This document shows, in pieces, positions 1-64,000 of a stretch of 64,000 nt of DNA (position 1 is its first letter; every line of letters starts with the position of its first letter). The position numbers were made by a program, and so were the translations under genes. The stretch lies in contig NZ_CP032382.1 in NCBI RefSeq assembly GCF_003589925.1, forward strand, positions 3,968,001 through 4,032,000, read 5' to 3'. Below the pieces are notes generated by a model, which saw nothing but the letters and a program-made list of their open reading frames with translations, did not search any database and was not told where the DNA came from. This DNA is from Chryseolinea soli. Lineage in GTDB: Bacteria; Bacteroidota; Bacteroidia; Cytophagales; Cyclobacteriaceae.

Positions 1-1
1 G

Positions 2-634
2 AAATCAAAAGGGGTAGGCTATTATCCTGAAATGGAGGCGTTGCTCCCGGTGGTGAGAGGCGAACGGGCCTTGATGATCGAAGCCAATGCATCCAAGGAC
101 ATAGAAGCTGCTTTGAAATGGGTGAAGGATCATAAAGTGAAAAAAGTGATCCTGACCGGCGTGGCCGAAGGATGGCGTGTTGCCGATGAAATTGCCAAGG
201 CCAACATTCCCGTGGTGGCCGGCCCCGTGCAAGAGCTTCCCACGCGCGACTACGATCGTTATGACAAACCGTATGCAAATCCCGGGCTGTTGAAAAAGGC
301 TGGGGTGAAAGTAGCCCTGCGCACAGCACAAGCTTCCAACGTACGCAACCTTCCTTATCATGCGGCCTTTGCGGCTGCATACGGACTGGGTAAAGAACAG
401 GCTTTGCGTGCTGTCACGATCGTGCCGGCAGAGATCTTTGGGGTGTCCGATAAACTGGGCTCGATCGAAGTGGGCAAGAACGCCACTTTGTTGGTGAGCG
501 ATGGAGATCCCTTTGAGACGAAGACCACGATATTGCAGGTGTACATCGATGGTTGGCAAGTGCCGATGGTGAGCCGCCAGACCTTATTGTATGATGAGTT
601 CTTGCATCGCGACCCGGGCGTGACGAAGAACTAA
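2..634 (+). CDS. Amidohydrolase family protein, 3' part only
   Basis: The reading frame is open from base 2, so the N-terminal part of the gene lies outside the window. About 210 residues are visible. They resemble the C-terminal half of imidazolonepropionase-like/ImidazPro metal-dependent amidohydrolases. The frame contains a TIM-barrel stretch (VKKVILTGVAEGWRVADEI), then AYGLGKEQALRAVTI, then the typical closing beta-sandwich with GSIEVGKNATLLVSDGDPF. The metal-binding HxH of the family would be in the missing part. In Bacteroidota such proteins are often secreted and often occur in tandem pairs, but the signal peptide cannot be seen here. Substrate is unknown. The gene is followed at once by an inverted repeat that may serve as its 3' end. 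Confidence 0.8.
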   Translation, partial: KSKGVGYYPEMEALLPVVRGERALMIEANASKDIEAALKWVKDHKVKKVILTGVAEGWRVADEIAKANIPVVAGPVQELPTRDYDRYDKPYANPGLLKKAGVKVALRTAQASNVRNLPYHAAFAAAYGLGKEQALRAVTIVPAEIFGVSDKLGSIEVGKNATLLVSDGDPFETKTTILQVYIDGWQVPMVSRQTLLYDEFLHRDPGVTKN

Positions 635-644
635 ATGCAGGTTG

Positions 645-723
645 AACCGCCAAGGCGCTAAGACGCAAAGTCAACGCAAAGGATTCTTTGTAACAAACTT
701 TGCGTCTTTGCACCTTGGCGGTT
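645..723. repeat. Palindromic intergenic repeat (AACCGCCAAGG type)
   Basis: A 27-base arm (645-671) pairs with 697-723 with two mismatches. A small inner hairpin, CAAAG-GATT-CTTTG, sits between the arms. The element fills the gap between the convergent ends of the amidohydrolase and the LytTR regulator. A more degenerate relative with the same core (AACCGC.AAG.CGC) occurs at 61331-61435. It looks like a REP-type element that may also act as a bidirectional terminator. Confidence 0.75.
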
Positions 724-740
724 TAAATTTTGATGCATTC

Positions 741-1484
741 TCAGCTCCCCATCCAAACCCTGAACTCCGGCGCCGTCTCCTTACTCACGAAGATCTCCTC
801 CTGCATCTCCGGCTTTATAAAAATCCTGACCTTCCCATTGTCCGGTTTAAAACGCTCAATGGACTTCAAGTGCGCTAAAAACTTCCGGTTCAAGCGAAAG
901 AACTTATTCCGGTCCACCAACTCTTCCAGTTCACCCAGATTTTTATCAACAATCAGTTGTCGTCCCGAAAAGTCGCGCGCGAACACGATCTTGTGTTCTG
1001 TATAAAAGTAGGCGACCTCATCCAATTCCAGCGCAATGAACTCCGTGCCCTTCCGCGCTACGATCCTGTTTTTTGTCGGTGCCTGCTGTTGTTGTAAGAA
1101 CCTCAATACGTTGCCCTGAAGGAAATGACGCTCCAGTGTTTTGACTTTTTCAAGCGATCGTTTTAACGTTTCTTCTGTGACGGGTTTTAAAAGATAGTCG
1201 ATCGCGTTAAAGGCAAAGCTCTCCAATAAATATTTGTCATAGGCCGTAGTAAAAATCACCGGGAAGGCTACGGGATGCTTCTTAAAGATCTCGAATGAAT
1301 GATCGTCGGAGAGTTGAATATCCACGAAGGCGAGGTCGGGCGATGGATGCGTGGGCAACCATTGCAACGCTTCCTTCACGCTGGCGATCTTGGCCACGAC
1401 CTCGATGCCGTCGTGCAGGGCCGTCAGCATCGTTTCCAGTTTGGCCTGGGCAAGCAACTCGTCTTCAATGATAATGACTTTCAT
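741..1484 (-). CDS. LytTR-family response regulator
   Basis: This is a 247-residue two-component regulator. The receiver domain covers about residues 1-120, with acidic pocket E7/D8, phospho-acceptor D55 in FVDIQL, T79/T80 and K100 in YLLKPV. A C-terminal LytTR DNA-binding domain follows (about 135-240; RKGTEFIALELDEVAYFYTE, and FFRLNRKFLAHLKSI). The length is normal for the family. It lies 49 bases downstream of the sensor kinase gene on the same strand and is surely its partner. LytTR regulators bind direct repeats upstream of target promoters; targets cannot be named from this sequence. Confidence 0.93.
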   Translation of the reverse strand: MKVIIIEDELLAQAKLETMLTALHDGIEVVAKIASVKEALQWLPTHPSPDLAFVDIQLSDDHSFEIFKKHPVAFPVIFTTAYDKYLLESFAFNAIDYLLKPVTEETLKRSLEKVKTLERHFLQGNVLRFLQQQQAPTKNRIVARKGTEFIALELDEVAYFYTEHKIVFARDFSGRQLIVDKNLGELEELVDRNKFFRLNRKFLAHLKSIERFKPDNGKVRIFIKPEMQEEIFVSKETAPEFRVWMGS

Positions 1485-1533
1485 ATGCGCGATACTATAA
1501 ATAGGTCAGCCTATACATCAATCTTTTACGCCT

Positions 1534-2586
1534 CTAAATCCGGATCAGCGGTAGTAATACATAAAATATATTCGCCGATTTTCCGGATTCAATTCCTTTT
1601 CCCGTGATGATCCTAAAACGTTCATCTAAATTTTTTAGCCCGATGTGAGACGAATGTTGTATGCTTCGTTTGGGTTGAAGATGATTTTCGATCCTTAAGG
1701 TGTCGTGATCCATCCGGAAGTCGATGCGCAAGGGTATGCGCTCTGAGATCTCGTTGTGTTTCACTGCGTTTTCGAGGGCCACGAAGGCGGAGATGGGAGG
1801 GATTAGAAATTCTTTTTCTGTGGATCCGTTAAAATGTTTTTGCAGGTCAAGTGCCTTTCCGAACCTTAGCCGCAACAATTCTGCATATTTTTCCATGAAG
1901 GCAAACTCATCTTCCAGTACCACCAGGCTTCGATCCTTTTGAGAAAGGATGTAGCGGTAAACATCCGCAAGGTTTTCGGTGAAGAGCTTGGCCGTAGGAG
2001 GGTGGGTGGAGATGAGGTAGGAGAGGCTGTTCAAGGAATTGAACATAAAATGGGGATCGATCTGGTTCTTCAAGGCCTCCAGTTCGGCTTCGGCCTTGGC
2101 TTTGGAGAGTTGCGCATTGCGAACCTGTTCGCCTTGTTGCTCCTTCACCATGAAAACGGTTTCGTAAACATGTGTCACAAACAATACACAAATCACATTC
2201 ACCAGCGTCACAATAAGAATCGTATTCCATTTCACATCGAACCCGACCCACACATACCAGACACAAAGCCAGGCGATGGTGAGGGGCGATGTATAAAAGA
2301 TGTTGTTCATGAAAAGCAGGATCAGTTTTTCGATGGGCCGGTCGAACCACGTGAAGCGCTGGCGCGTGCGGAAAAGCAGGTAGCGGTTGCCGTGCCAGAT
2401 GAGCGCCGCCAGCGTGATGAAATAGACATAACCCAACCAATAGGCGCCGTCGCGGACACCCAGCGAACCAAAAATACCGATCAGGTTGGGGATGGCGATG
2501 CCAAAAAAGGGAATGCCGATGAGCCGGATGGTTTTGTCATTCAGCTCGATCTGGGGTTCGGGCAAGGCGTTTTCCGGTTGAGGCAC
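1534..2586 (-). CDS. LytS/YehU-type sensor histidine kinase
   Basis: The protein has 350 residues. Four hydrophobic segments lie between about residues 20 and 145, then a short coiled coil, then the His_kinase (LytS-like) domain with phospho-acceptor H179 in QIDPHFMFNSLNSL. An HATPase region follows (ENAVKHNE; GLKNLDERF). The composition is typical of the Bacteroidota 'histidine kinase' family paired with LytTR regulators. It is the first gene of a two-gene minus-strand unit with the regulator at 741-1484. It is divergent from the VOC gene across about 100 bases. The sensed signal is unknown; there is no large periplasmic domain. Confidence 0.9.
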   Translation of the reverse strand: MPQPENALPEPQIELNDKTIRLIGIPFFGIAIPNLIGIFGSLGVRDGAYWLGYVYFITLAALIWHGNRYLLFRTRQRFTWFDRPIEKLILLFMNNIFYTSPLTIAWLCVWYVWVGFDVKWNTILIVTLVNVICVLFVTHVYETVFMVKEQQGEQVRNAQLSKAKAEAELEALKNQIDPHFMFNSLNSLSYLISTHPPTAKLFTENLADVYRYILSQKDRSLVVLEDEFAFMEKYAELLRLRFGKALDLQKHFNGSTEKEFLIPPISAFVALENAVKHNEISERIPLRIDFRMDHDTLRIENHLQPKRSIQHSSHIGLKNLDERFRIITGKGIESGKSANIFYVLLPLIRI

Positions 2587-2688
2587 GTTTTCTTCCGTTT
2601 GGGTTTAGCGGACAGGTTTCGCAATTATAAAATTGACAAATTCAGGGAGCACTTACACACTTTGTCCATAATAATTTAAATACCTTAC

Positions 2689-3105
2689 ATGGAAACCACC
2701 ACACTACAAGCTATGAAAATTTCTCTCGGCCGCATGGTCATCCTCGTGGAAGACTATGATGAAGCCCTCCTGTTCTACAAAAATGTGCTGAATGCCCGCG
2801 TCCTTCACGACGACATCACACCCCATGGCCAACGCTATCTGCACATCGGCTTCGACGAGGCCGACACCAGCGGCATCTGGTTCCTGAAGGCCGAAAATCC
2901 CCGCGAGCAATCGCGCGTGGGAAAGCAAACCGATGGTCAGCCCGCCTTTGTACTCTACACCGAGTCGCTTGACGTCGTTTACAAACGCCTTCTTGAACAC
3001 GCTGTGCAGATCGTTAAGGAGCCCGTCGTGATGGCCGACTACCAATTCCTTCACTTCCGCGACCTCTACGGAAACGAGATCATCGTGGTGCAGATGAAAT
3101 CCTGA
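2689..3105 (+). CDS. VOC-family (glyoxalase/bleomycin-resistance fold) protein
   Basis: This is a single-domain 138-residue protein with the beta-alpha-beta-beta-beta pattern of vicinal oxygen chelate proteins. It opens with GRMVILVEDYDEALLFYKNVL and ends with the characteristic FHLRDLYGNE-like block (here LHFRDLYGNEIIVVQ), where E is the usual metal ligand. Function within the superfamily cannot be assigned. The ATG at 2689 is used, but an internal ATG at 2713 fits the family start just as well. It leads a likely short plus-strand unit with the DUF1761 gene 42 bases downstream. Confidence 0.85.
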   Translation: METTTLQAMKISLGRMVILVEDYDEALLFYKNVLNARVLHDDITPHGQRYLHIGFDEADTSGIWFLKAENPREQSRVGKQTDGQPAFVLYTESLDVVYKRLLEHAVQIVKEPVVMADYQFLHFRDLYGNEIIVVQMKS

Positions 3106-3147
3106 CCCTCCCGGCATGTATACTCAAACCTAAACCTTAATAAAACT

Positions 3148-3549
3148 ATGGAAGCTCAACCCAACTATTTGGCCGTCATCGTCGCGGCCCTGTCCACTTT
3201 TCTTGTTGGTGGCCTCTGGTATTCGCCTGCGCTCTTTGGAAAAGCCTGGATGCGCGAGAACGGCTTTACGGAAGAGGGCATGAAAGGACGCAGCATGGCC
3301 AAGATCTTCGGTCTTGCATTTTTCCTGGCGCTGATCTCGGCCATCAACCTGGCCATGTTCCTGGGGCCTGAAAATCGCCCGGCCATGGGTGCCTTGTGGG
3401 GCTTTGCCGCTGGCTTTGGCTGGGTGGCCACCTTTGTGGGCACGCACTATCTTTTTGAACGCAAGTCGTTCGCGTTGTTTCTCATCAATGCCGGCTACAG
3501 CGTGGTGTCGCTCACGCTCATGGGCGTGATCCTGGCCGCGTGGAAATAA
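3148..3549 (+). CDS. DUF1761-type small membrane protein
   Basis: A 133-residue protein with four predicted membrane helices: about 9-27 (YLAVIVAALSTFLVGGLWY), 50-72, 78-95 and 108-130. The opening plus the Y-S-P motif after helix 1 (GGLWYSPALFGKAWMRE) is the hallmark of the DUF1761 family. No biochemical role is known to me for this family. It probably shares a transcript with the VOC gene upstream. A GC-rich hairpin follows its stop codon. Confidence 0.82.
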   Translation: MEAQPNYLAVIVAALSTFLVGGLWYSPALFGKAWMRENGFTEEGMKGRSMAKIFGLAFFLALISAINLAMFLGPENRPAMGALWGFAAGFGWVATFVGTHYLFERKSFALFLINAGYSVVSLTLMGVILAAWK

Positions 3550-3560
3550 ATCCAGAAACT

Positions 3561-3602
3561 ATTCCGCCCGGGTCCTGTTAAATCAGCGGTGCCGGGCGGA
3601 AT
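3561..3602. terminator. GC-rich hairpin after the DUF1761 gene
   Basis: ATTCCGCCCGG at 3561-3571 pairs perfectly with CCGGGCGGAAT at 3592-3602. No good U-tract follows, so it may be a weak terminator, a processing signal or just a palindrome. It lies in the gap before the metallopeptidase gene. Confidence 0.4.
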
Positions 3603-3689
3603 GATGTTTCAAAACTAATGCACGCTTTCGTTGCAGGGGTTGAATGTCTTTCGTATTTTCCTAGGCACAATACAACAACCCCAACGATT

Positions 3690-4547
3690 ATGCAATGGCG
3701 AGGCAGAAGACAAAGCTCGAACGTAGATGACCAACGCGGCCGCAGCGGCGGTGGCGGCATGGCCGTCAAGGGAGGACTCGGAACGGTGGTGATCGTTTTG
3801 ATCATCAGTCTCATCATGGGGAAAAACCCCCTCGAGCTATTGTCGCAAGTGCAAGGAACCGATGGTAGCGTTGTCACGGAACAAACTTCCCCCGACTATC
3901 AACCTACTGCCGAAGAACAAGAGCTCAGCGAATTTGTGAAAGTGGTACTTGCCGACACCGAAGATGTGTGGCACAGCATTATGAAAGACTATCGCGAGCC
4001 CACGCTCGTGATGTTCACCGACCAGGTGCAGTCGGCCTGCGGTACGGCGAGTTCATCCACAGGTCCTTTCTATTGCAGTGAAGACGAACGTGTTTATATC
4101 GATCTCAGCTTCTACCAGGAACTGAAGGACCGTTTCGAAGCCCCCGGCGATTTCGCCCAAGCGTATGTCATCGCCCACGAAGTTGGCCATCATGTGCAAC
4201 ATCTTTTGGGCATCACCGACAAAGTTCATTCCATGCAGGGCAACCTGAGCCAGGAAGAATACAACAAGCTCTCCGTAAAACTTGAACTGCAAGCCGACTT
4301 CCTCGCCGGCGTCTGGGCGAATCACGCCCAAAGCATGAGCAACATCCTGGACCCCGGCGACATCGATGAGGCCCTGAACGCAGCCAGCGCCATCGGCGAT
4401 GACCGTCTGCAAAAGCAGGCCCAGGGCTATGTTGTCCCCGATTCGTTCACGCATGGCACTTCTGAGCAACGCATGAAGTGGTTCAAGAAAGGCTTTGAAA
4501 CGGGCGATGTAAATCAAGGCGATACGTTTAATACCAACAATCTGTAA
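3690..4547 (+). CDS. Neutral zinc metallopeptidase (YpfJ/KPN_02809 family)
   Basis: The 285-residue product has the family N-terminus MQWRGRRQSSNVDDQRG, which is why the ATG at 3690 is chosen over an upstream in-frame codon at 3618. One membrane helix (about 29-44) is followed by an extracytoplasmic domain with Cys pairs (SACGTASSSTGPFYCSE), the zinc motif HEVGH at 163-167, and a downstream acidic helix with ELQADFLAGVW, which supplies the third ligand. These features match the neutral zinc metallopeptidase family (Pfam Zn_peptidase). The natural substrate is not known. It stands alone between hairpin 3561-3602 and a conserved unknown gene. Confidence 0.92.
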   Translation: MQWRGRRQSSNVDDQRGRSGGGGMAVKGGLGTVVIVLIISLIMGKNPLELLSQVQGTDGSVVTEQTSPDYQPTAEEQELSEFVKVVLADTEDVWHSIMKDYREPTLVMFTDQVQSACGTASSSTGPFYCSEDERVYIDLSFYQELKDRFEAPGDFAQAYVIAHEVGHHVQHLLGITDKVHSMQGNLSQEEYNKLSVKLELQADFLAGVWANHAQSMSNILDPGDIDEALNAASAIGDDRLQKQAQGYVVPDSFTHGTSEQRMKWFKKGFETGDVNQGDTFNTNNL

Positions 4548-4616
4548 CCCGGTTTTTGTGCGCTACGTTGCAATGCTCAAGGCAATAGTTCCGTTATTGC
4601 CCACCAATAAATTCCT

Positions 4617-5237
4617 ATGCTCCAAAACCGCGTCGATCCATTTGGCAACCTCATAAAAACCAAAGCCCGCGGCGCATGGATGGGAAACCGGGGAGTTATC
4701 CACGATGAAAACCAGGTGATCCTTCGCCCCTTCAAATTAAAAGCATGGATAATATGCAAACTTCAATTTAAAGGAAGGCACAGAACGATCATGTCGCCCA
4801 ATCGCTGGACAGAGCTTTTTTTTCTGGACGAAGCCACGGCCTTTGCCGCTGGTCACCGTCCATGTTTCGAATGTCGCAGAGAAGATGCTGGCAGATTTAA
4901 GACCTTATGGTTAAAGGGAAATCCGGAGTACGGCTTCGGTCAAAAAACTTCCATTCAAAAGATAGATGAGATCATTCATCGCGAAAGAATAGAACGCAAG
5001 GGTTCAAAAGTAGTTTTCGAAGAAGATGTCCATAATATTCCTGATGGATGTTTTGTTGCACACAACGACAACGCATTTTTAGTGTTCAACAATGTATTGT
5101 TCCCCTGGTCACCCTCTGGCTACCTGCAGAGTGTATCATTTCCGGAGATCGACAAAGTATCGGTGCTTACACCAAAGTCTGTCGTCAATGCTTTTCGGGC
5201 CGGCTATTTACCGGAGATGGCTGTGGCTTTATCCTGA
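4617..5237 (+). CDS. Conserved protein of unknown function with a CxxC motif
   Basis: The 206-residue protein opens with MLQNRVDPFGNL, then a GAWMGNRGVIHDE block, and a basic stretch leading to NRWTELFFLDEATAFAAGH and RPCFECRREDAGRF. I recall this block structure from a widespread bacterial family without an assigned function. The CxxC with nearby His and Arg could bind a metal or act in redox, but this is a guess. There is no signal peptide or membrane helix, so it is probably cytoplasmic. Its 3' end overlaps the 3' end of the opposing FG-GAP gene by 34 bases. Confidence 0.75.
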   Translation: MLQNRVDPFGNLIKTKARGAWMGNRGVIHDENQVILRPFKLKAWIICKLQFKGRHRTIMSPNRWTELFFLDEATAFAAGHRPCFECRREDAGRFKTLWLKGNPEYGFGQKTSIQKIDEIIHRERIERKGSKVVFEEDVHNIPDGCFVAHNDNAFLVFNNVLFPWSPSGYLQSVSFPEIDKVSVLTPKSVVNAFRAGYLPEMAVALS

Positions 5238-8200
5238 TGCTTTATTTCGAACAGTCGGGCCTGGTCATTATTTCTTACGACGAGCACATATTTTTTGCCA
5301 CCTTGTTCAATCAGCTTCATGTGACGGATTTGTCCTTCTAAAAAGAAACCGGAACGGGCGGAGGGAATGAGACTAGGGTGATGCTCTCCAACGCCTTGCC
5401 ACACTTGCCCATGGCTGGCGTCGTAGCGACCCAGTTCGGGGAGCACGTCATAAAAATTTCCGTCGAGAATAAGTTCTGGTTCCTGGTCGCCGGAAAGGTC
5501 TGTCGCAATGGCGGCATACACCGGTGAGATTTGCGCCATGAAGGGGAGGGGCTTCCAGGAAAAAGAACCTGCGCCATTATTCAGCAGTACGCCGGTTTCT
5601 GATTGATGCACTGTTTTTTTGGTTGCTGCCTCCAACTCGGCGGGCAAGAAAATTTCGTGGATGTTTTTGCCTGCATAGTTATTGTTTTTTACAAATCTCT
5701 TTTTGATGAGGGGCAGTTGTTTTTCCAGGTCTTGCTTCAAAACCATGGGGTAGTTCTTTCCATCTTGCGCCACGCAGGTAATCACTTGCTCGACGGCGCC
5801 GTTATGGTCAAAGTCGGCTACCCATAACTCTGCGGGGTGTAGCGAGTCTGCCCGCAGGCGACTGTTCACGCCGGCGTTTCCGAGGATAAAATCCTGGTCA
5901 CCGTCCTGATCGATGTCGCTCTTCACGATGCAATTCCACCAGCCATCGGCAGCAGGTATGGGATTGCTTTTTGAAAAGCTCTTGCCCTTGATGTTTTTAT
6001 AGAGCGTGACGTCCATCCAATCGCCCACCACCATCAGGTCGAGAAACCCGTCGCGATCAACATCATCCCACACCGCTCCGGTGATCATGCCGGTGATGCC
6101 GGGAGGAAAGTAGCGTTTGGTAAAATTTTTAAATTCGCCACGGCCGTTGTTTACGAGAAGATAGCTTGTGGCATCCAGGCCATACTCGCCGGGCATCAGT
6201 CGACTCCCTACAAACAGATCAACATCGCCGTCATTGTCAAAATCGCCGGGGGCCACACACGAGCCGCTGGCAAGGAGCGCGGGAATTTCCTGCGAGACGG
6301 TAAAGTTTCCTTTGCCATCATTGATAAAAAGGTGGTCGGCCAGGTTGGCATTGTCGCGTTCAAACTCGTTGCTGCCAGTAGCCACAAAGAGGTCGAGATC
6401 GTGGTCGTTGTCGGCGTCGAACAAACACAAGTCGGCAGGTTCGGTTTGGAGGAAAGCGTCGAAGGCTTTTGGTTTGCTTTCGCGGAATGTAAAATTTGGT
6501 TGCTGTAACCAGACGCTGATGGGTTGGCCCACCGCTCCACCAAAGACCAGGTCGACAAGTCCATCGCCATTTAAATCCCCACAATCCACCGCCGGGCCTG
6601 GGGTGGAGTACTTTTGCTTTAGGAGGGGGTCGCGATAAAAGTCAACGTATTCGTTCTCGTGGTGACGATAGTTCAATTTTGATCTTTCGGTGATGTCTTC
6701 CAGGAGCACTTGCTTTGGCACGGATGGAATTTTCTTTGATCCCTCAACGGCGTTGGCATGGGAGAACGTGAGCAAAGTATCCGCCGGAACATGGCGGAGC
6801 GTTTGTACATGATTATCGGGCCACCGGATCTTTATTGAATCGATCACGACTGCCTGTCCCACGCCGGCCACAATCCTGTTGTCTACGGAGGATTGAAACC
6901 CGCGACTGGGCATCTGCTCGAAGGTGAGATGTTGGTCGCCGGCAAACAGATCGATGCGCGTGCCGATGCCAAATTTGTTTTTTGAATAGCCTTCCAGCAT
7001 CATGCTCACCGAATGGCCAAGTTTGCGCTCACGTGTTTTATTTTTATAAACCGAGGCAAACGCATTCACATTGTTCACCACCATGTCGAGGTCGCCATCG
7101 TTGTCCAGGTCGCCATAGGCGGCGCCATTGGAAAATCCAGGTCCCTCCAAGCCCCATGGCTTGGAGACATTTTCAAATTGAAGGTCGTGGCGGTTGTGGA
7201 AGCAATAGTTGGGCACCGGGCGTGAGGGCATGCTGTCCACCATCACCTTGTAGTTTATCTTGCCTTCCCTTCGCTGTTGCATGGCCGTCGTCTCGTCGGC
7301 CAGGAATTTTAAGAAATCGATGTCTGTAAGGTCCTTGGAAATCCCATTGGCTACAAAAATATCTTTCCACCCATCGTTGTCCATGTCAAAGATGAGGGCT
7401 CCCCAGCTCCAATCGGTGGCTTCTACTTTGCTGGCGCGTGCCATCTCGCTAAAGGTGCCATCCTGGTTGTTGACCTGGAGCATGTTTTGGGTGATCTGGT
7501 GGTGATAGTCGCGCGATAATTTTAAAGCGTAGAGATCATAGCCTTCGTAGCTCATCACTTGTTTGAGGTGCTTGTCGTCGCCGGGCAGCATGTCGGTCAC
7601 GAAAAGATCGAGGAAGCCGTCGTTGTTGATGTCGGCCAGATCGGCGCCCATGGAGGCGTGACTGATGTGGCCCATGCTGGACTTCAGCTGTTCGGAAAAC
7701 GTGCCGTCGTGGTTGTTGATGTAGAGATAATCGTGTTCGTAAAAATCGTTGGAGATGAACATGTCGGGCCAGCCGTCGTTGTTCACGTCGCCCACGGTTA
7801 CGCCCAACCCAAACCCGATCACACTTCCATAGATGCCGGCTTGCTCGCTCACATCGACAAACTTGCCGTCGTCGTTTCGAAGCAGCTTGTGTCCTCCCAG
7901 CGAGTCGCGTTCGTTGCGCAGGTTTCGGTAGGCCAGTTTGGCGATGGGCATAAAGCTGTTATTCACGATGTAGGCGTCGAGGTCTCCATCGCGGTCATAG
8001 TCGAAGAAAGCAGCGTGTGTTGAGAAGCCGCGGTCGTCGAGGCCGTAGGTTTTGGCTGACTCTGTAAAGGTTTGGTCGCCGTTGTTGATGAACAGCTCAT
8101 TGGCACGGTCGTCGTTGGGAAGATTTCCGGCGTTACATACATAAATGTCTAAGAGACCATCGCCATTAACGTCCGCCATCGTGACCCCAGTGCTCCATGC

Positions 8201-8554
8201 CCGTTTGCCTTTCACGCCGGCTTTGTCGGTGATGTCTTCAAAAGTAAAATTTCCCTTGTTGAGATAAAGCTTGCTGTCGGCCATGTTGGATACCAGGAAG
8301 ACATCCGCGAGGCTATCGTTGTTGATATCGCCGATGGCCACACCACCGCCGTTGTAGAAATTCCGGTAGGTCAGAATATTGAGAGCTTCGGAGTTGGTAA
8401 TATTATTTTGAAATTGGATATGGGATCGCTCGGGAGAGATTTCTTCAAACAGCGTGTCCTCAACCTTCTTATCCTCTTGACGGCCGCACGCGAACAGGCA
8501 CAGTGCCGGCAAGAGCGCAAGATGACGAATGGCTTTTTTTAATGGTGTGTTCAT
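5204..8554 (-). CDS. CRTAC1-like FG-GAP/VCBS repeat lipoprotein with ASPIC/UnbV domain (second of a tandem pair)
   Basis: A 1116-residue exported protein with an apparent lipobox (LCLFACGR). It carries many beta-propeller repeats with Ca-binding loops of the DxNxDGxxD type (DINNDSLADVF, DVNGDGLLDIY, DYDRDGDLDAY). An ASPIC/UnbV module lies near residues 535-605, before a second set of repeats. Such proteins typically follow susC/susD in Bacteroidota and are thought to sit on the cell surface and bind glycans or other ligands; the ligand here is unknown. Its ATG overlaps the stop of its paralogue by four bases, so the two are translationally coupled. The two proteins are clearly homologous along their whole length. 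It is the last gene of the minus-strand cluster. Confidence 0.9.
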   Translation of the reverse strand: MNTPLKKAIRHLALLPALCLFACGRQEDKKVEDTLFEEISPERSHIQFQNNITNSEALNILTYRNFYNGGGVAIGDINNDSLADVFLVSNMADSKLYLNKGNFTFEDITDKAGVKGKRAWSTGVTMADVNGDGLLDIYVCNAGNLPNDDRANELFINNGDQTFTESAKTYGLDDRGFSTHAAFFDYDRDGDLDAYIVNNSFMPIAKLAYRNLRNERDSLGGHKLLRNDDGKFVDVSEQAGIYGSVIGFGLGVTVGDVNNDGWPDMFISNDFYEHDYLYINNHDGTFSEQLKSSMGHISHASMGADLADINNDGFLDLFVTDMLPGDDKHLKQVMSYEGYDLYALKLSRDYHHQITQNMLQVNNQDGTFSEMARASKVEATDWSWGALIFDMDNDGWKDIFVANGISKDLTDIDFLKFLADETTAMQQRREGKINYKVMVDSMPSRPVPNYCFHNRHDLQFENVSKPWGLEGPGFSNGAAYGDLDNDGDLDMVVNNVNAFASVYKNKTRERKLGHSVSMMLEGYSKNKFGIGTRIDLFAGDQHLTFEQMPSRGFQSSVDNRIVAGVGQAVVIDSIKIRWPDNHVQTLRHVPADTLLTFSHANAVEGSKKIPSVPKQVLLEDITERSKLNYRHHENEYVDFYRDPLLKQKYSTPGPAVDCGDLNGDGLVDLVFGGAVGQPISVWLQQPNFTFRESKPKAFDAFLQTEPADLCLFDADNDHDLDLFVATGSNEFERDNANLADHLFINDGKGNFTVSQEIPALLASGSCVAPGDFDNDGDVDLFVGSRLMPGEYGLDATSYLLVNNGRGEFKNFTKRYFPPGITGMITGAVWDDVDRDGFLDLMVVGDWMDVTLYKNIKGKSFSKSNPIPAADGWWNCIVKSDIDQDGDQDFILGNAGVNSRLRADSLHPAELWVADFDHNGAVEQVITCVAQDGKNYPMVLKQDLEKQLPLIKKRFVKNNNYAGKNIHEIFLPAELEAATKKTVHQSETGVLLNNGAGSFSWKPLPFMAQISPVYAAIATDLSGDQEPELILDGNFYDVLPELGRYDASHGQVWQGVGEHHPSLIPSARSGFFLEGQIRHMKLIEQGGKKYVLVVRNNDQARLFEIKHQDKATAISGK

Positions 8555-11500
8555 TTTATTAAAATTCTCAGCTGCAAGGAATCGTTGTTATGAGCAAACA
8601 GAAAGCCCCGACGACCGTTCCCTAACCGGATGGGTTTTATGTTTCTGACTTCCTTCGTGTTGTTCAAGCCCGTAGCGTTTATCGTCGCGGCAAGAAAGGA
8701 TCCTTTCCCATCGCCCAATAGCACGGCGCCTCTGCCGGCAAGATATTCGCCCTGCACGGGACTTATCGAAGTGGTATTTCCAGCCAGGAGCAGGTCTTCA
8801 TGTCCATCTCCGTTGAAATCGTTCGCCACAATAGAAAATATTTTGGTGAGCTGTGCGGCATCGGGCAAAGCCTTGGCTATAAATTTCCCATTTCTGTTTT
8901 CGAAATACAAGGACGCAAATTGGTCGACGTTCGTTTTCGCGGGATAAGAAAAACCGATTTGCTTCGATAAATCCTCCATGGATACTCCTGAATAGCTTTT
9001 ATGAGTAGGGAAAACCTCCTTAAAATTTTCGGGCATTACGGTCATCATCTCGTTCCATTGTGCTACAGGATAAACGTGGCCGTCCATGGTTTCGCGCGCG
9101 GTGATGGCCGGGCTGTGCTTGCCGGATAGGCGAATGTCGGTTTGGAAGAGCCAGAGGGTTTTATATCCGGCGTGGAGGACGGAGTTGAAGCCTAAATTTC
9201 CTACGGCGAAATCCACATCGCCATCTTTGTCAAAATCGCCGGCGGCCATGCCTTGCCAAAACCCATTGAGATTTTTGATCGGGGACGTGTCATCCAATAG
9301 AGCAGACTCCCGTAGTGTTCCGTTTTCGTTGATGAACAATCTTACCGGCGTCCAATCGCCAACCACAACCAAGTCGGCATCGTTGTCTTTGTCGATGTCC
9401 AGCCATTGCGCGTTAGTGATCATGCCCAGGGACCCCATCGCCGGATGTCGGATGCTCTCGTCCGTGAACTTTCCATGACCGTCGTTGATGAGGATATAGG
9501 AGCTGGCCGGCGTTCCATATTGAAAGGGAACAACTCTCCCGCCCACAAAAAGATCGATGTCACCGTCTTTATCGATGTCGCAAGGCCGCACACAACTTTT
9601 ATTTTGAAGAAGCTTTGGAAGGGCTGCTGCATCGCGACTGAAATTTCCATGACCGTCGTTCCGGTAAAGCCGGTCCTGCTGATTTTCCATCGTGCCATAG
9701 AACTCGTTGCCGCCGGAGACCACATAGAGGTCCAGGTCTTTGTCGTTGTCAACATCGACGAAAGTCGCATCGACATCTTCAAACACAGCATCTTTATCAA
9801 AAGCAGGTTGCTTGCTGAGTTGAAAGCTTCCCTCACGTTGCTGCAGAAATAGGGCACCAGACTGGTGTTTGGCGCCGCCGACAAAGTAATCCTCCTGGCC
9901 ATCACCGTTCACATCACCCACCGCCAGCGCTGGCCCTTCACGTGAAATCAGAAAAGGAATAAGTGGTTCACGGTAGAAATCAAAGTATTCATTTTCTTTA
10001 TGCTGGTAGGCTTGGGTTGGTCCGTCTTCAAACAACGCCGGTTCGGCCGCTGCAAGTGAGGAAGGTTTCTTTAAGCTTGCATTTTTTTCATCAACAACCA
10101 ACGTCGTGTTTGATCTCACACCCTCAAGCCTTTGCCTTTTTCCCGAAGGCCATTGCACGATCAGACTGTCCACGGTGGCATTGTCTTTCAAACCAAAAAA
10201 AAGATCGTTGCTAACAGCCGAGAGAAAACCACGTGTGGGCATGACCTGTAACTTCTGATGGATGCTCTTCACAAAGAGATGCACCACCGCCCCAATGCCC
10301 CCTGTGTTTTTGCCCTCGCCGGTAAGCCGCACCGTTAAGTAATTGGAATTATTGTTTTCGCGCGTGTGATTTTTAAAGACCGAAGCCTGCCCGTTGATCG
10401 TGTTGGTGATCACATCTAGGTCGCCGTCGTTGTCGAGGTCGGCATAAGCCGCCCCACTCGCATATCCCGGAAGATCGATGCCCCACGGTTGACTTCTGTC
10501 CTGAAAATGGGTGCCGTCGATATTTTCAAAAACGCGGGAAGATGCACGGCCGTCAGGCATCATGTCGAGAGCTTTTTTTCGATGGACATCGCTCAGATCG
10601 ACGGCATAGCGGAGCGAATCTTTGTGGGCAAAGTCGAGATAGTCGAGGTCGTTCAACGCCTTGGGAATGCCGGCGGTGATGAAGATGTCTTTTTGTCCGT
10701 CGTTGTTAAAATCGGCGAGGAGGGTTGACCAGCTCCAACCGGTGGCGTGAACGCCCGCGGAAATGGATTGCTCCGAAAAATTTTTTCCGGCGTTGTTGAG
10801 TTGCAAAGTATTGTGTGTGAACTGGGCTGGATAGTGGTAACTTTTTTTATAATTGAAAAGCTCCCATGGATCTTCCGTTAAGGTCACCTTTTCGTGGGCG
10901 TTGCCGTCGGCCCGGATATCGAGCGTCATCACGTCGTCGAGCCCGTCGTTGTTGAGATCGGCGATGTCGGTGCCGTGGGTATAGCGCGAGAAGTAAGGAA
11001 AGAAATCCTTGCCCTGCTCTTTGAACGTCCCATTCTGCTGATTGATGTAGACTTCGTCGCCTTCGTAAAAATCGTTGCCCACATAGAGATCCTCCCATCC
11101 ATCGTTATTCAGATCGCCAACCGACAACCCGAGTCCGTAACTCAAGGAGGCTGTATCGATGCCCGCAGCAACGGACACGTCCTTGAACATGTCGTTGTCG
11201 TTTCTGAACAGGTGATCGACGGCGGCGTGATCGGTCAGGGTTTGGCCCATTGCCCGGTCATACGAGCGCGCAACATGTTTGGCGTGCGTGAGGAGATAGA
11301 GGTCGAGGTCGCCGTCGTGGTCATAGTCAAAAAAAGCGGATTGTGTGGCCATGCCCGAAAAGTCAAGGCCGTAGCGATCGGCTTGTTCGGTGAAAGAATT
11401 GTCGTGGTTGTTGATGTAGAGTTCGTTGGAGCCTTCCAGACCATTGAAGTTGCCGAGGGCGCAGACATAAATATCCAGCCATCCGTCGCCGTTCACATCG

Positions 11501-11871
11501 GCCAGGGTAACCCCCGTCTTCCATTCGGAGAACCCTTCGATGCCGGCGGAATGTGAGATGTCTTCAAATTTAAAATTGCCCTTATTCAGATAAAGCTTGT
11601 TGGCGCCGTGATTGGACACCAGGAAGATGTCGACAAGGCCGTCGTTGTTGATGTCGCCTGTAGCCACCCCGCCGCCATTGTAATAATAAAGATATTCCAC
11701 CACCGACAACTTGCCGAATTGCTCCGGTACAACATTTACAAAGCCGATGTGCGTCGCGGACGAATCTACTCGCTCAAATAAAGTTGATTCTTTCCGCTCC
11801 GGCGTACAACGCTGAAAAGTGCCCATGGCCAAAATTCCGGATACAAAAATGATAGCATTCCAAAGTTTCAT
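8551..11871 (-). CDS. CRTAC1-like FG-GAP/VCBS repeat protein with ASPIC/UnbV domain (first of a tandem pair)
   Basis: I chose the ATG at 11871 because the next six upstream codons are low-complexity and the start MKLWNAIIFVSG gives a normal export signal. A Cys in FQRCTPE is a poor lipobox, so anchoring is uncertain. The roughly 1106 residues contain the same series of acidic Ca-loop repeats as the downstream paralogue (DINNDGLVDIFLVSN, DVNGDGWLDIYVC, DYDHDGDLDLY). An ASPIC/UnbV module lies at about 522-594 (GGIGAVVHLF; RGFLSAVSNDLFFGL; VQWPSGKRQ), followed by more repeats. It lies just below a minus-strand terminator hairpin that separates it from susD, so it may be transcribed at a lower level or from its own promoter. 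Confidence 0.9.
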   Translation of the reverse strand: MKLWNAIIFVSGILAMGTFQRCTPERKESTLFERVDSSATHIGFVNVVPEQFGKLSVVEYLYYYNGGGVATGDINNDGLVDIFLVSNHGANKLYLNKGNFKFEDISHSAGIEGFSEWKTGVTLADVNGDGWLDIYVCALGNFNGLEGSNELYINNHDNSFTEQADRYGLDFSGMATQSAFFDYDHDGDLDLYLLTHAKHVARSYDRAMGQTLTDHAAVDHLFRNDNDMFKDVSVAAGIDTASLSYGLGLSVGDLNNDGWEDLYVGNDFYEGDEVYINQQNGTFKEQGKDFFPYFSRYTHGTDIADLNNDGLDDVMTLDIRADGNAHEKVTLTEDPWELFNYKKSYHYPAQFTHNTLQLNNAGKNFSEQSISAGVHATGWSWSTLLADFNNDGQKDIFITAGIPKALNDLDYLDFAHKDSLRYAVDLSDVHRKKALDMMPDGRASSRVFENIDGTHFQDRSQPWGIDLPGYASGAAYADLDNDGDLDVITNTINGQASVFKNHTRENNNSNYLTVRLTGEGKNTGGIGAVVHLFVKSIHQKLQVMPTRGFLSAVSNDLFFGLKDNATVDSLIVQWPSGKRQRLEGVRSNTTLVVDEKNASLKKPSSLAAAEPALFEDGPTQAYQHKENEYFDFYREPLIPFLISREGPALAVGDVNGDGQEDYFVGGAKHQSGALFLQQREGSFQLSKQPAFDKDAVFEDVDATFVDVDNDKDLDLYVVSGGNEFYGTMENQQDRLYRNDGHGNFSRDAAALPKLLQNKSCVRPCDIDKDGDIDLFVGGRVVPFQYGTPASSYILINDGHGKFTDESIRHPAMGSLGMITNAQWLDIDKDNDADLVVVGDWTPVRLFINENGTLRESALLDDTSPIKNLNGFWQGMAAGDFDKDGDVDFAVGNLGFNSVLHAGYKTLWLFQTDIRLSGKHSPAITARETMDGHVYPVAQWNEMMTVMPENFKEVFPTHKSYSGVSMEDLSKQIGFSYPAKTNVDQFASLYFENRNGKFIAKALPDAAQLTKIFSIVANDFNGDGHEDLLLAGNTTSISPVQGEYLAGRGAVLLGDGKGSFLAATINATGLNNTKEVRNIKPIRLGNGRRGFLFAHNNDSLQLRILIK

Positions 11872-11880
11872 AGCAGCAGC

Positions 11881-11916
11881 AAAAAACAAAAAAGAACCGG
11901 GAGAATCCCGGTTCTT
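11881..11916 (-). terminator. Rho-independent terminator downstream of susD
   Basis: An 11-bp perfect stem (11892-11902 with 11906-11916, loop of 3) is followed on the minus strand by a T-rich tract (TTTTTTG...). It sits between the susD stop and the start of the first FG-GAP gene. It should end or attenuate the susCD transcript, allowing partial read-through. Confidence 0.85.
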
Positions 11917-11949
11917 GTAAGCATTTATTCGATAGGAATGAGCGACAGA

Positions 11950-13428
11950 TTATTGCGGATAACCAAAGTTCTGAGTGAGGTTCGGGTTAAGCGCGATCTG
12001 GCTTTGCGGGATCGGGAAAAGCCGCAAGTATTCCTGTGTAACGGGTTTGAAGCCCCAGGCATTCTCAAATTTTCCAAAGCGGATCAAGTCCTGGCGACGG
12101 TGATATTCCCAGGCCAGTTCGCGGCCGCGTTCGGCAAGGATGTCGTCGAGGCTCATGATTGTGAAAGCGTCTACGCCTCTTTTGCTGCGCACGGCATTCA
12201 CATCATCCAAGGCTTCTCCCAGGTGCCCCAGTCGTTGGTGGGCTTCCCCACGCATGAGGTATACATCCGAGATCCGGTAGATCACAAAGTCGTTGCTCAT
12301 ATCAAAGGTAGCACCACGCTCCACTTCATATTTCACACTGCGATAACCTGCCAGGCGGGCATCGGGCCCCGCGGGCATCTTGAAGGAAGGAATTTCCTTC
12401 GTGAGGATGGCGGGTTGCGTGTCGTCAAACAATGCTTCACCGCTGGAGCTATAGATTTGACCGGTCAGCCACATTTGTCTCCGTACGTCGTCCGGTTCGA
12501 ATGTATCGTAGAACTCCGCATAGGTGCAATAGCCGTTCCAGGGAGCAGAACCCAGGTCGTAGGTTAACTGATGCAGATAATGCAAGGTCGACATCTGCAA
12601 GTAGAGGCCGGTGCGTTGAGATTTGTCAAACGGCGTCGACAAAATGATCTCCGTTGAGTTTTCGTTGTTCACACTGAACGTAGAAAGAAAATCGGTGGCA
12701 ATGGTGAATTGTCCCGACTGGATAATGGCGTCGCATTGCTCGATCGCTTTGGCCCATTGCGGGGTGCCGGTGTAGACTTCTGCGTTGAGGTAAAGCTTCG
12801 CCAGAATCATATGTGCCACATACTTCGAGATGCGACCATACTTGGCCCGCACATCCGTAGAAAGATTGGGCAGGGCGTCCAGCAATTCTTTTTCAACAAA
12901 AGCATAAACCTCTGCGCGACTGCTTTGCGGAGGGGAGTCGGTGCCGACACTTTCGGAAATGAGCACATTGCCAAAATTGTCGAGGGCCTCATAGTGGTAA
13001 AAAGCGCGAAGGGCTTTCAATTCGGCCTGTGCCTCGGGGCTTTGAAATCCGGGGTTGGCGATCTTTTGATTTACCTTGGCGATGTTCGAATAGATCCAGT
13101 TCCAGAGGTTGTCGAAGCCATAGAAGCTCGTGGGCCAGGTGTGTTCGGTCATGAACTTCCACTCCGGTTCTCCCCAGTCGCCACCACGGGTGGGAGCGAG
13201 TTCTTCGTCGGTTACGCAATTCAAAAGCTCGAAGGTGCTGAAGTAACCCCCTAAGCCAGTATAAAGCGGGCCGATGAGCGTGTTCAGTTGCCCTTCGGTT
13301 TGTCCGTATTGATCTTGTGGGATCTGATCATAGACCGTTTCATCCAGGTTCGTACAACAGAGGTTGAAGCCGATCATCAGGATCGAAGCGTAGGCCACTT
13401 TTCTTTTGATAGCCAGAAAATTTTTCAT
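11950..13428 (-). CDS. SusD/RagB-family nutrient-binding outer-membrane lipoprotein
   Basis: The 492-residue protein starts at the ATG at 13428 (MKNFLAIKRKVAYASILMIG). The longer open frame upstream overlaps susC and has no signal. The export signal ends in a Cys pair (NLCCTNLDE), consistent with lipidation. Typical SusD features follow: the early NTLIGPLYTGLGGY region, the TPR-like helices (LKALRAFYHYEALDNFGNV), and the C-terminal block with ISDVYLMRGEAHQRLG and ELAWEYHRRQDLIRFGKF. It forms the lid of the SusC transporter. It lies 10 bases after susC. The ligand cannot be read from sequence. Confidence 0.95.
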   Translation of the reverse strand: MKNFLAIKRKVAYASILMIGFNLCCTNLDETVYDQIPQDQYGQTEGQLNTLIGPLYTGLGGYFSTFELLNCVTDEELAPTRGGDWGEPEWKFMTEHTWPTSFYGFDNLWNWIYSNIAKVNQKIANPGFQSPEAQAELKALRAFYHYEALDNFGNVLISESVGTDSPPQSSRAEVYAFVEKELLDALPNLSTDVRAKYGRISKYVAHMILAKLYLNAEVYTGTPQWAKAIEQCDAIIQSGQFTIATDFLSTFSVNNENSTEIILSTPFDKSQRTGLYLQMSTLHYLHQLTYDLGSAPWNGYCTYAEFYDTFEPDDVRRQMWLTGQIYSSSGEALFDDTQPAILTKEIPSFKMPAGPDARLAGYRSVKYEVERGATFDMSNDFVIYRISDVYLMRGEAHQRLGHLGEALDDVNAVRSKRGVDAFTIMSLDDILAERGRELAWEYHRRQDLIRFGKFENAWGFKPVTQEYLRLFPIPQSQIALNPNLTQNFGYPQ

Positions 13429-13438
13429 AGTCGTCGTT

Positions 13439-16400
13439 TTAAAAAGTAAGGTTAACACCAAGCTGGAAGGATCTGGTTTTTGGATACACATTGCTGTAGT
13501 CCATGCCGATACTGTTTGGCGTTGCAAGATCGGTACCCAGGTCACCCTTCACTTGTAATTCAGGGTCTATACCTTTGTATTTCGTGATCACAAACAAATT
13601 GTTTCCCGCCACATACACACGGGCGTTTTTAATGGCATTACCACCCACGGGGATGTTGTAGCCCAGTTGCCAGTTGTCGAGGCGCACGAACGATCCGCTT
13701 TCCAACCATTGGTCAGACAAGCCCGGTATGCTGTAGTTTGCCGGATACTGATCGATGTCGCGGAGCATGTTGTTTTCCAGGATGCTTCCCGAAAGGGTCA
13801 GGTTAGACCGCAGGTTGTTGATGATCTTGTTTCCAAAAACACCACGCAACTGGAAGGAGAAATCGAAATGCTTATAGGTGAACGTGTTGATCCACGAAAC
13901 GGTGGCTTTGGGAATGCCCGAGCCTTTCTCAAACTTCTTGGCGCTGCCATAATCGGTGGTCACGCCACCGTCTTCGGTTTCGTACTGGATGAGTCCATTT
14001 TCGTCATACCCTCTGAAATGAGGAATATAAAATTCACCCATCGGGTGGCCTTCGCGCAATTGGGAAGCCGTGATCAGACCCAACCCGCGACCGTTGAAGT
14101 TATTGTATAAGATTGTGCCAGACTCATAGCCGGCACCGCTCAATTTCTCAACCCTGTTTTTGAATGCGGAGCCTACAACTCGTGTATTCCAACGGAAGTT
14201 GTCGCTGCTGATCGCATCGCCACCAATCGACAACTCGATCCCCTTGTTTGACATCTCGCCTACGTTGGCCAATTGATTTTTTACATAGAAGTTGCCATTC
14301 ACAGGCACGGTGTAGTTATACAACATGTCCTTGGTGCGCTTGTCGTAGACTTCCAACGTACCGGTAATTTTTCCATCAAAAAGTTCAAAGTCCAATCCCA
14401 GGTTCAATTGCTCCAACACTTCCCACTTCAGATTCGGGTTTGCGTTTTGCGTGATGTCAACACCGGGCAGGAACGCTTTCAGGATCGGATCGTAGTAGGT
14501 TGCCCCTGTACCATCGATTTGTCCATAGAGGAGCAAAGAGCGATAGGAATCAACACCCTCCTGGTTTCCGGTCTGACCCCAGCCGGCGCGCAGTTTCAAA
14601 TAGTTGAGCGTGCTGCCACCGGAAAGAAAACCTTCATTGCTGAGTGTCCATCCCGCAGCCAGTGAGGGGAAAGTACCCCATTTGTTGTTCGCTCCGAATT
14701 TCGTACTACCGTCACGTCTTACCGTAGCAGTGACATTATACTTGTCGCCAAAGTTCGCTGTGGCCCGTCCAAAAAATGAAACGAGCGTGCTGGTGTTCTT
14801 ATAGGAGGAAGTATAATTGCCCTGTGGTCTTACGAGGGTTCCTTGATACGCCTGGAGCTTGTTGTAGCCGTATAGGTTATACAAGCCGATATCGGCCAGC
14901 GCTGCATTGCCGATATTGTTCATGGCGCCAAAGCCGTCGTTGATAAAACCCTGATAAGAATAGCCGCCCAACACGGTCAGGTTATTGGAGGCGCCAAAGT
15001 TCGTCTTATACTGCGCGGTCAACTCCATGAGTTTGTCGTTGGACTGATCGAAGTTTTGTGAAACCTGGCCCAGATTTCCCAGGTAGGCTTTGGTGTTCAC
15101 GTTGTACGCTTGTGCCTCGCGGGTCTGATTGCTCTTTAACGCACCGTTCACGCCCAGTGTAAGTCCCTTCACGATCTCGTATTTCGCATTCACGGCGCCC
15201 ACCAGGATGGTGTTGTGGCTTGGATGCTGATAATTCTGCTGCATCGCTACCGGATTGTAAAGGTCGAAGCTGCCCGGCACTTCATAGTAAGTACCGTCAG
15301 TGTTTTTGACAGGCAGGGTAGGCAGGAACAAAATGGCGCGATTGACAACATCGTCGTTCGATAGATTCGAATTGACGCTGGTGATGGCCAGGTTGTACTG
15401 AACCTGTAATTTGTCATTCAATGCTTTTTGGTCCACATTGATACGACCCGTGATCCGTTCGAAGTCCGTATTCTTCACGATACCTTCACGCTTCATGTAA
15501 TTTAAGGAGCCGCGATAGGAAAGCTGGGACGTACCGCCCGCGAGCGCGAGCTCGTGGTTGTTCGTGTATCCCGTGCGGGTGATCTGTTTCATCCAGTCCG
15601 TGCTGTAACCGTTTCCGTTGGCGTCGGTGGGAAACTTCAAACCGTCGCTCAGGGACGCAGGGCCTTTGATGCGGGTAACTTCGTCCCGGTATTCACCGGC
15701 GTTCAACAGGTCGAGGCGCTTGGAAATGTTTTCCATAGCGACGTAGTTGTTAAACGAGATGGTCGGCTTGCCGTCTTTGCCGCGTTTGGTGGTGATCATG
15801 ATCACACCGTTGGCAGCGCGCGAGCCGTAGATAGCGGAGGCGCTGGCATCTTTCAACACGTCGATCTTGTCGATGTCGGACGGTGAAATGCTGTTGATGG
15901 GCACGCCAATAACGCCGTCCACAACATAGAGCGGGTCGCTACCACCGGCCAGCGACGTGTAGCCTCTCAGTCGCACGGTGGGTGCTTGATTGGGATCTCC
16001 CGAAGGCTGGGTGATGTTCAAGCCGGCAACTTTTCCTTGAATGGCTTGCAGCGGGTTTGGATTGACCCCTGCATTAAAATCTTTTTGCGACAGGTTGGTG
16101 ACTGAGCCGGTGAGGTCCTTTTTCTGAACAGTGCCATAGCCCACCACGATAACTTCTGCCAGCGACGTTGCGTCTGGAACGAGGCTGATGTTGATGCTGG
16201 TCTGGTTACCTACCGCAACCTCCTGGCTAACATACCCAACAAAGGAAATCACCAGGGTGGTGTTTTCTCCAACCGCGAGGCTGAATTGGCCCTCCGCATC
16301 GGTAACCGTCCCCGAAGACGAGCCCTTGACCAAAATGTTGGCCCCTGGAAGCTGCATATTGTCATCGGCTGATGTAACTTTTCCGGTAATGGTGCGCTCT

Positions 16401-16477
16401 TGAGCAAGCGTCCAGCCCGGAGAAAGCAGGATCAGCAGACAAAGCATGCCTTTAAAAATGTGATAGAATTTTAACAT
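13439..16477 (-). CDS. SusC/RagA-family TonB-linked outer-membrane transporter
   Basis: A 1012-residue protein, the usual size. In order: signal peptide (to about residue 25, ...GWTLAQ), a CarboxypepD_reg-like beta-sandwich (about 27-110, ITGKVTSADDNMQLPGANILVKG), the plug (about 115-235, with VVGYGTVQKKDLTGSV, LRGYTSLAGGSDPLYVVDG and ASAIYGSRAANGVIMITTK), and a 22-strand barrel ending in an aromatic residue (FQLGVNLTF). It imports an oligomeric nutrient with SusD. It is first in the minus-strand cluster susC-susD-FG-GAP-FG-GAP and is divergent from a cupin-AraC regulator 168 bases away, which may control it. Confidence 0.96.
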   Translation of the reverse strand: MLKFYHIFKGMLCLLILLSPGWTLAQERTITGKVTSADDNMQLPGANILVKGSSSGTVTDAEGQFSLAVGENTTLVISFVGYVSQEVAVGNQTSINISLVPDATSLAEVIVVGYGTVQKKDLTGSVTNLSQKDFNAGVNPNPLQAIQGKVAGLNITQPSGDPNQAPTVRLRGYTSLAGGSDPLYVVDGVIGVPINSISPSDIDKIDVLKDASASAIYGSRAANGVIMITTKRGKDGKPTISFNNYVAMENISKRLDLLNAGEYRDEVTRIKGPASLSDGLKFPTDANGNGYSTDWMKQITRTGYTNNHELALAGGTSQLSYRGSLNYMKREGIVKNTDFERITGRINVDQKALNDKLQVQYNLAITSVNSNLSNDDVVNRAILFLPTLPVKNTDGTYYEVPGSFDLYNPVAMQQNYQHPSHNTILVGAVNAKYEIVKGLTLGVNGALKSNQTREAQAYNVNTKAYLGNLGQVSQNFDQSNDKLMELTAQYKTNFGASNNLTVLGGYSYQGFINDGFGAMNNIGNAALADIGLYNLYGYNKLQAYQGTLVRPQGNYTSSYKNTSTLVSFFGRATANFGDKYNVTATVRRDGSTKFGANNKWGTFPSLAAGWTLSNEGFLSGGSTLNYLKLRAGWGQTGNQEGVDSYRSLLLYGQIDGTGATYYDPILKAFLPGVDITQNANPNLKWEVLEQLNLGLDFELFDGKITGTLEVYDKRTKDMLYNYTVPVNGNFYVKNQLANVGEMSNKGIELSIGGDAISSDNFRWNTRVVGSAFKNRVEKLSGAGYESGTILYNNFNGRGLGLITASQLREGHPMGEFYIPHFRGYDENGLIQYETEDGGVTTDYGSAKKFEKGSGIPKATVSWINTFTYKHFDFSFQLRGVFGNKIINNLRSNLTLSGSILENNMLRDIDQYPANYSIPGLSDQWLESGSFVRLDNWQLGYNIPVGGNAIKNARVYVAGNNLFVITKYKGIDPELQVKGDLGTDLATPNSIGMDYSNVYPKTRSFQLGVNLTF

Positions 16478-16645
16478 AAGATCGGTGTTTAATAAAGTGG
16501 TACTAAATCCTGCATAATTTCCCTCTACCGGGCGGGCTTTTAGTAGTGGAATTTTTCCATTTCTTTCTGAATCTTATCATTTTTCAATGGTTTGCGATGC
16601 CGATATCGCGATGGTTTCAGAAGTTTTTAGGAAATTAAACCCCTG

Positions 16646-17524
16646 ATGAAGGTTCCCAGATTTATAAAAATCCAATTTCCCGAAAACAGGTCTTTCGACG
16701 TCGTTAAGGTGGTTCGCCCTTATTTCGTAGTGCCGTGGCATTTTCACCCCGAGATCGAGATCATGCTGGTCACGCAGGGACAAGGCACCCGCTTTGTAGG
16801 CGACAGTGTGGAGCGTTTCGAGGCAACGGACCTGGTGATGTTGGGCCCCAACCTGGCGCACGTGTGGAAAAGCGACGACACCCATTTCAAAGGCAATCAA
16901 TTCAGCCTCGCCGAAGCGATCTATATTGTCTTCACGCACGATTCATTCGGGAAGGAATTCTTTTCTGTTCCGGAAATGGACAAAGTGCGGGAATTGTTGG
17001 TGCGCTCTCAAAAAGGAATAAAATTCGGCGCGGCCACAAAAAAACAAATGGTGTCCAAATTCCAGGAAGCGCTCACGTTGAAGGGAACCGAGCAGTTCTT
17101 TTTGTTTATGGACATCCTGCAAATTCTTTCGGAGAGCACGGACTACAGCTACCTCTGTTCGGAACACTACAAACAAAAATTAGACGCCTCCGATTTGCAC
17201 CGGCTCGACAGCGTGCTGGATTACTTGCTGATCAACTTTAAAAACGATATCAAACTCGAAGACGTGGCCAGTGTAGCCAACATGTCGGTCAACGCCTTCT
17301 GTCGTTATTTCAAGGACCGGACCAACAAAACCGCGATCCAATTCCTCAACGAGATCCGGATCGAACACGCTCACAAGATGCTGACGGAAACACAATTCAA
17401 CGTCGACCAGATCAGCGTCGACAGCGGATTTAAAAATGTGTCCAACTTCTATCAGCAATTTCAAAAAGTGACGGGCGTTTCGCCGCTAAAATTCAGAAAG
17501 GAACACAAGGACAAATTTTTCTGA
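16646..17524 (+). CDS. AraC-family transcriptional regulator with N-terminal cupin
   Basis: The 292-residue protein has a cupin sensor domain at about 25-110 (PWHFHPEIEIMLVTQGQGT, then GDSVERFEATDLVMLGPNLAHVW). An HTH_18 double helix-turn-helix occupies about 185-290 (LEDVASVANMSVNAFCRYFK, then ISVDSGFKNVSNFYQQFQKV). This is the XylS/AraC layout used for sugar-responsive activators. It is divergent from susC, which makes the SusCD cluster a likely target. Its stop codon is only 3 bases from the stop of the convergent MFS gene. A related cupin-AraC protein is at 23510-24391. Confidence 0.92.
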   Translation: MKVPRFIKIQFPENRSFDVVKVVRPYFVVPWHFHPEIEIMLVTQGQGTRFVGDSVERFEATDLVMLGPNLAHVWKSDDTHFKGNQFSLAEAIYIVFTHDSFGKEFFSVPEMDKVRELLVRSQKGIKFGAATKKQMVSKFQEALTLKGTEQFFLFMDILQILSESTDYSYLCSEHYKQKLDASDLHRLDSVLDYLLINFKNDIKLEDVASVANMSVNAFCRYFKDRTNKTAIQFLNEIRIEHAHKMLTETQFNVDQISVDSGFKNVSNFYQQFQKVTGVSPLKFRKEHKDKFF

Positions 17525-17527
17525 TCG

Positions 17528-18694
17528 TCAGGAAGTCGCCGGGCGCTGAACGGACTTCACCGTAAACGCCAGGAGCACCACGATGAGGGCCACCACAAAA
17601 AAGTTTAAGAAGAAAATGGAAGCGATCGGCATGTGTTGATCGTATAAAAATCCAGTCCAGAAATTTCCCGTGATCTGACCGATCCCAAAATAGGCCGCAT
17701 ACAAAAGGGATTGCCCCGTAGCTCTCCACCGCACCGCCACCAAACGGTTGGTATATTCCACACCCGCCACCCAGAACAACGACCACGAAAGGCCGTGCAG
17801 AATTTCGATCGGTAATGCCATTTCCGGCACGTGCACAAGGCTGTACAACAACAACCGAAGCGCTGTGGCCGCTGTGGTGAGCAGCAGCGTGTTGCGGAGA
17901 CCGATCCGGCGAATGATCGCGTCGCTGAAATAAAAGAACGGGATCTCACACAAACCCTGCAACGAGAGCCCAAACCCCACCAGCGATGCGGAGGCACCAT
18001 TCTCCTTCATGTAGATCGAATAAAAATTCCAGATCGTGGTCGCCGCCGCAGACACCAGGAAGAAGGCCATCAAAATAACCAGCAGCGAGGGCGTAACGAT
18101 CTCGCGAAGTGCCGACCCGAACGAAAATTCTTCAGTCGATTTTTCCTTAGTGTATTCATGGGGGATCGTGATCGAAAGAAAGAAAACCAGCAACAACGAA
18201 GCACCCGAATACAGGAAGATCACGCGCGTGTCCAGGGCGTCGATAAAGTAGCCGATCACAATGCCCGTAACCGCCCATCCCGCCGCGCCGGCCAATCGCA
18301 CGCTTCCATAACTAAACGTGGGGTCGCGTTGCGTGAGTTGTAAGGTGAGGCTGTCCATGACGGGTTGCAGGCCGTTGTAAAAAACGGACATGAAAACGGT
18401 CATCACCACCAGCATGCCAAATGAGGCATCGAGTTGTAGTAAAAAGAAAGCGATCGTTGCCATGAGGCTATACACCATCATGCTTCTTCGAAAACCCCAC
18501 CGGTCGGCCAACATGCCCACGAAAGGTTGGACCAGAAACATGCTGATGGGCGTGACGCTGAGTATGATCCCGATCTGGATACCGGAAAGTCCGCGGGATT
18601 TCAGGTTGTCGGCAAACAAAGGAAGCCATGAAGCTGTGCAGCTCAGGATAAGAAAATAAAGTAACCGTAAACGGTTGACCTCTGTAAGCCGCAT
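17528..18694 (-). CDS. MFS transporter (MFS_1_like type)
   Basis: The 388-residue protein has about twelve membrane helices. The cytoplasmic loop between helices 2 and 3 reads GMLADRWGFRRS, the standard MFS motif A region. Overall it resembles the 3-phenylpropionate/nucleoside/LacY-like group of proton symporters. The start matches MRLTEVNRLRLLYFLILS. It is 6 bases downstream of the NagB-type deaminase gene on the same strand, so the two form an operon. Context suggests import of an amino sugar or related carbohydrate; the substrate is an inference only. Confidence 0.88.
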   Translation of the reverse strand: MRLTEVNRLRLLYFLILSCTASWLPLFADNLKSRGLSGIQIGIILSVTPISMFLVQPFVGMLADRWGFRRSMMVYSLMATIAFFLLQLDASFGMLVVMTVFMSVFYNGLQPVMDSLTLQLTQRDPTFSYGSVRLAGAAGWAVTGIVIGYFIDALDTRVIFLYSGASLLLVFFLSITIPHEYTKEKSTEEFSFGSALREIVTPSLLVILMAFFLVSAAATTIWNFYSIYMKENGASASLVGFGLSLQGLCEIPFFYFSDAIIRRIGLRNTLLLTTAATALRLLLYSLVHVPEMALPIEILHGLSWSLFWVAGVEYTNRLVAVRWRATGQSLLYAAYFGIGQITGNFWTGFLYDQHMPIASIFFLNFFVVALIVVLLAFTVKSVQRPATS

Positions 18695-18700
18695 AAATTG

Positions 18701-19444
18701 CTATTCCCGCTTTTGTTTTATGGTTAATTCCCCGGCTGCTGCCTCGTCCATAAAGATAAAGCCATTTGTGTGTTGTTGCATAATGGAGGCAGGCACCTCA
18801 ATGGAGAGAGGCCCTTCCAATGCTTTTCTCATGATGGACGCTTTGCGGGCGCCATTGGCCAGGAGGATGGCTTGTTTGGCGTCCATTAAAGTTTGCAGCC
18901 CCAAGGTAATACCTTTTGAGAGAGCAGTCTGTTGCGTAAAATATTTTTGTCCGACGGTTTTTGTGTTGGCGTCGAGGTCGATCACGTGCGAATATTTTTT
19001 TGCGGATACGCCGGGTTCGTTAAAGCCGATGTGACCGTTCATACCAATGCCCACGACGATGGCGTCGAGAACACCTCTTGAAAGGATGAACGCGTCCATG
19101 TTCCGGCATTCTTGTTGCAGGTCTGCGGCCTGGGAATTGAAGAGTTTGAAACGGTCGCTTTTGATCTTTAGCGGACCCAGGACAACGTTGTGAAAAAAGT
19201 AGGCACAGCTCCCGGGATTGTCCGGTGGGATGCCCACCCATTCGTCCAGGCCGATGAAGGTGCAGCGCGAGATGTCCACGCGTTCGTGGATCAGTTTTTC
19301 GACAAGCCGGGTATACGGAAGCAACGGCGTTTCGCCAGCGGCCAGGGCGATGATGAGATCAGGTTTCTGGACAAAGCGTTGAAATAAAAAATCTGCCGTT
19401 TGTTGCGCAAATTCTTCTGAAGTGGAAGCGATAAAAGTTTGCAT
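18701..19444 (-). CDS. nagB: Glucosamine-6-phosphate deaminase-like (NagB/AgaI family)
   Basis: The 247-residue protein has family motifs in order: ALAAGETPLLPY (phosphate loop), GLDEWVG with the general-base Asp at residue 67, and GIGMNGHIGFNEPG. These fit conversion of an amino-sugar 6-phosphate to the ketose 6-phosphate plus ammonia in the cytoplasm. Sequence alone does not separate GlcN6P deaminase from galactosamine-6-phosphate isomerase, and 247 residues is slightly shorter than enteric NagB. It is the first gene of a pair with the MFS transporter. A terminator hairpin lies just upstream, so it probably has its own promoter. Confidence 0.82.
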   Translation of the reverse strand: MQTFIASTSEEFAQQTADFLFQRFVQKPDLIIALAAGETPLLPYTRLVEKLIHERVDISRCTFIGLDEWVGIPPDNPGSCAYFFHNVVLGPLKIKSDRFKLFNSQAADLQQECRNMDAFILSRGVLDAIVVGIGMNGHIGFNEPGVSAKKYSHVIDLDANTKTVGQKYFTQQTALSKGITLGLQTLMDAKQAILLANGARKASIMRKALEGPLSIEVPASIMQQHTNGFIFMDEAAAGELTIKQKRE

Positions 19445-19451
19445 CAGGATG

Positions 19452-19489
19452 AAAGCAAAAAGTTCTTCCTCAAGCGAGGAAGAACTTTA
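19452..19489 (-). terminator. Rho-independent terminator downstream of the Gfo/Idh gene
   Basis: A 13-bp perfect stem (19459-19471 with 19476-19488, loop AAGC) is followed on the minus strand by TTTTTG. It ends the oxidoreductase transcript before nagB. Confidence 0.82.
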
Positions 19490-19513
19490 GTGAATGAATG
19501 GGCAATATTTACA

Positions 19514-20695
19514 TTAACTAATGACGGGATAATTGAAGGTCGACTGCAGCGTAATGCGTCGTCCGGTAGCTTGCGACTGGCGCGCGGCTTCAATGATCTC
19601 CAGCACGTGAAGGGCATGGGGAGCGGTGATGATCGGTTCTTTGCCGGTGGCCATCGCTTCGCAAATCGCGGAAGCGCCTTGTTGCCAAACGTAGGTGCCG
19701 GTGTCGGTGGCCATGCGTTGGGTGGCTTCGTTATCTTTTGTGGCCATGTCTACGCCGAAAGGCGCCCAGTCGTAGCCGATCAATTGCAGGTTGCCTTCGG
19801 TTCCCCAAATGGAAACGGTGGGCTTGTCTTGTCCTTTTCCGGCGTGGCCATAGGGATCAAAATAATTGAAACCGCTTTGCACATGCGACAGTGCGCCGCT
19901 GGCATGTTCCATCAACACCATCGAGTTGTCTTCTTCTTCTACCTTGATAGGGTTGGGGCGATTGCTCACCTTGCGCTCGGGCGTGATGATGTTCAACATG
20001 GCGACGACGGATTTTACGGGACCGAGAAGCCCCGTCAGCGTAACCATGTTGTACACACCCAGGTCGGGCATGCTGCCGCCGTTCTTTTCATAAAAGAAAG
20101 CCGACCAATCCGGACCGAGGTGACCATAGTGCGCATGCGCTGCAGAAACTTTGCCCAACTTGCCTTCATTGATGGCCTTGGCCATGAACGCAAATTGAGG
20201 GCTCATCACCACCGCAGGTGCACCCCAGATGCGAACGCCTTTTTTCTTGGCCAGCTCCAGCAATTCTTTTCCTTCCTGGTAAGTAGTGGCCATAGGCTTC
20301 TCGCTCCAAACATTTTTGCCGGCGTTGATCGCCAGCTTGTTCAGGCGTCCGTGCTCCTGCATGTTGGTGAGGTTCACCATCAAGTCGAAGGCAGGACCGG
20401 CCAGCAATTTTTCGATGGACGGGAAATTGTTGGGAATGGAGTACTTTTTCGCAGCATTCACGGCGCGTTCCGGAATGATATCGCACGTGCTCACCAATTC
20501 AACGTACGGCGATTTGGAAAGGTGGGGGAGGTATTGGGTGGAAACGCTGCCACAACCAATGATCGCTACCTTGATTTTCTTTTGCTGAACGGAGTTTTTT
20601 GCCGACGATACCAGCGGCGTAAGGGAAGCAGCGGCTCCTAACAGTCCTGCTTGGTAGATGAATTTTTTACGGGAAATTTTATCCGAACTGCTCAT
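19514..20695 (-). CDS. Gfo/Idh/MocA-family oxidoreductase with export signal
   Basis: The 393-residue protein begins with a Tat-like signal (SRKKFIYQAGLLGAAASLTPLV; RK in place of RR). A Rossmann NAD(P)-binding domain follows (about 38-160, IIGCGSVSTQYLPHL) with the family EKP motif in WSEKPMATTYQEG, then the alpha/beta C-terminal domain. Exported Gfo/Idh/MocA proteins are common in Bacteroidota carbohydrate clusters and act as sugar dehydrogenases or glycoside-cleaving enzymes. The substrate here is unknown. A terminator follows it, so it appears to be monocistronic. Confidence 0.9.
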   Translation of the reverse strand: MSSSDKISRKKFIYQAGLLGAAASLTPLVSSAKNSVQQKKIKVAIIGCGSVSTQYLPHLSKSPYVELVSTCDIIPERAVNAAKKYSIPNNFPSIEKLLAGPAFDLMVNLTNMQEHGRLNKLAINAGKNVWSEKPMATTYQEGKELLELAKKKGVRIWGAPAVVMSPQFAFMAKAINEGKLGKVSAAHAHYGHLGPDWSAFFYEKNGGSMPDLGVYNMVTLTGLLGPVKSVVAMLNIITPERKVSNRPNPIKVEEEDNSMVLMEHASGALSHVQSGFNYFDPYGHAGKGQDKPTVSIWGTEGNLQLIGYDWAPFGVDMATKDNEATQRMATDTGTYVWQQGASAICEAMATGKEPIITAPHALHVLEIIEAARQSQATGRRITLQSTFNYPVIS

Positions 20696-20846
20696 GTTAA
20701 ATAGTGTTTAGTGTCTGGTTAAAATCCGGGTCTGTCACGATCCGGTGTAAACAAAACTTGCAAACCGCAGGAACTTCGGCAAACGTTTGAGGGGAAAATT
20801 GCTTTTCTGGCGAAAATACTGTAACCATTGGCAAAGGAGGTGGAGA

Positions 20847-20874
20847 ATTTGGTAACCCGGACCGATTAATTTTG
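20847..20874 (+). promoter_or_regulatory. Candidate Bacteroidota promoter upstream of the Rieske oxygenase
   Basis: TAATTTTG at 20867-20874 is an exact TAnnTTTG -7 box. A TTTG lies 15 bases before it, shorter than the usual 18-20 spacing. Transcription would start near 20880, giving a leader of about 50 bases. Confidence 0.45.
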
Positions 20875-20931
20875 ATGTATGACGGGGGCTATCATCCCGT
20901 TCCTAGGAGCATATCTAAAAAATAGAGACAT

Positions 20932-22146
20932 ATGAAAGCTGCCGAAATTGTGAATCTATTGAACAACTATCTTCCGGGTCACAGCCTGGAACAAGCTTTT
21001 TATACCAACGAGGAGATCTTTCACTTCGACCGGGAATTGATCTGGAAAAAGTATTGGCTTTTTGCGGGCGTCACTGCCGAAATTCCAAAAGAAGGGGACT
21101 ATATCACGTATGCCGTCGGTCGCGATTCGGTGATCATCATCCGCGGACGCGAAGGAAAAGTGCATGCGCATTTTAATACATGCCGCCATCGCGGCTCCAC
21201 CATTTGCCAGGACGAAAAAGGCCACGCCCCAAAATTGATGTGTCCCTATCACCAATGGGTCTACAACAGCGACGGCAGCTTGTTCAAGGCCCGCCTCATG
21301 CCCGACGATTTTGACCGGGCATCTTATGGCCTGCATCCTGTGCACCTCCGCCTCATCGAAGGACTCATCTTCATCTCATTGGCCGAAGAGCCTGTAGATT
21401 TCGAACCCGTGGTAAGAGACCTGGCACCGTATGTAAAAACCTACCAGGTCGATCAATCAAAAGTAGCTTTCAAAAAAAGTTATACGATCCGCACCAACTG
21501 GAAACTGATCGCGGAGAATTTCCGCGAGTGCTACCATTGCGGCCCCGCTCACCCCGAATATTGCAAAGCCGTGGTAGGCGCCAACCTCCGCGAATCCATC
21601 GACGACATCCTGTTGGAACGCCGTGCCGCCTGGAAGAGCAAAGGGCTCGTGACCGAAGGCGTGGACTTTGAAACAGACACCTTCCATTTTGCTACCCGCT
21701 ATCCCCTGCGCGACGGCGTAGAAAGTTACAGCCTCGACGGAAAAGCCGTGGCCATTCCCATGGGTGCGCACAAGGATCTTGATGCGGGCGTGGTAGGATT
21801 GGTCTGCTATCCCAACTTCTGGATGGATGCCGTGGGCGACTATGTATGGACCATGCGCATCACCGCCGAGAGCGCTTCGCAATGCCGCATCGATCTCACC
21901 TGGCTGGTCGACGGAAAAGCAGAAGAAGGAAAGGACTACAACGTCGAACGCCTCACCGAATTCTGGAAGATCACCGGCGAACAAGACTGGAAGCTTTGCG
22001 AAAACAATTTCAACGGCATCGAGTCCAGCCGATATCAACCCGGTCCGTATGCACCCGTCGAACTGGAGGTAGCGAAATTCGTGGAGTGGTATGTCGAGCG
22101 TTTGCGCGAAGGCGTTGAAGCCACCAGCACCGTGGAACTTCCCTGA
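20932..22146 (+). CDS. Rieske aromatic ring-hydroxylating oxygenase, alpha subunit (GbcA-like)
   Basis: The 404-residue protein has an N-terminal Rieske domain with CRHRG...CPYHQW (C-x-H, then C-x2-H) at about residues 83-105. A SRPBCC-type catalytic domain follows with the mononuclear iron motif ENFRECYHCGPAHPEYC. The last ligand is expected near the C-terminal WKLCENNFNGIESSRYQPGPY block. The sequence resembles the glycine betaine/stachydrine/quaternary-ammonium monooxygenase branch more than classical arene dioxygenases. Such enzymes need a reductase, and none is encoded nearby. The substrate is therefore uncertain. A bidirectional terminator follows. Confidence 0.88.
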   Translation: MKAAEIVNLLNNYLPGHSLEQAFYTNEEIFHFDRELIWKKYWLFAGVTAEIPKEGDYITYAVGRDSVIIIRGREGKVHAHFNTCRHRGSTICQDEKGHAPKLMCPYHQWVYNSDGSLFKARLMPDDFDRASYGLHPVHLRLIEGLIFISLAEEPVDFEPVVRDLAPYVKTYQVDQSKVAFKKSYTIRTNWKLIAENFRECYHCGPAHPEYCKAVVGANLRESIDDILLERRAAWKSKGLVTEGVDFETDTFHFATRYPLRDGVESYSLDGKAVAIPMGAHKDLDAGVVGLVCYPNFWMDAVGDYVWTMRITAESASQCRIDLTWLVDGKAEEGKDYNVERLTEFWKITGEQDWKLCENNFNGIESSRYQPGPYAPVELEVAKFVEWYVERLREGVEATSTVELP

Positions 22147-22150
22147 TAAA

Positions 22151-22185
22151 AATAACCCGGACCATCGATCCGGGTTATTTTTTTT
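22151..22185. terminator. Bidirectional terminator
   Basis: AATAACCCGGA at 22151-22161 pairs perfectly with TCCGGGTTATT at 22169-22179, followed by a run of T on the plus strand and preceded by A-rich sequence. It serves the convergent Rieske (+) and PfkB (-) genes. Confidence 0.9.
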
Positions 22186-22198
22186 GCGTCATTTATTT

Positions 22199-23323
22199 CT
22201 ATTGAATTTCTCCTACCAGCAGCGGTTTGTTCAAGATCGAACTCAATTGTTGAAGCGTTGGACTTTCGCCATGGAGTAGATAATATTTGGACACCGTGTG
22301 CGCCAGTTCCAAAGTGTCCGACCCACCCAAACCAAGCAACAATCCCAGACAGAAGCCGGCATTGAAGTTATCACCCGCGCCGGTGAGCACTTTGGGTGAG
22401 CTGATCAATTCGTTTGACCAGGAATGTTTTCCATGATCGTCCCAGCAGGTTGCTTTCGAAGCGCAATGGATCACCAGGTTTTGAATGCCCAGCGAGTCAT
22501 AGATATGCTGACCTTTCTCCCAAACGTCCAGCGCCTGGTTGCGGTGCTGGAACAGCACGTCATAAACTTTGTCCGCCTCGTTCAGGTTGAGACCTAAGGT
22601 GACGCGCCAATATTTTGAAAAAGATTTTAATAAATTCAGCGCCTCCGCAATGTCTTCATCATCTCTGCGCGAGCAATCCGACAGATCGAAAAAGCCAATG
22701 GGAGGGGTGGTTGTTGCGATGAAAGGCAAGACCTCTTCCAGCAAGCCTTTCCAGATGCTGGTCGAGAACAGGAGTTCACTCCAATTGAGCAAACAGAAAA
22801 GATCGCGGTGCGAGAAAAGTTCGATCAATTCTTTTGTGCCGATGATTTCTTTGAGCAAGCTCCAGTCCACACTGTCCACTTCCTTCATGTCGGCCATCAT
22901 GATCTTGTTGTCCTGGAATTCGAGTGCGGTGCTGATCCCCGGTTCCGCAATGCTGTAGAGCGTGCAATTCGGGGGCAGCTTGTGAAAGGCGGGGTGGATC
23001 TTGGGCATCCCCAAGGCACCGATGCACGAGAGCTTTGGTCCCAAGCGGCCCAGGGCATTGGCCATGATGGGCATGTTGCCGCCCAGCTTCAGCGTCTGCT
23101 CTTTTAGCTCGAGAGAGAAATTCTTATTTTTCTTCTCCAGGATATACTGTGCGAAATCGCGACTCGATTCAAAATAGGTGTCCGCTGGCGAACTCTTTTG
23201 ACGGATAACCTTGACAATCGAATCTATGAATCCATCGAATCCCAGGGTTGCCTTCTTGGAGGAAAGTATGTTGCGAATTCGTTCTTCGTACCTTGAAATG
23301 TCATTCTCAGAAATTTTTTGCAT
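22199..23323 (-). CDS. PfkB-family carbohydrate kinase
   Basis: The 374-residue protein shows the family N-terminal substrate region (TLGFDGFIDSIVKV; LKLGGNMPIMANALGRLGP) and the C-terminal signature LTGAGDNFNAGFCLGL, where D is the catalytic base. It should phosphorylate a sugar or sugar derivative with ATP in the cytoplasm. The protein is longer than ribokinase (about 310), with an insert in the middle, so the substrate is open. It is divergent from a cupin-AraC regulator 186 bases away, which may control it. It could also act with the nearby NagB-type deaminase in carbohydrate breakdown. Confidence 0.85.
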   Translation of the reverse strand: MQKISENDISRYEERIRNILSSKKATLGFDGFIDSIVKVIRQKSSPADTYFESSRDFAQYILEKKNKNFSLELKEQTLKLGGNMPIMANALGRLGPKLSCIGALGMPKIHPAFHKLPPNCTLYSIAEPGISTALEFQDNKIMMADMKEVDSVDWSLLKEIIGTKELIELFSHRDLFCLLNWSELLFSTSIWKGLLEEVLPFIATTTPPIGFFDLSDCSRRDDEDIAEALNLLKSFSKYWRVTLGLNLNEADKVYDVLFQHRNQALDVWEKGQHIYDSLGIQNLVIHCASKATCWDDHGKHSWSNELISSPKVLTGAGDNFNAGFCLGLLLGLGGSDTLELAHTVSKYYLLHGESPTLQQLSSILNKPLLVGEIQ

Positions 23324-23509
23324 AGCGTAGTTTCAGCAGGGGCTTATGATTCTTCACGTTCACGCCAATTCAAGGTAGGCGTTACCGGCTAGTTTGTATT
23401 GTGCCATTTTTTCACACTCCTCCGCTATTTTATCCAATTCTTGCGAATATTATATGAATGGCTTTCTTTTGCGGCGCAATCGTTGTAAAATCGAATGGGT
23501 TAAGTGCGT

Positions 23510-24391
23510 ATGAAAGCGAAGTCCACCAGCAAACCACAGGAAATTTTCCTCCAGCATCCGGGGAAATCCTTTTTGATCAATGAAATCACTGGGTGCAATC
23601 TGCCTTTCCATTTCCACGCCGAGATTGAAATTTTGTTTTGCCTGAACGGCACCGGCACTATCATGGCCGGCAACTACGTGAACTCCTTTGGCGAAGGCGA
23701 CCTGTTTATGATCGGCAAAAACCTGCCCCACGCGCTCATCCAAACTTCAGAAGAAGCTCACCTCATGTGTTTGCAATTCGACCAGGATTTCCTGGGCAAG
23801 CGCTTCTTCTATAGCCGCGAATTCAAGTCCGTCGAAGACCTTCTTAAACGAACCAGCAGAGGACTTAAATTCAAAGTCGACAAAGAAAAATTCCTCCCCG
23901 TGTTTACCACTGTCGCCACCGGCGAAAGCATCGTTCCCGTGGTCTCCGTGCTGAAAGTGCTGGACCTGTTGAGCAAAGAACGCTTCGATAGCCTCAACTC
24001 CATCCAATTCACAAACGACACGATGGGAGAGTCCGACCTCGAGAAGATCAACAAAGTGTTCGACTACACCCAAGAACATTTCCAGGAAACCATCTCCCTG
24101 GAGCAAGTCTCCAGCCTCTTAAATTTTACAGAGACTTCCTTCTGCCGCTACTTCAAACTCTACACCGGCAAAAGCTATTTCCAATACCTCAACGAGATCC
24201 GCATCGCCAACGCCTGCAAGCTCCTCATCGAATTCGGCAACCACGACATCGAGGAAATCTGTTTCTCCTGCGGCTTCAATAATCCATCCACGTTTTATAA
24301 GCAATTTAAGAAGATCGTGAAACTCACGCCGAAGGAATATCAGGTGAAAGCGAAGAAGACGTTGCAGTCGGCGGTGACGATGGTGGCGTAG
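23510..24391 (+). CDS. AraC-family transcriptional regulator with N-terminal cupin
   Basis: The ATG at 23510 gives 293 residues; a GTG two codons upstream is also possible. The cupin domain covers about 28-115 (CNLPFHFHAEIEILFCLNGTG; GDLFMIGKNLPHAL). The HTH_18 region covers about 190-285 (LEQVSSLLNFTETSFCRYFK; EEICFSCGFNNPSTFYKQFKKI). It is clearly related to the regulator at 16646-17524. It is divergent from the PfkB kinase. Its stop codon falls at the edge of a long inverted repeat that starts at 24392. Confidence 0.92.
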   Translation: MKAKSTSKPQEIFLQHPGKSFLINEITGCNLPFHFHAEIEILFCLNGTGTIMAGNYVNSFGEGDLFMIGKNLPHALIQTSEEAHLMCLQFDQDFLGKRFFYSREFKSVEDLLKRTSRGLKFKVDKEKFLPVFTTVATGESIVPVVSVLKVLDLLSKERFDSLNSIQFTNDTMGESDLEKINKVFDYTQEHFQETISLEQVSSLLNFTETSFCRYFKLYTGKSYFQYLNEIRIANACKLLIEFGNHDIEEICFSCGFNNPSTFYKQFKKIVKLTPKEYQVKAKKTLQSAVTMVA

Positions 24392-24615
24392 TCAGGAGCC
24401 AGAATCCAGGAGCCAGGAGCCAGAATTTGGTGCTCGGCATTCAGTAGTCAGTAGCCACTAGTCAGCACACAGTATTTTCAACTATTCAGAAACCAGCAGC
24501 TGATCTGTTTGCTGAGAAATATTTTCTCAACAAATGACTTCCAACTACTGGCTACTGACTACTGACTACTGGCTACTAAAATTCTGGCTCCTGGCTCCTG
24601 GCTTCTGGCTCCTGA
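24392..24615. repeat. Long hairpin made of 7-base repeat units (AGNAGYC)
   Basis: The 37-base arm 24392-24428 matches the reverse complement of 24578-24615 with a single internal mismatch. Each arm is a run of 7-base units (AGGAGCC, AGAATCC, AGGAGCC...). Inside are units AGTAGTC, AGTAGCC, ACTAGTC on the left and their complements at about 24545-24577. The element fills most of the gap between the AraC stop and the lipoprotein promoter; no gene lies here. It resembles short tandemly repeated heptamers known from cyanobacteria. Confidence 0.85.
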
Positions 24616-24623
24616 TTTCCCGC

Positions 24624-24653
24624 TTTGATAAGCAGTAAAATCGTCTATATTTG
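24624..24653 (+). promoter_or_regulatory. Bacteroidota-type promoter of the lipoprotein gene
   Basis: TTTG at 24624-24627, an 18-base spacer, then TATATTTG at 24646-24653. This is an exact match to TTTG-N18-TAnnTTTG. It directly follows the right arm of the inverted repeat and implies a leader of about 60 bases before the ATG at 24720. Confidence 0.8.
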
Positions 24654-24719
24654 TATAGAGCACTCAAATTCTCCCCACGCGCTCTAACCACAACATCCCA
24701 CCAGCTTAGGGATACTCCT

Positions 24720-25505
24720 ATGACAAAAAGATTCCCCCAACTCATACCTTTGGCCATTAGCCTGACTTGCATGGTCTTTTCCGGTTGTCATGACGACTCG
24801 CCGGTAAAAAACCAGCTCATAGAAATAGTCGGATCCAATTACTCGCAATTTTATACTTACGAACACGACCGGTTGAGCACTTTCAAAATAAGCTCCGATA
24901 CCAAGACCTACACAAAATTTAACTATGATGGCGATCGCCTCATCTCTGTGGAAGTGATCAGCAGCGATGTGGTCGCCAGCCGGATAGAGTTGACGTATGA
25001 CGACGCAGGCAAACGCATTTCAGAAATTGAGTACCGGTTCCCGGCAGCGGGGCAAGAAGAAGTTTACGCCACCCGCACCTATGCCTACGACGACGCGGGT
25101 AACGTCATCCTGAAAACACAGCGCCCCACAAAGAACAGTGCGGGCCAGCCGGCAACTTATTACTTCGAATTTGAATACGAATGGCAAGCCGGCAACGTGA
25201 CGCGCAGCAACCGCTATCTTGTAAACAGCGTCGAAAGACAATTGTATGCTACCTATAACTACACCTACGACAACAAACACAACCCCGCCAAACAAAACCT
25301 GGTCTTTGCCTACGTGGGAGGTTTTGAAGAAGTGCTTTCCCTGAATAACATCATCAACACCGAATTGATCGAGGATGGCGTGCTGCAATATGATGCCCCA
25401 ACGATATTTGCCTACAACGATCAGGACTTTCCTGACCGGTCGACGTATACGCAGATCGATGCAGGGGGGAGTACGATTGTTTCGAGGCAATATAAATATC
25501 AGTAG
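24720..25505 (+). CDS. Lipoprotein with YD/RHS-like repeats
   Basis: I chose the ATG at 24720 because it starts a clean lipoprotein signal (lipobox VFSGC, Cys23) and lies downstream of a good promoter. The 261-residue product has repeated aromatic-Asp segments: YTYEHDRLSTFKI, FNYDGDRLISVEV, LTYDDAGKRISEIEY, TYAYDDAGNVI, YNYTYDNKHNP. These are the short YD-type strands of RHS/DUF4595-like surface lipoproteins. The function is unknown. The stop codon lies inside a second 7-base-unit hairpin. A protein of similar design is at 27653-28480. Confidence 0.78.
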   Translation: MTKRFPQLIPLAISLTCMVFSGCHDDSPVKNQLIEIVGSNYSQFYTYEHDRLSTFKISSDTKTYTKFNYDGDRLISVEVISSDVVASRIELTYDDAGKRISEIEYRFPAAGQEEVYATRTYAYDDAGNVILKTQRPTKNSAGQPATYYFEFEYEWQAGNVTRSNRYLVNSVERQLYATYNYTYDNKHNPAKQNLVFAYVGGFEEVLSLNNIINTELIEDGVLQYDAPTIFAYNDQDFPDRSTYTQIDAGGSTIVSRQYKYQ

Positions 25506-25651
25506 CCAGTAGTCAGTAGCCAGTAGCCAGGATTTCAATGCGCGGTATTTAGTCCGAGAAGCCAGTAGCCAAGCCTATTGTCCAGAAACATTTTTCCGAT
25601 ACATGGCTTCTACTGGCTACTGACCACTGGCTACTGACTACTGGCTACTAA
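25500..25651. repeat. Second hairpin of AGNAGYC units
   Basis: Units AGTAGCC and AGTAGTC at 25501-25532 are mirrored by their complements at 25613-25651, with a perfect stretch of about 24 base pairs. Together with 24392-24615 it brackets the lipoprotein gene, and it covers its last codons. Confidence 0.82.
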
Positions 25652-25716
25652 TCGTGCTCCACGCGCAAAACCACACGGCGACATGCCATGTGGTTGGAAG
25701 CGATACAGGCGATACC

Positions 25717-26511
25717 CTATTTCGTAGTGGAAGCTTTTACAGCCGCTTCGATAATTACTTTGGCGACAGCATCGGGTTGTGACATGAAGATCACATGGCT
25801 GCCTTTGATCTCGGTCACTTTGGTGTGGGAGCGTTTGTACATGGCGCGTTGGATTTCTGGTGCGATACTTTTGTCGTCCGTGGCTACCAAGCCATAGGAG
25901 GGTTTGTCCAACCAGGCCGCTTTGGTGATGGGTGTGGCAAATCCTTTGGCGTAGAACGCTCCTTGCGAGGCGTACATAAATTCTGCTTCTTCTTTGCTGA
26001 GGTCGGCACAGAACCCGGCGTGATATTTTGCTTTGTCATAGTATACGATGCCCTTTTCGTCGGGAGGCAAAACACCATTTTCCGGTGCGGGAGGTGCAGT
26101 TTGCAACCATTGCAAGGCCGTTTCGCCATTGCCGGGCTGGAACGCGGCGACGTAGACCAAGGCAACAACTTTCGGGTGATTGCCAGCTTCTGTGATCACT
26201 GCGCCACCCCAGGAATGACCAACCAGGATGACCGGTCCATCTTGTTTGTCGAGCACCACTTTGGTGGCAGCCACATCGTCTTCCAGTGAAGTGAGTGGAT
26301 TCTGAACGACCGTGACGTGATAGCCTTTTTTCGTGAGAACAGTGTAAAGGGCCTTGTAGCCCGAGCCATCGGCAAAAGCGCCGTGTACGAGAACAACATT
26401 TTTTACAGCTTGGGCTTGTGCATCAGCGTCCACACTTCCGAGGACAGACAGCGCAACAACAAAGGCCATCAGACCTCTTGTGATTTTGGATTTGAAATTT
26501 GATGTTTTCAT
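25717..26511 (-). CDS. Exported alpha/beta hydrolase
   Basis: The 264-residue protein has a signal peptide (cleavage near ...DADAQAQA), then an alpha/beta-hydrolase core: VVLVHGAFADGSGY with the oxyanion HG, and nucleophile Ser100 in VGHSWGGAV. The likely catalytic His is in IKGSHVIFMSQPD near the end. It belongs to the AB_hydrolase_6/esterase-like group seen in many soil bacteria; the substrate cannot be predicted. It lies 127 bases after an AraC-type gene on the same strand, which may regulate it. Confidence 0.88.
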   Translation of the reverse strand: MKTSNFKSKITRGLMAFVVALSVLGSVDADAQAQAVKNVVLVHGAFADGSGYKALYTVLTKKGYHVTVVQNPLTSLEDDVAATKVVLDKQDGPVILVGHSWGGAVITEAGNHPKVVALVYVAAFQPGNGETALQWLQTAPPAPENGVLPPDEKGIVYYDKAKYHAGFCADLSKEEAEFMYASQGAFYAKGFATPITKAAWLDKPSYGLVATDDKSIAPEIQRAMYKRSHTKVTEIKGSHVIFMSQPDAVAKVIIEAAVKASTTK

Positions 26512-26550
26512 TTTGTTTTCTGTTGATGGGTTATGTTTAAATCAACAGTA

Positions 26551-26558
26551 CAAAGGTG
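26551..26558 (-). promoter_or_regulatory. Candidate -7 box of the alpha/beta hydrolase gene
   Basis: Read on the minus strand, CACCTTTG matches TAnnTTTG in all but the first base, with TTTC about 19 bases upstream. It would give a leader of about 35 bases. Confidence 0.4.
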
Positions 26559-26638
26559 CAGCAACGGCCGGGCCGGGGAAATATGGATTCTTCCCGAAGG
26601 ATTGTGATTACTTCCCTTTCTGCTGGACAACCTGGAGA

Positions 26639-27496
26639 TTACTTGGTCCGTGCTATTTTGGCGCCGCTTCTGAACTCCAGCGGGGATTGTAGAGTGTGTC
26701 GTTTAAAGTATGCAGAAAAGTAGGCCGAATCTTCAAAGCCCAGCTCAAAGGTGATTTGCTTGACCGATTTGTCGGTATAGTATAAGAGACGTTTCGCCTC
26801 TATCAAGATCCGCTCCTGGATGATTTGCAGCGGCGTTTTGTCGTTGTAGAGTGCGAAGAGATTGGATATGGTCTTTGGCGATTTGTTTAACCGCTCTGCA
26901 TAGTATCCCAGCGCGTGTTGTGAGCGGAAATTGGCTTCTACCAGTAAATTGAATTTGCGGACGAGGTTTAGCCGTTCATCGGTTATTTTCTCCTCGGGCG
27001 CATAATTCGATTTGGCCAGCTTGGTGATCAGAATGATCAGGCGTTTCAATAACACCAACAACATCTCGCTCTGAATGTGGTCGGAGGTGTTCATCTCTTC
27101 AACGAACACATTCAATAACAATTCAAATTTCTCTTGTTCCTGTTTATTCAAAGTGATGAACAGATTATCACCAAGACCAAACAAGAACCCCACACAACTC
27201 ACTTCTGCATCATGATCGATGATGCAATAGAACTCCCGGTTGAATTGCCAGGCCACCACATCTTTGGCCCGTTCAAATTGAAAGGTCTGGTTGAACATGA
27301 TCGGCAGTATCGTGTGCGGCATAAAGGTATGTGCCTCCTTATCGATATAGACCGTTTGCTTTTTGCCGTGATTCCAGGCGATGGTGAAGTACTTGTTGTC
27401 GTGGTCGCGTTTGTAGAAGAGGCTTTCAATTTCGGTTTCACCTTTAAACAGGATCAGATCGCCACCGGTTTTAGGATCTGTGAGCGTGAGTCTCAT
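26639..27496 (-). CDS. AraC-family transcriptional regulator
   Basis: The 285-residue protein has a C-terminal AraC DNA-binding region at about 190-280 (YYAERLNKSPKTISNLFALY, then KQITFELGFEDSAYFSAYFKRH). The N-terminal half is a cupin-like sensor (LFKGETEIESLFYKRDHDN) unlike the other two AraC proteins in the window. It probably regulates the downstream hydrolase, as the two are adjacent on the same strand, but this is inferred from position. Confidence 0.9.
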   Translation of the reverse strand: MRLTLTDPKTGGDLILFKGETEIESLFYKRDHDNKYFTIAWNHGKKQTVYIDKEAHTFMPHTILPIMFNQTFQFERAKDVVAWQFNREFYCIIDHDAEVSCVGFLFGLGDNLFITLNKQEQEKFELLLNVFVEEMNTSDHIQSEMLLVLLKRLIILITKLAKSNYAPEEKITDERLNLVRKFNLLVEANFRSQHALGYYAERLNKSPKTISNLFALYNDKTPLQIIQERILIEAKRLLYYTDKSVKQITFELGFEDSAYFSAYFKRHTLQSPLEFRSGAKIARTK

Positions 27497-27652
27497 AGAG
27501 GGCAGGTTCGTTTAGCTCGCAAGATAAGGCAGTCTGCGCATTTACCCTATTTTTGGTTGCTTCACGCCGCCGTGGCGTAATAATGAGATCGTAATTTTTG
27601 TTTATGCCATCATCCCGACAACCAGGCCTTGGATTGGGGTGAGTTCAGCTTG

Positions 27653-28480
27653 TCAACGACACGTGTAGTTCATTTGCGAAAATGTAAATATCGGGAAAAT
27701 GTATCCGGAAGAAACGTTGTGAATGGACTTCACATAGCCTTGCTCGTTGTAGCCCATTTGAAAGGTGTAAGAAAATGGCGTGCCATAAGTGGTTCCCGGA
27801 GTGGCAGTGATTGTCATCGTCAGGACATTATTGACGCTGGGCTCATAATTGAAAATATAAGTCTCCACTAAGGTGAGATCGGGCGACCCGGCGAAGAATC
27901 GCTTGTGATTGTCGAAGCTCAGTAATTCAGCGCCGAGGATCTCGTCGTCCCCCGGGGCTTGCACGTAATATATTTTTGAAACATTGTCGCCGTTGTATTC
28001 ATATCGCGTGCTCATGATCGGCGAGTCGAAACTCTTGGTCACGCGTTGAGTAAGCCGGTCTTTTTCGTCATAGGAGTAAACGATGGTTTCGAACGCAGGG
28101 AAACTGCCATAGGTATACGTGCGCGTGGCGGGTTTTCCGTTGCTGCCGTAGGTGAATGTGAAGGTTTTCGTTACGAGGTCGGGGCCTGAGACCTGGGGAA
28201 AACTATACGTACATTGGGTAAGCTTGCCTTCGGCGTAGGTCATCGCATAGCGCTCTGCGAGCGTCTTTCCATCCATGATTTGGATCTCGGCCAGCCGGTT
28301 GGTGCCATCGTAAACGTAGAAAATCGAATCGCTTCCTGTAAATACAACGGCTGGCGAGCAAATAGCCGTCGCTTCATCATCGCCGCTACACTGCGCCAAG
28401 ATAACCACTAAAACGAAGCAAAAAATGCTGAACGCGCCCGCAGCCAACAGGCGATTTTTTTGGGGTTTAGGGTGAGTCAT
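27653..28480 (-). CDS. Lipoprotein with YD-like repeats
   Basis: The ATG at 28480 gives 275 residues with a lipobox (VILAQC, Cys31). Repeated strands follow: FYVYDGTNRLAEIQI, FTFTYGSNGKPATRTY, VYSYDEKDRLTQRV, TRYEYNGDNVSKI. The design is the same as the lipoprotein at 24720-25505, about 3 kb away, although sequence identity looks low. Surface location is likely. The function is unknown. It is flanked by an AraC gene downstream on the same strand and by a divergent plus-strand gene. Confidence 0.78.
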   Translation of the reverse strand: MTHPKPQKNRLLAAGAFSIFCFVLVVILAQCSGDDEATAICSPAVVFTGSDSIFYVYDGTNRLAEIQIMDGKTLAERYAMTYAEGKLTQCTYSFPQVSGPDLVTKTFTFTYGSNGKPATRTYTYGSFPAFETIVYSYDEKDRLTQRVTKSFDSPIMSTRYEYNGDNVSKIYYVQAPGDDEILGAELLSFDNHKRFFAGSPDLTLVETYIFNYEPSVNNVLTMTITATPGTTYGTPFSYTFQMGYNEQGYVKSIHNVSSGYIFPIFTFSQMNYTCR

Positions 28481-28649
28481 AGGCAACGAGGGAGAGGTTA
28501 CGAAATGTTTAAAACGCGTTTAATGGCTATACAATAAGCATAAATTAAGGGATAAATGCAACGCTACAGCTAAAGCAGGCCGAGAAGAATCTGCCAAAAT
28601 TTTTGTGGAGATTGGAGCACCGTTGCATCCCACATAAAATCCTAAGCCC

Positions 28650-29567
28650 ATGATCTACCGATTCATTGCCTTGTCCGTCTCACTGCTGATCTCATTTCAT
28701 GGAATAGGCCAGTCCGTTACAGGAATTGTCAGGTTCAAGCCCGACAACAGCTTGGCGCCCGGGGTGAATGTTGTCGAACTGGGAACGCAAAATGGTACGG
28801 TGACGGATGTCGATGGTAAATTCAGTCTCAACGTAAGTACCCTGGATGCGACCCTGGTTATTTCGTTTATCGGGTGTGTTACCACGGAGGTTCCTTTGCA
28901 GGGAAGGGACTATGTCGAGATCGCCCTGAAGGTGGATTGTATCCGTGATTTTTTCGACGCTCAGAAGTTTGGCTTATATGCCTCCAGTGGGCTGGTGCAT
29001 ACACCGGCCGGGCTGAGGATAGAATTAACAGGCCCGGCATTTTATAAGGATCTAAATCTGAAAGCCGCCGTTGGCTATCAAACCAATTTCAACGGCAATG
29101 AATTTCTCAATCTACAAGCCGGCCTCGATCATCTCTTTCTGTCCTGTAACTATGACCAGGACCTGTTGTTCAATTACAACAAGGTGAAGTGGAAGGAGCA
29201 TGTAGACATGACCTCAAAGTCGATCCAAACCAACCTTAATTTTGCCAACAAAGGCGGGCTCTCTCTCCTGCTGGGCTACAGCGCCATTAGCTTCAACGAC
29301 CTGGAAAGCGGCACACACCAGCAGCGGTCAGGCCCCCTCGTTGGTCTCGGCAAATGGATAGGCAGGCCCATCAACACGAACATAACAGTGAAAGCCTCCA
29401 TCTATAATGGCCTGGCCGAATACAACGCCGAACTCCGAAAAAGACTGAAACGCCGGATCAACGTTTTTGCCCGCTACTATAAAGTGGAAGCGTTCACGGA
29501 AGTCTCCCTCGGCTTAGGATGGCAAGCAACCTACTACTTCCCCTGGCAACGAAGGCCTCGCCGATAG
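28650..29567 (+). CDS. Exported protein with CarboxypepD_reg-like domain
   Basis: A 305-residue protein. After a signal peptide (ending near FHGIGQ) comes a carboxypeptidase-regulatory-like beta-sandwich at about 22-95 (VTGIVRFKPDNSLAPGVNVVELGTQ...; VVIS-like LVISFIGCVTTEV). The remaining 200 residues are rich in alternating hydrophobic and aromatic strands and end in LGLGWQATYYFPW, which suggests a small outer-membrane barrel. Such N-domain plus barrel proteins are common in Bacteroidota. No specific role can be given. Confidence 0.75.
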   Translation: MIYRFIALSVSLLISFHGIGQSVTGIVRFKPDNSLAPGVNVVELGTQNGTVTDVDGKFSLNVSTLDATLVISFIGCVTTEVPLQGRDYVEIALKVDCIRDFFDAQKFGLYASSGLVHTPAGLRIELTGPAFYKDLNLKAAVGYQTNFNGNEFLNLQAGLDHLFLSCNYDQDLLFNYNKVKWKEHVDMTSKSIQTNLNFANKGGLSLLLGYSAISFNDLESGTHQQRSGPLVGLGKWIGRPINTNITVKASIYNGLAEYNAELRKRLKRRINVFARYYKVEAFTEVSLGLGWQATYYFPWQRRPRR

Positions 29568-29651
29568 CCAATTGCAGATTCAATTTCGCCGGACAAAATC
29601 AGTTCTCATTACGCTCCCAAGGGAGTGGCCCCGACAAAATCGGACCCGCGG

Positions 29652-30662
29652 TCACTGCTTGGCTCTGATCCTGTTAAGAACATATCCCGAAATTCCTCCG
29701 ATTAAAGTTCCTAAAACATCGCTCTGTATTTTTCCGGACAATCCTAGAATTAAGATGGACATTGTTAGCAGCAAAACGGTGCCGATCTCCAACAATACAT
29801 TTTGTGATGCCTCATCGCCTTGCCCGATATTAATGGCGGTCTTCTTAATGGCGATGAGAATTTTGGGGCCCAAAAAAAGAAGTAGAATGGTTAAACAGAA
29901 TAGCGGCAGCCCTAATTTAATAGCAAGGTCATTTATTTGCGTCTCTTGTTCATCTAACTGATCAAGCAATTTAGCCTTGTTGGTTTTTGCGGTTTTGATT
30001 TCGGTTTCAGTATTTTCGATATTGGTCTTGTTGACTGCTAACTCTGTATCAACTCGAGTCGTCAGCCGTGCTTTGATGTCGCTGAGGTTTTTGGCGTTGA
30101 GAACCGATTTTAGTTTGGTTAGTTTTTCTTGGCTGTTAAGAATGACCTTGTTGTTGTCGCTTTCGTGATTGTTTTCGATTGATCTTAATAATTCACTTTT
30201 TATCGGCTTCGTGATCTCGGAACTTTCTTTAAAAAAATCGGAACTAAAGTCGTCGTCTGCACCGGTGCCAAAAGAATAGAAACGAACGCTGTACTCAAAA
30301 CTGAAAATATTCAGATTGGCGATCAGGGTTTCTTCCTGGCTGTAGATATCGTCGTTTGACTTGGCGGTTATAGCAGATTCAATGTCTTTGAGTATCTGAT
30401 CAATCGAATTGGGCTCATAAGATGATAGCCTCGTCTTGAGGTTTTCAAGTGATCTTCCATAGGCCTTGAAACCGCTAATTTTAGCGTCTGCTTTGGCAAT
30501 TTTTACCTTGATATCCTCTAATGCTTCGTTAATGGCTGTTTTATTCTTAGGGACAGTAAATTCTTGATTTTCTTTTTTTCCATCCCTCGACGCTTCCTGT
30601 TGCGCCTGGCTACTTAAAGCAAAGGCGAATAGGATAATCAGAATTAGGGTGTGCTTTTTCAT
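29652..30662 (-). CDS. Exported coiled-coil protein with C-terminal membrane segments, unknown
   Basis: The 336-residue protein has a signal peptide (to about residue 21, ALSSQAQ), a long charged helical region (about 40-250, with a coiled coil at 205-245, NKTNIENTETEIKTAKTNKA), and three membrane segments at about 251-272, 289-309 and 316-330 (VLGTLIGGISGYVLNR). I do not recognise the family. Topology suggests a periplasmic coiled coil anchored in the inner membrane. It is on the same strand as the three genes upstream (30839-33678) but separated by 176 bases. Codon use is AT-richer than in the left part of the window. Confidence 0.7.
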   Translation of the reverse strand: MKKHTLILIILFAFALSSQAQQEASRDGKKENQEFTVPKNKTAINEALEDIKVKIAKADAKISGFKAYGRSLENLKTRLSSYEPNSIDQILKDIESAITAKSNDDIYSQEETLIANLNIFSFEYSVRFYSFGTGADDDFSSDFFKESSEITKPIKSELLRSIENNHESDNNKVILNSQEKLTKLKSVLNAKNLSDIKARLTTRVDTELAVNKTNIENTETEIKTAKTNKAKLLDQLDEQETQINDLAIKLGLPLFCLTILLLFLGPKILIAIKKTAINIGQGDEASQNVLLEIGTVLLLTMSILILGLSGKIQSDVLGTLIGGISGYVLNRIRAKQ

Positions 30663-30838
30663 TTGACACGATCTGTTTTAATGGAAGGAATTCTTCAAAG
30701 TTTCATTCTACTGAATTGCTCTTTTCTTATGGTTCCCGGATCGACGAGGTCAGACCCGCTAAAATAAAGTATAAGTCATTCTCCGCTTTATCCGCATCCG
30801 TCAGACATCATCCAAGCGAAAATGTATACATCTCTATA

Positions 30839-31126
30839 CTATACTTGGCACCAACAAACCTCCTTGCCAGCGATGGTTACGCAGACTTTGTGACATTTCG
30901 CGTTTCTTGTAAAATCGAGAGATAATTTTTCAATATCTGAATTTGGAAGGGGGCTGAGATTGATCACGGATTCGATGATCTTGCGAAAATCGTCCAGATG
31001 CCCAATTATTTCTTTCTCTTTATCTTCTCCGATTTCATTTGACTTTGGAGTATTAACTTGGCCTTCTTTGGCAGGAGTGATATCTTTTTGATTCTCTTCC
31101 GCATCGTGATTTTTAATAGGTTTCAT
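30839..31126 (-). CDS. Small protein with a four-cysteine C-terminus, unknown
   Basis: The ATG at 31126 follows the upstream stop by 4 bases and gives 95 residues; an earlier in-frame ATG at 31153 would overlap the upstream gene. The N-terminal half is charged and probably disordered. A short amphipathic segment follows (HLDDFRKIIESVINLSP). The last 18 residues carry four cysteines spaced C-x3-C-x8-C-x-C (Cys 78, 82, 91, 93). No signal peptide is seen. This could be a metal-binding tail or a modified-peptide core, but no modification enzyme is nearby. It is in an apparent operon with the lipoprotein and the 597-residue protein. Confidence 0.6.
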   Translation of the reverse strand: MKPIKNHDAEENQKDITPAKEGQVNTPKSNEIGEDKEKEIIGHLDDFRKIIESVINLSPLPNSDIEKLSLDFTRNAKCHKVCVTIAGKEVCWCQV

Positions 31127-31130
31127 TTTT

Positions 31131-31883
31131 TTATTTTGGTTTAGGTGAGACATTGAGTGTTAAAGTGTCCGTTAAATTTTCCCGGTTGGCCACTTTGGCG
31201 ATCACAAGAAGATTTCCTATAAAGGGCGTACTTCCCGTCGTAAGATTGCCTGCGGAGAAGATAGCAGAGGCAATGCCTTCTGAGTTGAACGACAGATGTT
31301 CCTCGCGGAATAGTGTAGTGGAAAACTCGGAATTTGTTGCAGCATCTAGAACGTGAAACTGAACAGATTCCCCCTTTGAGGGTACGCCGGTAGCGGATGA
31401 AATTTTTGCAGTAAGGATGGCCTCGGAGTCATACGTATTTGCAATACCGAAGACATTTGAGGATAGTTTAATTGAAACTGGCTCTGATGGCGTGAAACGA
31501 ATTGGAGAGGTCCTGGCCTTGTAGTGTTCAATGTCGGCGGTTACAACGACCGACTCCGAAGTGGTGTATCCTGATTTTAAAGTCGCCTTGGCGCCCAAAT
31601 ATTGGTTCCCGTCCCTGAGGAGCGTATCATTCGCGATTACTTTGAGCTCCTGCGTGCCATTCGATGAGAACGAGCCTCCGGTAGTGGTGAAGGTGATCTC
31701 TCTTTTGTCCTTGTCGGCCTTAACGTCAATTAGAGCCTCTACCGTTAAAGTGGATGAATTGTCGGCGAGGATGGAGGTCTTATTATCTTCAATTTGGATA
31801 AAGATCACGGTAGAAGGGTTGAGTTGATCTTCCCCGCAGGACATAACCAGAATAATCAGGATACAGATAATGACTTTTTTCAT
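31131..31883 (-). CDS. Lipoprotein with Ig-like (invasin-type) domains, unknown
   Basis: The ATG at 31883 starts one base after the upstream stop codon and gives 250 residues beginning with a lipoprotein signal (lipobox VMSC, Cys16). Two Ig-like segments are visible. The first is at about 25-130 (ILADNSSTLTVEALIDVKAD; TTTGGSFSSNGTQ), the Big_1/invasin pattern. The second is at about 140-245 (SIKLSSNVFGIAN; GVPSKGESVQFHVLD). It is probably on the outer face of the outer membrane or in the periplasm. It is the middle gene of an operon whose other products I cannot identify. Confidence 0.72.
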   Translation of the reverse strand: MKKVIICILIILVMSCGEDQLNPSTVIFIQIEDNKTSILADNSSTLTVEALIDVKADKDKREITFTTTGGSFSSNGTQELKVIANDTLLRDGNQYLGAKATLKSGYTTSESVVVTADIEHYKARTSPIRFTPSEPVSIKLSSNVFGIANTYDSEAILTAKISSATGVPSKGESVQFHVLDAATNSEFSTTLFREEHLSFNSEGIASAIFSAGNLTTGSTPFIGNLLVIAKVANRENLTDTLTLNVSPKPK

Positions 31884-31884
31884 A

Positions 31885-33678
31885 TTATTTAAAAATTGAT
31901 GAGAAAGTACTGCCACTGGCGTTTTTGAACGAAATATCAAATGATATTGCTGCGTAGCCATAGCCGCTGATTTTTTTCGTGGAGAGGAGGGGGCTATCAC
32001 TTTCATTATTATACCAAAGCACGCCCCCCGAAAAACGAATGGCTCTATTAATGCGATAGGCGCCGCCAGTAAATATGTTAACAGAGTTGAACAAATCGTC
32101 CCGCTCGTTTTCGATTTTAATGCTTCCCAGGACCACACCTGCAGTGAGGGAGACGTGATTTCGAATATGACGCAAGATTAAATTGTCGCCGGGAACTGTT
32201 TTTTTGGAGAGGAAGCGGGTCTTAACATCCTTGTTGACCGGTCCGAAATTAATATTAACACCTAGAAATGGACGTAGAATATTTTGCGTTTTATTCGGAA
32301 CGAATAACAGTCCAAAATCCGGTATGACAATCGTATTGGCTTCATCTGAGATTTGGATAAAGTGGGTATTCGCGCTAACTATTGTTTTGAGTTTCAAATT
32401 ATCGAAGGAATTCATAGTTGAAATTACTTCCTTCATGGTCGCTATTCGGGTAGTGAGTTTTGCGAGGATATTGTCAATTTCCAGGATCAAGGGTAATAAG
32501 GCGGTTTGCTGAAGGACAGGCTTAACAATCATGAGATCCTTGATTTCTTCGTTGAGCGATGTGAGTAAAGATTTGTTCTTCTCCGATATTATAATTCGTT
32601 TCGAAAGGTCGAAGGCAGGGACGGCGGTTGCGTTGTAATTTGCATTTACGGTGGTGTCTCCGTTTAGCCTGCCAAGGGTGAGGCCCAGCGTTCGACCAAA
32701 GTATAAATTGTTCAGTATTTTTAAGGCATCTTTATTCGTCGATTTGGCAGCAACAAGGGTCTTGTAGATGTCGTGAATTCTGGCGGTATCTCTACTTAGT
32801 TCGGTAATATCAGTTCCAATGAAATTCTCGGGGCCATTCAGTCGAGTATACAGGGGTAGAAGCGATGTGGTGAAAATTTCTTGGTAGTACCACAGGTGGT
32901 ATGTTGGATTTGATAGCAACGGCTGACCCCAAAAGAAAGGTCGGAGGCCGTTATATTTTCTAAAGAGCGTTGCAGTCTGAGCGTCGGTTAAAAGTACCCG
33001 GTTGATGTACGCTGTCTGTGCCGGATCCAATCGCGAAGTGGGGGATATGCGTCCATCTGAAATCGCTTGATAAAGATTGTATTGATTTCCAAAGGCCGGG
33101 CTATTGGTGAAAATCAGTGAGTCAAGTGTTACGGGTATAGTCGCTTGGGGTACTTGCAATTGTTCTGAAAGCTCGTTCAATACGTCTGGAGGCAGGACCA
33201 TGACGGGAAATACGCCGGGTGTGAGATTAAGGAATTGAGGCCCAAACTGTCGGGTGTATAACATTTGGTTGACTTCTAAAAGTATTTTGAGAGGCTCTCC
33301 CGATAGAGCCTTATAGATCACTATGTCATAGAGACGATTCGGCGATAGTGGCGGCATTAGAATTTTAATGAATTTTTTTCCGGGCTCATCCTTGATCGTC
33401 TCATAGAGTACGGTGTCGACGTTGAAAAGTATCTGTGGAGTTTTTATTTCCCTATCTCCATTGTTAGAGATTTTTACTATTCCCACTGAATAGACATCAT
33501 CACCTACGGGCAGTTTTAGTTTAGCGTAGAAGCTTTTGTCAAAGGGAAAGTTCTTGTCGGTTAATCCGGTTACGGGATCTATCGTAACGACCGCGTCTTC
33601 GGGGGCATTTTGCGCATGCAATAGACATATGGGCAGGAGAAGTATTGCCACTTTAAATAGTAGAGGGATTATTTTCAT
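31885..33678 (-). CDS. Exported protein with possible C-terminal outer-membrane barrel, unknown
   Basis: The 597-residue protein starts with a signal peptide (about 1-23, ICLLHAQ). The middle is a soluble, mostly helical region (about 150-440). The final 150 residues show alternating strands (RPFLGVNINFGPVN; VSLTAGVVLGSIKI; IRFSGGVLWYNNE; GYAAISFDISF) like a small outer-membrane barrel. I recognise no family. It is the first gene of the minus-strand group 33678-30839 and faces a 451-base gap that should contain its promoter. Confidence 0.7.
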   Translation of the reverse strand: MKIIPLLFKVAILLLPICLLHAQNAPEDAVVTIDPVTGLTDKNFPFDKSFYAKLKLPVGDDVYSVGIVKISNNGDREIKTPQILFNVDTVLYETIKDEPGKKFIKILMPPLSPNRLYDIVIYKALSGEPLKILLEVNQMLYTRQFGPQFLNLTPGVFPVMVLPPDVLNELSEQLQVPQATIPVTLDSLIFTNSPAFGNQYNLYQAISDGRISPTSRLDPAQTAYINRVLLTDAQTATLFRKYNGLRPFFWGQPLLSNPTYHLWYYQEIFTTSLLPLYTRLNGPENFIGTDITELSRDTARIHDIYKTLVAAKSTNKDALKILNNLYFGRTLGLTLGRLNGDTTVNANYNATAVPAFDLSKRIIISEKNKSLLTSLNEEIKDLMIVKPVLQQTALLPLILEIDNILAKLTTRIATMKEVISTMNSFDNLKLKTIVSANTHFIQISDEANTIVIPDFGLLFVPNKTQNILRPFLGVNINFGPVNKDVKTRFLSKKTVPGDNLILRHIRNHVSLTAGVVLGSIKIENERDDLFNSVNIFTGGAYRINRAIRFSGGVLWYNNESDSPLLSTKKISGYGYAAISFDISFKNASGSTFSSIFK

Positions 33679-34129
33679 TTTTTTATTTGGATTGGTGGGG
33701 TCAGTGCATAATGATGTAATGGCGGTTAATGGTCGCGGTTTTTGCTAATTTCGCATCTAGCGTTTTTGGTGCGCTCAGATGTGGATTGACTAGTGACTTT
33801 CGAAGTGAGAATAAGGGCGTAAACATGATTGTTGTTGGTGAAGAGAAGTCAAGGCAACCGCGTCATGGCTAAGAGATGTTCGATTGTTTTCATTTCCTTT
33901 TGTTTATGCTAGGTATTCTATAATGCGCCAGTTTTTTGAATATGCTAATCCGTTATCGTTAGTCAAAGGTTATGAGATCAACGGCCTGGATCAACCGGAA
34001 AAGAATGGAATAGGCACAGGGTTTTTCCTGTATTTGCGGAGGGAAAATGACTGATTCTTCTATGGTCTATTCTAACACAATCAATCTATTGCTAGATTTC
34101 ATTATTAAATAACCAAACCAAAGAAAATT
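33679..34129. other. 451-base intergenic region
   Basis: The gap lies between the divergent 597-residue envelope gene and the 177-residue gene. It is AT-rich. Apart from the short frame at 33923-34054, I see no repeat, hairpin or strong promoter, although promoters for both flanking genes must lie here. Confidence 0.6.
33923..34054 (+). pseudogene. Short frame resembling the start of a trypsin-like peptidase
   Basis: This frame encodes 43 residues, MRQFFEYANPLSLVKGYEIN followed by ...KNGIGTGFFLYLRREND. The G-x-GTGFFL segment is the kind of strand that precedes the catalytic His of bacterial S1 peptidases (compare AYATGFLISNHLVMTNHHVF in the gene at 37141). It then hits a stop. No catalytic residues follow in any frame. 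It may be a relic of a lost protease or a chance frame. Confidence 0.3.
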
Positions 34130-34663
34130 ATGAACATCGAGAATCTGATGAAAAAAACTTACGGCGAAAAAATCCTTTTAGCCGATGCCAACAAAATGAT
34201 AAAGGAATTTATCGATTTAAATGCGATTACTGTCAAGTCTGTAAAGCAGGATGGAGGACAGGGTATAAACATTGAGCCGTCAAGAAGGACCAGGGCGGTG
34301 GAATTAAACGGAAACAGGTGCAATGCATTCATATTTTCGAAGGATCTGATTATGCGCTTTTTTGATGGAGGAGAGGAGGATGAATTTGGCAACCCACGTA
34401 GCGCCAATTTTTTGATGGTTATTTTAGGGGCGCATACGGAGGATGTGGTTAGGGATGGTCAGGAATTTAAAGCAGGGTCTTTCACCGTTTTGACGGCCGG
34501 CTGTGAACGGCGTGTTGTAAAAGTCAATGACGAGGACAGGGTCGGATTTTATGCCCTTAACATTCCTGAAGCTGCAAACGAATATCCTCCTCATCAAGTT
34601 GTTCTCCAGCTTGAACCGAAGGAGGGACTTCTTCCTGATGGATTCTTCCTGGTTGCCGAGTAA
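34130..34663 (+). CDS. Cytoplasmic protein of unknown function
   Basis: The 177-residue protein has no signal peptide or membrane helix. It is of mixed alpha/beta character. Recognisable blocks are NGNRCNAFIFSKDLIMRFFD and FLMVILGAHTEDVVRDGQEF, then FKAGSFTVLTAGCERR. I do not recognise the family. It lies 70 bases before a three-gene membrane protein/kinase/regulator cassette on the same strand and may belong to its transcript or be its output. The ATG at 34130 is preceded by AAAGAAAATT, which is typically poor in Shine-Dalgarno sequence. Confidence 0.7.
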   Translation: MNIENLMKKTYGEKILLADANKMIKEFIDLNAITVKSVKQDGGQGINIEPSRRTRAVELNGNRCNAFIFSKDLIMRFFDGGEEDEFGNPRSANFLMVILGAHTEDVVRDGQEFKAGSFTVLTAGCERRVVKVNDEDRVGFYALNIPEAANEYPPHQVVLQLEPKEGLLPDGFFLVAE

Positions 34664-34733
34664 ATAGCTATCTTTAGATATTCAAGAGATCATCAATAAA
34701 ATATCAATCTGGAGCATCCTGATACCGACGATT

Positions 34734-35339
34734 GTGGGGTGTTCTTTCTTTAATAAGCTCTTGCCAAAGTCCAGGTTTATCTTGTTTCTCGTGCTGCTGG
34801 CGTGCGTACCTCAACTCGCAAGAGCGTTTATGGGAAGAACACCTATTTTAAATGTTCTTTACAATACTAATATTCTTCTTGAATTGGTGATCCTCATCCT
34901 TTTTTTCAGGGATAGCTACAGTACGAAAAAGAGAAACATGCTTTTTATCGTGCTGGCAACGGTTTGTGTAGTATCGGGTGTTGTTTCAGTGTTTCTTTTT
35001 GGTTTCTATGCGAAGTTCCTGACGGAGTGGCTATGTGTAAATAACTTGATGTATACCGCGTGGACGTTGATCCTCCTGTATGATCTCTATGATAATGATG
35101 AGAAGCTCTCGGAACTAGCGCCATCATTGCTTTGCTACCTGTCCGGTTTGTTTCTCTACTCAAGTTGCACGATGCTTATCTTTTCATTCTGGTACTATAT
35201 CATGACCAAGCGGGATTCGTATTTGAACAACCTGTGGATTATACACGACCTGTTCAATATCTTCATGTACTTAATTTTTTCATTTGGCTTTTTCATCGAA
35301 ATTAAAGCGAGACACTTAACGAGAAAAAATGGCATTTGA
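34734..35339 (+). CDS. Multi-pass membrane protein (possible sensor), uncertain start
   Basis: From the GTG at 34734 the product has 201 residues and about six hydrophobic segments. The frame stays open upstream to 34668 and encodes a plausible extra segment (IQEIINKISIWSILIPTIVG). The true start may therefore be a non-standard codon such as ATT at 34680 or CTG at 34719; no ATG is available. The 3' end overlaps the histidine kinase gene by 11 bases. The kinase has only one membrane helix, so this protein may provide the sensing module. No family is recognised. Confidence 0.65.
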   Translation: MGCSFFNKLLPKSRFILFLVLLACVPQLARAFMGRTPILNVLYNTNILLELVILILFFRDSYSTKKRNMLFIVLATVCVVSGVVSVFLFGFYAKFLTEWLCVNNLMYTAWTLILLYDLYDNDEKLSELAPSLLCYLSGLFLYSSCTMLIFSFWYYIMTKRDSYLNNLWIIHDLFNIFMYLIFSFGFFIEIKARHLTRKNGI

Positions 35340-36117
35340 TCAGGTGGACAAAGACATTCTTGTATCGATAATAGCAGGATCATTATTGCTATTTTTCTTA
35401 TGTGCTTTTATTGTTGCCTTCTCCGCCCTTTATATCCGGAAAAGAAAACAGCATAAAGCGGAAAAAGAACAACTTCAGACGCACTTTTCCCAGGTGCTGC
35501 TTCAATCTCAATTGGAAATAAAAGAGCAGACCCTCCAACGGATCGCCTTTGAACTTCACGACAATCTCGGCCAGGTGGCAAGCCTGATCAAAATAAACCT
35601 CAACACGCTTCAGACCCATGACAAAGAGAAGATGCGTCTTCAGATTGAGGATACCAAGGAACTGGTCCGTCAGCTCATAACCGATTTGAAATCACTGTCC
35701 ATAAGCCTGAACAGCGATCGGGTGGCACAGTTTGGGATTTTTCGGAGTATAGAGAACGAAGTTGAGAGGCTGAACAAAACCGGGCAATTCACGGCCACGT
35801 TGCACCAGGAAGGTAGGATTCCCGAATTGGATGCCAACACGGCGACCATCCTTTTTAGAATGACGCAGGAGATCATTAACAATATCGTAAAGCACAGTGC
35901 AGCAAAACGAATTGCCATTGCTTTGAAGGCTACCGAAAATTTGTTTACCTTGGTATATACCGATGATGGTGTTGGCTTTAATAGGGACGAACAACTGAGC
36001 GGCGGCGGCTCTGGGCTGGTGAATTTGCAAACCAGGGCCAAATTGATAAATGCGCAACTGACCATCCAAAGTAAACCTGAGGAAGGAACCACAATTTCGA
36101 TAGAATTTTCAATATAA
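35329..36117 (+). CDS. NarL-type (HisKA_3) sensor histidine kinase
   Basis: The 262-residue protein has one membrane helix (about 9-36), a short coiled coil, a HisKA_3 dimerisation region with phospho-acceptor His in RIAFELHDNLGQVASLIKIN, and an HATPase domain (ITQEIINNIVKHS-like block; DDGVGFNRDEQ; GSGLVNLQTRAKL). It lacks a periplasmic sensor domain. Its start overlaps the membrane-protein gene by 11 bases. Its stop shares one base with the regulator ATG, so the three are translationally coupled. Confidence 0.92.
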   Translation: MAFDQVDKDILVSIIAGSLLLFFLCAFIVAFSALYIRKRKQHKAEKEQLQTHFSQVLLQSQLEIKEQTLQRIAFELHDNLGQVASLIKINLNTLQTHDKEKMRLQIEDTKELVRQLITDLKSLSISLNSDRVAQFGIFRSIENEVERLNKTGQFTATLHQEGRIPELDANTATILFRMTQEIINNIVKHSAAKRIAIALKATENLFTLVYTDDGVGFNRDEQLSGGGSGLVNLQTRAKLINAQLTIQSKPEEGTTISIEFSI

Positions 36118-36791
36118 TGTTGCCTGGAGGGTTAGTCAAACTTGGGCTTGTCGATGATCATAAACTGTTTCGAAAAGGCTTGATCAGCTTGATCGAAATG
36201 GCTTGTGAAAATTGCGCCATTTTATTTGAAGCCGATAACGGCTTCGATCTTCAAAAAAAAATTGATAAAAAGAATCTGCCGGACATCGTTCTCATGGATG
36301 TCAACATGTCTGGTATGGATGGCTTTGCCAGCGTGCGTTGGCTGAAAGAAAACTATCCCGATATAAAGGTCCTTGTGGTCAGCATGATTGAAAAGGAAGA
36401 GACCATTATCCAGATGCTGAAATTGGGCGTGAAAGGTTACTTGTGCAAAGACGTTGAGCCGGAGGAGCTAAGGGAGGCGCTGAAGGCAATTGCTCACAAG
36501 GGATTTTACTATACGGATTTTATCACCGGCAAACTGGTTCATTCGCTTCAGATTGACGGACAGGATAAACGCAGAGACTCCGATCTCATGAATGAACAGG
36601 AAAAGAAATTCCTCCAATTTGCTTGCAGTGAAATGACCTATCATGAAATCGCCGACAAAATGTTCCTCAGCCCAAAAACGATCGACGGTTACCGCAATTC
36701 CCTCTTTGAAAAACTCAATGTCAAGAGCAGGGTAGGTCTTGTCATGTATGCTGTTAGGAATAGGATCGTAAAACTCGACTGGGAATTTTAG
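36117..36791 (+). CDS. NarL/LuxR-family response regulator
   Basis: The 224-residue protein has a receiver domain (about 1-130) with the phospho-acceptor Asp in DIVLMDVNMSGMDG and the conserved Lys in KGYLCKD. A C-terminal LuxR helix-turn-helix follows (about 155-215, ACSEMTYHEIADKMFLSPKTIDGY). It is the cognate partner of the kinase just upstream. Targets may include the downstream nuclease cluster, but 349 bases and terminator-like hairpins separate them. Confidence 0.92.
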   Translation: MLPGGLVKLGLVDDHKLFRKGLISLIEMACENCAILFEADNGFDLQKKIDKKNLPDIVLMDVNMSGMDGFASVRWLKENYPDIKVLVVSMIEKEETIIQMLKLGVKGYLCKDVEPEELREALKAIAHKGFYYTDFITGKLVHSLQIDGQDKRRDSDLMNEQEKKFLQFACSEMTYHEIADKMFLSPKTIDGYRNSLFEKLNVKSRVGLVMYAVRNRIVKLDWEF

Positions 36792-37022
36792 AAACCCTGT
36801 GGCGCCAGATCACTGAAAGTAGATCCGGATAATTCCGTGCGATGCGAGCTGCCTGCATATGCCTCAGCAGGAATGGCTCGACAAAAGTTCTGCCTCCGAC
36901 GCCGGACATTGGAAAAAACAAACGCGAAGGTATTGAAATGAAGTTTTGTCCTGAGCATCGATAAGTCTTTATGAAATAATGTTCAAACACATTAAATCAT
37001 TATTATTTCTAACCCATGATGA

Positions 37023-37052
37023 TTAGAGCAACGGCCTAAAGAATTATATTTG
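37023..37052 (+). promoter_or_regulatory. Promoter before the leader hairpin of the protease-nuclease gene
   Basis: TTAG at 37023-37026 (one mismatch to TTTG), an 18-base spacer, then TATATTTG at 37045-37052, an exact -7 box. The expected start site falls near 37058-37060, the first base of the hairpin. Confidence 0.65.
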
Positions 37053-37058
37053 ACTATG

Positions 37059-37105
37059 AGCCCATCAAAAAGAAGCAAAACTTCTTCACGATGGGCTTTT
37101 GTATT
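37059..37105 (+). terminator. Terminator-like hairpin in the leader of the protease-nuclease gene
   Basis: AGCCCATC (37059-37066) pairs with GATGGGCT (37090-37097). An inner AGAAG/CTTCT pair extends the stem, and TTTGTATTT follows. It lies between the promoter and the ATG at 37141, so it would stop most transcripts at about 45 bases unless relieved. Confidence 0.7.
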
Positions 37106-37140
37106 TATGTTGTCCTATATCCCTAAAAACCCCTACGGCT

Positions 37141-39315
37141 ATGAACATTTCCCTGGAATTAATGGATCGTTATGCGAAGGAAAACAAAACGACAGAACAA
37201 GATGTAAAAGACACGCTCGAGGATGTAAAGACCGCCACGGCCGAAACCCTCGACAACCCCGAACAAAGACAATTGCGAATACGCATGTTGGCGAGTGTTG
37301 CGGTGGAACCGTATGCCGATGCCGTGGAGCGATACGTAGAGGGTAACGATCTTTTGCCCGTAAACTACATGGAGCTCGGCGTGCTGAGGAGCCGCTCGGT
37401 AGGGAGAATTTTTTACCGGGACCTGAAGGTCAACCGGAATGCTTACGCCACCGGTTTTTTGATTTCAAATCACCTGGTGATGACAAACCATCACGTCTTT
37501 TCGGAACCCGGCGGATTTGCCAATCCCATCATCGAATTTGATTACGAGTACGATGTGTTTGGCCGCGAGAAAACAAAAATAACATTTGACCTCGACCCTG
37601 ATAAATTCTTTTACTCCAACAAGGCGCTCGACATGGCCATTATCGGCATAAAGGAAAAGGACGTGACGGGTGCAGTCGACATTCGCTCGCGCGGATACCT
37701 GGTGCTGAACGGCACCAAGGGAAAGGTCGGCATGGGGGACTTCGCTGGCATCTTTCAACATCCCGATGGTAAACCGATGATGGTGGGCCTTCGCGAGAAC
37801 AAGATCATAAACGTTGACGATCCCGTTTTTCTGGAGTACACGACCGACACGTCGGTGGGTAGCAGCGGCGGACCGGTGATGAACGACCAATGGCAGGTCA
37901 TTGCCCTTCATAGCGCAGGCGTTGGGAAGAAGAATGCAAAAGGCCAATACATCGACAAGGACGGCATGGTCATTCCCCCCAATGACGACGGTACCATCGA
38001 CGGCAATCGCGTGGTGTGGATAAAGAACAAAGGCGCCCGCATCAGCATGATCATGAACGACCTGATGACCAACGCCGCCTTAAAGATGAACGCCTGCATC
38101 GCAGAGCTCTTCAGCCCCAGCTACAGCGACGACAAGAACCTGGTGTTCTTATCCTATCCGAAAGAGAAACCGCTAACGGCTGCTGAGAACAAGAGCCAGG
38201 AAATACAAAACAACACGCCGCCGCAGAATGTGCATATACATATAAACTTGGGGAATGGTGCGCCATCGGTCACCGCGTTGATGAATGGAAACGGTGTTGA
38301 GAAGATCAGCGCACCAGTGACATTGGAGAAGAAGTACGAAGACGAACTTGACTTTTCGAATTGCAACGGCTTTGATACCTACTTCCTGGGCGAACACACG
38401 CCGATGCCCAAACTGAGCGCGGCGCTAAAAAAGAAGGTTGCCTATTTCGTGAACAACCCGAGGGCGTTCGTGCTCAAATATCATCACTACAGTTGCATCC
38501 AGCACGCTGTGCGAAAGCAGCCGGTGGTGTCGGCCATAAACATCACAGGCCGGAAGCGCTATGAGGAATTACAGGGGCGCGACGACAAATGGTTTAGGGA
38601 CAACCGCATTGACTACGAAGTGCAGCTAAGCGACGAATATTACAAGTCGAGTGGGTTCGACCGCGGCCACATGTGCCGCCGTGAAGATGCCGAATGGGGC
38701 AAGAATCTCAACTTTGCAAAGCTTGCGGCCGACATGACCTGCTCCTACACCAACGCCTGCCCGCAAGTGCCCGCGCTGAACCGCGAAGGCTGGGGGTATC
38801 ACGGCAAATGGGGACAGCTTGAAAAGGAGATCCTGGAAAAGGGAGTGAAAGCCGATGGCGAAACCCAACCCAGGATCGTCGTCTTCAACGGACCGATCTT
38901 TCACGAGGACGACCCGGTATTTAAAGGTGTACAGGTGCCGATGAAATTTTTCAAAATAATCGTGTGGCGCAACCCTGACGGTGACATGAGAACCACGGGC
39001 TTTATCCTGAAGCAGGATACGTTGGTGGGTGATATCAATTTCGAATTGGCCTATGACGACGTGTTCAAAACGTTGCAATCGAGCATTGCCAATATCGAAT
39101 CGCAAACGGGCCTCACCTTCGAAAAAATAAAAGCCTGGGACACTTACAGCGCAGACAACGGCAATGGCCCCGATGAGCATTTGCTCCTGTATACCAATTT
39201 CGAAAACCTGGTGTTGGCCGACACGCTGACACAGAAATATTCAAGAGAGAAGTTGGGAGATTTGCAGACGCCAGGAACGGACTTTCCCAGCCCAAGGAAG
39301 CCTGTTAAGCGCTAG
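37141..39315 (+). CDS. Trypsin-like serine protease fused to a DRGH (NUC) non-specific endonuclease
   Basis: The ATG at 37141 is chosen; the extra upstream frame runs into the leader hairpin. The 724-residue protein has a helical N-terminus (1-90), then an S1-type protease with triad His118 (MTNHHVF), Asp164 (NKALDMAI) and Ser242 (GSSGGP). A linker follows (about 330-400), then an NUC-family nuclease with DRGH (Asp507-His510) and a metal-site Asn in SYTNACPQ. There is no signal peptide, so both activities would be held inside the cell, as expected for a regulated effector rather than a secreted enzyme. It is followed by a terminator and by an S1/P1 nuclease and a second NUC nuclease. Confidence 0.9.
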   Translation: MNISLELMDRYAKENKTTEQDVKDTLEDVKTATAETLDNPEQRQLRIRMLASVAVEPYADAVERYVEGNDLLPVNYMELGVLRSRSVGRIFYRDLKVNRNAYATGFLISNHLVMTNHHVFSEPGGFANPIIEFDYEYDVFGREKTKITFDLDPDKFFYSNKALDMAIIGIKEKDVTGAVDIRSRGYLVLNGTKGKVGMGDFAGIFQHPDGKPMMVGLRENKIINVDDPVFLEYTTDTSVGSSGGPVMNDQWQVIALHSAGVGKKNAKGQYIDKDGMVIPPNDDGTIDGNRVVWIKNKGARISMIMNDLMTNAALKMNACIAELFSPSYSDDKNLVFLSYPKEKPLTAAENKSQEIQNNTPPQNVHIHINLGNGAPSVTALMNGNGVEKISAPVTLEKKYEDELDFSNCNGFDTYFLGEHTPMPKLSAALKKKVAYFVNNPRAFVLKYHHYSCIQHAVRKQPVVSAINITGRKRYEELQGRDDKWFRDNRIDYEVQLSDEYYKSSGFDRGHMCRREDAEWGKNLNFAKLAADMTCSYTNACPQVPALNREGWGYHGKWGQLEKEILEKGVKADGETQPRIVVFNGPIFHEDDPVFKGVQVPMKFFKIIVWRNPDGDMRTTGFILKQDTLVGDINFELAYDDVFKTLQSSIANIESQTGLTFEKIKAWDTYSADNGNGPDEHLLLYTNFENLVLADTLTQKYSREKLGDLQTPGTDFPSPRKPVKR

Positions 39316-39340
39316 CATCCCTAACTGTCTGACTTCTCAT

Positions 39341-39383
39341 AAAAAGAAAAGGCTACTGTTATGTGGCCTTTTCTTTTTGGTGG
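39341..39383 (+). terminator. Rho-independent terminator of the protease-nuclease gene
   Basis: A 13-bp stem (39341-39353 with 39366-39378) ends in TTCTTTTT. It lies 26 bases after the stop codon. Confidence 0.85.
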
Positions 39384-39554
39384 ATATAGTCGAACGGCGT
39401 TAGATAACTCAAAATGTTTGCCTTAAGCGTTTGAACATTTAAGTGACGACTTGTCTTAAATTAGTATTTACTTTGAATTTGTGTTCAATCAAAAAAAAAT
39501 ATTTCGCAGTGAATTTAAATTAACAGGTTGCAATTTTGTACTTTCATTTCATGG

Positions 39555-39608
39555 AAGCCCATCCACCCTGGTGTAACGATCAGGTGGATGGGCTTTTTAT
39601 TTTTTTGA
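39555..39608 (+). terminator. Terminator-like hairpin upstream of the S1/P1 nuclease gene
   Basis: A 13-bp perfect stem (39555-39567 with 39583-39595, loop 15) starts with AAGCCCATCC and is followed by TTTATTTTTTTG. The stem shares the GCCCATC/GATGGGC core with the hairpin at 37059. It ends 120 bases before the ATG. Confidence 0.75.
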
Positions 39609-39729
39609 AAGAATGCTTTTTGATTTTTTCGTATGTAGTATTTGGAAGCCTGCTACAAATCGTTGGACTTCAAAACGCACGTTCACGGTGAACTTTTATA
39701 GTCTTGATTGAAACCAAACCTTAATCTAT

Positions 39730-40680
39730 ATGGACAAAAAGAAAATTTTCATTCTTGTGCTATTGGTTGCTCCAATCCTTCATGCTTATGGGTGGGGCGA
39801 AAGGGGTCACATGCTGGTGGCCTCTGTTTCGTACACTCAGCTCAGTGAAGAGCAAAGGGCGATCGTTATGGAGTTGTTAAGTTTTCACCCGGACTACAAC
39901 GACTGGATTGAGGAGTATAAGTCGTGGCGGGATGAGGTGGAGGAAGGAAGATTTCTGATGATGAAGGCCAGCTTGTGGCCAGACGTGATTCGTGACCCGA
40001 ATAATCCTAATCACCGATTCCATCGTCCCGAATGGCACTATGTTACGTATAAACTTCATTTTCCCAATGCACATAATACCGACCTGCCTAGCGAACGCAA
40101 CGTGGTTGGAACAATCGATTTTGTGAAGTCAAAGGTTTTCAATGAAGACTTGGAACATGAGGTGAGAGCAATGTACCTGGCATGGCTCATTCATTTGGTG
40201 GGCGATATTTATCAGCCCCTCCATAACGCATCTCTTTTCAACGCTACTTACCCGGAAGGGGATAGAGGAGGAAATTTGTTTTTTGTCAGGGTAAAGGGGA
40301 AGGGAGCAAAACTACATTCCGTATGGGATCAGTCGCCGGGTAAGGGTTCAAATTTTGCGTTGATAAAATCTCAAGGCGAGAAGTTGATAGCGACTACACC
40401 AAAACCCGGTGCAGCGTTTGATCCGCGGGCCATTAGCCTTGAGAGTTTTGAATTAGCCAAGACCATCGTACATCAGAATGGGGCATTGCGAGGCTCCGAT
40501 CGAATGGAAAATGCTCCCGAGCTAACGGGTGAGTATGTGGCAAATATGAAACAGCTTGCGGGAAAGCGGTGTGCACTCGCGGGCTATAGCCTCAGCCAGG
40601 TCTTGAGCAAGCTTCCCGTCCATGCGATTCCCTTTGAGCATAACGACGGCGATGAGGATATTGCAGAATTGGAACTCTGA
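39730..40680 (+). CDS. S1/P1-family zinc nuclease, exported
   Basis: The 316-residue protein has a signal peptide expected to be cut at Gly21/Trp22. This leaves the N-terminal Trp that ligates zinc in this family (WGERGH, with His27). Further zinc-site motifs are HYVTYK with the preceding His/Trp, and HLVGDIYQPLHNA, the family's H-x3-D-x2-QPLH signature; a later HSVWD also fits. It should degrade single-stranded DNA/RNA in the periplasm or outside, possibly also removing 3' phosphates. It is 17 bases upstream of a membrane-protein gene and in one transcript with it and the second NUC nuclease. Confidence 0.92.
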   Translation: MDKKKIFILVLLVAPILHAYGWGERGHMLVASVSYTQLSEEQRAIVMELLSFHPDYNDWIEEYKSWRDEVEEGRFLMMKASLWPDVIRDPNNPNHRFHRPEWHYVTYKLHFPNAHNTDLPSERNVVGTIDFVKSKVFNEDLEHEVRAMYLAWLIHLVGDIYQPLHNASLFNATYPEGDRGGNLFFVRVKGKGAKLHSVWDQSPGKGSNFALIKSQGEKLIATTPKPGAAFDPRAISLESFELAKTIVHQNGALRGSDRMENAPELTGEYVANMKQLAGKRCALAGYSLSQVLSKLPVHAIPFEHNDGDEDIAELEL

Positions 40681-40697
40681 ACCCCTAAAGCTCTACC

Positions 40698-41738
40698 ATG
40701 AAAACAAAGCAAGTTTATTTAATACTGTTACTATGGCTAATAGCTTTGGGAAGCCAGGCCCAAAAAACAAAAATTGAAGCGATTGACGAAGTGTATATTG
40801 AACGTGACACCCTGTCATTTCCAATACAAGGCCAGGTAATTAAAGACGGGGATGTCATTGCCTTTGATATCCCAGCGTTTGGTGATTTTATGAGCGACAA
40901 TCATATTCTTCTTCAGGATGTTCACATGATGTTCAACAGTATTGTTCTCTCCGAATTTCCGGCATTTGTTGAAAGTCTTGAATCCGGTGTGGTACGTTTT
41001 GAATTTTCCGAAGATGGCCTTAGCGAGGAGAACAGAAGATTACTATACAATTTGAAGGGCGGTGCAACAAAGAAAATCAAATTGGGGATTAAGGCGGGCG
41101 ATACGTCGATCAACTTTGGACATCAATCCCAGATGTTTTTTTCTGATATTGATCTGTGGGGTTGGGTTGGTTGGGTGATGGTGGGTGGCTTTTTTCTCTT
41201 TTTTCTGGTGATGATTTACCGGTTCGATTCCCTGCTGAGGGATGAATTGCCGAACGAGGTTAACAGTGAAACAGCAAAGGGCAAAAGCGGGGCATTCAGC
41301 TTTGGGAAATCCCAAATGGCATTTTGGACATTTATCATTATTGCCAGCTTCATTTATATTTGGGCATTTACAACCGATCTTCATTCCATAAATGCTACAG
41401 CGTTGATCCTCCTTGGAATAAGTTCCAGCACACTCGCAGCTGCCGCAACGCTTGATAATCAAAAGACCAAGGAAGCTGAGAAAGATGATAAGGCCATGAA
41501 AGACCTGATAGAATCCCGCACTTCGAGACGAAACTTCTTCAAGGATATTCTCTCGGACAAAAATGGAATGAATATAAATCGATTTCAGGTATTCATTTTT
41601 AATATTGTTTTTGGTGTTGCTTTTATAAAATCAGTAACACTTGACTACAGTATGCCGACATTCGATGAGACGCAACTGCTTCTTCTGGGGTTGAGCAACG
41701 GTACGTACGTGCTTCTCAAAACTACGGAAAAGAAATAG
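40698..41738 (+). CDS. Membrane protein of unknown function within the nuclease operon
   Basis: The 346-residue protein has a signal peptide (about 1-22, IALGSQAQ), an extracytoplasmic beta-rich domain (about 23-150), then membrane segments at about 154-174, 206-225 and 231-250. A cytoplasmic charged loop follows (253-290, QKTKEAEKDDKAMKDLIES), with two more hydrophobic stretches at 296-312 and 323-340. I do not recognise the family. It sits between two nuclease genes (17 bases after the first, 3 bases before the second), so it probably serves or controls them. Confidence 0.78.
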   Translation: MKTKQVYLILLLWLIALGSQAQKTKIEAIDEVYIERDTLSFPIQGQVIKDGDVIAFDIPAFGDFMSDNHILLQDVHMMFNSIVLSEFPAFVESLESGVVRFEFSEDGLSEENRRLLYNLKGGATKKIKLGIKAGDTSINFGHQSQMFFSDIDLWGWVGWVMVGGFFLFFLVMIYRFDSLLRDELPNEVNSETAKGKSGAFSFGKSQMAFWTFIIIASFIYIWAFTTDLHSINATALILLGISSSTLAAAATLDNQKTKEAEKDDKAMKDLIESRTSRRNFFKDILSDKNGMNINRFQVFIFNIVFGVAFIKSVTLDYSMPTFDETQLLLLGLSNGTYVLLKTTEKK

Positions 41739-41741
41739 CCC

Positions 41742-42653
41742 ATGAAGAAGCCGTTGCTTTTTATTGTTGCCTGGATTTGGGCGGCGATAATTCAAGTGAG
41801 TGGTCAGCAGAAGTTTTCCGAACTCTCCGCCGCTCAGAAGAAATTGTACAAGGAGCACATCGTTGAAGGCCAGCCCGATGGGGAGAAGCCGGTGTATGTC
41901 AGGCAGGGATACGTTATGCGATACAATGAAGTGTTTCGAATTCCGGATTGGGTATGTTACCATATAAAACCAGACTACTTGAATGCACCCGAACGTGAAC
42001 GACGTTTCGGATCATTTAAAACCGACCCGCAGGTGCCAGACCCAGTCACCAAAGACGAATATACAGGAAGTGGATTTGACCGGGGGCACATGGCGCCGTT
42101 CTTTGCTATGGGGGGTGATCGTGATAAAAACAATTTTTATTCCGATGCGGAGGATAGAAGGAGAGATCCATACGATGACAGCACTGCCATCCAAGCCAAC
42201 TTTATGTCAAACATCACACCACAAGACCCTGGGGCCTTTAACGGATCAGCAGGACCTTGGAACAAACTGGAGACATTCATCAGGAAGGTTTTAGTGGGGG
42301 ATAATAATATGGAGCTAAATATTTATACGGGTGCCATTGTTAGTGACCCTGACCATTTTGAGGTGGTGAAAACCGGTAAAAGAAAGAAGACAGGCATAGC
42401 CGTGCCAGATCAGTTTTATCAGATCCTTATATTCAAGGACAAAGCCACAAAGGAGTACATCACCGGGGCATTCCTTTTCCCGCATGTGCGGGATAGATCG
42501 GATCTCCCATTTGAGGACCTGCTTGACTATATGGTTCCCGTGGATGATATCGAAAAATTGACGGGTTTAAATTTTTTGAGCGAACTCAGCGACAATGCCC
42601 AGAAAAAGATCGAAAGCAAGACGAATAGGGAGTTTTGGGAGAAAATTAACTAG
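41742..42653 (+). CDS. Exported DRGH-type (NUC) DNA/RNA non-specific endonuclease
   Basis: The 303-residue protein has a signal peptide (about 1-22, IIQVSGQ). The NUC-family fold has DRGH at Asp113-His116 in GSGFDRGHMAPFFAMGG and a metal-site Asn in FMSNITPQD. The general-base His and the Asn are both present, so it should be active on DNA and RNA outside the cytoplasm. It shares the DRGH-type nuclease domain with the fusion protein at 37141 but lacks the protease. It is last in the operon that starts with the S1/P1 nuclease. Confidence 0.93.
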   Translation: MKKPLLFIVAWIWAAIIQVSGQQKFSELSAAQKKLYKEHIVEGQPDGEKPVYVRQGYVMRYNEVFRIPDWVCYHIKPDYLNAPERERRFGSFKTDPQVPDPVTKDEYTGSGFDRGHMAPFFAMGGDRDKNNFYSDAEDRRRDPYDDSTAIQANFMSNITPQDPGAFNGSAGPWNKLETFIRKVLVGDNNMELNIYTGAIVSDPDHFEVVKTGKRKKTGIAVPDQFYQILIFKDKATKEYITGAFLFPHVRDRSDLPFEDLLDYMVPVDDIEKLTGLNFLSELSDNAQKKIESKTNREFWEKIN

Positions 42654-42864
42654 TAATGTTATAGCGTTCATTTTAGGTGAATGATATTTCAAAGAGACAT
42701 CATTGAAGTCGATTTTTAGCGAATGGCGTTAATGATCTGCTTGTTGAAGCCAATTCTTTCCCTGGCAATGTTTCATTCGTATTGCAAACAGGCTATTGGG
42801 ACGAACCAAGTACAGATCATGCACTGATGAAGAAATCAATGTTGTCGACTTGAAATTTCGACCG

Positions 42865-45225
42865 CTATTCACTTTTCAAATTCTTCGACGGATCCTCCAA
42901 AGCCACCCGTATCGCTTTTGCCCAGATCACCAGGAGCGAAATAACGATCACCGCGACACCCGGTACGAGGAAGGACGACAACGGAATAGAGGTCTGATAA
43001 TAAAACTGGCTAAGCCAATCTTTCATCGAAAACCAAGCGACCGGCACACCGATGGCAATGCTCAGCAACAACAGTAGGATGAGTTCGGATGAGAGCAGCA
43101 TCAGAATGTTGGCCATCGAAGCGCCCAACACTTTCCGGATGCTTATTTCCTTTGTCCTGTTTTCCGCCGAGAACGTCACTAATCCAAAAAGTCCCAGACA
43201 AGCAATGCAAAGCGATATGCCCGTGAACACCGTGAATATTTTACTCAGACGGGTCTCACCTTTCTGCAAATCGTTGAACGCGTCGTCCAGGAAATAGTAG
43301 GTAAAGGGAGTGTCGTTGGCATAGGTTTCGTATGATTTTTTGATGGCCGCGATTTTATCAGGCAGCGCGCTGTGGGTGTCGATGCGCAGGTATAAGGATG
43401 GACTTTCGTTTTTTGCCAGCAGGGTGTCGGCCACCACGCTAACGATGAGGGGTTGGATGGGCGAGCGCAGGGTTTCATAGTTGAAGTCATTCACCATGCC
43501 CAGGATTTTTCCGGTTACGGCTGGCACATGATCTCCACCCATCGTTAGGTCATCGCCACCGGAGAGGTTCACCATGCCGAGGGCCTCCGCTGCGGATTGA
43601 TTGATGACGTGATTTCCTTCGAGCTTTGTTGTTTCCGGTTTTTGGTGCCACGTGATGCCCAACACGGCAAAGAAACTTTCATCGGCCATGATCCATTTCA
43701 ATCCGACTTTTTCTTGGGAAGCGGGTGAGGTCACCATCGAGAGTCCCGGCAGGGTTGAGCGATAGAGGGGAACCGAGGCCATCGCCAGTCCCTCCACTCC
43801 GGTCTGTCGTTGAAGATCATTTTTCAACCCTGTTAAACCGGCGTTGGAGAACTGCTCTACAGGTATGACCATTACCTGGTCGCGTTCAAGGCCTGTGCTT
43901 TTCGATTGCAGGTATTGAAGTTGGTGGTTCATCACCAGCGTGCAGATGGCCAGTGCTATAGAGACCGTGAACTGGAATATGGTGAGCAGCTTTCTTATCC
44001 CCGAACCTTGGTTGGCACTGCTGAACTTTCCATTCAGCACTTCAACGGGTTTGAACTGAGGAAGCACAAGTGCCGGGTAGCTGCCCGCCAAGAGGACGCA
44101 GACAAAAAGTAACCCGGCCACTACACTCAGGAATACCGGCGAAGTGAGGAAAGTTGTATCTATATTTTGTTGCAGGACATTTAGGAAGATGGGTTTGAAT
44201 ATCTGGATCAAAGCAATGGCCAGCACAAAGGCAACGACGGTGGTGAGCGCCGACTCCAGATAAAATTGAAACGACAGCGTTTTCCGACTCGCCCCGATCA
44301 CCTTCCGTACACCGATCTCCTTGGCGCGCACCGTGGCCCGTGCCGTGGTAAGGTTCATGTAGTTGATCAGTGCCAAGGCCAGGATGAGCAGGGCGACACA
44401 AAGGAAAATAAAAACATAGCGCGTGTTGGCGACGTCGCCAAAATTCAGATTAAAGTGATTGGCAAAAAGGGGTTGAAGCGAATAGGTGATGTGGTCGTTC
44501 GTATACGTTGTTTTAAGAATCGATTGACGCACACCAGCGATGGCATTGGCATCGGCCAGGAGGAGATAGGTGGGGAACCCGGATGAATTGTTCAGGATAA
44601 TGTTTCGCTCGTTGGGCATGGTTAACAACGATGGATAGGAGGCTATAAAATCAAACTGGACCGACGAGTGGGAGGGCGGGTTCTTGGCGACACCAGTGAC
44701 CTCGAACGTATAGTTCGCATCGAGCGTGATGAATTTGCCGATGGGGTTGGCATTTCCGAAATAACGGGATGCGGTCTGCTCGGTAATGATCACGGTGAGC
44801 GGACGAGCAAGAGCGCTTCGTTGGCCTTGGATGAGCGGAAAGGAGAAGATGCTGAAGAAGGAAGTGTCTGCGAACAGGAAGCGGTCCTCAAAAAACTTGT
44901 GTGTATTGTCGGTCTTCACCACTTTCCGTCCCATGGAATAGGTGCGCACATAATTGATCACTTTGGGATCGGTTTGCATCATCGTGGGCCCAAACTCGGG
45001 GTTGGCGTAGAGGCTGTAGCGCCCATCGCGCGAAAACTGTTTTTCGGCGCGGAAGATCCGGTCTCCCTTTTCATGAAAGCGGTCGTAGCGATATTCGTGC
45101 ACCACAAAAATCAAGATCAGAATGCTCGCCGTCATACCAATGGAAAGCCCGATAATATTGATGAACGAATAGATTTTATTATGGAGCAGGGAGCGGATGG
45201 CAATTTTCAGATAATTGGTAAGCAT
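42865..45225 (-). CDS. MacB/FtsX-type ABC transporter permease
   Basis: From the ATG at 45225 (MLTNYLKIAIRSLLHNK) the product has 786 residues; a start 7 codons upstream is possible. It has two copies of the MacB_PCD periplasmic core plus FtsX membrane unit. The first segment is INIIGLSIGMTASILILIFV. A cluster of three helices lies near 280-400 (with NYMNLTTARATVRAKEIGVRKVIGASR), then a second unit. The last helices follow LVTFSAENRTKEISIRKVLGAS. This is the large Bacteroidota type of permease; no ATPase is encoded next to it. Cargo is unknown. Confidence 0.93.
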   Translation of the reverse strand: MLTNYLKIAIRSLLHNKIYSFINIIGLSIGMTASILILIFVVHEYRYDRFHEKGDRIFRAEKQFSRDGRYSLYANPEFGPTMMQTDPKVINYVRTYSMGRKVVKTDNTHKFFEDRFLFADTSFFSIFSFPLIQGQRSALARPLTVIITEQTASRYFGNANPIGKFITLDANYTFEVTGVAKNPPSHSSVQFDFIASYPSLLTMPNERNIILNNSSGFPTYLLLADANAIAGVRQSILKTTYTNDHITYSLQPLFANHFNLNFGDVANTRYVFIFLCVALLILALALINYMNLTTARATVRAKEIGVRKVIGASRKTLSFQFYLESALTTVVAFVLAIALIQIFKPIFLNVLQQNIDTTFLTSPVFLSVVAGLLFVCVLLAGSYPALVLPQFKPVEVLNGKFSSANQGSGIRKLLTIFQFTVSIALAICTLVMNHQLQYLQSKSTGLERDQVMVIPVEQFSNAGLTGLKNDLQRQTGVEGLAMASVPLYRSTLPGLSMVTSPASQEKVGLKWIMADESFFAVLGITWHQKPETTKLEGNHVINQSAAEALGMVNLSGGDDLTMGGDHVPAVTGKILGMVNDFNYETLRSPIQPLIVSVVADTLLAKNESPSLYLRIDTHSALPDKIAAIKKSYETYANDTPFTYYFLDDAFNDLQKGETRLSKIFTVFTGISLCIACLGLFGLVTFSAENRTKEISIRKVLGASMANILMLLSSELILLLLLSIAIGVPVAWFSMKDWLSQFYYQTSIPLSSFLVPGVAVIVISLLVIWAKAIRVALEDPSKNLKSE

Positions 45226-45381
45226 AGGCAGAAAGTTGTTAGGCAACGCACCAGTCGTACCAAAGGGAATGCCATAATGTTCGCGCTGGAGAGCCTGGGT
45301 TCGTGATGAGGCACTTCATGTCAGTGCGCAATTGAGAATTTTTGTTCAATATCGGGCAGCGCCGCGGAAACTTCTACCCGG

Positions 45382-47091
45382 TCATCGCCCCTTCATATCC
45401 GGCAACCGCACAATAAATTCGCTACCCTGGTATTTCTGCGAACTCACTTCGATCGTTCCCTGAAGTTTCTGCACAACTTCTTTGACGATATACAAACCAA
45501 TACCTGACCCACCGCTGCGTTCGGAGGCGCGATAGAACATATCGAAAATTTTCGGGATGAACTCCGCCTCTATACCTTCACCATTGTCGATCACACGAAG
45601 GGTGACACCATTTCCGGAATTTTCAATCCGTATTTTAATAAAGGAATCCGGTTTTGAAAGGTCACAGTACTTGATGGCATTCGAGATCAGGTTGTTGAGC
45701 ACGACATAGATCCGTTTCTTGTCGCTATAAAAAGAAAGGCCAGGATCGATCTCCGTTTCTTTCCGGATGCCCTTGGCGGGTTCCATGTGGTGGAATAAAT
45801 CGTAGATATTGTCTAGCAAGGACTGAAAGTCGATCTTCTCTATTTCGATCTCCACGCGGTTGTTGCGCGAGTAGCTCACGATGTCGTAAATGAAACTGTC
45901 GAGCTTGATAAGGCTTCGCTCTTGCATGGTCAACAGTTTTTTAATGGAAGACACGTCGTCTTCCAGCCGGGCCACTTCAATCAGACCCAACAGCGAAGTG
46001 ATGGGAGCACGCAGGTCGTGCGAGGCGCTATAGACAAAGCGATCCAGTTCCTGATTTATTTTTACAAGCTCTTCGTTTTTTTGCGTGATGGATTCCTCGG
46101 CGAGTTTTCGTTTTGTGATGTCGGTAATGGATCCCACCATGCGGTAGGGCTTGCCGTGTTTGTCCCGCACGGCTTCGCCCTGGGAATGAAACCAGCGGTA
46201 GTCGCCACCCTTAACGCGCAGTCTGAATTCAACATCATAGCGATTCTCCGGCGAGATAAAGTGCTTGTCGAGCGACTCTTTAATCAGGAGAAGGTCTTCC
46301 GGGTGAATGGCGTTATTGAAGGTGGCGGAGTTATAAGGAAATTCAGTGGGTGCATATCCCAGCATTTCTTTGAGGCCCCGGCCGTAGTAGACCTCGTTGG
46401 TCTTTATGTCCCAGTCCCAAAGTCCTGCGGCCGAACCTCGGACGGCCAACTGGTACCGCTCTTCGCTTTCCTTGATCGAGGCAAGGGAGTTGTGAAGGAA
46501 TAAAGACATCAGCAAAAGTGCGACGCAGAGACCACCCCAAGCATTTAGCGGGGAGTATTCCGGGCCAAGCTGCACGGGCATCAGGTTGTTGAACTCCAGG
46601 AACGCAACGATGCCCAAGAAAACAATCGTCATCAAGGCAAGGATGAGCGCCGAACGACCCCCTAGAAAACTTCCCATAAACATGATGACGACTACAAACA
46701 CTACGGGAACCTGACTCCGAAGCCCGCCAAAGAAAAGAGTTGCAAATGCAATGATGCACCACATGAAGATGGTCAAAGACCAGCCCGCGAGCTTGATTTT
46801 TCCGTGCCGTAGAACAACCACGAAGACAATAAGGGCAGCGTAAACCAACCCATAGAATGCGACGGTTACGCTTAACGTATTCTTGGGTTCAAACAGGGCG
46901 GCGACAAAGCCAATCGTATTGGTGGCGACCATGGAGAGAACAATCTTCGCCATGAGTTTAGCCTTTCTTGAAACTTCCTCGCTAGTCACCTCCGGGGGAA
47001 CAATCCAGTCGTATAGTTTTTTTAAAATACCCGACAGTGTATTTCTAGAAGACACTCCTAATCTCCTGTCCAGGTTCTCCGAGTCGCTCAT
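45382..47091 (-). CDS. PAS-domain sensor histidine kinase with six-helix membrane module
   Basis: The 569-residue protein has six membrane helices between about residues 48 and 200. A PAS_3 domain follows (about 210-330, LAVRGSAAGLWDWDIKTNEVYYG) with a PAC tail (GKPYRMVGSITDITKRK). Next come HisKA with phospho-acceptor His358 (YSASHDLRAPI) and HATPase (ISNAIKYCDLSK; DNGEGIEAEFIPKIFDMFYR; GSGIGLYIVKEVVQ). No receiver gene is adjacent. It is divergent from the MoxR operon, 282 bases away, so its signal could bear on that system, although this is only positional. Confidence 0.93.
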   Translation of the reverse strand: MSDSENLDRRLGVSSRNTLSGILKKLYDWIVPPEVTSEEVSRKAKLMAKIVLSMVATNTIGFVAALFEPKNTLSVTVAFYGLVYAALIVFVVVLRHGKIKLAGWSLTIFMWCIIAFATLFFGGLRSQVPVVFVVVIMFMGSFLGGRSALILALMTIVFLGIVAFLEFNNLMPVQLGPEYSPLNAWGGLCVALLLMSLFLHNSLASIKESEERYQLAVRGSAAGLWDWDIKTNEVYYGRGLKEMLGYAPTEFPYNSATFNNAIHPEDLLLIKESLDKHFISPENRYDVEFRLRVKGGDYRWFHSQGEAVRDKHGKPYRMVGSITDITKRKLAEESITQKNEELVKINQELDRFVYSASHDLRAPITSLLGLIEVARLEDDVSSIKKLLTMQERSLIKLDSFIYDIVSYSRNNRVEIEIEKIDFQSLLDNIYDLFHHMEPAKGIRKETEIDPGLSFYSDKKRIYVVLNNLISNAIKYCDLSKPDSFIKIRIENSGNGVTLRVIDNGEGIEAEFIPKIFDMFYRASERSGGSGIGLYIVKEVVQKLQGTIEVSSQKYQGSEFIVRLPDMKGR

Positions 47092-47302
47092 TTTTTGTCA
47101 ATAGGTTGTATTCTTGGGGCTCCAGCCACGTGCAATGGGGCTGTAGAATGTAAAATACTGATTTTTTGGCCCGTTTCATCGATTTTCGATGAAGGAATCG
47201 CCGGCAAAATAGCGGATTATAAGCGGACATCCGGCCGGCATAAAACGATTGCGAACAGACCTTCCCTTCTATCTTAGAGATGGCGCTATGGATGGGGACG
47301 TC

Positions 47303-47310
47303 TATATTTT
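47303..47310 (+). promoter_or_regulatory. Candidate -7 box of the MoxR operon
   Basis: TATATTTT matches TAnnTTTG in 7 of 8 bases, about 64 bases before the first ATG at 47374. No matching TTTG lies at the usual distance upstream, so support is weak. Confidence 0.3.
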
Positions 47311-47373
47311 CAAGTAAGTTTTTACCACCAATTCACTTGTCCCGGTAGTTTGTGCGTTGGATATTGCGAAGCC

Positions 47374-48030
47374 ATGCAGAGCCCACCCGATAGCTGTTTC
47401 CTGAAAATGATTCAGACCCTTCGCCGACAGGAAGGCGTCGTATTGTACAACGACATTCTCGAGATCTCATCAGCCGAAGCGGAGGATGTCGTGGCCTTTT
47501 TGAAGGAAGAATACGAACGCGAATCCCTCGACCATCCCCACACAACGCCATCGTTCCATCCCCATGCTGCGCGATGGGCCGCCCAAACGGTTTATGTTGC
47601 TGCGCAATTGATCTTATACAGGAAGCACGAAGAAAAGGATGTCCCGTCACTCTTGCCTACTTTTTCTTTCACACCCGATGCTGCGGCTATTTTGTCGGCC
47701 GATCTATGTCTGCGTTTCTTGCCGGATATGATCGTGCAATTGAAAATAATCGATACCAACGACCCGCTCATTCCGTTGCTGGAATCGATCCTGAAGCAAT
47801 GGCATTTCTCCGCCGTGCGTCATAACCTCGCCGTCGATCAGCCGGACTTTGCGCCGGTGGTGGCCGATGTGTGTCTGCATCAATTGTATTGTCAACGGAT
47901 TGTTGACCACCGGAAACTGCTTCTGGCGCAACATCCCGTTTTCAGAGAGGCCATTGCCGCCCAGATGGGTATGTATGGACCAGAATTTTGGAATGAATTT
48001 AGAACCGATACTTTATCCTCGCTTGCATGA
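47374..48030 (+). CDS. Helical protein, first gene of a MoxR-vWA-propeller operon
   Basis: The ATG at 47374 gives 218 residues; a later ATG at 47407 is also possible. The protein is cytoplasmic, mostly helical, with blocks SFHPHAARWAAQTVYVAAQLILYRK-like and DLCLRFLPDMIVQL, then HPVFREAIAAQMGMYG near the end. I do not recognise it on its own, but similar small helical proteins accompany MoxR ATPases in the bpX ternary systems. Its stop overlaps the MoxR start (ATGA), so it is translated together with the ATPase. I cannot say which bpX family it belongs to. Confidence 0.75.
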   Translation: MQSPPDSCFLKMIQTLRRQEGVVLYNDILEISSAEAEDVVAFLKEEYERESLDHPHTTPSFHPHAARWAAQTVYVAAQLILYRKHEEKDVPSLLPTFSFTPDAAAILSADLCLRFLPDMIVQLKIIDTNDPLIPLLESILKQWHFSAVRHNLAVDQPDFAPVVADVCLHQLYCQRIVDHRKLLLAQHPVFREAIAAQMGMYGPEFWNEFRTDTLSSLA

Positions 48031-49154
48031 ATGCCATCGATAAGCTTAACCATGTATTACAATTTGTAAAAGATTCCTTTGTTGGAAAGAATGAGATCGT
48101 CGACTTGCTGGGCATTAGCCTCATTGCCAAAGAGAATGCGTTCTTGCTAGGTCCCCCGGGCACGGCCAAAAGTGCCATCATCCGTGAGCTCTCCGGTTGC
48201 ATTGATGGAGGAAAAAATTTTGAATACCTGCTCACACGCTTCACCGAGCCCAACGAGATCTTTGGTCCGTTCGACATCCGAAAGCTGAAAGAGGGTGACC
48301 TGGTCACGAACACGGACGGCATGATGCCCGAAGCCTCTATGGTCTTCCTGGACGAGATCTTCAACGCTAACAGCGCCATTCTCAATAGCCTGCTCATGGC
48401 CCTCAACGAGCGGATCTTCCGCCGGGGCAAGGAAACGCGCAAGCTGCCGGCCCTCATGTTTGTGGGTGCCAGCAACCAGCTCCCCGAAGACGAAGCGCTG
48501 AACGCCTTGCTCGACCGCTTCCTCGTTCGCATCCGCTGCGACTATGTGGACACCGACCTCTTGGAGGAAGTATTGCTCGCCGGCTGGAAACTGGAAAATA
48601 GATCAACCGAAAAACCGGCCATCACACCCAATGATATTATCGAGCTACAGCAGCAAAGCAAAAAAGTAGACCTGACGCCCATACGCAAACAGTTTGTCGA
48701 CCTGGTGCACAATCTCAGGAACACGGGAATAAAGGTGTCTGACCGGCGTGCAGTGAAGATCCAAAACCTGCTGGCGGCCAGCGCGCTCATCTGCAACCGG
48801 ACCGAAGCCATCCCTTCCGACTTGTGGGTGCTCAAGTACATTTGGGATAGCGAAGAACAGATCGAGATCCTGGCGGGGATCATCGATTCCATCATCGAAA
48901 AGGATACTTCCTCGCAAGCGCACCCCCAAGCCCGCTACAACAAGATGCCCAATGCAGAAGAACTCATGAAAGAAGTGCAGCTGTTAGCCAGCCGCTGGGA
49001 CGGCGGAAATTTGTCGTTCGAGGAACAGAACGTGGTGAAGGATAAACTGCGCTATGTGCAAACGCGGTGCAATTGGATAAAGAAAAACGAGCACAAGCAA
49101 CACATCGAGACGGAAATCGAACAGCTATGGCACCGGATGCTGCAAACAGCATAA
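48027..49154 (+). CDS. MoxR-family AAA+ ATPase
   Basis: The 375-residue protein has Walker A GPPGTAKSA (residues 42-50) and Walker B MVFLDEIF (Asp109/Glu110). Sensor and arginine-finger regions follow (FVGASNQLPEDEALNALLDRF). A C-terminal lid holds LTPIRKQFVDLVHNLRN. This is the MoxR/RavA branch, which remodels partner proteins, usually together with a vWA-domain protein. Here the vWA partner is two genes downstream. The start overlaps the first gene by 4 bases, and the end overlaps the third gene by 28. Confidence 0.93.
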   Translation: MNAIDKLNHVLQFVKDSFVGKNEIVDLLGISLIAKENAFLLGPPGTAKSAIIRELSGCIDGGKNFEYLLTRFTEPNEIFGPFDIRKLKEGDLVTNTDGMMPEASMVFLDEIFNANSAILNSLLMALNERIFRRGKETRKLPALMFVGASNQLPEDEALNALLDRFLVRIRCDYVDTDLLEEVLLAGWKLENRSTEKPAITPNDIIELQQQSKKVDLTPIRKQFVDLVHNLRNTGIKVSDRRAVKIQNLLAASALICNRTEAIPSDLWVLKYIWDSEEQIEILAGIIDSIIEKDTSSQAHPQARYNKMPNAEELMKEVQLLASRWDGGNLSFEEQNVVKDKLRYVQTRCNWIKKNEHKQHIETEIEQLWHRMLQTA

Positions 49155-49873
49155 GATATTATCTGGCGATCGCCGCCGGGAACAAAGACGACCTCGCCCG
49201 CATCCGTCAATGGAACAACCTGAAGGTTGGCTTTGATGAGCATACGATCTGGGTGAGGGACTTTGACTATGCCCAGATCCATTCGGTGGAGGTGAAGTCG
49301 ATCCCGTTCAAGGATCTGTTTTATGAACGTGACAACAAACTTTTTTTCCTCGACAGCCGCCTGCCCGAAAGGTCTGCTCCTTCGTTATTGTGGACGGCCA
49401 TCGACAGGGCTTTGCCCGTGAAGCTCCCTGCGTTCAACCACAATTACTTCGGCATCCATGAAAAAATGGACATCCGTTTTGTGCCCCGCGAAACCGAAGC
49501 CGAAACTGCCGCGATGCTGGTAACGCTCGACGTGCTGGAGCACTACTTGCAGACGGCGCCCGCCGTCAGGCTCCAAAAGATACGATGGGCAATCCTCGAC
49601 AACACAAAAGCTTTGTTACTGGGGAAACCGTTGTTGCCCATTCCAGGCGAAACCTTCTGGCAACGAAAAGATTTCCTGATCCCCACGGGCCAGGACCTCG
49701 AACTTTTTCTGTTGGCCGACACGTTGCAGAAAAAGATCAACCCGGGGAGAGACCGCTGGGTGTTGTGGAGCAAAGACAGCTCCTATGTGAGCATTCTCAA
49801 GGAGAGTTTGATGCCACTGTCGCGGAGTGCTTATCGGTTAACGCGTCAATCTCTTTCGCTTCCCAATGGATAG
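49127..49873 (+). CDS. Cytoplasmic protein of the MoxR-vWA-propeller operon (bpX-like)
   Basis: I place the start at the ATG at 49127 (MAPDAANSIRYYLAIAAGNKD), giving 248 residues and a 28-base overlap with the MoxR gene in another frame. The first 90 residues are a mixed alpha/beta unit with VGFDEHTIWVRDFDYAQIHS. A helical part follows (LEHYLQTAPAVRLQKIRWAIL), then a closing block with LEL FLLADTLQKKI and WVLWSKDSSYVSI. I recognise the layout from bpX accessory proteins of MoxR-vWA-propeller systems but cannot name the family. It overlaps the vWA gene by 8 bases. Confidence 0.78.
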   Translation: MAPDAANSIRYYLAIAAGNKDDLARIRQWNNLKVGFDEHTIWVRDFDYAQIHSVEVKSIPFKDLFYERDNKLFFLDSRLPERSAPSLLWTAIDRALPVKLPAFNHNYFGIHEKMDIRFVPRETEAETAAMLVTLDVLEHYLQTAPAVRLQKIRWAILDNTKALLLGKPLLPIPGETFWQRKDFLIPTGQDLELFLLADTLQKKINPGRDRWVLWSKDSSYVSILKESLMPLSRSAYRLTRQSLSLPNG

Positions 49874-52403
49874 CTATAATTACTTTAGATCGTACAAGAA
49901 TTACTTCTGGCAATGGGAGGACAATGGGGAAGTTATTGCTATTCCGGATGAAGCCACGATAGCCTACAAAAACCAAGTGGTCGAAATTTTAGAGCGACTT
50001 GCTCCCCAAGGCCTGCCTCCCTTTGGATCGCTTCTTCTGGCCATCATCGCCACTAACGCTAACGCCGATGCGGCGTTGGATGCCGTGTATGTAAGAATAA
50101 CCCGTTTCATGGAAACGACAGACGATGTTGTGCTGGCAAAAGCCATGATCTTTCTAAAGCGGTTGGCGACGATGCCGCAGGAATACAAACAAGGCGATAA
50201 AAGAGCGCTGCTCCTGCAAGTGCTTTTCAAAGGCTGTCACAATATCAATTCTATTAAAGATTCAAAAGCTGCGTATGAGTTTCTGAAATCCGGAAGCCTA
50301 CCGTTGGATAGTCCGGTGGAAAGAGTCGCGGGAGATACAAGAGAATTAAAAATAATCGCCTTGATGGACTCCCGTTTTAATTCGGTTGATTTGATCATCA
50401 AGGCGATCGGTGGTCTCCCGGATAAAGATCAAATTGAAATTGATTTTGATCATACACCCGGCGAAAATTCGTCAGCCCAGCCCGACCTCGACCTGATCGA
50501 TCAACTCATAGCCAACTCGACGACCTTTACCGTCGGTTCGCTTGTGCGTTGGCTTTGGGGCGGCCTCAACATTCCCGTGCACAGCGCATTGCCCAGCGCG
50601 CAACCGCTGGGGGGTATATCGGACCTTACCAACAAGGGTGATTTCGACAAGCTTCTGGTTTCCGAGTTTGCTAACGACGATCTTTTCTTTATGTCGCGGC
50701 TGGCCAACAACGAAGCGCTCTACATCCACCGCGAAATACCACCGGCCCACAACGACCTGCACCGCATCATCCTGATCGATGCCTCCATGAAATGCTGGGG
50801 CACACCCAAAGCCATGGCGTTTGCCACCCTGTTGGCCATTGCCAAACATCCGAAGACCGACATCGACTGCCAGGCGTTTGTGCTAGGGGCAGAAAAGTAC
50901 TACCCCGTATCGTTCGAAAACATGCATACCATCATTGATGCCATGGACATCGTTGCCGGCACGTTGCATTGCAGCGGTGGTCTGGCGGCGTTTTTCAACG
51001 ACCATGGGAAAGATAAAAACAAAGAGGTGTTCTTTATCACCGAGGCGTCCACCCTAAAGCAAGGGGCGTTGCTGAAGACCATGACCGAAAACCATCAGCA
51101 TATCCACTACCAGGTGCTCACCGATGTAGAGGGAAACATCGATGTGTATAAACGGCATAAAAATAGCAAGAAGCATCTTCAGCACATCAAGCTTCCACTG
51201 GATACCCTTTGGAAGAAGGAAAAGCCAAAGAAGGTATCGCGCTCAGCCATCAAGGAGACAAAATCGACCGTTGGGATCTATCCTATTTTGATTCGCGATG
51301 CGGGCCATGCAAAAAAAGTACTCGTTGCGCCCAACGGACAGATCTTTCAGGTAAGCGGCAATAAGGCCATCTTCCGGTTCTACGATAAAACAAAGGAGAA
51401 ACATGCCGTGGGCTGGGACCTGGTCTTTGAAAATCTACCTTTCAACACCAACATTGCCGAAGTCGGCCTTTCAGAAAAAGGCGAGTATGTGTTCCTCCTG
51501 TTCAATGCCAACACGCGCGAAGTTTTATTGGTAAACATTTCCACTGGCGAAAAGCAGCGCCTTACCTTTGATCAATGGCGATCCAACGGCACTCATTCGT
51601 TTATCTTTGAGACTGGCAAGTTTGTCCACTATCATCCCGGCGGTGCCTGGACAATAACCCTCGACGGGAAAGTAGACGCAATAACAACCTGGGAAATAGC
51701 CAAATTTAAAGCCCGTGCCGATGAGCTTGCGGCAGTAGCCAACAAATACACCTTTAATACGGGGGTCTTCAAAAATATCCACCAGGTGTTTATTAATTCG
51801 GCTGGTCAGCTGATTTTCAACAAACATGCGCTAATGTTGGAGGCTACCGATAAAAGCATCCGATTTTTACAATCGTCCGATCGGGCTGTAAAGATCAATG
51901 CGCGGAGGATTAGCGATGTTGCGTTTGAGTTTCCCGACGGTAGTCTGGTCGAAGTAAATCGTTTAGGCCTGATAACCCTTAAAAGCAGCACCATCGCCAT
52001 ACCGGCGGTTTACGTTCCTTCTTTGATCGATTCACCTCTAGGCGTGGCAACTTTATACCGTTTCGCAGGCAACGAATTCTACTACAAAGAACCCCTTTTT
52101 GAAATTGTGCTTCAAAATGCAGGTCCTCAACTACTGGCCACGATAAAAACGATACGGGCGAATTCCGAGATGAGCTTGAAGGAGGTCAAGACGCTGGCCG
52201 AGAATACGCCGGCCGTATTGCCTGTATATTTTAAGGAACAAAGCGCCGTGGAAATAAAAGAAAAACTGGAAGAGATTCAAGCGGAAGTAGAGGTGAGGCG
52301 AATCCATCATCTTGAATCGAAGATGGAGAAGATCAGCACCACCGACTTCTTTGGACAACACATTGCTGCTTTTATAAAAAATATCCTCGATCATGGAGCT
52401 TAA
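49866..52403 (+). CDS. vWA-like plus beta-propeller-like protein of the MoxR operon
   Basis: An 845-residue cytoplasmic protein. The N-terminal 200 residues are helical (DVVLAKAMIFLKRLATMPQEY). A vWA-like domain lies at about 255-440, introduced by GDFDKLLVSEFANDDLFF and NNEALYIHREIPP. Its metal site is degenerate: IIDAS-type LIDASMKCWG (Asp305, Ser307) lacks the second Ser of DxSxS. From about 465 to 760 come short repeated strands of a propeller (KVLVAPNGQIFQVSGNKAIF; GEYVFLLFNANTREVLLVN; HSFIFETGKFVHYHPGGAW). A coiled coil (about 780-825) ends the protein. This is the defining component of the ternary system. It overlaps the next gene by 11 bases. Confidence 0.85.
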   Translation: MDSYNYFRSYKNYFWQWEDNGEVIAIPDEATIAYKNQVVEILERLAPQGLPPFGSLLLAIIATNANADAALDAVYVRITRFMETTDDVVLAKAMIFLKRLATMPQEYKQGDKRALLLQVLFKGCHNINSIKDSKAAYEFLKSGSLPLDSPVERVAGDTRELKIIALMDSRFNSVDLIIKAIGGLPDKDQIEIDFDHTPGENSSAQPDLDLIDQLIANSTTFTVGSLVRWLWGGLNIPVHSALPSAQPLGGISDLTNKGDFDKLLVSEFANDDLFFMSRLANNEALYIHREIPPAHNDLHRIILIDASMKCWGTPKAMAFATLLAIAKHPKTDIDCQAFVLGAEKYYPVSFENMHTIIDAMDIVAGTLHCSGGLAAFFNDHGKDKNKEVFFITEASTLKQGALLKTMTENHQHIHYQVLTDVEGNIDVYKRHKNSKKHLQHIKLPLDTLWKKEKPKKVSRSAIKETKSTVGIYPILIRDAGHAKKVLVAPNGQIFQVSGNKAIFRFYDKTKEKHAVGWDLVFENLPFNTNIAEVGLSEKGEYVFLLFNANTREVLLVNISTGEKQRLTFDQWRSNGTHSFIFETGKFVHYHPGGAWTITLDGKVDAITTWEIAKFKARADELAAVANKYTFNTGVFKNIHQVFINSAGQLIFNKHALMLEATDKSIRFLQSSDRAVKINARRISDVAFEFPDGSLVEVNRLGLITLKSSTIAIPAVYVPSLIDSPLGVATLYRFAGNEFYYKEPLFEIVLQNAGPQLLATIKTIRANSEMSLKEVKTLAENTPAVLPVYFKEQSAVEIKEKLEEIQAEVEVRRIHHLESKMEKISTTDFFGQHIAAFIKNILDHGA

Positions 52404-54117
52404 GATCATCCCCTACGATAAGAACACGTATCCTTTAAGCGCGATACTCATCCGGGGCGCTTCGGCGATCACATGGGTGAAAGCGCTTCAGGCCTTGCAA
52501 TTGGTGCTGACGAATATCCAGGTTTATCCCATTCCAAACGTGACGCCGAACGTGTTGTGGGGGTGCCTGGCCGTAACCAATGGTCCGCTCGACAAGACGC
52601 AGGCAGGCCGTCATGAGCTTTGTCAAGTCGTGACGCCGAATCTTTTTATCCCTGAGAAATCGGCGCTCTTTCCCGCGATGACCGAGGGAGAGATGGAGAA
52701 AATGTTTTCTTCTGGCAGGCACATTATCCATCCTGATTTCGGATTGGTCGAACTAACCGAAGAAGTGGATTTCAATACGCTGGTTGCCGGCTTTACGCAA
52801 CAGGAAGTCATCGTGACGAAGCCAGCGCCATCAACGTTCATACCGCAGACGATCAGAAGTTTCCACATACAAACGCCACCGCCGGAAGAGGTATTGAAGA
52901 ATTTGACCGAGAATATTTTTCCGAAGAAGGAGAACATGCAGAATAAGCCGCTGTCACTTTTTGAAAAACTGAAGCTGCAATTTTACAGGACGCTCTTTAC
53001 AAAGACCAAAGGTGAGGGTAATACACCCGCCAGCGTTAAGCCGACCAGTTGGGGCTCCCGGCTTGCGGGCATCATGGAAAAACTTTTCCCCTCAAAAAAT
53101 AGGTTTGACAAGCTGTTGATGGACTTTGAGGATCTTGAAAAACGAAATCAGAAACACGTGGAGCGGCTCATGGACATGTTGAAGAATGATCCCGAGGAAG
53201 CCTTGAAATATGCCATTCCATTAGACGAGCACGGCGCGGGCCGGGGAAGCCAGGAGCCGGCCAGGTTTGATTTTGCCCGTCGCTGGTTTGATTTTTCGCT
53301 CACGGGGGATCATCACAGATCGGGAGGCGGTGGAACGGTAAGCATCGGCGACCACTTTCATCTCTTGCAAAAGCAATACCGGGAAACGGCCGAGGCACTG
53401 GTAAAAAAGAATGAACATCAGAAAGCGGCCTTTGTCTATTTGAAGCTGCTGAAGAATCCACTCCAGGCCGCCGAGACGCTGGAGGCCGGCAAGTACTATG
53501 CAGAGGCGGCGACGATCTTTTTAAAACAATGCAACAATAAACAGAGGGCGGCCCAGTGTTACGAGAAAGGCAACATGACCATGGATGCCATCGAGCTCTA
53601 TAAAGAGTTGTCTGACCACGAAAAGGTAGGCGACCTGTACATGACCGTATCCAACCGCACGGAGGCGTTCGTGCACTATCAAAAAGTGGCTGACAACTTT
53701 GTGAAGCTGGACCAATATGTGAAAGCTTCGTTGTTTTATAAGCATAAAATGGACGATCCCACTGCGGGCCAATCCATGTTGCGAAAGGGATGGGACAGCA
53801 ATAAGGACGCGGTCAACTGCCTGAATAATTATTTCGCCAACATCGACGACGTAGAGCAATTGGAAAAAGAGATCAAGGCAGTAAGCGTTGAAAGTGTGAC
53901 CGACCAAAACCGGGAATCTTTTCTCACGGTGCTTCAGCACGAGTACAAAAAACAAAAGCAACTGCGCGAGCCATTGACGGAACTGGCTTACGAGCTAGTA
54001 GCGACACACATAGCGATCAATCCTTCCATTGTGTCGCGGCTAAATGAGTTCAACCCGGAAAACAAAGAATTGTTTAAGGACACGCTGCGGTTTAAGTTGA
54101 ACGCGAAAAAGACCTGA
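52393..54117 (+). CDS. bpX-like protein with TPR region, last gene of the MoxR operon
   Basis: The 574-residue protein begins with a conserved-looking domain (1-130; LSAILIRGASAITWVKALQA, then HIIHPDFGLVELTEE), followed by a basic linker. A TPR-like solenoid occupies about 335-490, with repeated pairs such as YRETAEALVKKNEHQKAAFVYLKL, AAETLEAGKYYAEAATIFLK and AAQCYEKGNMTMDAIELYKE. A C-terminal helical part closes it. The N-terminal unit resembles the bpX6-type domain of MoxR-vWA-propeller systems, by memory. A bridging or substrate-recruiting role is inferred from the solenoid. It has no signal peptide. Confidence 0.78.
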   Translation: MELKIIPYDKNTYPLSAILIRGASAITWVKALQALQLVLTNIQVYPIPNVTPNVLWGCLAVTNGPLDKTQAGRHELCQVVTPNLFIPEKSALFPAMTEGEMEKMFSSGRHIIHPDFGLVELTEEVDFNTLVAGFTQQEVIVTKPAPSTFIPQTIRSFHIQTPPPEEVLKNLTENIFPKKENMQNKPLSLFEKLKLQFYRTLFTKTKGEGNTPASVKPTSWGSRLAGIMEKLFPSKNRFDKLLMDFEDLEKRNQKHVERLMDMLKNDPEEALKYAIPLDEHGAGRGSQEPARFDFARRWFDFSLTGDHHRSGGGGTVSIGDHFHLLQKQYRETAEALVKKNEHQKAAFVYLKLLKNPLQAAETLEAGKYYAEAATIFLKQCNNKQRAAQCYEKGNMTMDAIELYKELSDHEKVGDLYMTVSNRTEAFVHYQKVADNFVKLDQYVKASLFYKHKMDDPTAGQSMLRKGWDSNKDAVNCLNNYFANIDDVEQLEKEIKAVSVESVTDQNRESFLTVLQHEYKKQKQLREPLTELAYELVATHIAINPSIVSRLNEFNPENKELFKDTLRFKLNAKKT

Positions 54118-54293
54118 ATTTTGCCGCTTGCGATAAGGGGTTCTTGACCGGCGACAACCGCCATGCGAATCGACGGATCTTTGGACAAAAGATCTTCCCC
54201 AAAATGCGGTAGTGATGTAACATTAACAATTACTTCATCCGTTTAACCGCGGTTTATAGCTACCTTCCGTGACCAAATAAAAACCCAATATTT

Positions 54294-54668
54294 ATGACAA
54301 CGCAAGAAAAAATAATGACAACCCAGGAGGTTGCCGATCGCTTCTTCGAATTGGCCCAGGAAGGAAAATTCGATGTGATCCAGGACGAGCTGTACGACGA
54401 AAGTGTGAAAAGCGTTGAACCGGCAACGTCCACTTGGCAGAATGTGGAAGGCCTTGGCCAGGTGAAGGAGAAAGCCCAGCAATGGCAATCCATCGTGGAA
54501 GAGATGCACGGCGGCTACACCAACAAACCGCAGGTGGCCGGCAACTTCTTCTCTTGTGTAATGGGCATGGACGTGACCGTGAAAGGCCAGCCGCGGATGA
54601 AGATGGACGAGATCGCCGTCTACGAGGTGCGCGATGGAAAAATTGTTTTGGAACAGTTCTTCTTTTGA
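54294..54668 (+). CDS. SnoaL-like small protein (NTF2 fold)
   Basis: The 124-residue protein starts with AEVADRFFELAQEGKFD-like sequence (here EVADRFFELAQEGKFDVIQD) and ends with EIAVYEVRDGKIVLEQFFF, the typical outer strands of the SnoaL/NTF2 fold. A second in-frame ATG seven codons into the frame (MTTQEKI-MTTQEV) repeats the first three codons and may be the real start. It is a single cytoplasmic domain. Ligand or enzyme activity cannot be assigned. It is followed by a clear terminator. Confidence 0.85.
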   Translation: MTTQEKIMTTQEVADRFFELAQEGKFDVIQDELYDESVKSVEPATSTWQNVEGLGQVKEKAQQWQSIVEEMHGGYTNKPQVAGNFFSCVMGMDVTVKGQPRMKMDEIAVYEVRDGKIVLEQFFF

Positions 54669-54700
54669 GTTAAACGATTTTACGAAGTATTCAATGCCAG

Positions 54701-54730
54701 GCGCGGGTTAGAAAACCCGCGCTTTTTTTT
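54701..54730 (+). terminator. Rho-independent terminator after the SnoaL-like gene
   Basis: GCGCGGGTT (54701-54709) pairs perfectly with AACCCGCGC (54714-54722) around the loop AGAA, followed by eight T. It lies 32 bases after the stop. Confidence 0.95.
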
Positions 54731-54834
54731 AAATATCCTAAGAGATAAAGATTTATTAACTTTTTTTTCGCCATCCGTTAATCTTGAATTCTGAAATTTA
54801 GTTTTCCGAAGTTTCAAATTTTTTAAACTGTGGT

Positions 54835-55023
54835 ATGATAGGTTTTGCGCTGAGTGCGGCGGCCGTTGTGCATGGCTGCGTTTCTTCGATTGTCCTGAAT
54901 GATCTCCTCAAAACAAGCAAATGTCAACGCAAACGCGGCTGGGCCATCATCGTCGTTGCCGTCCCCGTCCTGGGAATCGTTGCCTATGATCTGACGCATA
55001 GACGAAAGCGGGTTTCGCGATAG
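54835..55023 (+). CDS. Small membrane protein
   Basis: The 62-residue protein has two hydrophobic stretches (about 1-22 and 36-52), the second followed by a basic tail (THRRKRVSR). The order hydrophobic-loop-KRGWAIIVVAVPVLGIVAYDL resembles the small PLDc_N-type membrane proteins of Bacteroidota, which have no firm function. No Shine-Dalgarno is obvious. It is the only plausible gene between the terminator at 54701 and the repeat copy at 55173. Confidence 0.6.
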   Translation: MIGFALSAAAVVHGCVSSIVLNDLLKTSKCQRKRGWAIIVVAVPVLGIVAYDLTHRRKRVSR

Positions 55024-55399
55024 CTTCTTGTCAAGCCGTGTCGGAAGGGACGAAGGAAAGCTTTAATGAGGCGGACCAGATTTTTTCTTCACCGCAAAGG
55101 CGCAATGGACGTAAAGTCGTCTTTCGCAAAATTTCCGGGTTCAGTGTTCATGACAAAGCGGACCATCAAACCCACACCCGCCCCTCACACCTCTTCCAGC
55201 ATGTTTACATCAGGGCCTAAGCCTATCTTTGGCCTGGCAGGGGCATGCGCGGATAGGGTTAAGCCTTGATGTAAACATGCGGGGCCCCCGCGGCCCTGGA
55301 GCGGAGCTATGAAATGCCCGAAAGAACTTACATCCAAAGCTTCTCTATCCCACACAACGTTCAGCGCTGAGAAAGAACAGAAGGAATACGACAAACCTC
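55024..55399. other. 376-base non-coding region holding element copy 1
   Basis: Apart from the repeat (55173-55364) it contains a weak hairpin-like stretch at about 55085-55125 (CCGCAAAGGCGCAATGGACG...) resembling the palindromic repeat family at 645. No other gene is supported. Confidence 0.6.
55173..55364 (+). repeat. Structured repeat element, copy 1
   Basis: The element has a C-rich entry (CACACCCGCCCCTCACAC), then a 29-base arm (55199-55227) that pairs with 55252-55280 around a 24-base loop. Next comes a short GGGGCC hairpin (55281-55286 with 55292-55297), a purine-rich GGAGCGGAGC, and ATG at 55309. A diverged 3' part follows to about 55364. Copy 2 at 56806-57003 is nearly identical from CTCTTCCAGC to AAATGCCC. 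The arms pair at all but two positions if G.U is allowed on the plus strand. Confidence 0.88.
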
Positions 55400-56743
55400 T
55401 CACTCTCTCCCTTCCAATATCTTCCCCGTCTCATTCCCTTCCGAGGTACCATCCGGTTTATTCAGCATGTAATCAAAAACTTCCAATTCACTAAATATCA
55501 CAATAGCACCAACTTTTAAATCCGGAATTTCATAAGGATCATTCTGCAGAACGCCCTCCATTTGCTCGCCCTTCCAACGCGTCACCTCCACCCACATCCA
55601 TTCGTGCCCACCATCGGGTGTTTCAAACGGCGCCTTTACCATGATCGAGTATCCGGGATCCAGACCCTTATTGAACAACGCCCTGAGCTCGGGTAGCCGT
55701 TTCTTTGCATTTTCACTAGCCGCTAGCAATTCATCATCATGCTGGGCGACCGTGTACGATTCTTGCATGCCAAATAAATCGGCGACGAGTTGATTGGCTT
55801 CTTCCTGTGGCGAGGAGTATTTGGGATTTTCAAAGGCGATCAGCAGTTGGATAAATGGGTTATCGCCTTCCTCGGGAGATGCCCATTTCAATTTTACGGA
55901 AGTAGCCAATTGGGCATCGGTTTTTATGTCCGATAGAAGCAAATCCCGCATCTTTTTGTTTTTGATTTTTTTTAGCTCGACATGCAATGTTGAATCCGCA
56001 TTTATGAAAGGGTTCTCCACGAGCGTCTGTGTAACGGCATTGATAAGGTTTCCATACGAAATTTGATCCGAACAAGGGAAATTCCTGATCGAGATTTCGG
56101 GCAAACAAAAATTGCTCATGCCCAACGTCACCGCGCGACAAAATTCGCCTTCGCGATAGGTGTGTATGGTCACATGGCCAGTAATGTCAATCGTTTGATC
56201 CTGGAAAGCATCTACACGACGTGTCTTCCAAGTGGTGGGACTATAAAATTCGATCGAGACGAGATCTGCGATGACTACCTTTTTTTCCTTGGTTAGCGCA
56301 TAAATGAAATCTGCAATCTGTTTTTGTTTCTCAACGACATCGTTGCTTGTTCCAAAGAAAACGAGGTCCAGGTTTCTATCGGAAAGGGAAAATGCTTGGA
56401 GTTCCTTTTCAGTCAATTGGAAAAACGAAGAGGGCCAACTTTCAATGTCGGGTTTCATAAATTCCTCATCGCCCTTTTGGATCCGCGTTAGATAAAACCC
56501 GTCTTTCAAAATGGACAAAGAGTCTGCTGACGGTGCCTCTGTCCTCGGAAAAGATTTTAAAGACTGTCGCGCTTGGTCTGAAAGGGTGGCATCGGTAATC
56601 GACTCGTTCTCCAACAGGTAGATCGCCAAGTGCGTCACAAAGGACGGGCTGAGAACGCTAGTTTGGGTTGCAGCTTTTTTTTCATTTTTCGAAGGGAACG
56701 AACATCCAAAAAGAAGGATGAGGAAAGCAAAACGATATCTCAC
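55400..56743 (-). CDS. Lipoprotein with C-terminal DUF2314 domain
   Basis: The 447-residue protein has a lipoprotein signal (lipobox LLFGC, Cys14). Residues 30-330 form a soluble alpha/beta region I do not recognise. The last 90 residues contain GYSIMVKAPFETPDGGHEWM, then WKGEQMEGVLQNDPYEI and LKVGAIVIFSELEVFDYML, matching the DUF2314 pattern of bacterial stress- or defence-linked proteins of unknown activity. It is transcribed against its neighbours and lies between two direct copies of the structured repeat, which start about 35 bases beyond its stop and 60 bases beyond its start. This suggests it was inserted or rearranged together with the repeat. Confidence 0.78.
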   Translation of the reverse strand: MRYRFAFLILLFGCSFPSKNEKKAATQTSVLSPSFVTHLAIYLLENESITDATLSDQARQSLKSFPRTEAPSADSLSILKDGFYLTRIQKGDEEFMKPDIESWPSSFFQLTEKELQAFSLSDRNLDLVFFGTSNDVVEKQKQIADFIYALTKEKKVVIADLVSIEFYSPTTWKTRRVDAFQDQTIDITGHVTIHTYREGEFCRAVTLGMSNFCLPEISIRNFPCSDQISYGNLINAVTQTLVENPFINADSTLHVELKKIKNKKMRDLLLSDIKTDAQLATSVKLKWASPEEGDNPFIQLLIAFENPKYSSPQEEANQLVADLFGMQESYTVAQHDDELLAASENAKKRLPELRALFNKGLDPGYSIMVKAPFETPDGGHEWMWVEVTRWKGEQMEGVLQNDPYEIPDLKVGAIVIFSELEVFDYMLNKPDGTSEGNETGKILEGRE

Positions 56744-56805
56744 AATGGCGGGGGTTGGTTTAATTTTAATTCCCCAATATATGAATTAGCCTTTACAAAC
56801 TGCCT

Positions 56806-57003
56806 CACACCCGTCCCTCACACCCACACCTCTTCCAGCATGTTTACATCAGGGCCTAAGCCTATCTTTGGCCTGGCAGGGGCATGCGCGGATAGGGTTA
56901 AGCTCTGATGTAAACATGCGGGGCCCCCGCGGCCCCGGAGCGGAGCTATGAAATGCCCAAAGAAATTTCCCTACAAAGATTTTCTATCTCACGAAACGTT
57001 CAG
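56806..57003 (+). repeat. Structured repeat element, copy 2, upstream of nuoA
   Basis: It has the same layout as copy 1: arm 56838-56866 pairs with 56891-56919 around an identical 24-base loop. GGGGCC (56920-56925) pairs with GGCCCC (56931-56936), then GGAGCGGAGC and ATG at 56948, which opens a 27-codon frame. The entry contains an extra CCCACA. With the last 60 bases before nuoA it fills the 319-base gap between the lipoprotein start and nuoA. Confidence 0.88.
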
Positions 57004-57049
57004 GACCAATGTTTTTTCCCCATCTATCTAACGGTGCAACCCGAAGTAT

Positions 57050-57057
57050 TATCTTTG
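57050..57057 (+). promoter_or_regulatory. Candidate -7 box directly before nuoA
   Basis: TATCTTTG is an exact TAnnTTTG box, only 5 bases before the nuoA ATG at 57063. If used, the nuo mRNA would be leaderless or nearly so. No TTTG is found 18-20 bases upstream. Confidence 0.4.
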
Positions 57058-57062
57058 ATCTC

Positions 57063-57572
57063 ATGGACCACCCCCTCTATCTATCAGCCTTTGGCGAAAT
57101 CCTCCTCTACATCCTGGCGGGTGTCCTTTTCATCCTTGTCACCCTGTTGATTTCCAAGGCCATACGCCCCCACCGCCCCAACCCCGAAAAGCTTTCCACC
57201 TACGAAAGCGGGGAGGAGCCCGTGAGTTCCGCCTGGTCACAGTTCAACCTGCGCTTCTATGTTGTGGCGCTCATCTTCCTGCTGTTCGAAGTGGAGATCG
57301 TTTTTCTCTTCCCCTGGTCCACCATTTTCGCCAACAAAAAGCTGCAGGCGGCAACAAACGGCGCCTGGGGATGGTTCTCCATGATAGAGATGTTGGTCTT
57401 CATCGGTGTGCTGGCGCTGGGATTGGCCTATGCCTGGGTGAACGGTCATCTGGATTGGATCAAGCCGCATCCCGAACCAACCGACTTCAAGTCGCAGGTG
57501 CCGAAAAGTTTGTACGACAACATCAACGAAAAATATAAAACGCATCAGAAGCCTGAACAAGGCAACGGATAA
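57063..57572 (+). CDS. nuoA: NADH-quinone oxidoreductase subunit A
   Basis: From the ATG at 57063 ([20 protein letters not shown]) the protein has 169 residues. This start gives the normal N-terminus, with the first helix at about 9-30. Three membrane helices are present. The conserved loop reads [43 protein letters not shown], here given in parts: the ESGEEP segment and [13 protein letters not shown] are the NuoA signature. The C-terminal tail is longer and more charged than in E. coli, as in other Bacteroidota. It is the first gene of the nuoABCD block, 8 bases before nuoB. Confidence 0.95.
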
Positions 57573-57580
57573 CGAACGCT

Positions 57581-58117
57581 ATGGGTGGACTACTGGATCA
57601 ACGCTTTGAACACGGCGGCGTCATCGTGACCCGCCTCGACGACCTGCTCAACTGGGCGCGGCTGTCGTCCATGTTTCCGATGACGTTCGGGCTGGCCTGT
57701 TGTGCCATCGAGTTCATGAGCACGGGCACCACCGTCTACGACATGGACCGCTTTGGCATGGCGCCCCGTTCCAGCCCACGCCAGGCCGACGTCATGATCA
57801 TCGCCGGCACGGTCACCTTCAAAATGGCCGACCGCATCAAGCGTCTCTACGAACAAATGGCCGAGCCGCGCTATGTCATCTCCATGGGTTCGTGTGCCAA
57901 CTGTGGTGGGCCGTACTGGCAGCATGGCTATCACGTGGTGAAGGGCGTGGACCGCATCATTCCGGTGGATGTTTATGTGCCCGGTTGCCCGCCGCGTCCC
58001 GAAGCCCTCATCGGGGGTTTTCTCAAACTCCAGGAAAAGATCCGGAACGAAAGCATGATGGCGCCCACGGCCATCGAAAAACTATTGAAGAAAGAAGAAA
58101 CACATGCCAGCCTTTGA
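57581..58117 (+). CDS. nuoB: NADH-quinone oxidoreductase subunit B
   Basis: The 178-residue protein carries the ligands of the N2 iron-sulfur cluster: the tandem Cys40-Cys41 ([11 protein letters not shown]), Cys105 (MGSCANCGG) and Cys136 ([11 protein letters not shown]). [17 protein letters not shown] is the usual quinone-cavity segment. It is the peripheral arm subunit nearest the membrane, next to NuoD. It overlaps nuoC by 14 bases. Confidence 0.97.
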
Positions 58118-58589
58118 GTCGATACTAACCCTCGTGCAAAATGCCTGCACGCACACCCCGCCGGTGGTGGACGAGAATGCGTCACCCAAAGCCATCGTGG
58201 TGGCGGCGGAAGATCTTGTGGCGGTGGCGCAGCAACTGTTCGCGTCACCCGAAACCTACTTCGACATGCTCTCCTGCGTGACGGGCATCGACAACGGGCC
58301 GGCCGCGAATACCATGGAGGTGGCGTATAATCTCTACTCGATACCGTTTCACACCCACCTGATGTTGAAAGTAAAGGTGTCGCGCGAAAAGCCTGAAGTG
58401 CCATCCCTGAGCAATCTTTGGAAAACGGCTACCTGGCAGGAGCGCGAAATATTCGATATGTACGGCATCCATTTCACCGGTCATCCCGACCTGCGAAGGA
58501 TCTTGATGCCCGAAGACTGGGAAGGCCACCCCTTGCGCAAAGACTACACGCACCAGGGCTATTACCGCGACATCAAAGTAGCCTACTAG
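58104..58589 (+). CDS. nuoC: NADH-quinone oxidoreductase subunit C
   Basis: The 161-residue protein has the 30-kDa subunit signature [20 protein letters not shown] followed by [18 protein letters not shown]. The N-terminal domain is of normal size, and it is not fused to NuoD as it is in E. coli. It sits 5 bases upstream of nuoD. Confidence 0.95.
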
Positions 58590-58594
58590 CCGCC

Positions 58595-59815
58595 ATGCCT
58601 ACCGACCACATCCAATACAAATCGCACCCCGACAACCTCACGCGTTCGGTTCCTTATAAGTTCGACGCAGCACAACTGCGTTCAGAAGAAATGATCGTGA
58701 ACCTGGGGCCGCAACATCCCTCGACCCACGGCGTGCTCCGCTTGGAAGTGTTGATGGAAGGGGAGATCGTAAAAGAGGTCGTTCCGCACATCGGCTACCT
58801 GCACCGTTGCTTCGAGAAGCACGCAGAGAATTTGCCCTACAACCAGGTCATCCCCTTTGTTGACCGTCTCGACTATGTGGCTTCCATGAACAGCGAGCAT
58901 GCCTATGCCATGGGCGTGGAGCGCATGTTGGGCATCGAGCATCAGATACCCAAACGCGTGGAGTATGTGCGCGTGATGGTGGCCGAGCTGAACCGCATCG
59001 CGTCACACTTCATCGCCATCGGCACCTATGGCATGGACATCGGTGCGTTCACACCGTTCTTCTGGCTCATGCGCGACCGCGAACATATTTTGCGCATGCT
59101 CGAGTGGGCTTCGGGTGCCCGTTTACTCTACAACTATATTTGGATTGGGGGATTGTTCTACGATTTGCCCATTGGCTTCGAAGAACGCTGCCAGCAATTC
59201 ATCGCCTACATCCGTCCCAAGCTAGTCGAGTTGGACACCGTGCTATTGCAAAACAAGATCTTCGTTCAACGCACCGCCAATGTGGGCGTGCTTCCACTCG
59301 ACTTAGCCATCAACGGTGGCGTCACCGGCCCGATGCTACGTGCCTCGGGTCTTCGTTTCGATCTCCGTCGCGTTGACGGCTACTCGGTTTACCCGGAATT
59401 GGATTTTGATGTGCCGATCGGCGAAGGCAAGATGGGCACCGTGGGCGATTGCTGGGATCGCACCAACGTGCGCGTGCAGGAAATTCACGAATCGCTGAAG
59501 ATCCTGGAGCAATGTGTGATCAAGCTCACCGGCGAACACAAGCGCACGCGTGACTTCGACCCGCAAGCGTTGGTGCCTAAAAAGATCCGTCCCAAAGCAC
59601 AAGACCTCTATGTGCGGTCGGAGATCCCCAAAGGCGAGCTGGGATTTTTCTTTCGCGCCGATGGCCGGAACGACATCGCCTTGCGGTGTAAGTGCCGTTC
59701 ATGCAGCTTTGTGAACCTGAGCATCCTTCCCGAAATTGCCAAAGGAATTTTAATAGCCGACCTCATCGCCATCATCGGCTCCATTGATGTGGTGATGGGG
59801 GAAGTGGACCGATAA
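58595..59815 (+). CDS. nuoD: NADH-quinone oxidoreductase subunit D
   Basis: The ATG at 58595 gives 406 residues; the longer open frame upstream overlaps nuoC and is not plausible. Family motifs are NLGPQHPSTHGVLRL (quinone-site His), HIGYLHRCFEKHAE and YVASMNSEHAYAMGVERM. The C-terminal CRSCSFVNLSILPEIAKG is the usual last helix. It is the last nuo gene of this block. The next gene 11 bases on is the NAD(P)H-hydrate repair enzyme, not nuoE. Confidence 0.97.
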   Translation: MPTDHIQYKSHPDNLTRSVPYKFDAAQLRSEEMIVNLGPQHPSTHGVLRLEVLMEGEIVKEVVPHIGYLHRCFEKHAENLPYNQVIPFVDRLDYVASMNSEHAYAMGVERMLGIEHQIPKRVEYVRVMVAELNRIASHFIAIGTYGMDIGAFTPFFWLMRDREHILRMLEWASGARLLYNYIWIGGLFYDLPIGFEERCQQFIAYIRPKLVELDTVLLQNKIFVQRTANVGVLPLDLAINGGVTGPMLRASGLRFDLRRVDGYSVYPELDFDVPIGEGKMGTVGDCWDRTNVRVQEIHESLKILEQCVIKLTGEHKRTRDFDPQALVPKKIRPKAQDLYVRSEIPKGELGFFFRADGRNDIALRCKCRSCSFVNLSILPEIAKGILIADLIAIIGSIDVVMGEVDR

Positions 59816-59826
59816 AAAAACGCTCC

Positions 59827-61332
59827 ATGCAACCGATCCTAACCGCCTCACAGATCAAGGCCTTGGATGCCTATACCATTGCGCACGAACCCATCGTTTC
59901 CATCGATTTGATGGAGCGTGCCTGCCGCGCTTTTGTGGCGTGGTTCACCGAGCGCTTCAACAACAGCTTCACCGTGGGCATCGTCTGCGGCACCGGCAAC
60001 AACGGTGGCGATGGCCTGGGCATCGCGCGCCTGTTGAAGGAATGGGGCTACCCCGTGCGCGTCTGGTTGGTAAAGGGCGGTGCTCCCGAATCCATTGACT
60101 ACAAAATCAACCTCGACCGGCTAAAGCATTTGGGTGGCGTGCAGATCGATGAGATCACCGCGGCGCCGGAATGTTCTATCTTTTCTGATGAAGACTTCCT
60201 GATCGATGCGCTATTCGGTACAGGCCTGTCGCGTCCCGTCGAGGGCATCTACGCCAAGGTCATCGCCTGCATGAACACCGCCAGGGGAACACGCGTAGCC
60301 GTTGACCTCCCCTCGGGCTTCATGGCCGACGAGCCTACCACCGGCCCTTCCGTGGAAGCGCGCTATACCGTTTCATTCCAACTGCCCAAGCTGGCGTTTT
60401 TCTTCCCGTCGTCGTTCCAGTACGTTGGCGAGTGGGCCGTGGTGGACATTGGTTTAAACAAGGCGTTCATCCGCCAGGCGCTGACGTCCCATTTCTTTAT
60501 GGACCGTAACACCGCACGCAGCCTGCTGAGACGGCGCTCGAAGTTCGATCACAAGGGCAGTTATGGTCATGCCCTGCTCGTGGCCGGCTCGCTGGGAAAA
60601 ATGGGTGCTGCGGTTTTGTCGGCGCGCGCCACGCTTCGTTCGGGGGTGGGGTTGCTCACGGTGCACACGCCCCAGGCGGGGATCTCCATTGTTCAGACGG
60701 CCGTTCCCGAGGCCATGCTCAGCATCGACGGGCACGCGTCTGTGTTCGCCGGCGAAGTGCAGCCCGAACGTTACACCACCATCGGCATAGGCCCTGGGTT
60801 GGGCAAGGCGCCCGAAACGGTGAAGGCTTTCCACAAATTGTTGGAAAATTTTCCACACCCCATGGTCATCGACGCCGATGCGCTGAACATACTCGGCGAA
60901 AATCGCGAACTGCTTCACCTCGTTCCGAAGGGAAGCATCCTCACCCCACATCCTAAAGAATTCGAACGCCTGGTAGGCCCCTGGCAAAATGATTTCGAGC
61001 GATTGGAGAAGCAAAAACAGCTGGCGGGGCAGTTGCAATCGGTTGTGGTGCTCAAGGGGGCGTACACTTCCATCGCCGCACCCGACGGAAAAGTATATTT
61101 TAATCCCACAGGTAATCCCGGAATGGCGACCGGTGGTAGCGGAGATGTGCTCACTGGTATATTAACCGGGCTTTTGGCGCAGCGGTATGATACTTTAGAG
61201 GGAGCGTTGCTCGGCGTGTACCTGCATGGTTTTGCAGGTGACCTGGGCGCGTGGGAGAAGGGCATGGACAGCCTCATTGCCAGCGACATTGTCGAATTTC
61301 TCAGTGGGGCGTTCGCGCGATTGGGGGGATAA
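59827..61332 (+). CDS. nnr: Bifunctional NAD(P)H-hydrate epimerase / ADP-dependent dehydratase
   Basis: The 501-residue protein joins the YjeF_N epimerase (about 1-220, with GIVCGTGNNGGDGLGIARLL, the ligand loop) to the C-terminal ribokinase-like dehydratase (about 225-500, with IDADALNILGENREL and MATGGSGDVLTGILTG). It restores damaged NAD(P)H hydrates. It lies directly behind nuoD (11 bases) and so is co-transcribed with complex I genes; repair of the substrate of complex I is a natural link, though this is inference. The full length matches the fused type. Confidence 0.95.
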   Translation: MQPILTASQIKALDAYTIAHEPIVSIDLMERACRAFVAWFTERFNNSFTVGIVCGTGNNGGDGLGIARLLKEWGYPVRVWLVKGGAPESIDYKINLDRLKHLGGVQIDEITAAPECSIFSDEDFLIDALFGTGLSRPVEGIYAKVIACMNTARGTRVAVDLPSGFMADEPTTGPSVEARYTVSFQLPKLAFFFPSSFQYVGEWAVVDIGLNKAFIRQALTSHFFMDRNTARSLLRRRSKFDHKGSYGHALLVAGSLGKMGAAVLSARATLRSGVGLLTVHTPQAGISIVQTAVPEAMLSIDGHASVFAGEVQPERYTTIGIGPGLGKAPETVKAFHKLLENFPHPMVIDADALNILGENRELLHLVPKGSILTPHPKEFERLVGPWQNDFERLEKQKQLAGQLQSVVVLKGAYTSIAAPDGKVYFNPTGNPGMATGGSGDVLTGILTGLLAQRYDTLEGALLGVYLHGFAGDLGAWEKGMDSLIASDIVEFLSGAFARLGG

Positions 61333-61435
61333 ACCGCGAAGTCGCAGAGGATGCTGTGTTTGTCGTCAAAGAAAAGTTTCGACAAAAGCCCTTTGCGCCT
61401 TTCCCTGCGCCTCAGCGTCTTTGCGGTTTTAGAAA
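61331..61435. repeat. Palindromic intergenic repeat, degenerate member
   Basis: AAACCGCGAAGTCGCAGAGG at the left end is mirrored by CCTCAGCGTCTTTGCGGTTT at about 61411-61432 with four mismatches in 19. It has the same AACCGC.AAG core as the element at 645-723, and it likely ends the nuo-nnr transcript. Confidence 0.6.
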
Positions 61436-61530
61436 ATCGTTTGCAAAACTTTTTTATCGCAGAATTTAAACTTTTCCCCACCCTTCTGCATCTAAAGCAT
61501 AATAAACCGAAGATCGTCCCGTTGCGCGGG

Positions 61531-61538
61531 TAACTTTG
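61531..61538 (+). promoter_or_regulatory. Candidate -7 box of the T9SS-domain gene
   Basis: TAACTTTG is an exact TAnnTTTG box, about 40 bases before the ATG at 61579. No TTTG is seen at the expected -33 position. Confidence 0.4.
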
Positions 61539-61578
61539 GTCCGAAAATTGTCGTATACATAAGAAATAAATAAAGCAA

Positions 61579-61938
61579 ATGCGCGTTTTTACCGCCTTCA
61601 TCGTACTCTCCCTGCTGGTGGGCTCCTTTTTTGGGCATGCCCAAGCCAGTTTCGATGGCGGTCCCGTCCAGGAACGCCAGGAAATTGCCAAAAACATCCA
61701 GATCTTTCCCAATCCGGCAATGGACTACGTCCACGTGCGGTTGGAAAATGTGAATTTCAACGAAGTAAAGGTTAGTCTTCACAATATCATCGGCAACCAA
61801 ATGCCGTTCGAGTCCGAATTGATCGACGAACACGAGATCCGGATCAAAGTGAAAGATCTTGATACCGGCTACTACCTGCTGGCGTTGAAAGATGATCACG
61901 CCAAATTGCAAGGCACGTATAAATTCCTGAAACGCTAA
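61579..61938 (+). CDS. Minimal exported protein with T9SS type A-like C-terminal domain
   Basis: The 119-residue protein has a signal peptide (to about residue 23, SFFGHAQ), a short linker and then a domain of about 80 residues: IQIFPNPAMDYVHVRLEN, then KVSLHNIIGNQM and IKVKDLDTGYYLLALKD, ending in GTYKFLKR. This is the Por-secretion/T9SS type A sorting domain pattern, here without any cargo domain. It could be secreted by itself, or it could be a structural relative of the sorting domain. It is convergent with threonine aldolase, with a weak hairpin between. Confidence 0.85.
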   Translation: MRVFTAFIVLSLLVGSFFGHAQASFDGGPVQERQEIAKNIQIFPNPAMDYVHVRLENVNFNEVKVSLHNIIGNQMPFESELIDEHEIRIKVKDLDTGYYLLALKDDHAKLQGTYKFLKR

Positions 61939-61961
61939 GCAACTGAAGTAAACCGGTCCGG

Positions 61962-62987
61962 CTACTTCAACAATTCCCGTAATTTTTTACCAAAGCTCCG
62001 AACGTCTGCCTCCGTGGTATCGAAGGAGCACATCAATCGTGCTTCCGATAATTTGTCATTCCACACATAGAAGAAATGCTCTTCTTGCAGCGCGGGGATG
62101 ATCTCCTGGGGAAGGATCACAAAGATGCCGTTGGCGTCTACCTTCTGGGTGATCTTTGCTTTTGGCGATTGACGTATTTCGGCCTCCAACAATTTAGCCA
62201 TGCCGTTGGAGTGACTGGCATTCCGGCGCCACAGATCATTCGTGAGCAGCGCGTCGAATTGTGCGCTGATGAAGCGCATCTTCGAGTGCAGTTGCATGCC
62301 TTGCTTGCGGATGTATTTAAAATTCTTAGCCAATTCCGTGTTGAAGAACACTACGGCCTCACCGAACATCATCCCGTTTTTTGTTCCTCCAAACGAAAGC
62401 ACGTCCACCCCGGCATCGCGGGTAAACGCCCTGAACTCGGCTTGCAGGCTCACGGCGGCGTTGGAGATGCGCGAGCCATCCATGTGGAAAAGCAGATTGT
62501 GTTTTTTTGCTACTGCCGATATCGCTTTCAGCTCGTCGATGGAATAGACGGTGCCATATTCCGTGGTTTGCGAAATGGAAATGACGCGCACCTGCGGATG
62601 GTGCTGGTCGTCGACGCGTTGGATCTTTTCTTCGATCTCGTGCGGATAGATCTTGCCATCCCGGGTGGGGATGGTCACCAGCTTGCAGCCCGTGAACCGT
62701 TCCGGTGCGGTGGACTCGTCCACGTTGATGTGGGCGAGGTCGGAGCAGATGATCGAATCGAACGAGCGTGTCATGGCGCTTAGCCCCAGCACGTTGGCGC
62801 CGGTGCCGTTGTAGGCAAAGAACACCTCGATATCTTCGCCCAGTAACGTCTTGAATTTTTTGGTGGCCTCCGCCGTGAGCGGGTCGGCGCCATACGATCC
62901 CACATGACCGGGGTTGGCGCGTTGCAAGGCGTCCATAATTTCCGGGTGAACGCCCGAATAGTTGTCGCTGGCGAAAGTAGGGTTCAT
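61962..62987 (-). CDS. Low-specificity threonine aldolase family (PLP-dependent)
   Basis: The 341-residue protein is a fold-type I PLP enzyme. It has the substrate-loop opening FASDNYSGVHPEIMDAL, the Asp170 that binds the pyridine nitrogen in HMDGSRISNAA, and the Schiff-base Lys203 in SFGGTKNGMMFG. The expected reaction is cleavage of threonine/allo-threonine to glycine and acetaldehyde. The length is typical. It lies 29 bases after asnS on the same strand and could share its transcript. Confidence 0.93.
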   Translation of the reverse strand: MNPTFASDNYSGVHPEIMDALQRANPGHVGSYGADPLTAEATKKFKTLLGEDIEVFFAYNGTGANVLGLSAMTRSFDSIICSDLAHINVDESTAPERFTGCKLVTIPTRDGKIYPHEIEEKIQRVDDQHHPQVRVISISQTTEYGTVYSIDELKAISAVAKKHNLLFHMDGSRISNAAVSLQAEFRAFTRDAGVDVLSFGGTKNGMMFGEAVVFFNTELAKNFKYIRKQGMQLHSKMRFISAQFDALLTNDLWRRNASHSNGMAKLLEAEIRQSPKAKITQKVDANGIFVILPQEIIPALQEEHFFYVWNDKLSEARLMCSFDTTEADVRSFGKKLRELLK

Positions 62988-63016
62988 GTGTTCCTAGGGA
63001 TTGCGTTCCAGAAAAA

Positions 63017-64000
63017 TTAAAATTCAGCGTTGCCGGGGTAGCGCGGGAAGGGGATCACGTCGCGGATGTTGGTCATGCCCGTCACAAACAGGATAAGGCG
63101 CTCGAAGCCCAACCCAAATCCGCTGTGGGGTGCCGAACCATATTTGCGCAACTCCAGGTACCACCACAAGTCTTTTTCGGGCAACCCCAATTCGTTCACG
63201 CGTTTTACCAGCCGGTCGTAGCGCTCTTCGCGTTGCGAGCCGCCGATGATCTCGCCAATGCCGGGGAACAAAACGTCCATGGCCGCAACGGTCTTGCCGT
63301 CCTCGTTCTGGCGCATGTAGAACGATTTGATGTTAGCCGGGTAGTTGTAAAGAATGACGGGCTTTTTGAAATGTTTCTCCACCAGGTAGCGCTCGTGCTC
63401 CGACTGGAGGTCGGTGCCCCATTCGTCGATGAGAAATTGAAATTTCTTTTTCTTGTTGGGGTTACTGTTGCGCAGGATGTCGATGGCCTCGGTGTAGGAT
63501 AACCGTTGGAAATCGTTTTCCGCCACAAATTTCAGACGATCGATCAGCGTCAGTTCGCTGCGTTGTTCCTGAGGTTTGGCCTGGTCTTCTTCCAGGGCGC
63601 GTTTGTTCAGGAACTCCAGGTCTTCGGCGCAGTGGTCCAGCGCATAGCGCGTCAGGAATTGGAGGAAGTCCTGGGCCAGTTGCATGTTGTCCTGGATGTC
63701 GTAGAACGCCATTTCGGGTTCGATCATCCAGAACTCGGCCAGGTGGCGTGTGGTGTTGGAGTTCTCGGCGCGGAACGTAGGGCCGAAGGTGTAGATCTCA
63801 CCCAAGGCCAGCGCATAGGTCTCGCCTTCCAGCTGGCCGGAAACCGTGAGGTTGGTTTCGCGTCCAAAGAAATCTTCTTTATAGTCGATGTGGCCCTTGT
63901 CGTCCAACGGGGGCTTGGCCGGGTCCAGGGTGGTGACGCGGAACATGGCGCCGGCGCCTTCGGCATCCGAACCGGTAATGACCGGGGTATGGATATAGTA
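63017..64000 (-). CDS. asnS: Asparaginyl-tRNA synthetase, C-terminal part
   Basis: The frame is open to the window edge, so the N-terminal anticodon-binding domain is missing; 327 residues are visible. They cover the class II core: [20 protein letters not shown] with motif-2-like [21 protein letters not shown], and motif 3 [16 protein letters not shown]. The end, [17 protein letters not shown], is typical of AsnRS rather than AspRS. It attaches Asn to tRNA-Asn in the cytoplasm. Confidence 0.97.

Follow-up and report, generated by a model that had tools for sequence, protein, structure and literature searches.

A closely packed run of five overlapping open reading frames lies on the + strand at positions 47374-54117 of the window, the 64,000-nt stretch of Chryseolinea soli DNA that was analysed (GCF_003589925.1, NZ_CP032382.1). 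In gene order, the products are 218, 375, 248, 845 and 574 amino acids long and the genes overlap by 4, 28, 8 and 11 bases, with every coordinate and overlap exactly as given in an earlier reading made from the sequence alone (hereafter the sequence-only reading). The genes and the domains of the large fourth product are as follows.

47374..48030, + strand: bpX4 protein, 218 aa (Pfam PF19920, E 1.4e-70)
48027..49154, + strand: bpMoxR AAA+ ATPase, 375 aa, P-loop GPPGTAKS (Pfam PF20030, E 1.1e-101)
49127..49873, + strand: bpX2 protein, 248 aa (Pfam PF19918, E 7.4e-83)
49866..52403, + strand: vWA-propeller protein, 845 aa, with bpX0, vWA, blades, bpX1 and L12 domain (Pfam and structure model)
49953..50399, + strand: bpX0 domain, residues 30-178, modelled as helical (Pfam bpX0, 5.6e-30)
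50760..51191, + strand: divergent vWA-like domain, residues 299-442 (model; MIDAS-like DxSxK at 305-309)
51282..52070, + strand: beta-propeller-like strands, residues 473-735, with bpX1 at 686-742 (Pfam bpX1, 1.3e-15; model)
52098..52298, + strand: ribosomal L7/L12 C-terminal domain, residues 745-811 (Pfam Ribosomal_L12, 5.1e-11, residues 745-810)
52393..54117, + strand: bpX3-TPR protein, 574 aa (Pfam PF19919, 4.7e-47)

A member of the MoxR-vWA-beta-propeller ternary systems

The sequence-only reading had assigned these genes to the MoxR-vWA-propeller (bpX-type) systems and had proposed an HMM comparison. This family assignment holds because each of the five products hits Pfam families by which the MoxR-vWA-beta-propeller ternary systems are defined (E 1e-15 to 1e-101); the bpMoxR model was matched above its cut-off, and bpX0, bpX1, bpX2, bpX3 and bpX4 each lie well above the Pfam curated cut-offs. 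Order and strand of the five genes are unchanged in 78 of the 80 best of 147 loci encoding a bpX2 relative, a set in which many loci come from two genera, and the two exceptions (L047 and L071) are both cut by contig ends. Given these scores and this conservation of gene order, which the earlier reading had suggested examining, the five-gene set is far beyond chance. Judged by its predicted products, the operon is a full representative of this class, which is already known and to which the present locus adds one more example. A PADLOC-DB search with the five proteins yielded weak partial matches only, and no client or effector is recognisable inside the operon, in agreement with the initial description.

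The MoxR protein scores 338.6 bits against PF20030 (cut-off 27). However, four further MoxR-like genes of the same genome also pass this cut-off, at 32 to 60 bits, and the bpMoxR assignment therefore rests on the score together with the P-loop. The Walker A motif, correctly noted beforehand, reads GPPGTAKS, which is present in 90 of 91 aligned MoxR rows, and a GXXXTAKS variant is often present in the propeller subsystem (PMC7159879). The best solved-structure match by sequence is RavA (1.5e-45). The overlap between the MoxR and bpX2 genes is exactly 28 bases in 51 of the 80 best loci of the 147. The bpX2 frame has an ATG start at 49127 and an alternative, longer GTG start at 49067. Homology between bpX2 and bpX3 was considered and rejected (hhalign probability 0.2).

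In the large protein, the motif LIDASMKCWG, already noted as vWA-like, falls at residues 303-312. Among 149 non-redundant rows drawn from 200, D305 and W311-G312 are present in all 149 and K/R309 in 143. Residues 299-442 are Rossmann-like in the predicted structure, although no Pfam vWA model was matched. The vWA component is divergent at its metal site, as is known for a subset of these systems, and a beta-propeller is placed C-terminal to it in the model; the propeller-like strands and the bpX1 match bear out the propeller proposed earlier, and at a model pTM of 0.49 the blades are not safely countable against the published number of about four. Both parts of the earlier ‘vWA plus propeller-like’ description thus survive, but it had overlooked the Ribosomal_L12 C-terminal domain.

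Residues 321-574 of the bpX3 protein form a TPR-type superhelix in the predicted structure, and the model of this protein has no beta-rich region C-terminal to the bpX3 domain. Hydropathy analysis finds no membrane segment in the window protein. By the same crude measure, a segment is present in 66 of the 79 loci with a bpX3 gene and absent in 13, and it is absent from 118 of 119 close homologues. An amphipathic membrane helix as a substitute was tried and rejected, as 13 of 14 rows have a best 18-residue moment no higher than that of shuffled sequences (p >=0.17), with L053 the single exception (p 0.01).

Accessory distribution and linked nucleic-acid genes

Besides its own genome, bpX2 is found in 1 of 58 relatives (0 of 5 within the genus) and in 9 of 394 other genomes of the phylum. 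One same-genus genome, G002, carries an empty site.

47102..54189, no strand: stretch missing from G002, which has 346 bases without a window match instead (BLAST)

The flanks around this site are conserved, including a stretch of nuo genes. Because bpX2 is rare among relatives and G002 has this empty site, the operon is accessory in distribution, and the window genome and G002 provide a ready-made comparison, within a single genus, of presence and absence. At the ends of the insertion, no exact direct repeat of at least 8 bases was found between 47051-47160 and 54131-54260. One bpX2 relative is plasmid-borne; IMG/VR yielded no confirmed relative, and the phage records yielded none.

Beside the operons of relatives we find genes that are candidate nucleic-acid partners, and these are new here in being absent from the main text of Kaur et al. 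2020, where WGR, SWIM and DUF6493 have 0 occurrences (PMC7159879). Among the 80 best of 147 loci, SWIM, WGR or RT_XIII genes adjoin the operon in 10 and an ERI1-like 3'-5' exonuclease gene in 23. A literature search on bpX2 gave no relevant title among the matches listed, and searches combining MoxR, RavA, WGR, SWIM, retron or DUF6493 gave, among the matches listed, two relevant ones: the Kaur paper itself and a later paper from the same line of work on hypermutated sensors, whose passages deal with VMAP and STAND systems. One survey of reverse transcriptases contains none of the terms XIII, WGR, SWIM and MoxR. In the window genome, a DUF6493-SWIM pair lies 0.93 Mb from the operon, and no ERI1-like gene was found at 1e-20.

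Across the phylum, the SWIM_XIII model matches 6 of 10 genomes with bpX2 versus 8 of 385 without (p 1.2e-7) and DUF6493 occurs in 5 of 10 versus 6 of 385 (p 1.4e-6), p values that overstate independence because the genomes are related. These counts include the window genome, and the phylum sets are treated as one set of 395 genomes, as their handles agree. In four of the 10 bpX2 carriers, DUF6493, SWIM and full-length RT_XIII genes are all missing, and the bpX2-DUF6493 co-occurrence within Flavobacterium reaches p 0.02 only, again among related genomes. In a random control, 0 of 92 open reading frames from 20 regions match the _XIII models. A general enrichment of defence genes is unsupported, with at least 6 of 107 frames in the flank scan against about 3 of 92 in the control (the tables count families, and the flank figures come from 25 of 42 families).

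The chances are about even that the WGR-SWIM, RT_XIII and ERI1-like genes are mere co-residents of variable islands, functionally separate from the bpX operon. Most DUF6493 carriers have no bpX2 (6 of 11 across the phylum set and 7 of 10 within Flavobacterium), many such neighbours are on the opposite strand at positions that differ between loci, and the stretches analysed around three RT_XIII units (from G281, G367 and G344) contain no bpX gene. The exonuclease gene often follows another conserved gene and is also present in 4 of 24 Flavobacterium genomes without bpX2. However, it is present in 13 of 13 with bpX2, a comparison in which the 24 genomes were hand-chosen (the first 18 in the list and 6 carriers of DUF6493) and not random; restricting it to Flavobacterium genomes of at least 5 Mb leaves 10 of 10 versus 3 of 7 (p 0.015). 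Physical linkage also argues against simple co-residence. For example, in Flavobacterium rakeshii (L040) a WGR-DUF6493 gene, a SWIM gene and bpX4 follow one another on the same strand, separated by 5 and 88 bases, and in L019 an RT gene of the same orientation precedes bpX4 by 185 bases. Among 150 Flavobacterium genomes, bpX2 and DUF6493 lie at most 15 kb apart in 3 of the 3 that have both.

The L12 domain

An L12 insert has already been published for propeller ternary systems and was read there as a multimerisation element (PMC7159879). The domain here matches the L7/L12 CTD fold structurally. It is found in 30 of the 80 best of 147 loci, by a profile whose 107 source proteins are themselves among the 120 counted, with at least 7 changes on the tree, and it starts at residues 733-754 in 8 loci and at 689-704 in 22. 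This patchy occurrence and the repeated changes make it unlikely that the domain provides the core function.

Mean entropy is 1.92 bits at putative factor-contact positions versus 3.01 bits at other surface positions (p 4.6e-5; p 2.6e-4 when G79 and L80 are excluded), with the contact and core position lists being putative. Only rows whose L12 domain is placed as in the window protein were used (113 of 200, then 90 without near-copies). The best-conserved lysines are K70 and K84, while R73 is mostly K and K65 is retained in half. These patterns suggest that the fused domain largely preserves the translation-factor face, and retention of much of this face argues against the published multimerisation reading. 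According to two published accounts, the L7/L12 CTD binds IF2, EF-Tu, EF-G and RF3, and dimerisation is a property of the NTD (PMC12548414, PMC4592705).

Fold, entropy contrast, conserved lysines and published binding partners would all fit a domain that docks translational GTPases, making the whole machine a translation-directed regulator that toggles translation or factor loading. We nevertheless consider this unlikely in view of the minority of loci concerned, the two positions of the domain and the changes at R73 and K65; in addition, fold constraint may explain part of the entropy signal.

Proposed function and comparison with known systems

Propeller ternary systems have been called enigmatic, since they could not be assigned a conventional effector (PMC7159879). 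The reading that we favour, with a probability of roughly 55%, is that the operon encodes an accessory, conditional MoxR-vWA remodelling machine, probably acting against invading elements. bpMoxR would form an ATP-driven ring, the divergent vWA-propeller protein would act as its co-chaperone, and together they would remodel or release a client that is put together, along with bpX2 and bpX4, on a scaffold of bpX3-TPR. The best candidate partners, drawn from relatives and encoded adjacent or in trans, would be the WGR/DUF6493-SWIM pair, the RT_XIII-WGR-SWIM unit and the ERI1-like 3'-5' exonuclease.

A housekeeping role as a chaperone of the RavA-ViaA kind, needed to mature an ordinary cellular complex such as respiratory complex I, seems improbable to us. 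Such a role would suit the RavA match, an operon without an effector of its own and the nuo-type genes at 57009-59815, the first of them about 3 kb downstream; an interaction of RavA and ViaA with NADH:ubiquinone oxidoreductase I has been reported (PMC3893208). However, G002 retains the nuo stretch without the operon, and 57 of 58 relatives lack bpX2. In addition, the flank families most often seen in the Chryseobacterium group are confined to loci L054-L098, with some families common to several genera.

A more elaborate version of the remodelling machine is offered tentatively. The propeller ternary may be the ATP-driven switch half of a composite whose nucleic-acid sensor/effector half would be WGR/DUF6493-SWIM (or RT_XIII-WGR-SWIM) plus the ERI1-like exonuclease, encoded in one run or in trans (in the window genome, the DUF6493-SWIM pair), with L12 tethering L12-bearing members to translational GTPases. 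The linked nucleic-acid genes, the L040-type composite run and the preserved L12 translation-factor face provide three concrete, testable hypotheses for these systems.

RavA-ViaA likewise pairs a MoxR AAA+ protein with a vWA partner, but the NCBIfam model for ATPase RavA gives the window protein 187.9 bits, under its curated cut-off of 681. To our knowledge, RavA-ViaA has no bpX subunits, propeller or L12 domain. The E. coli yehI-yehL-yehM-yehP-yehQ cluster has similar kinds of parts (DUF4132, MoxR, DUF5682, vWA and SWIM proteins); homology of the window proteins and the L028 SWIM/WGR proteins to this cluster was unconvincing by BLASTP and profile searches (best E 0.016). RT_XIII-WGR-SWIM genes (PADLOC retron-type XIII models) adjoin bpX operons in part of the relatives but are absent from the window, and its genome has no RT_XIII at 1e-60. 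The closest comparison is with the systems of Kaur et al. 2020 in eLife (PMC7159879). That paper describes a membrane segment, treated here as a usual rather than an obligatory feature, and typically a propeller in the third component, whereas here no membrane segment is predicted and no propeller is apparent in the model. In common with those systems, the operon has all five products, the GXXXTAKS P-loop, a divergent vWA followed by propeller-like strands, no conventional effector, an L12 insert C-terminal to the vWA as in a Bacteroidetes-type member, and a third component with TPRs.

Family membership of the five-gene operon

The sequence-only reading had placed five tightly packed genes in the MoxR-vWA-propeller family, and an HMM search bears this out, as all five products match Pfam bpX or bpMoxR families above the curated cut-offs. 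The extent of the operon (47374-54117, + strand) and the overlaps of 4, 28, 8 and 11 bases between its genes were also confirmed. The five proteins yielded only weak partial matches to PADLOC-DB. Because of the product matches, the operon is assigned, with all the certainty that sequence allows, to the beta-propeller MoxR-vWA ternary systems as defined in the available sections of Kaur et al. 2020 (PMC7159879).

Products of the operon in gene order, with Pfam matches
Gene 1, + strand: bpX4, 1.4e-70
Gene 2, + strand: bpMoxR, 1.1e-101
Gene 3, + strand: bpX2, 7.4e-83
Gene 4, + strand: bpX0 + bpX1 + Ribosomal_L12, 5.6e-30, 1.3e-15 and 5.1e-11
Gene 5, + strand: bpX3, 4.7e-47

The same arrangement recurs elsewhere: among 80 loci, the best of 147 matching stretches, 78 carry all five genes in the same order on a single strand, and contig ends truncate the remaining two. 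In 51 of the 80, MoxR and bpX2 overlap by exactly 28 bases. By crude hydropathy, the bpX3 component has membrane segments in 66 of 79 loci and none in the window, with at least three changes on a MoxR+bpX2 tree. Two loci may be misbinned contigs, judging by their neighbours: a protein encoded beside L024, titled Williamsia (Actinomycetota), bears a Por secretion tail, and L047, titled Bacteroides and the nearest row to the window on the tree, has a MacB/FtsX neighbour. The window's genome holds a large MacB/FtsX-type permease family (118 matches to a 793-residue neighbour at 1e-60).

Distribution and genomic setting

Besides the window's genome, bpX2 was found in 1 of 58 relatives, in none of five other genomes of its genus, and in 9 of 394 other genomes of the phylum. 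In a same-genus genome, G002, the orthologues of the two flanks are 82% and 90% identical to the window at the nucleotide level and lie only 346 bases apart, versus 47102-54189 in the window, and these 346 bases have no BLAST match to the window. Gain by the window's lineage is the simplest reading; loss from G002 is a less parsimonious possibility. The operon might instead encode a complex I chaperone, as its nuo neighbours could suggest, but this neighbourhood gives that explanation little support because G002 keeps the flanks without the operon. A Hymenobacter plasmid encodes a MoxR protein 55% identical to that of the window beside genes of fitting sizes, the match being to MoxR only. A search of IMG/VR confirmed no bpX2 relative, and none turned up in phage records.

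Other genes in the window
35329-36791: histidine kinase and LuxR-type response regulator, just before the next gene and adjoining a low-GC part (30-36 kb, about 42% GC)
37123-39312: trypsin-like peptidase fused to a NucA-type endonuclease, a pairing that is the core of System 3 in the available text of Kaur et al. (PMC7159879)
39730-40677: S1/P1 nuclease
41742-42650: second Endonuclease_NS
55403-56743, - strand: 447-residue DUF2314-domain protein, between a SnoaL-like gene and the nuo genes

Variable inserts and neighbouring genes

In 14 loci, every one in the Chryseobacterium group, bpX4 and MoxR are separated by an insert longer than 650 bases; in this group a second TPR-bearing gene follows the bpX3 component. 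In 13 of the 14 (L055:5967-8253, L056:5155-8171, L060:8166-8888, L069:1018-2333 and others), the insert encodes a polytopic membrane protein of ~237 residues, sometimes with a DUF4919 partner and in at most two tandem pairs. A word-based search of limited sensitivity with one such protein found 11 proteins. This rare membrane protein, with or without its partner, is a candidate variable effector cassette.

Genes neighbouring the bpX loci are further candidate effectors. When scanned with PADLOC, 107 flanking ORFs from 25 loci (of 124 picked) gave matches to the RT_XIII, SWIM_XIII and WGR_XIII models, none of which was matched by 92 control ORFs from 20 random regions (one yielding none), a set that did include Septu-like and mad2-like matches. 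Profile searches of up to 10 kb on each side place SWIM, WGR and/or RT genes beside the operon in 10 of 80 loci, in several arrangements (L019, L028, L033, L034, L035, L036, L040, L041, L048 and L049). L019 has RT only, at a contig end; L033, L035 and L040 have SWIM without RT, and in L033 and L040 the large gene paired with SWIM encodes WGR-DUF6493-DUF7824-DUF7825. L040 has a single-strand run of DUF6493, SWIM, bpX4, MoxR, bpX2, vWA and bpX3 with gaps of at most 88 bases. In the window's genome, a DUF6493-DUF7824-DUF7825 gene without a WGR match overlaps a SWIM gene by 1 base (C1:3080216-3084231 on the operon's contig; L147:9217-13232), 0.93 Mb from the operon; the SWIM protein scores slightly below the Pfam cut-off.

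Because the genomes are related, every co-occurrence p value for these genes is weakened. Across the phylum set, including the window's genome, SWIM_XIII is found in 6/10 genomes with bpX2 versus 8/385 without (p 1.2e-7) and DUF6493 in 5/10 versus 6/385 (p 1.4e-6). RT_XIII better than 1e-150 is found in 2/10 versus 3/385 (p 0.006), and better than 1e-60 in 3/10 versus 18/385. The union of partner genes, with the window's genome left aside, gives p 3e-6. Within Flavobacterium, DUF6493 occurs in 3/10 versus 7/140 (p 0.02), lying within 15 kb of bpX2 in the three genomes with both. The fetched stretches around the RT_XIII units of genomes G281, G367 and G344 contain no bpX gene, so these units can stand alone.

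An ERI1-like 3'-5' exonuclease gene (match to PDB 1w0h, 1.3e-16) flanks the operon in 23 of 80 loci, upstream in 19 from Flavobacteriaceae and downstream in four from the Chryseobacterium group. It is present in 13/13 Flavobacterium genomes with bpX2 versus 4/24 without (p 6.7e-7; p 0.015 for genomes of at least 5 Mb), the set without bpX2 being hand-picked, and in 4/5 bpX2-bearing genomes of group g62. At 1e-20 it is not found in the window's genome or in genomes G363 and G007. The gene may belong to a syntenic hot spot. Directly before it, in L028:6278-7971 and similar Flavobacterium loci, lies a 365-residue gene that appears SPFH/slipin-like by eye.

The L12 domain and the published ternary systems

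The L12 domain is found in 30 of 80 loci and in 107 of 120 proteins (query included), with at least seven changes on the 80-row MoxR+bpX2 tree. The available text of Kaur et al. terms this insert 'multimerizing' (PMC7159879). According to the available sections of two other papers, the N-terminal domain of L7/L12 dimerises and the C-terminal domain binds IF2, EF-Tu, EF-G and RF3 (PMC12548414; PMC4592705). The fused part matching Ribosomal_L12 is the C-terminal domain; about 70% of these domains preserve K70 and K84, half preserve K65, and most have K in place of R73. For 90 non-redundant fused domains located where the window has its own, mean entropy is 1.92 bits at positions taken to be factor contacts, 2.04 in the core and 3.01 on the other surface (p 4.6e-5). 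This pattern at the presumed contacts favours, without proving, a domain that would dock to a translational GTPase over one that would self-assemble.

The domain starts at residues 733-754 in eight loci and 689-704 in 22, which bears out the statement in the available text of Kaur et al. that the insert occurs at 'different points' (PMC7159879). A conflict role for propeller ternary systems was inferred in that same text (PMC7159879), and the patchy distribution, empty site, variable membrane cassettes and neighbour linkages described here agree with such a role.
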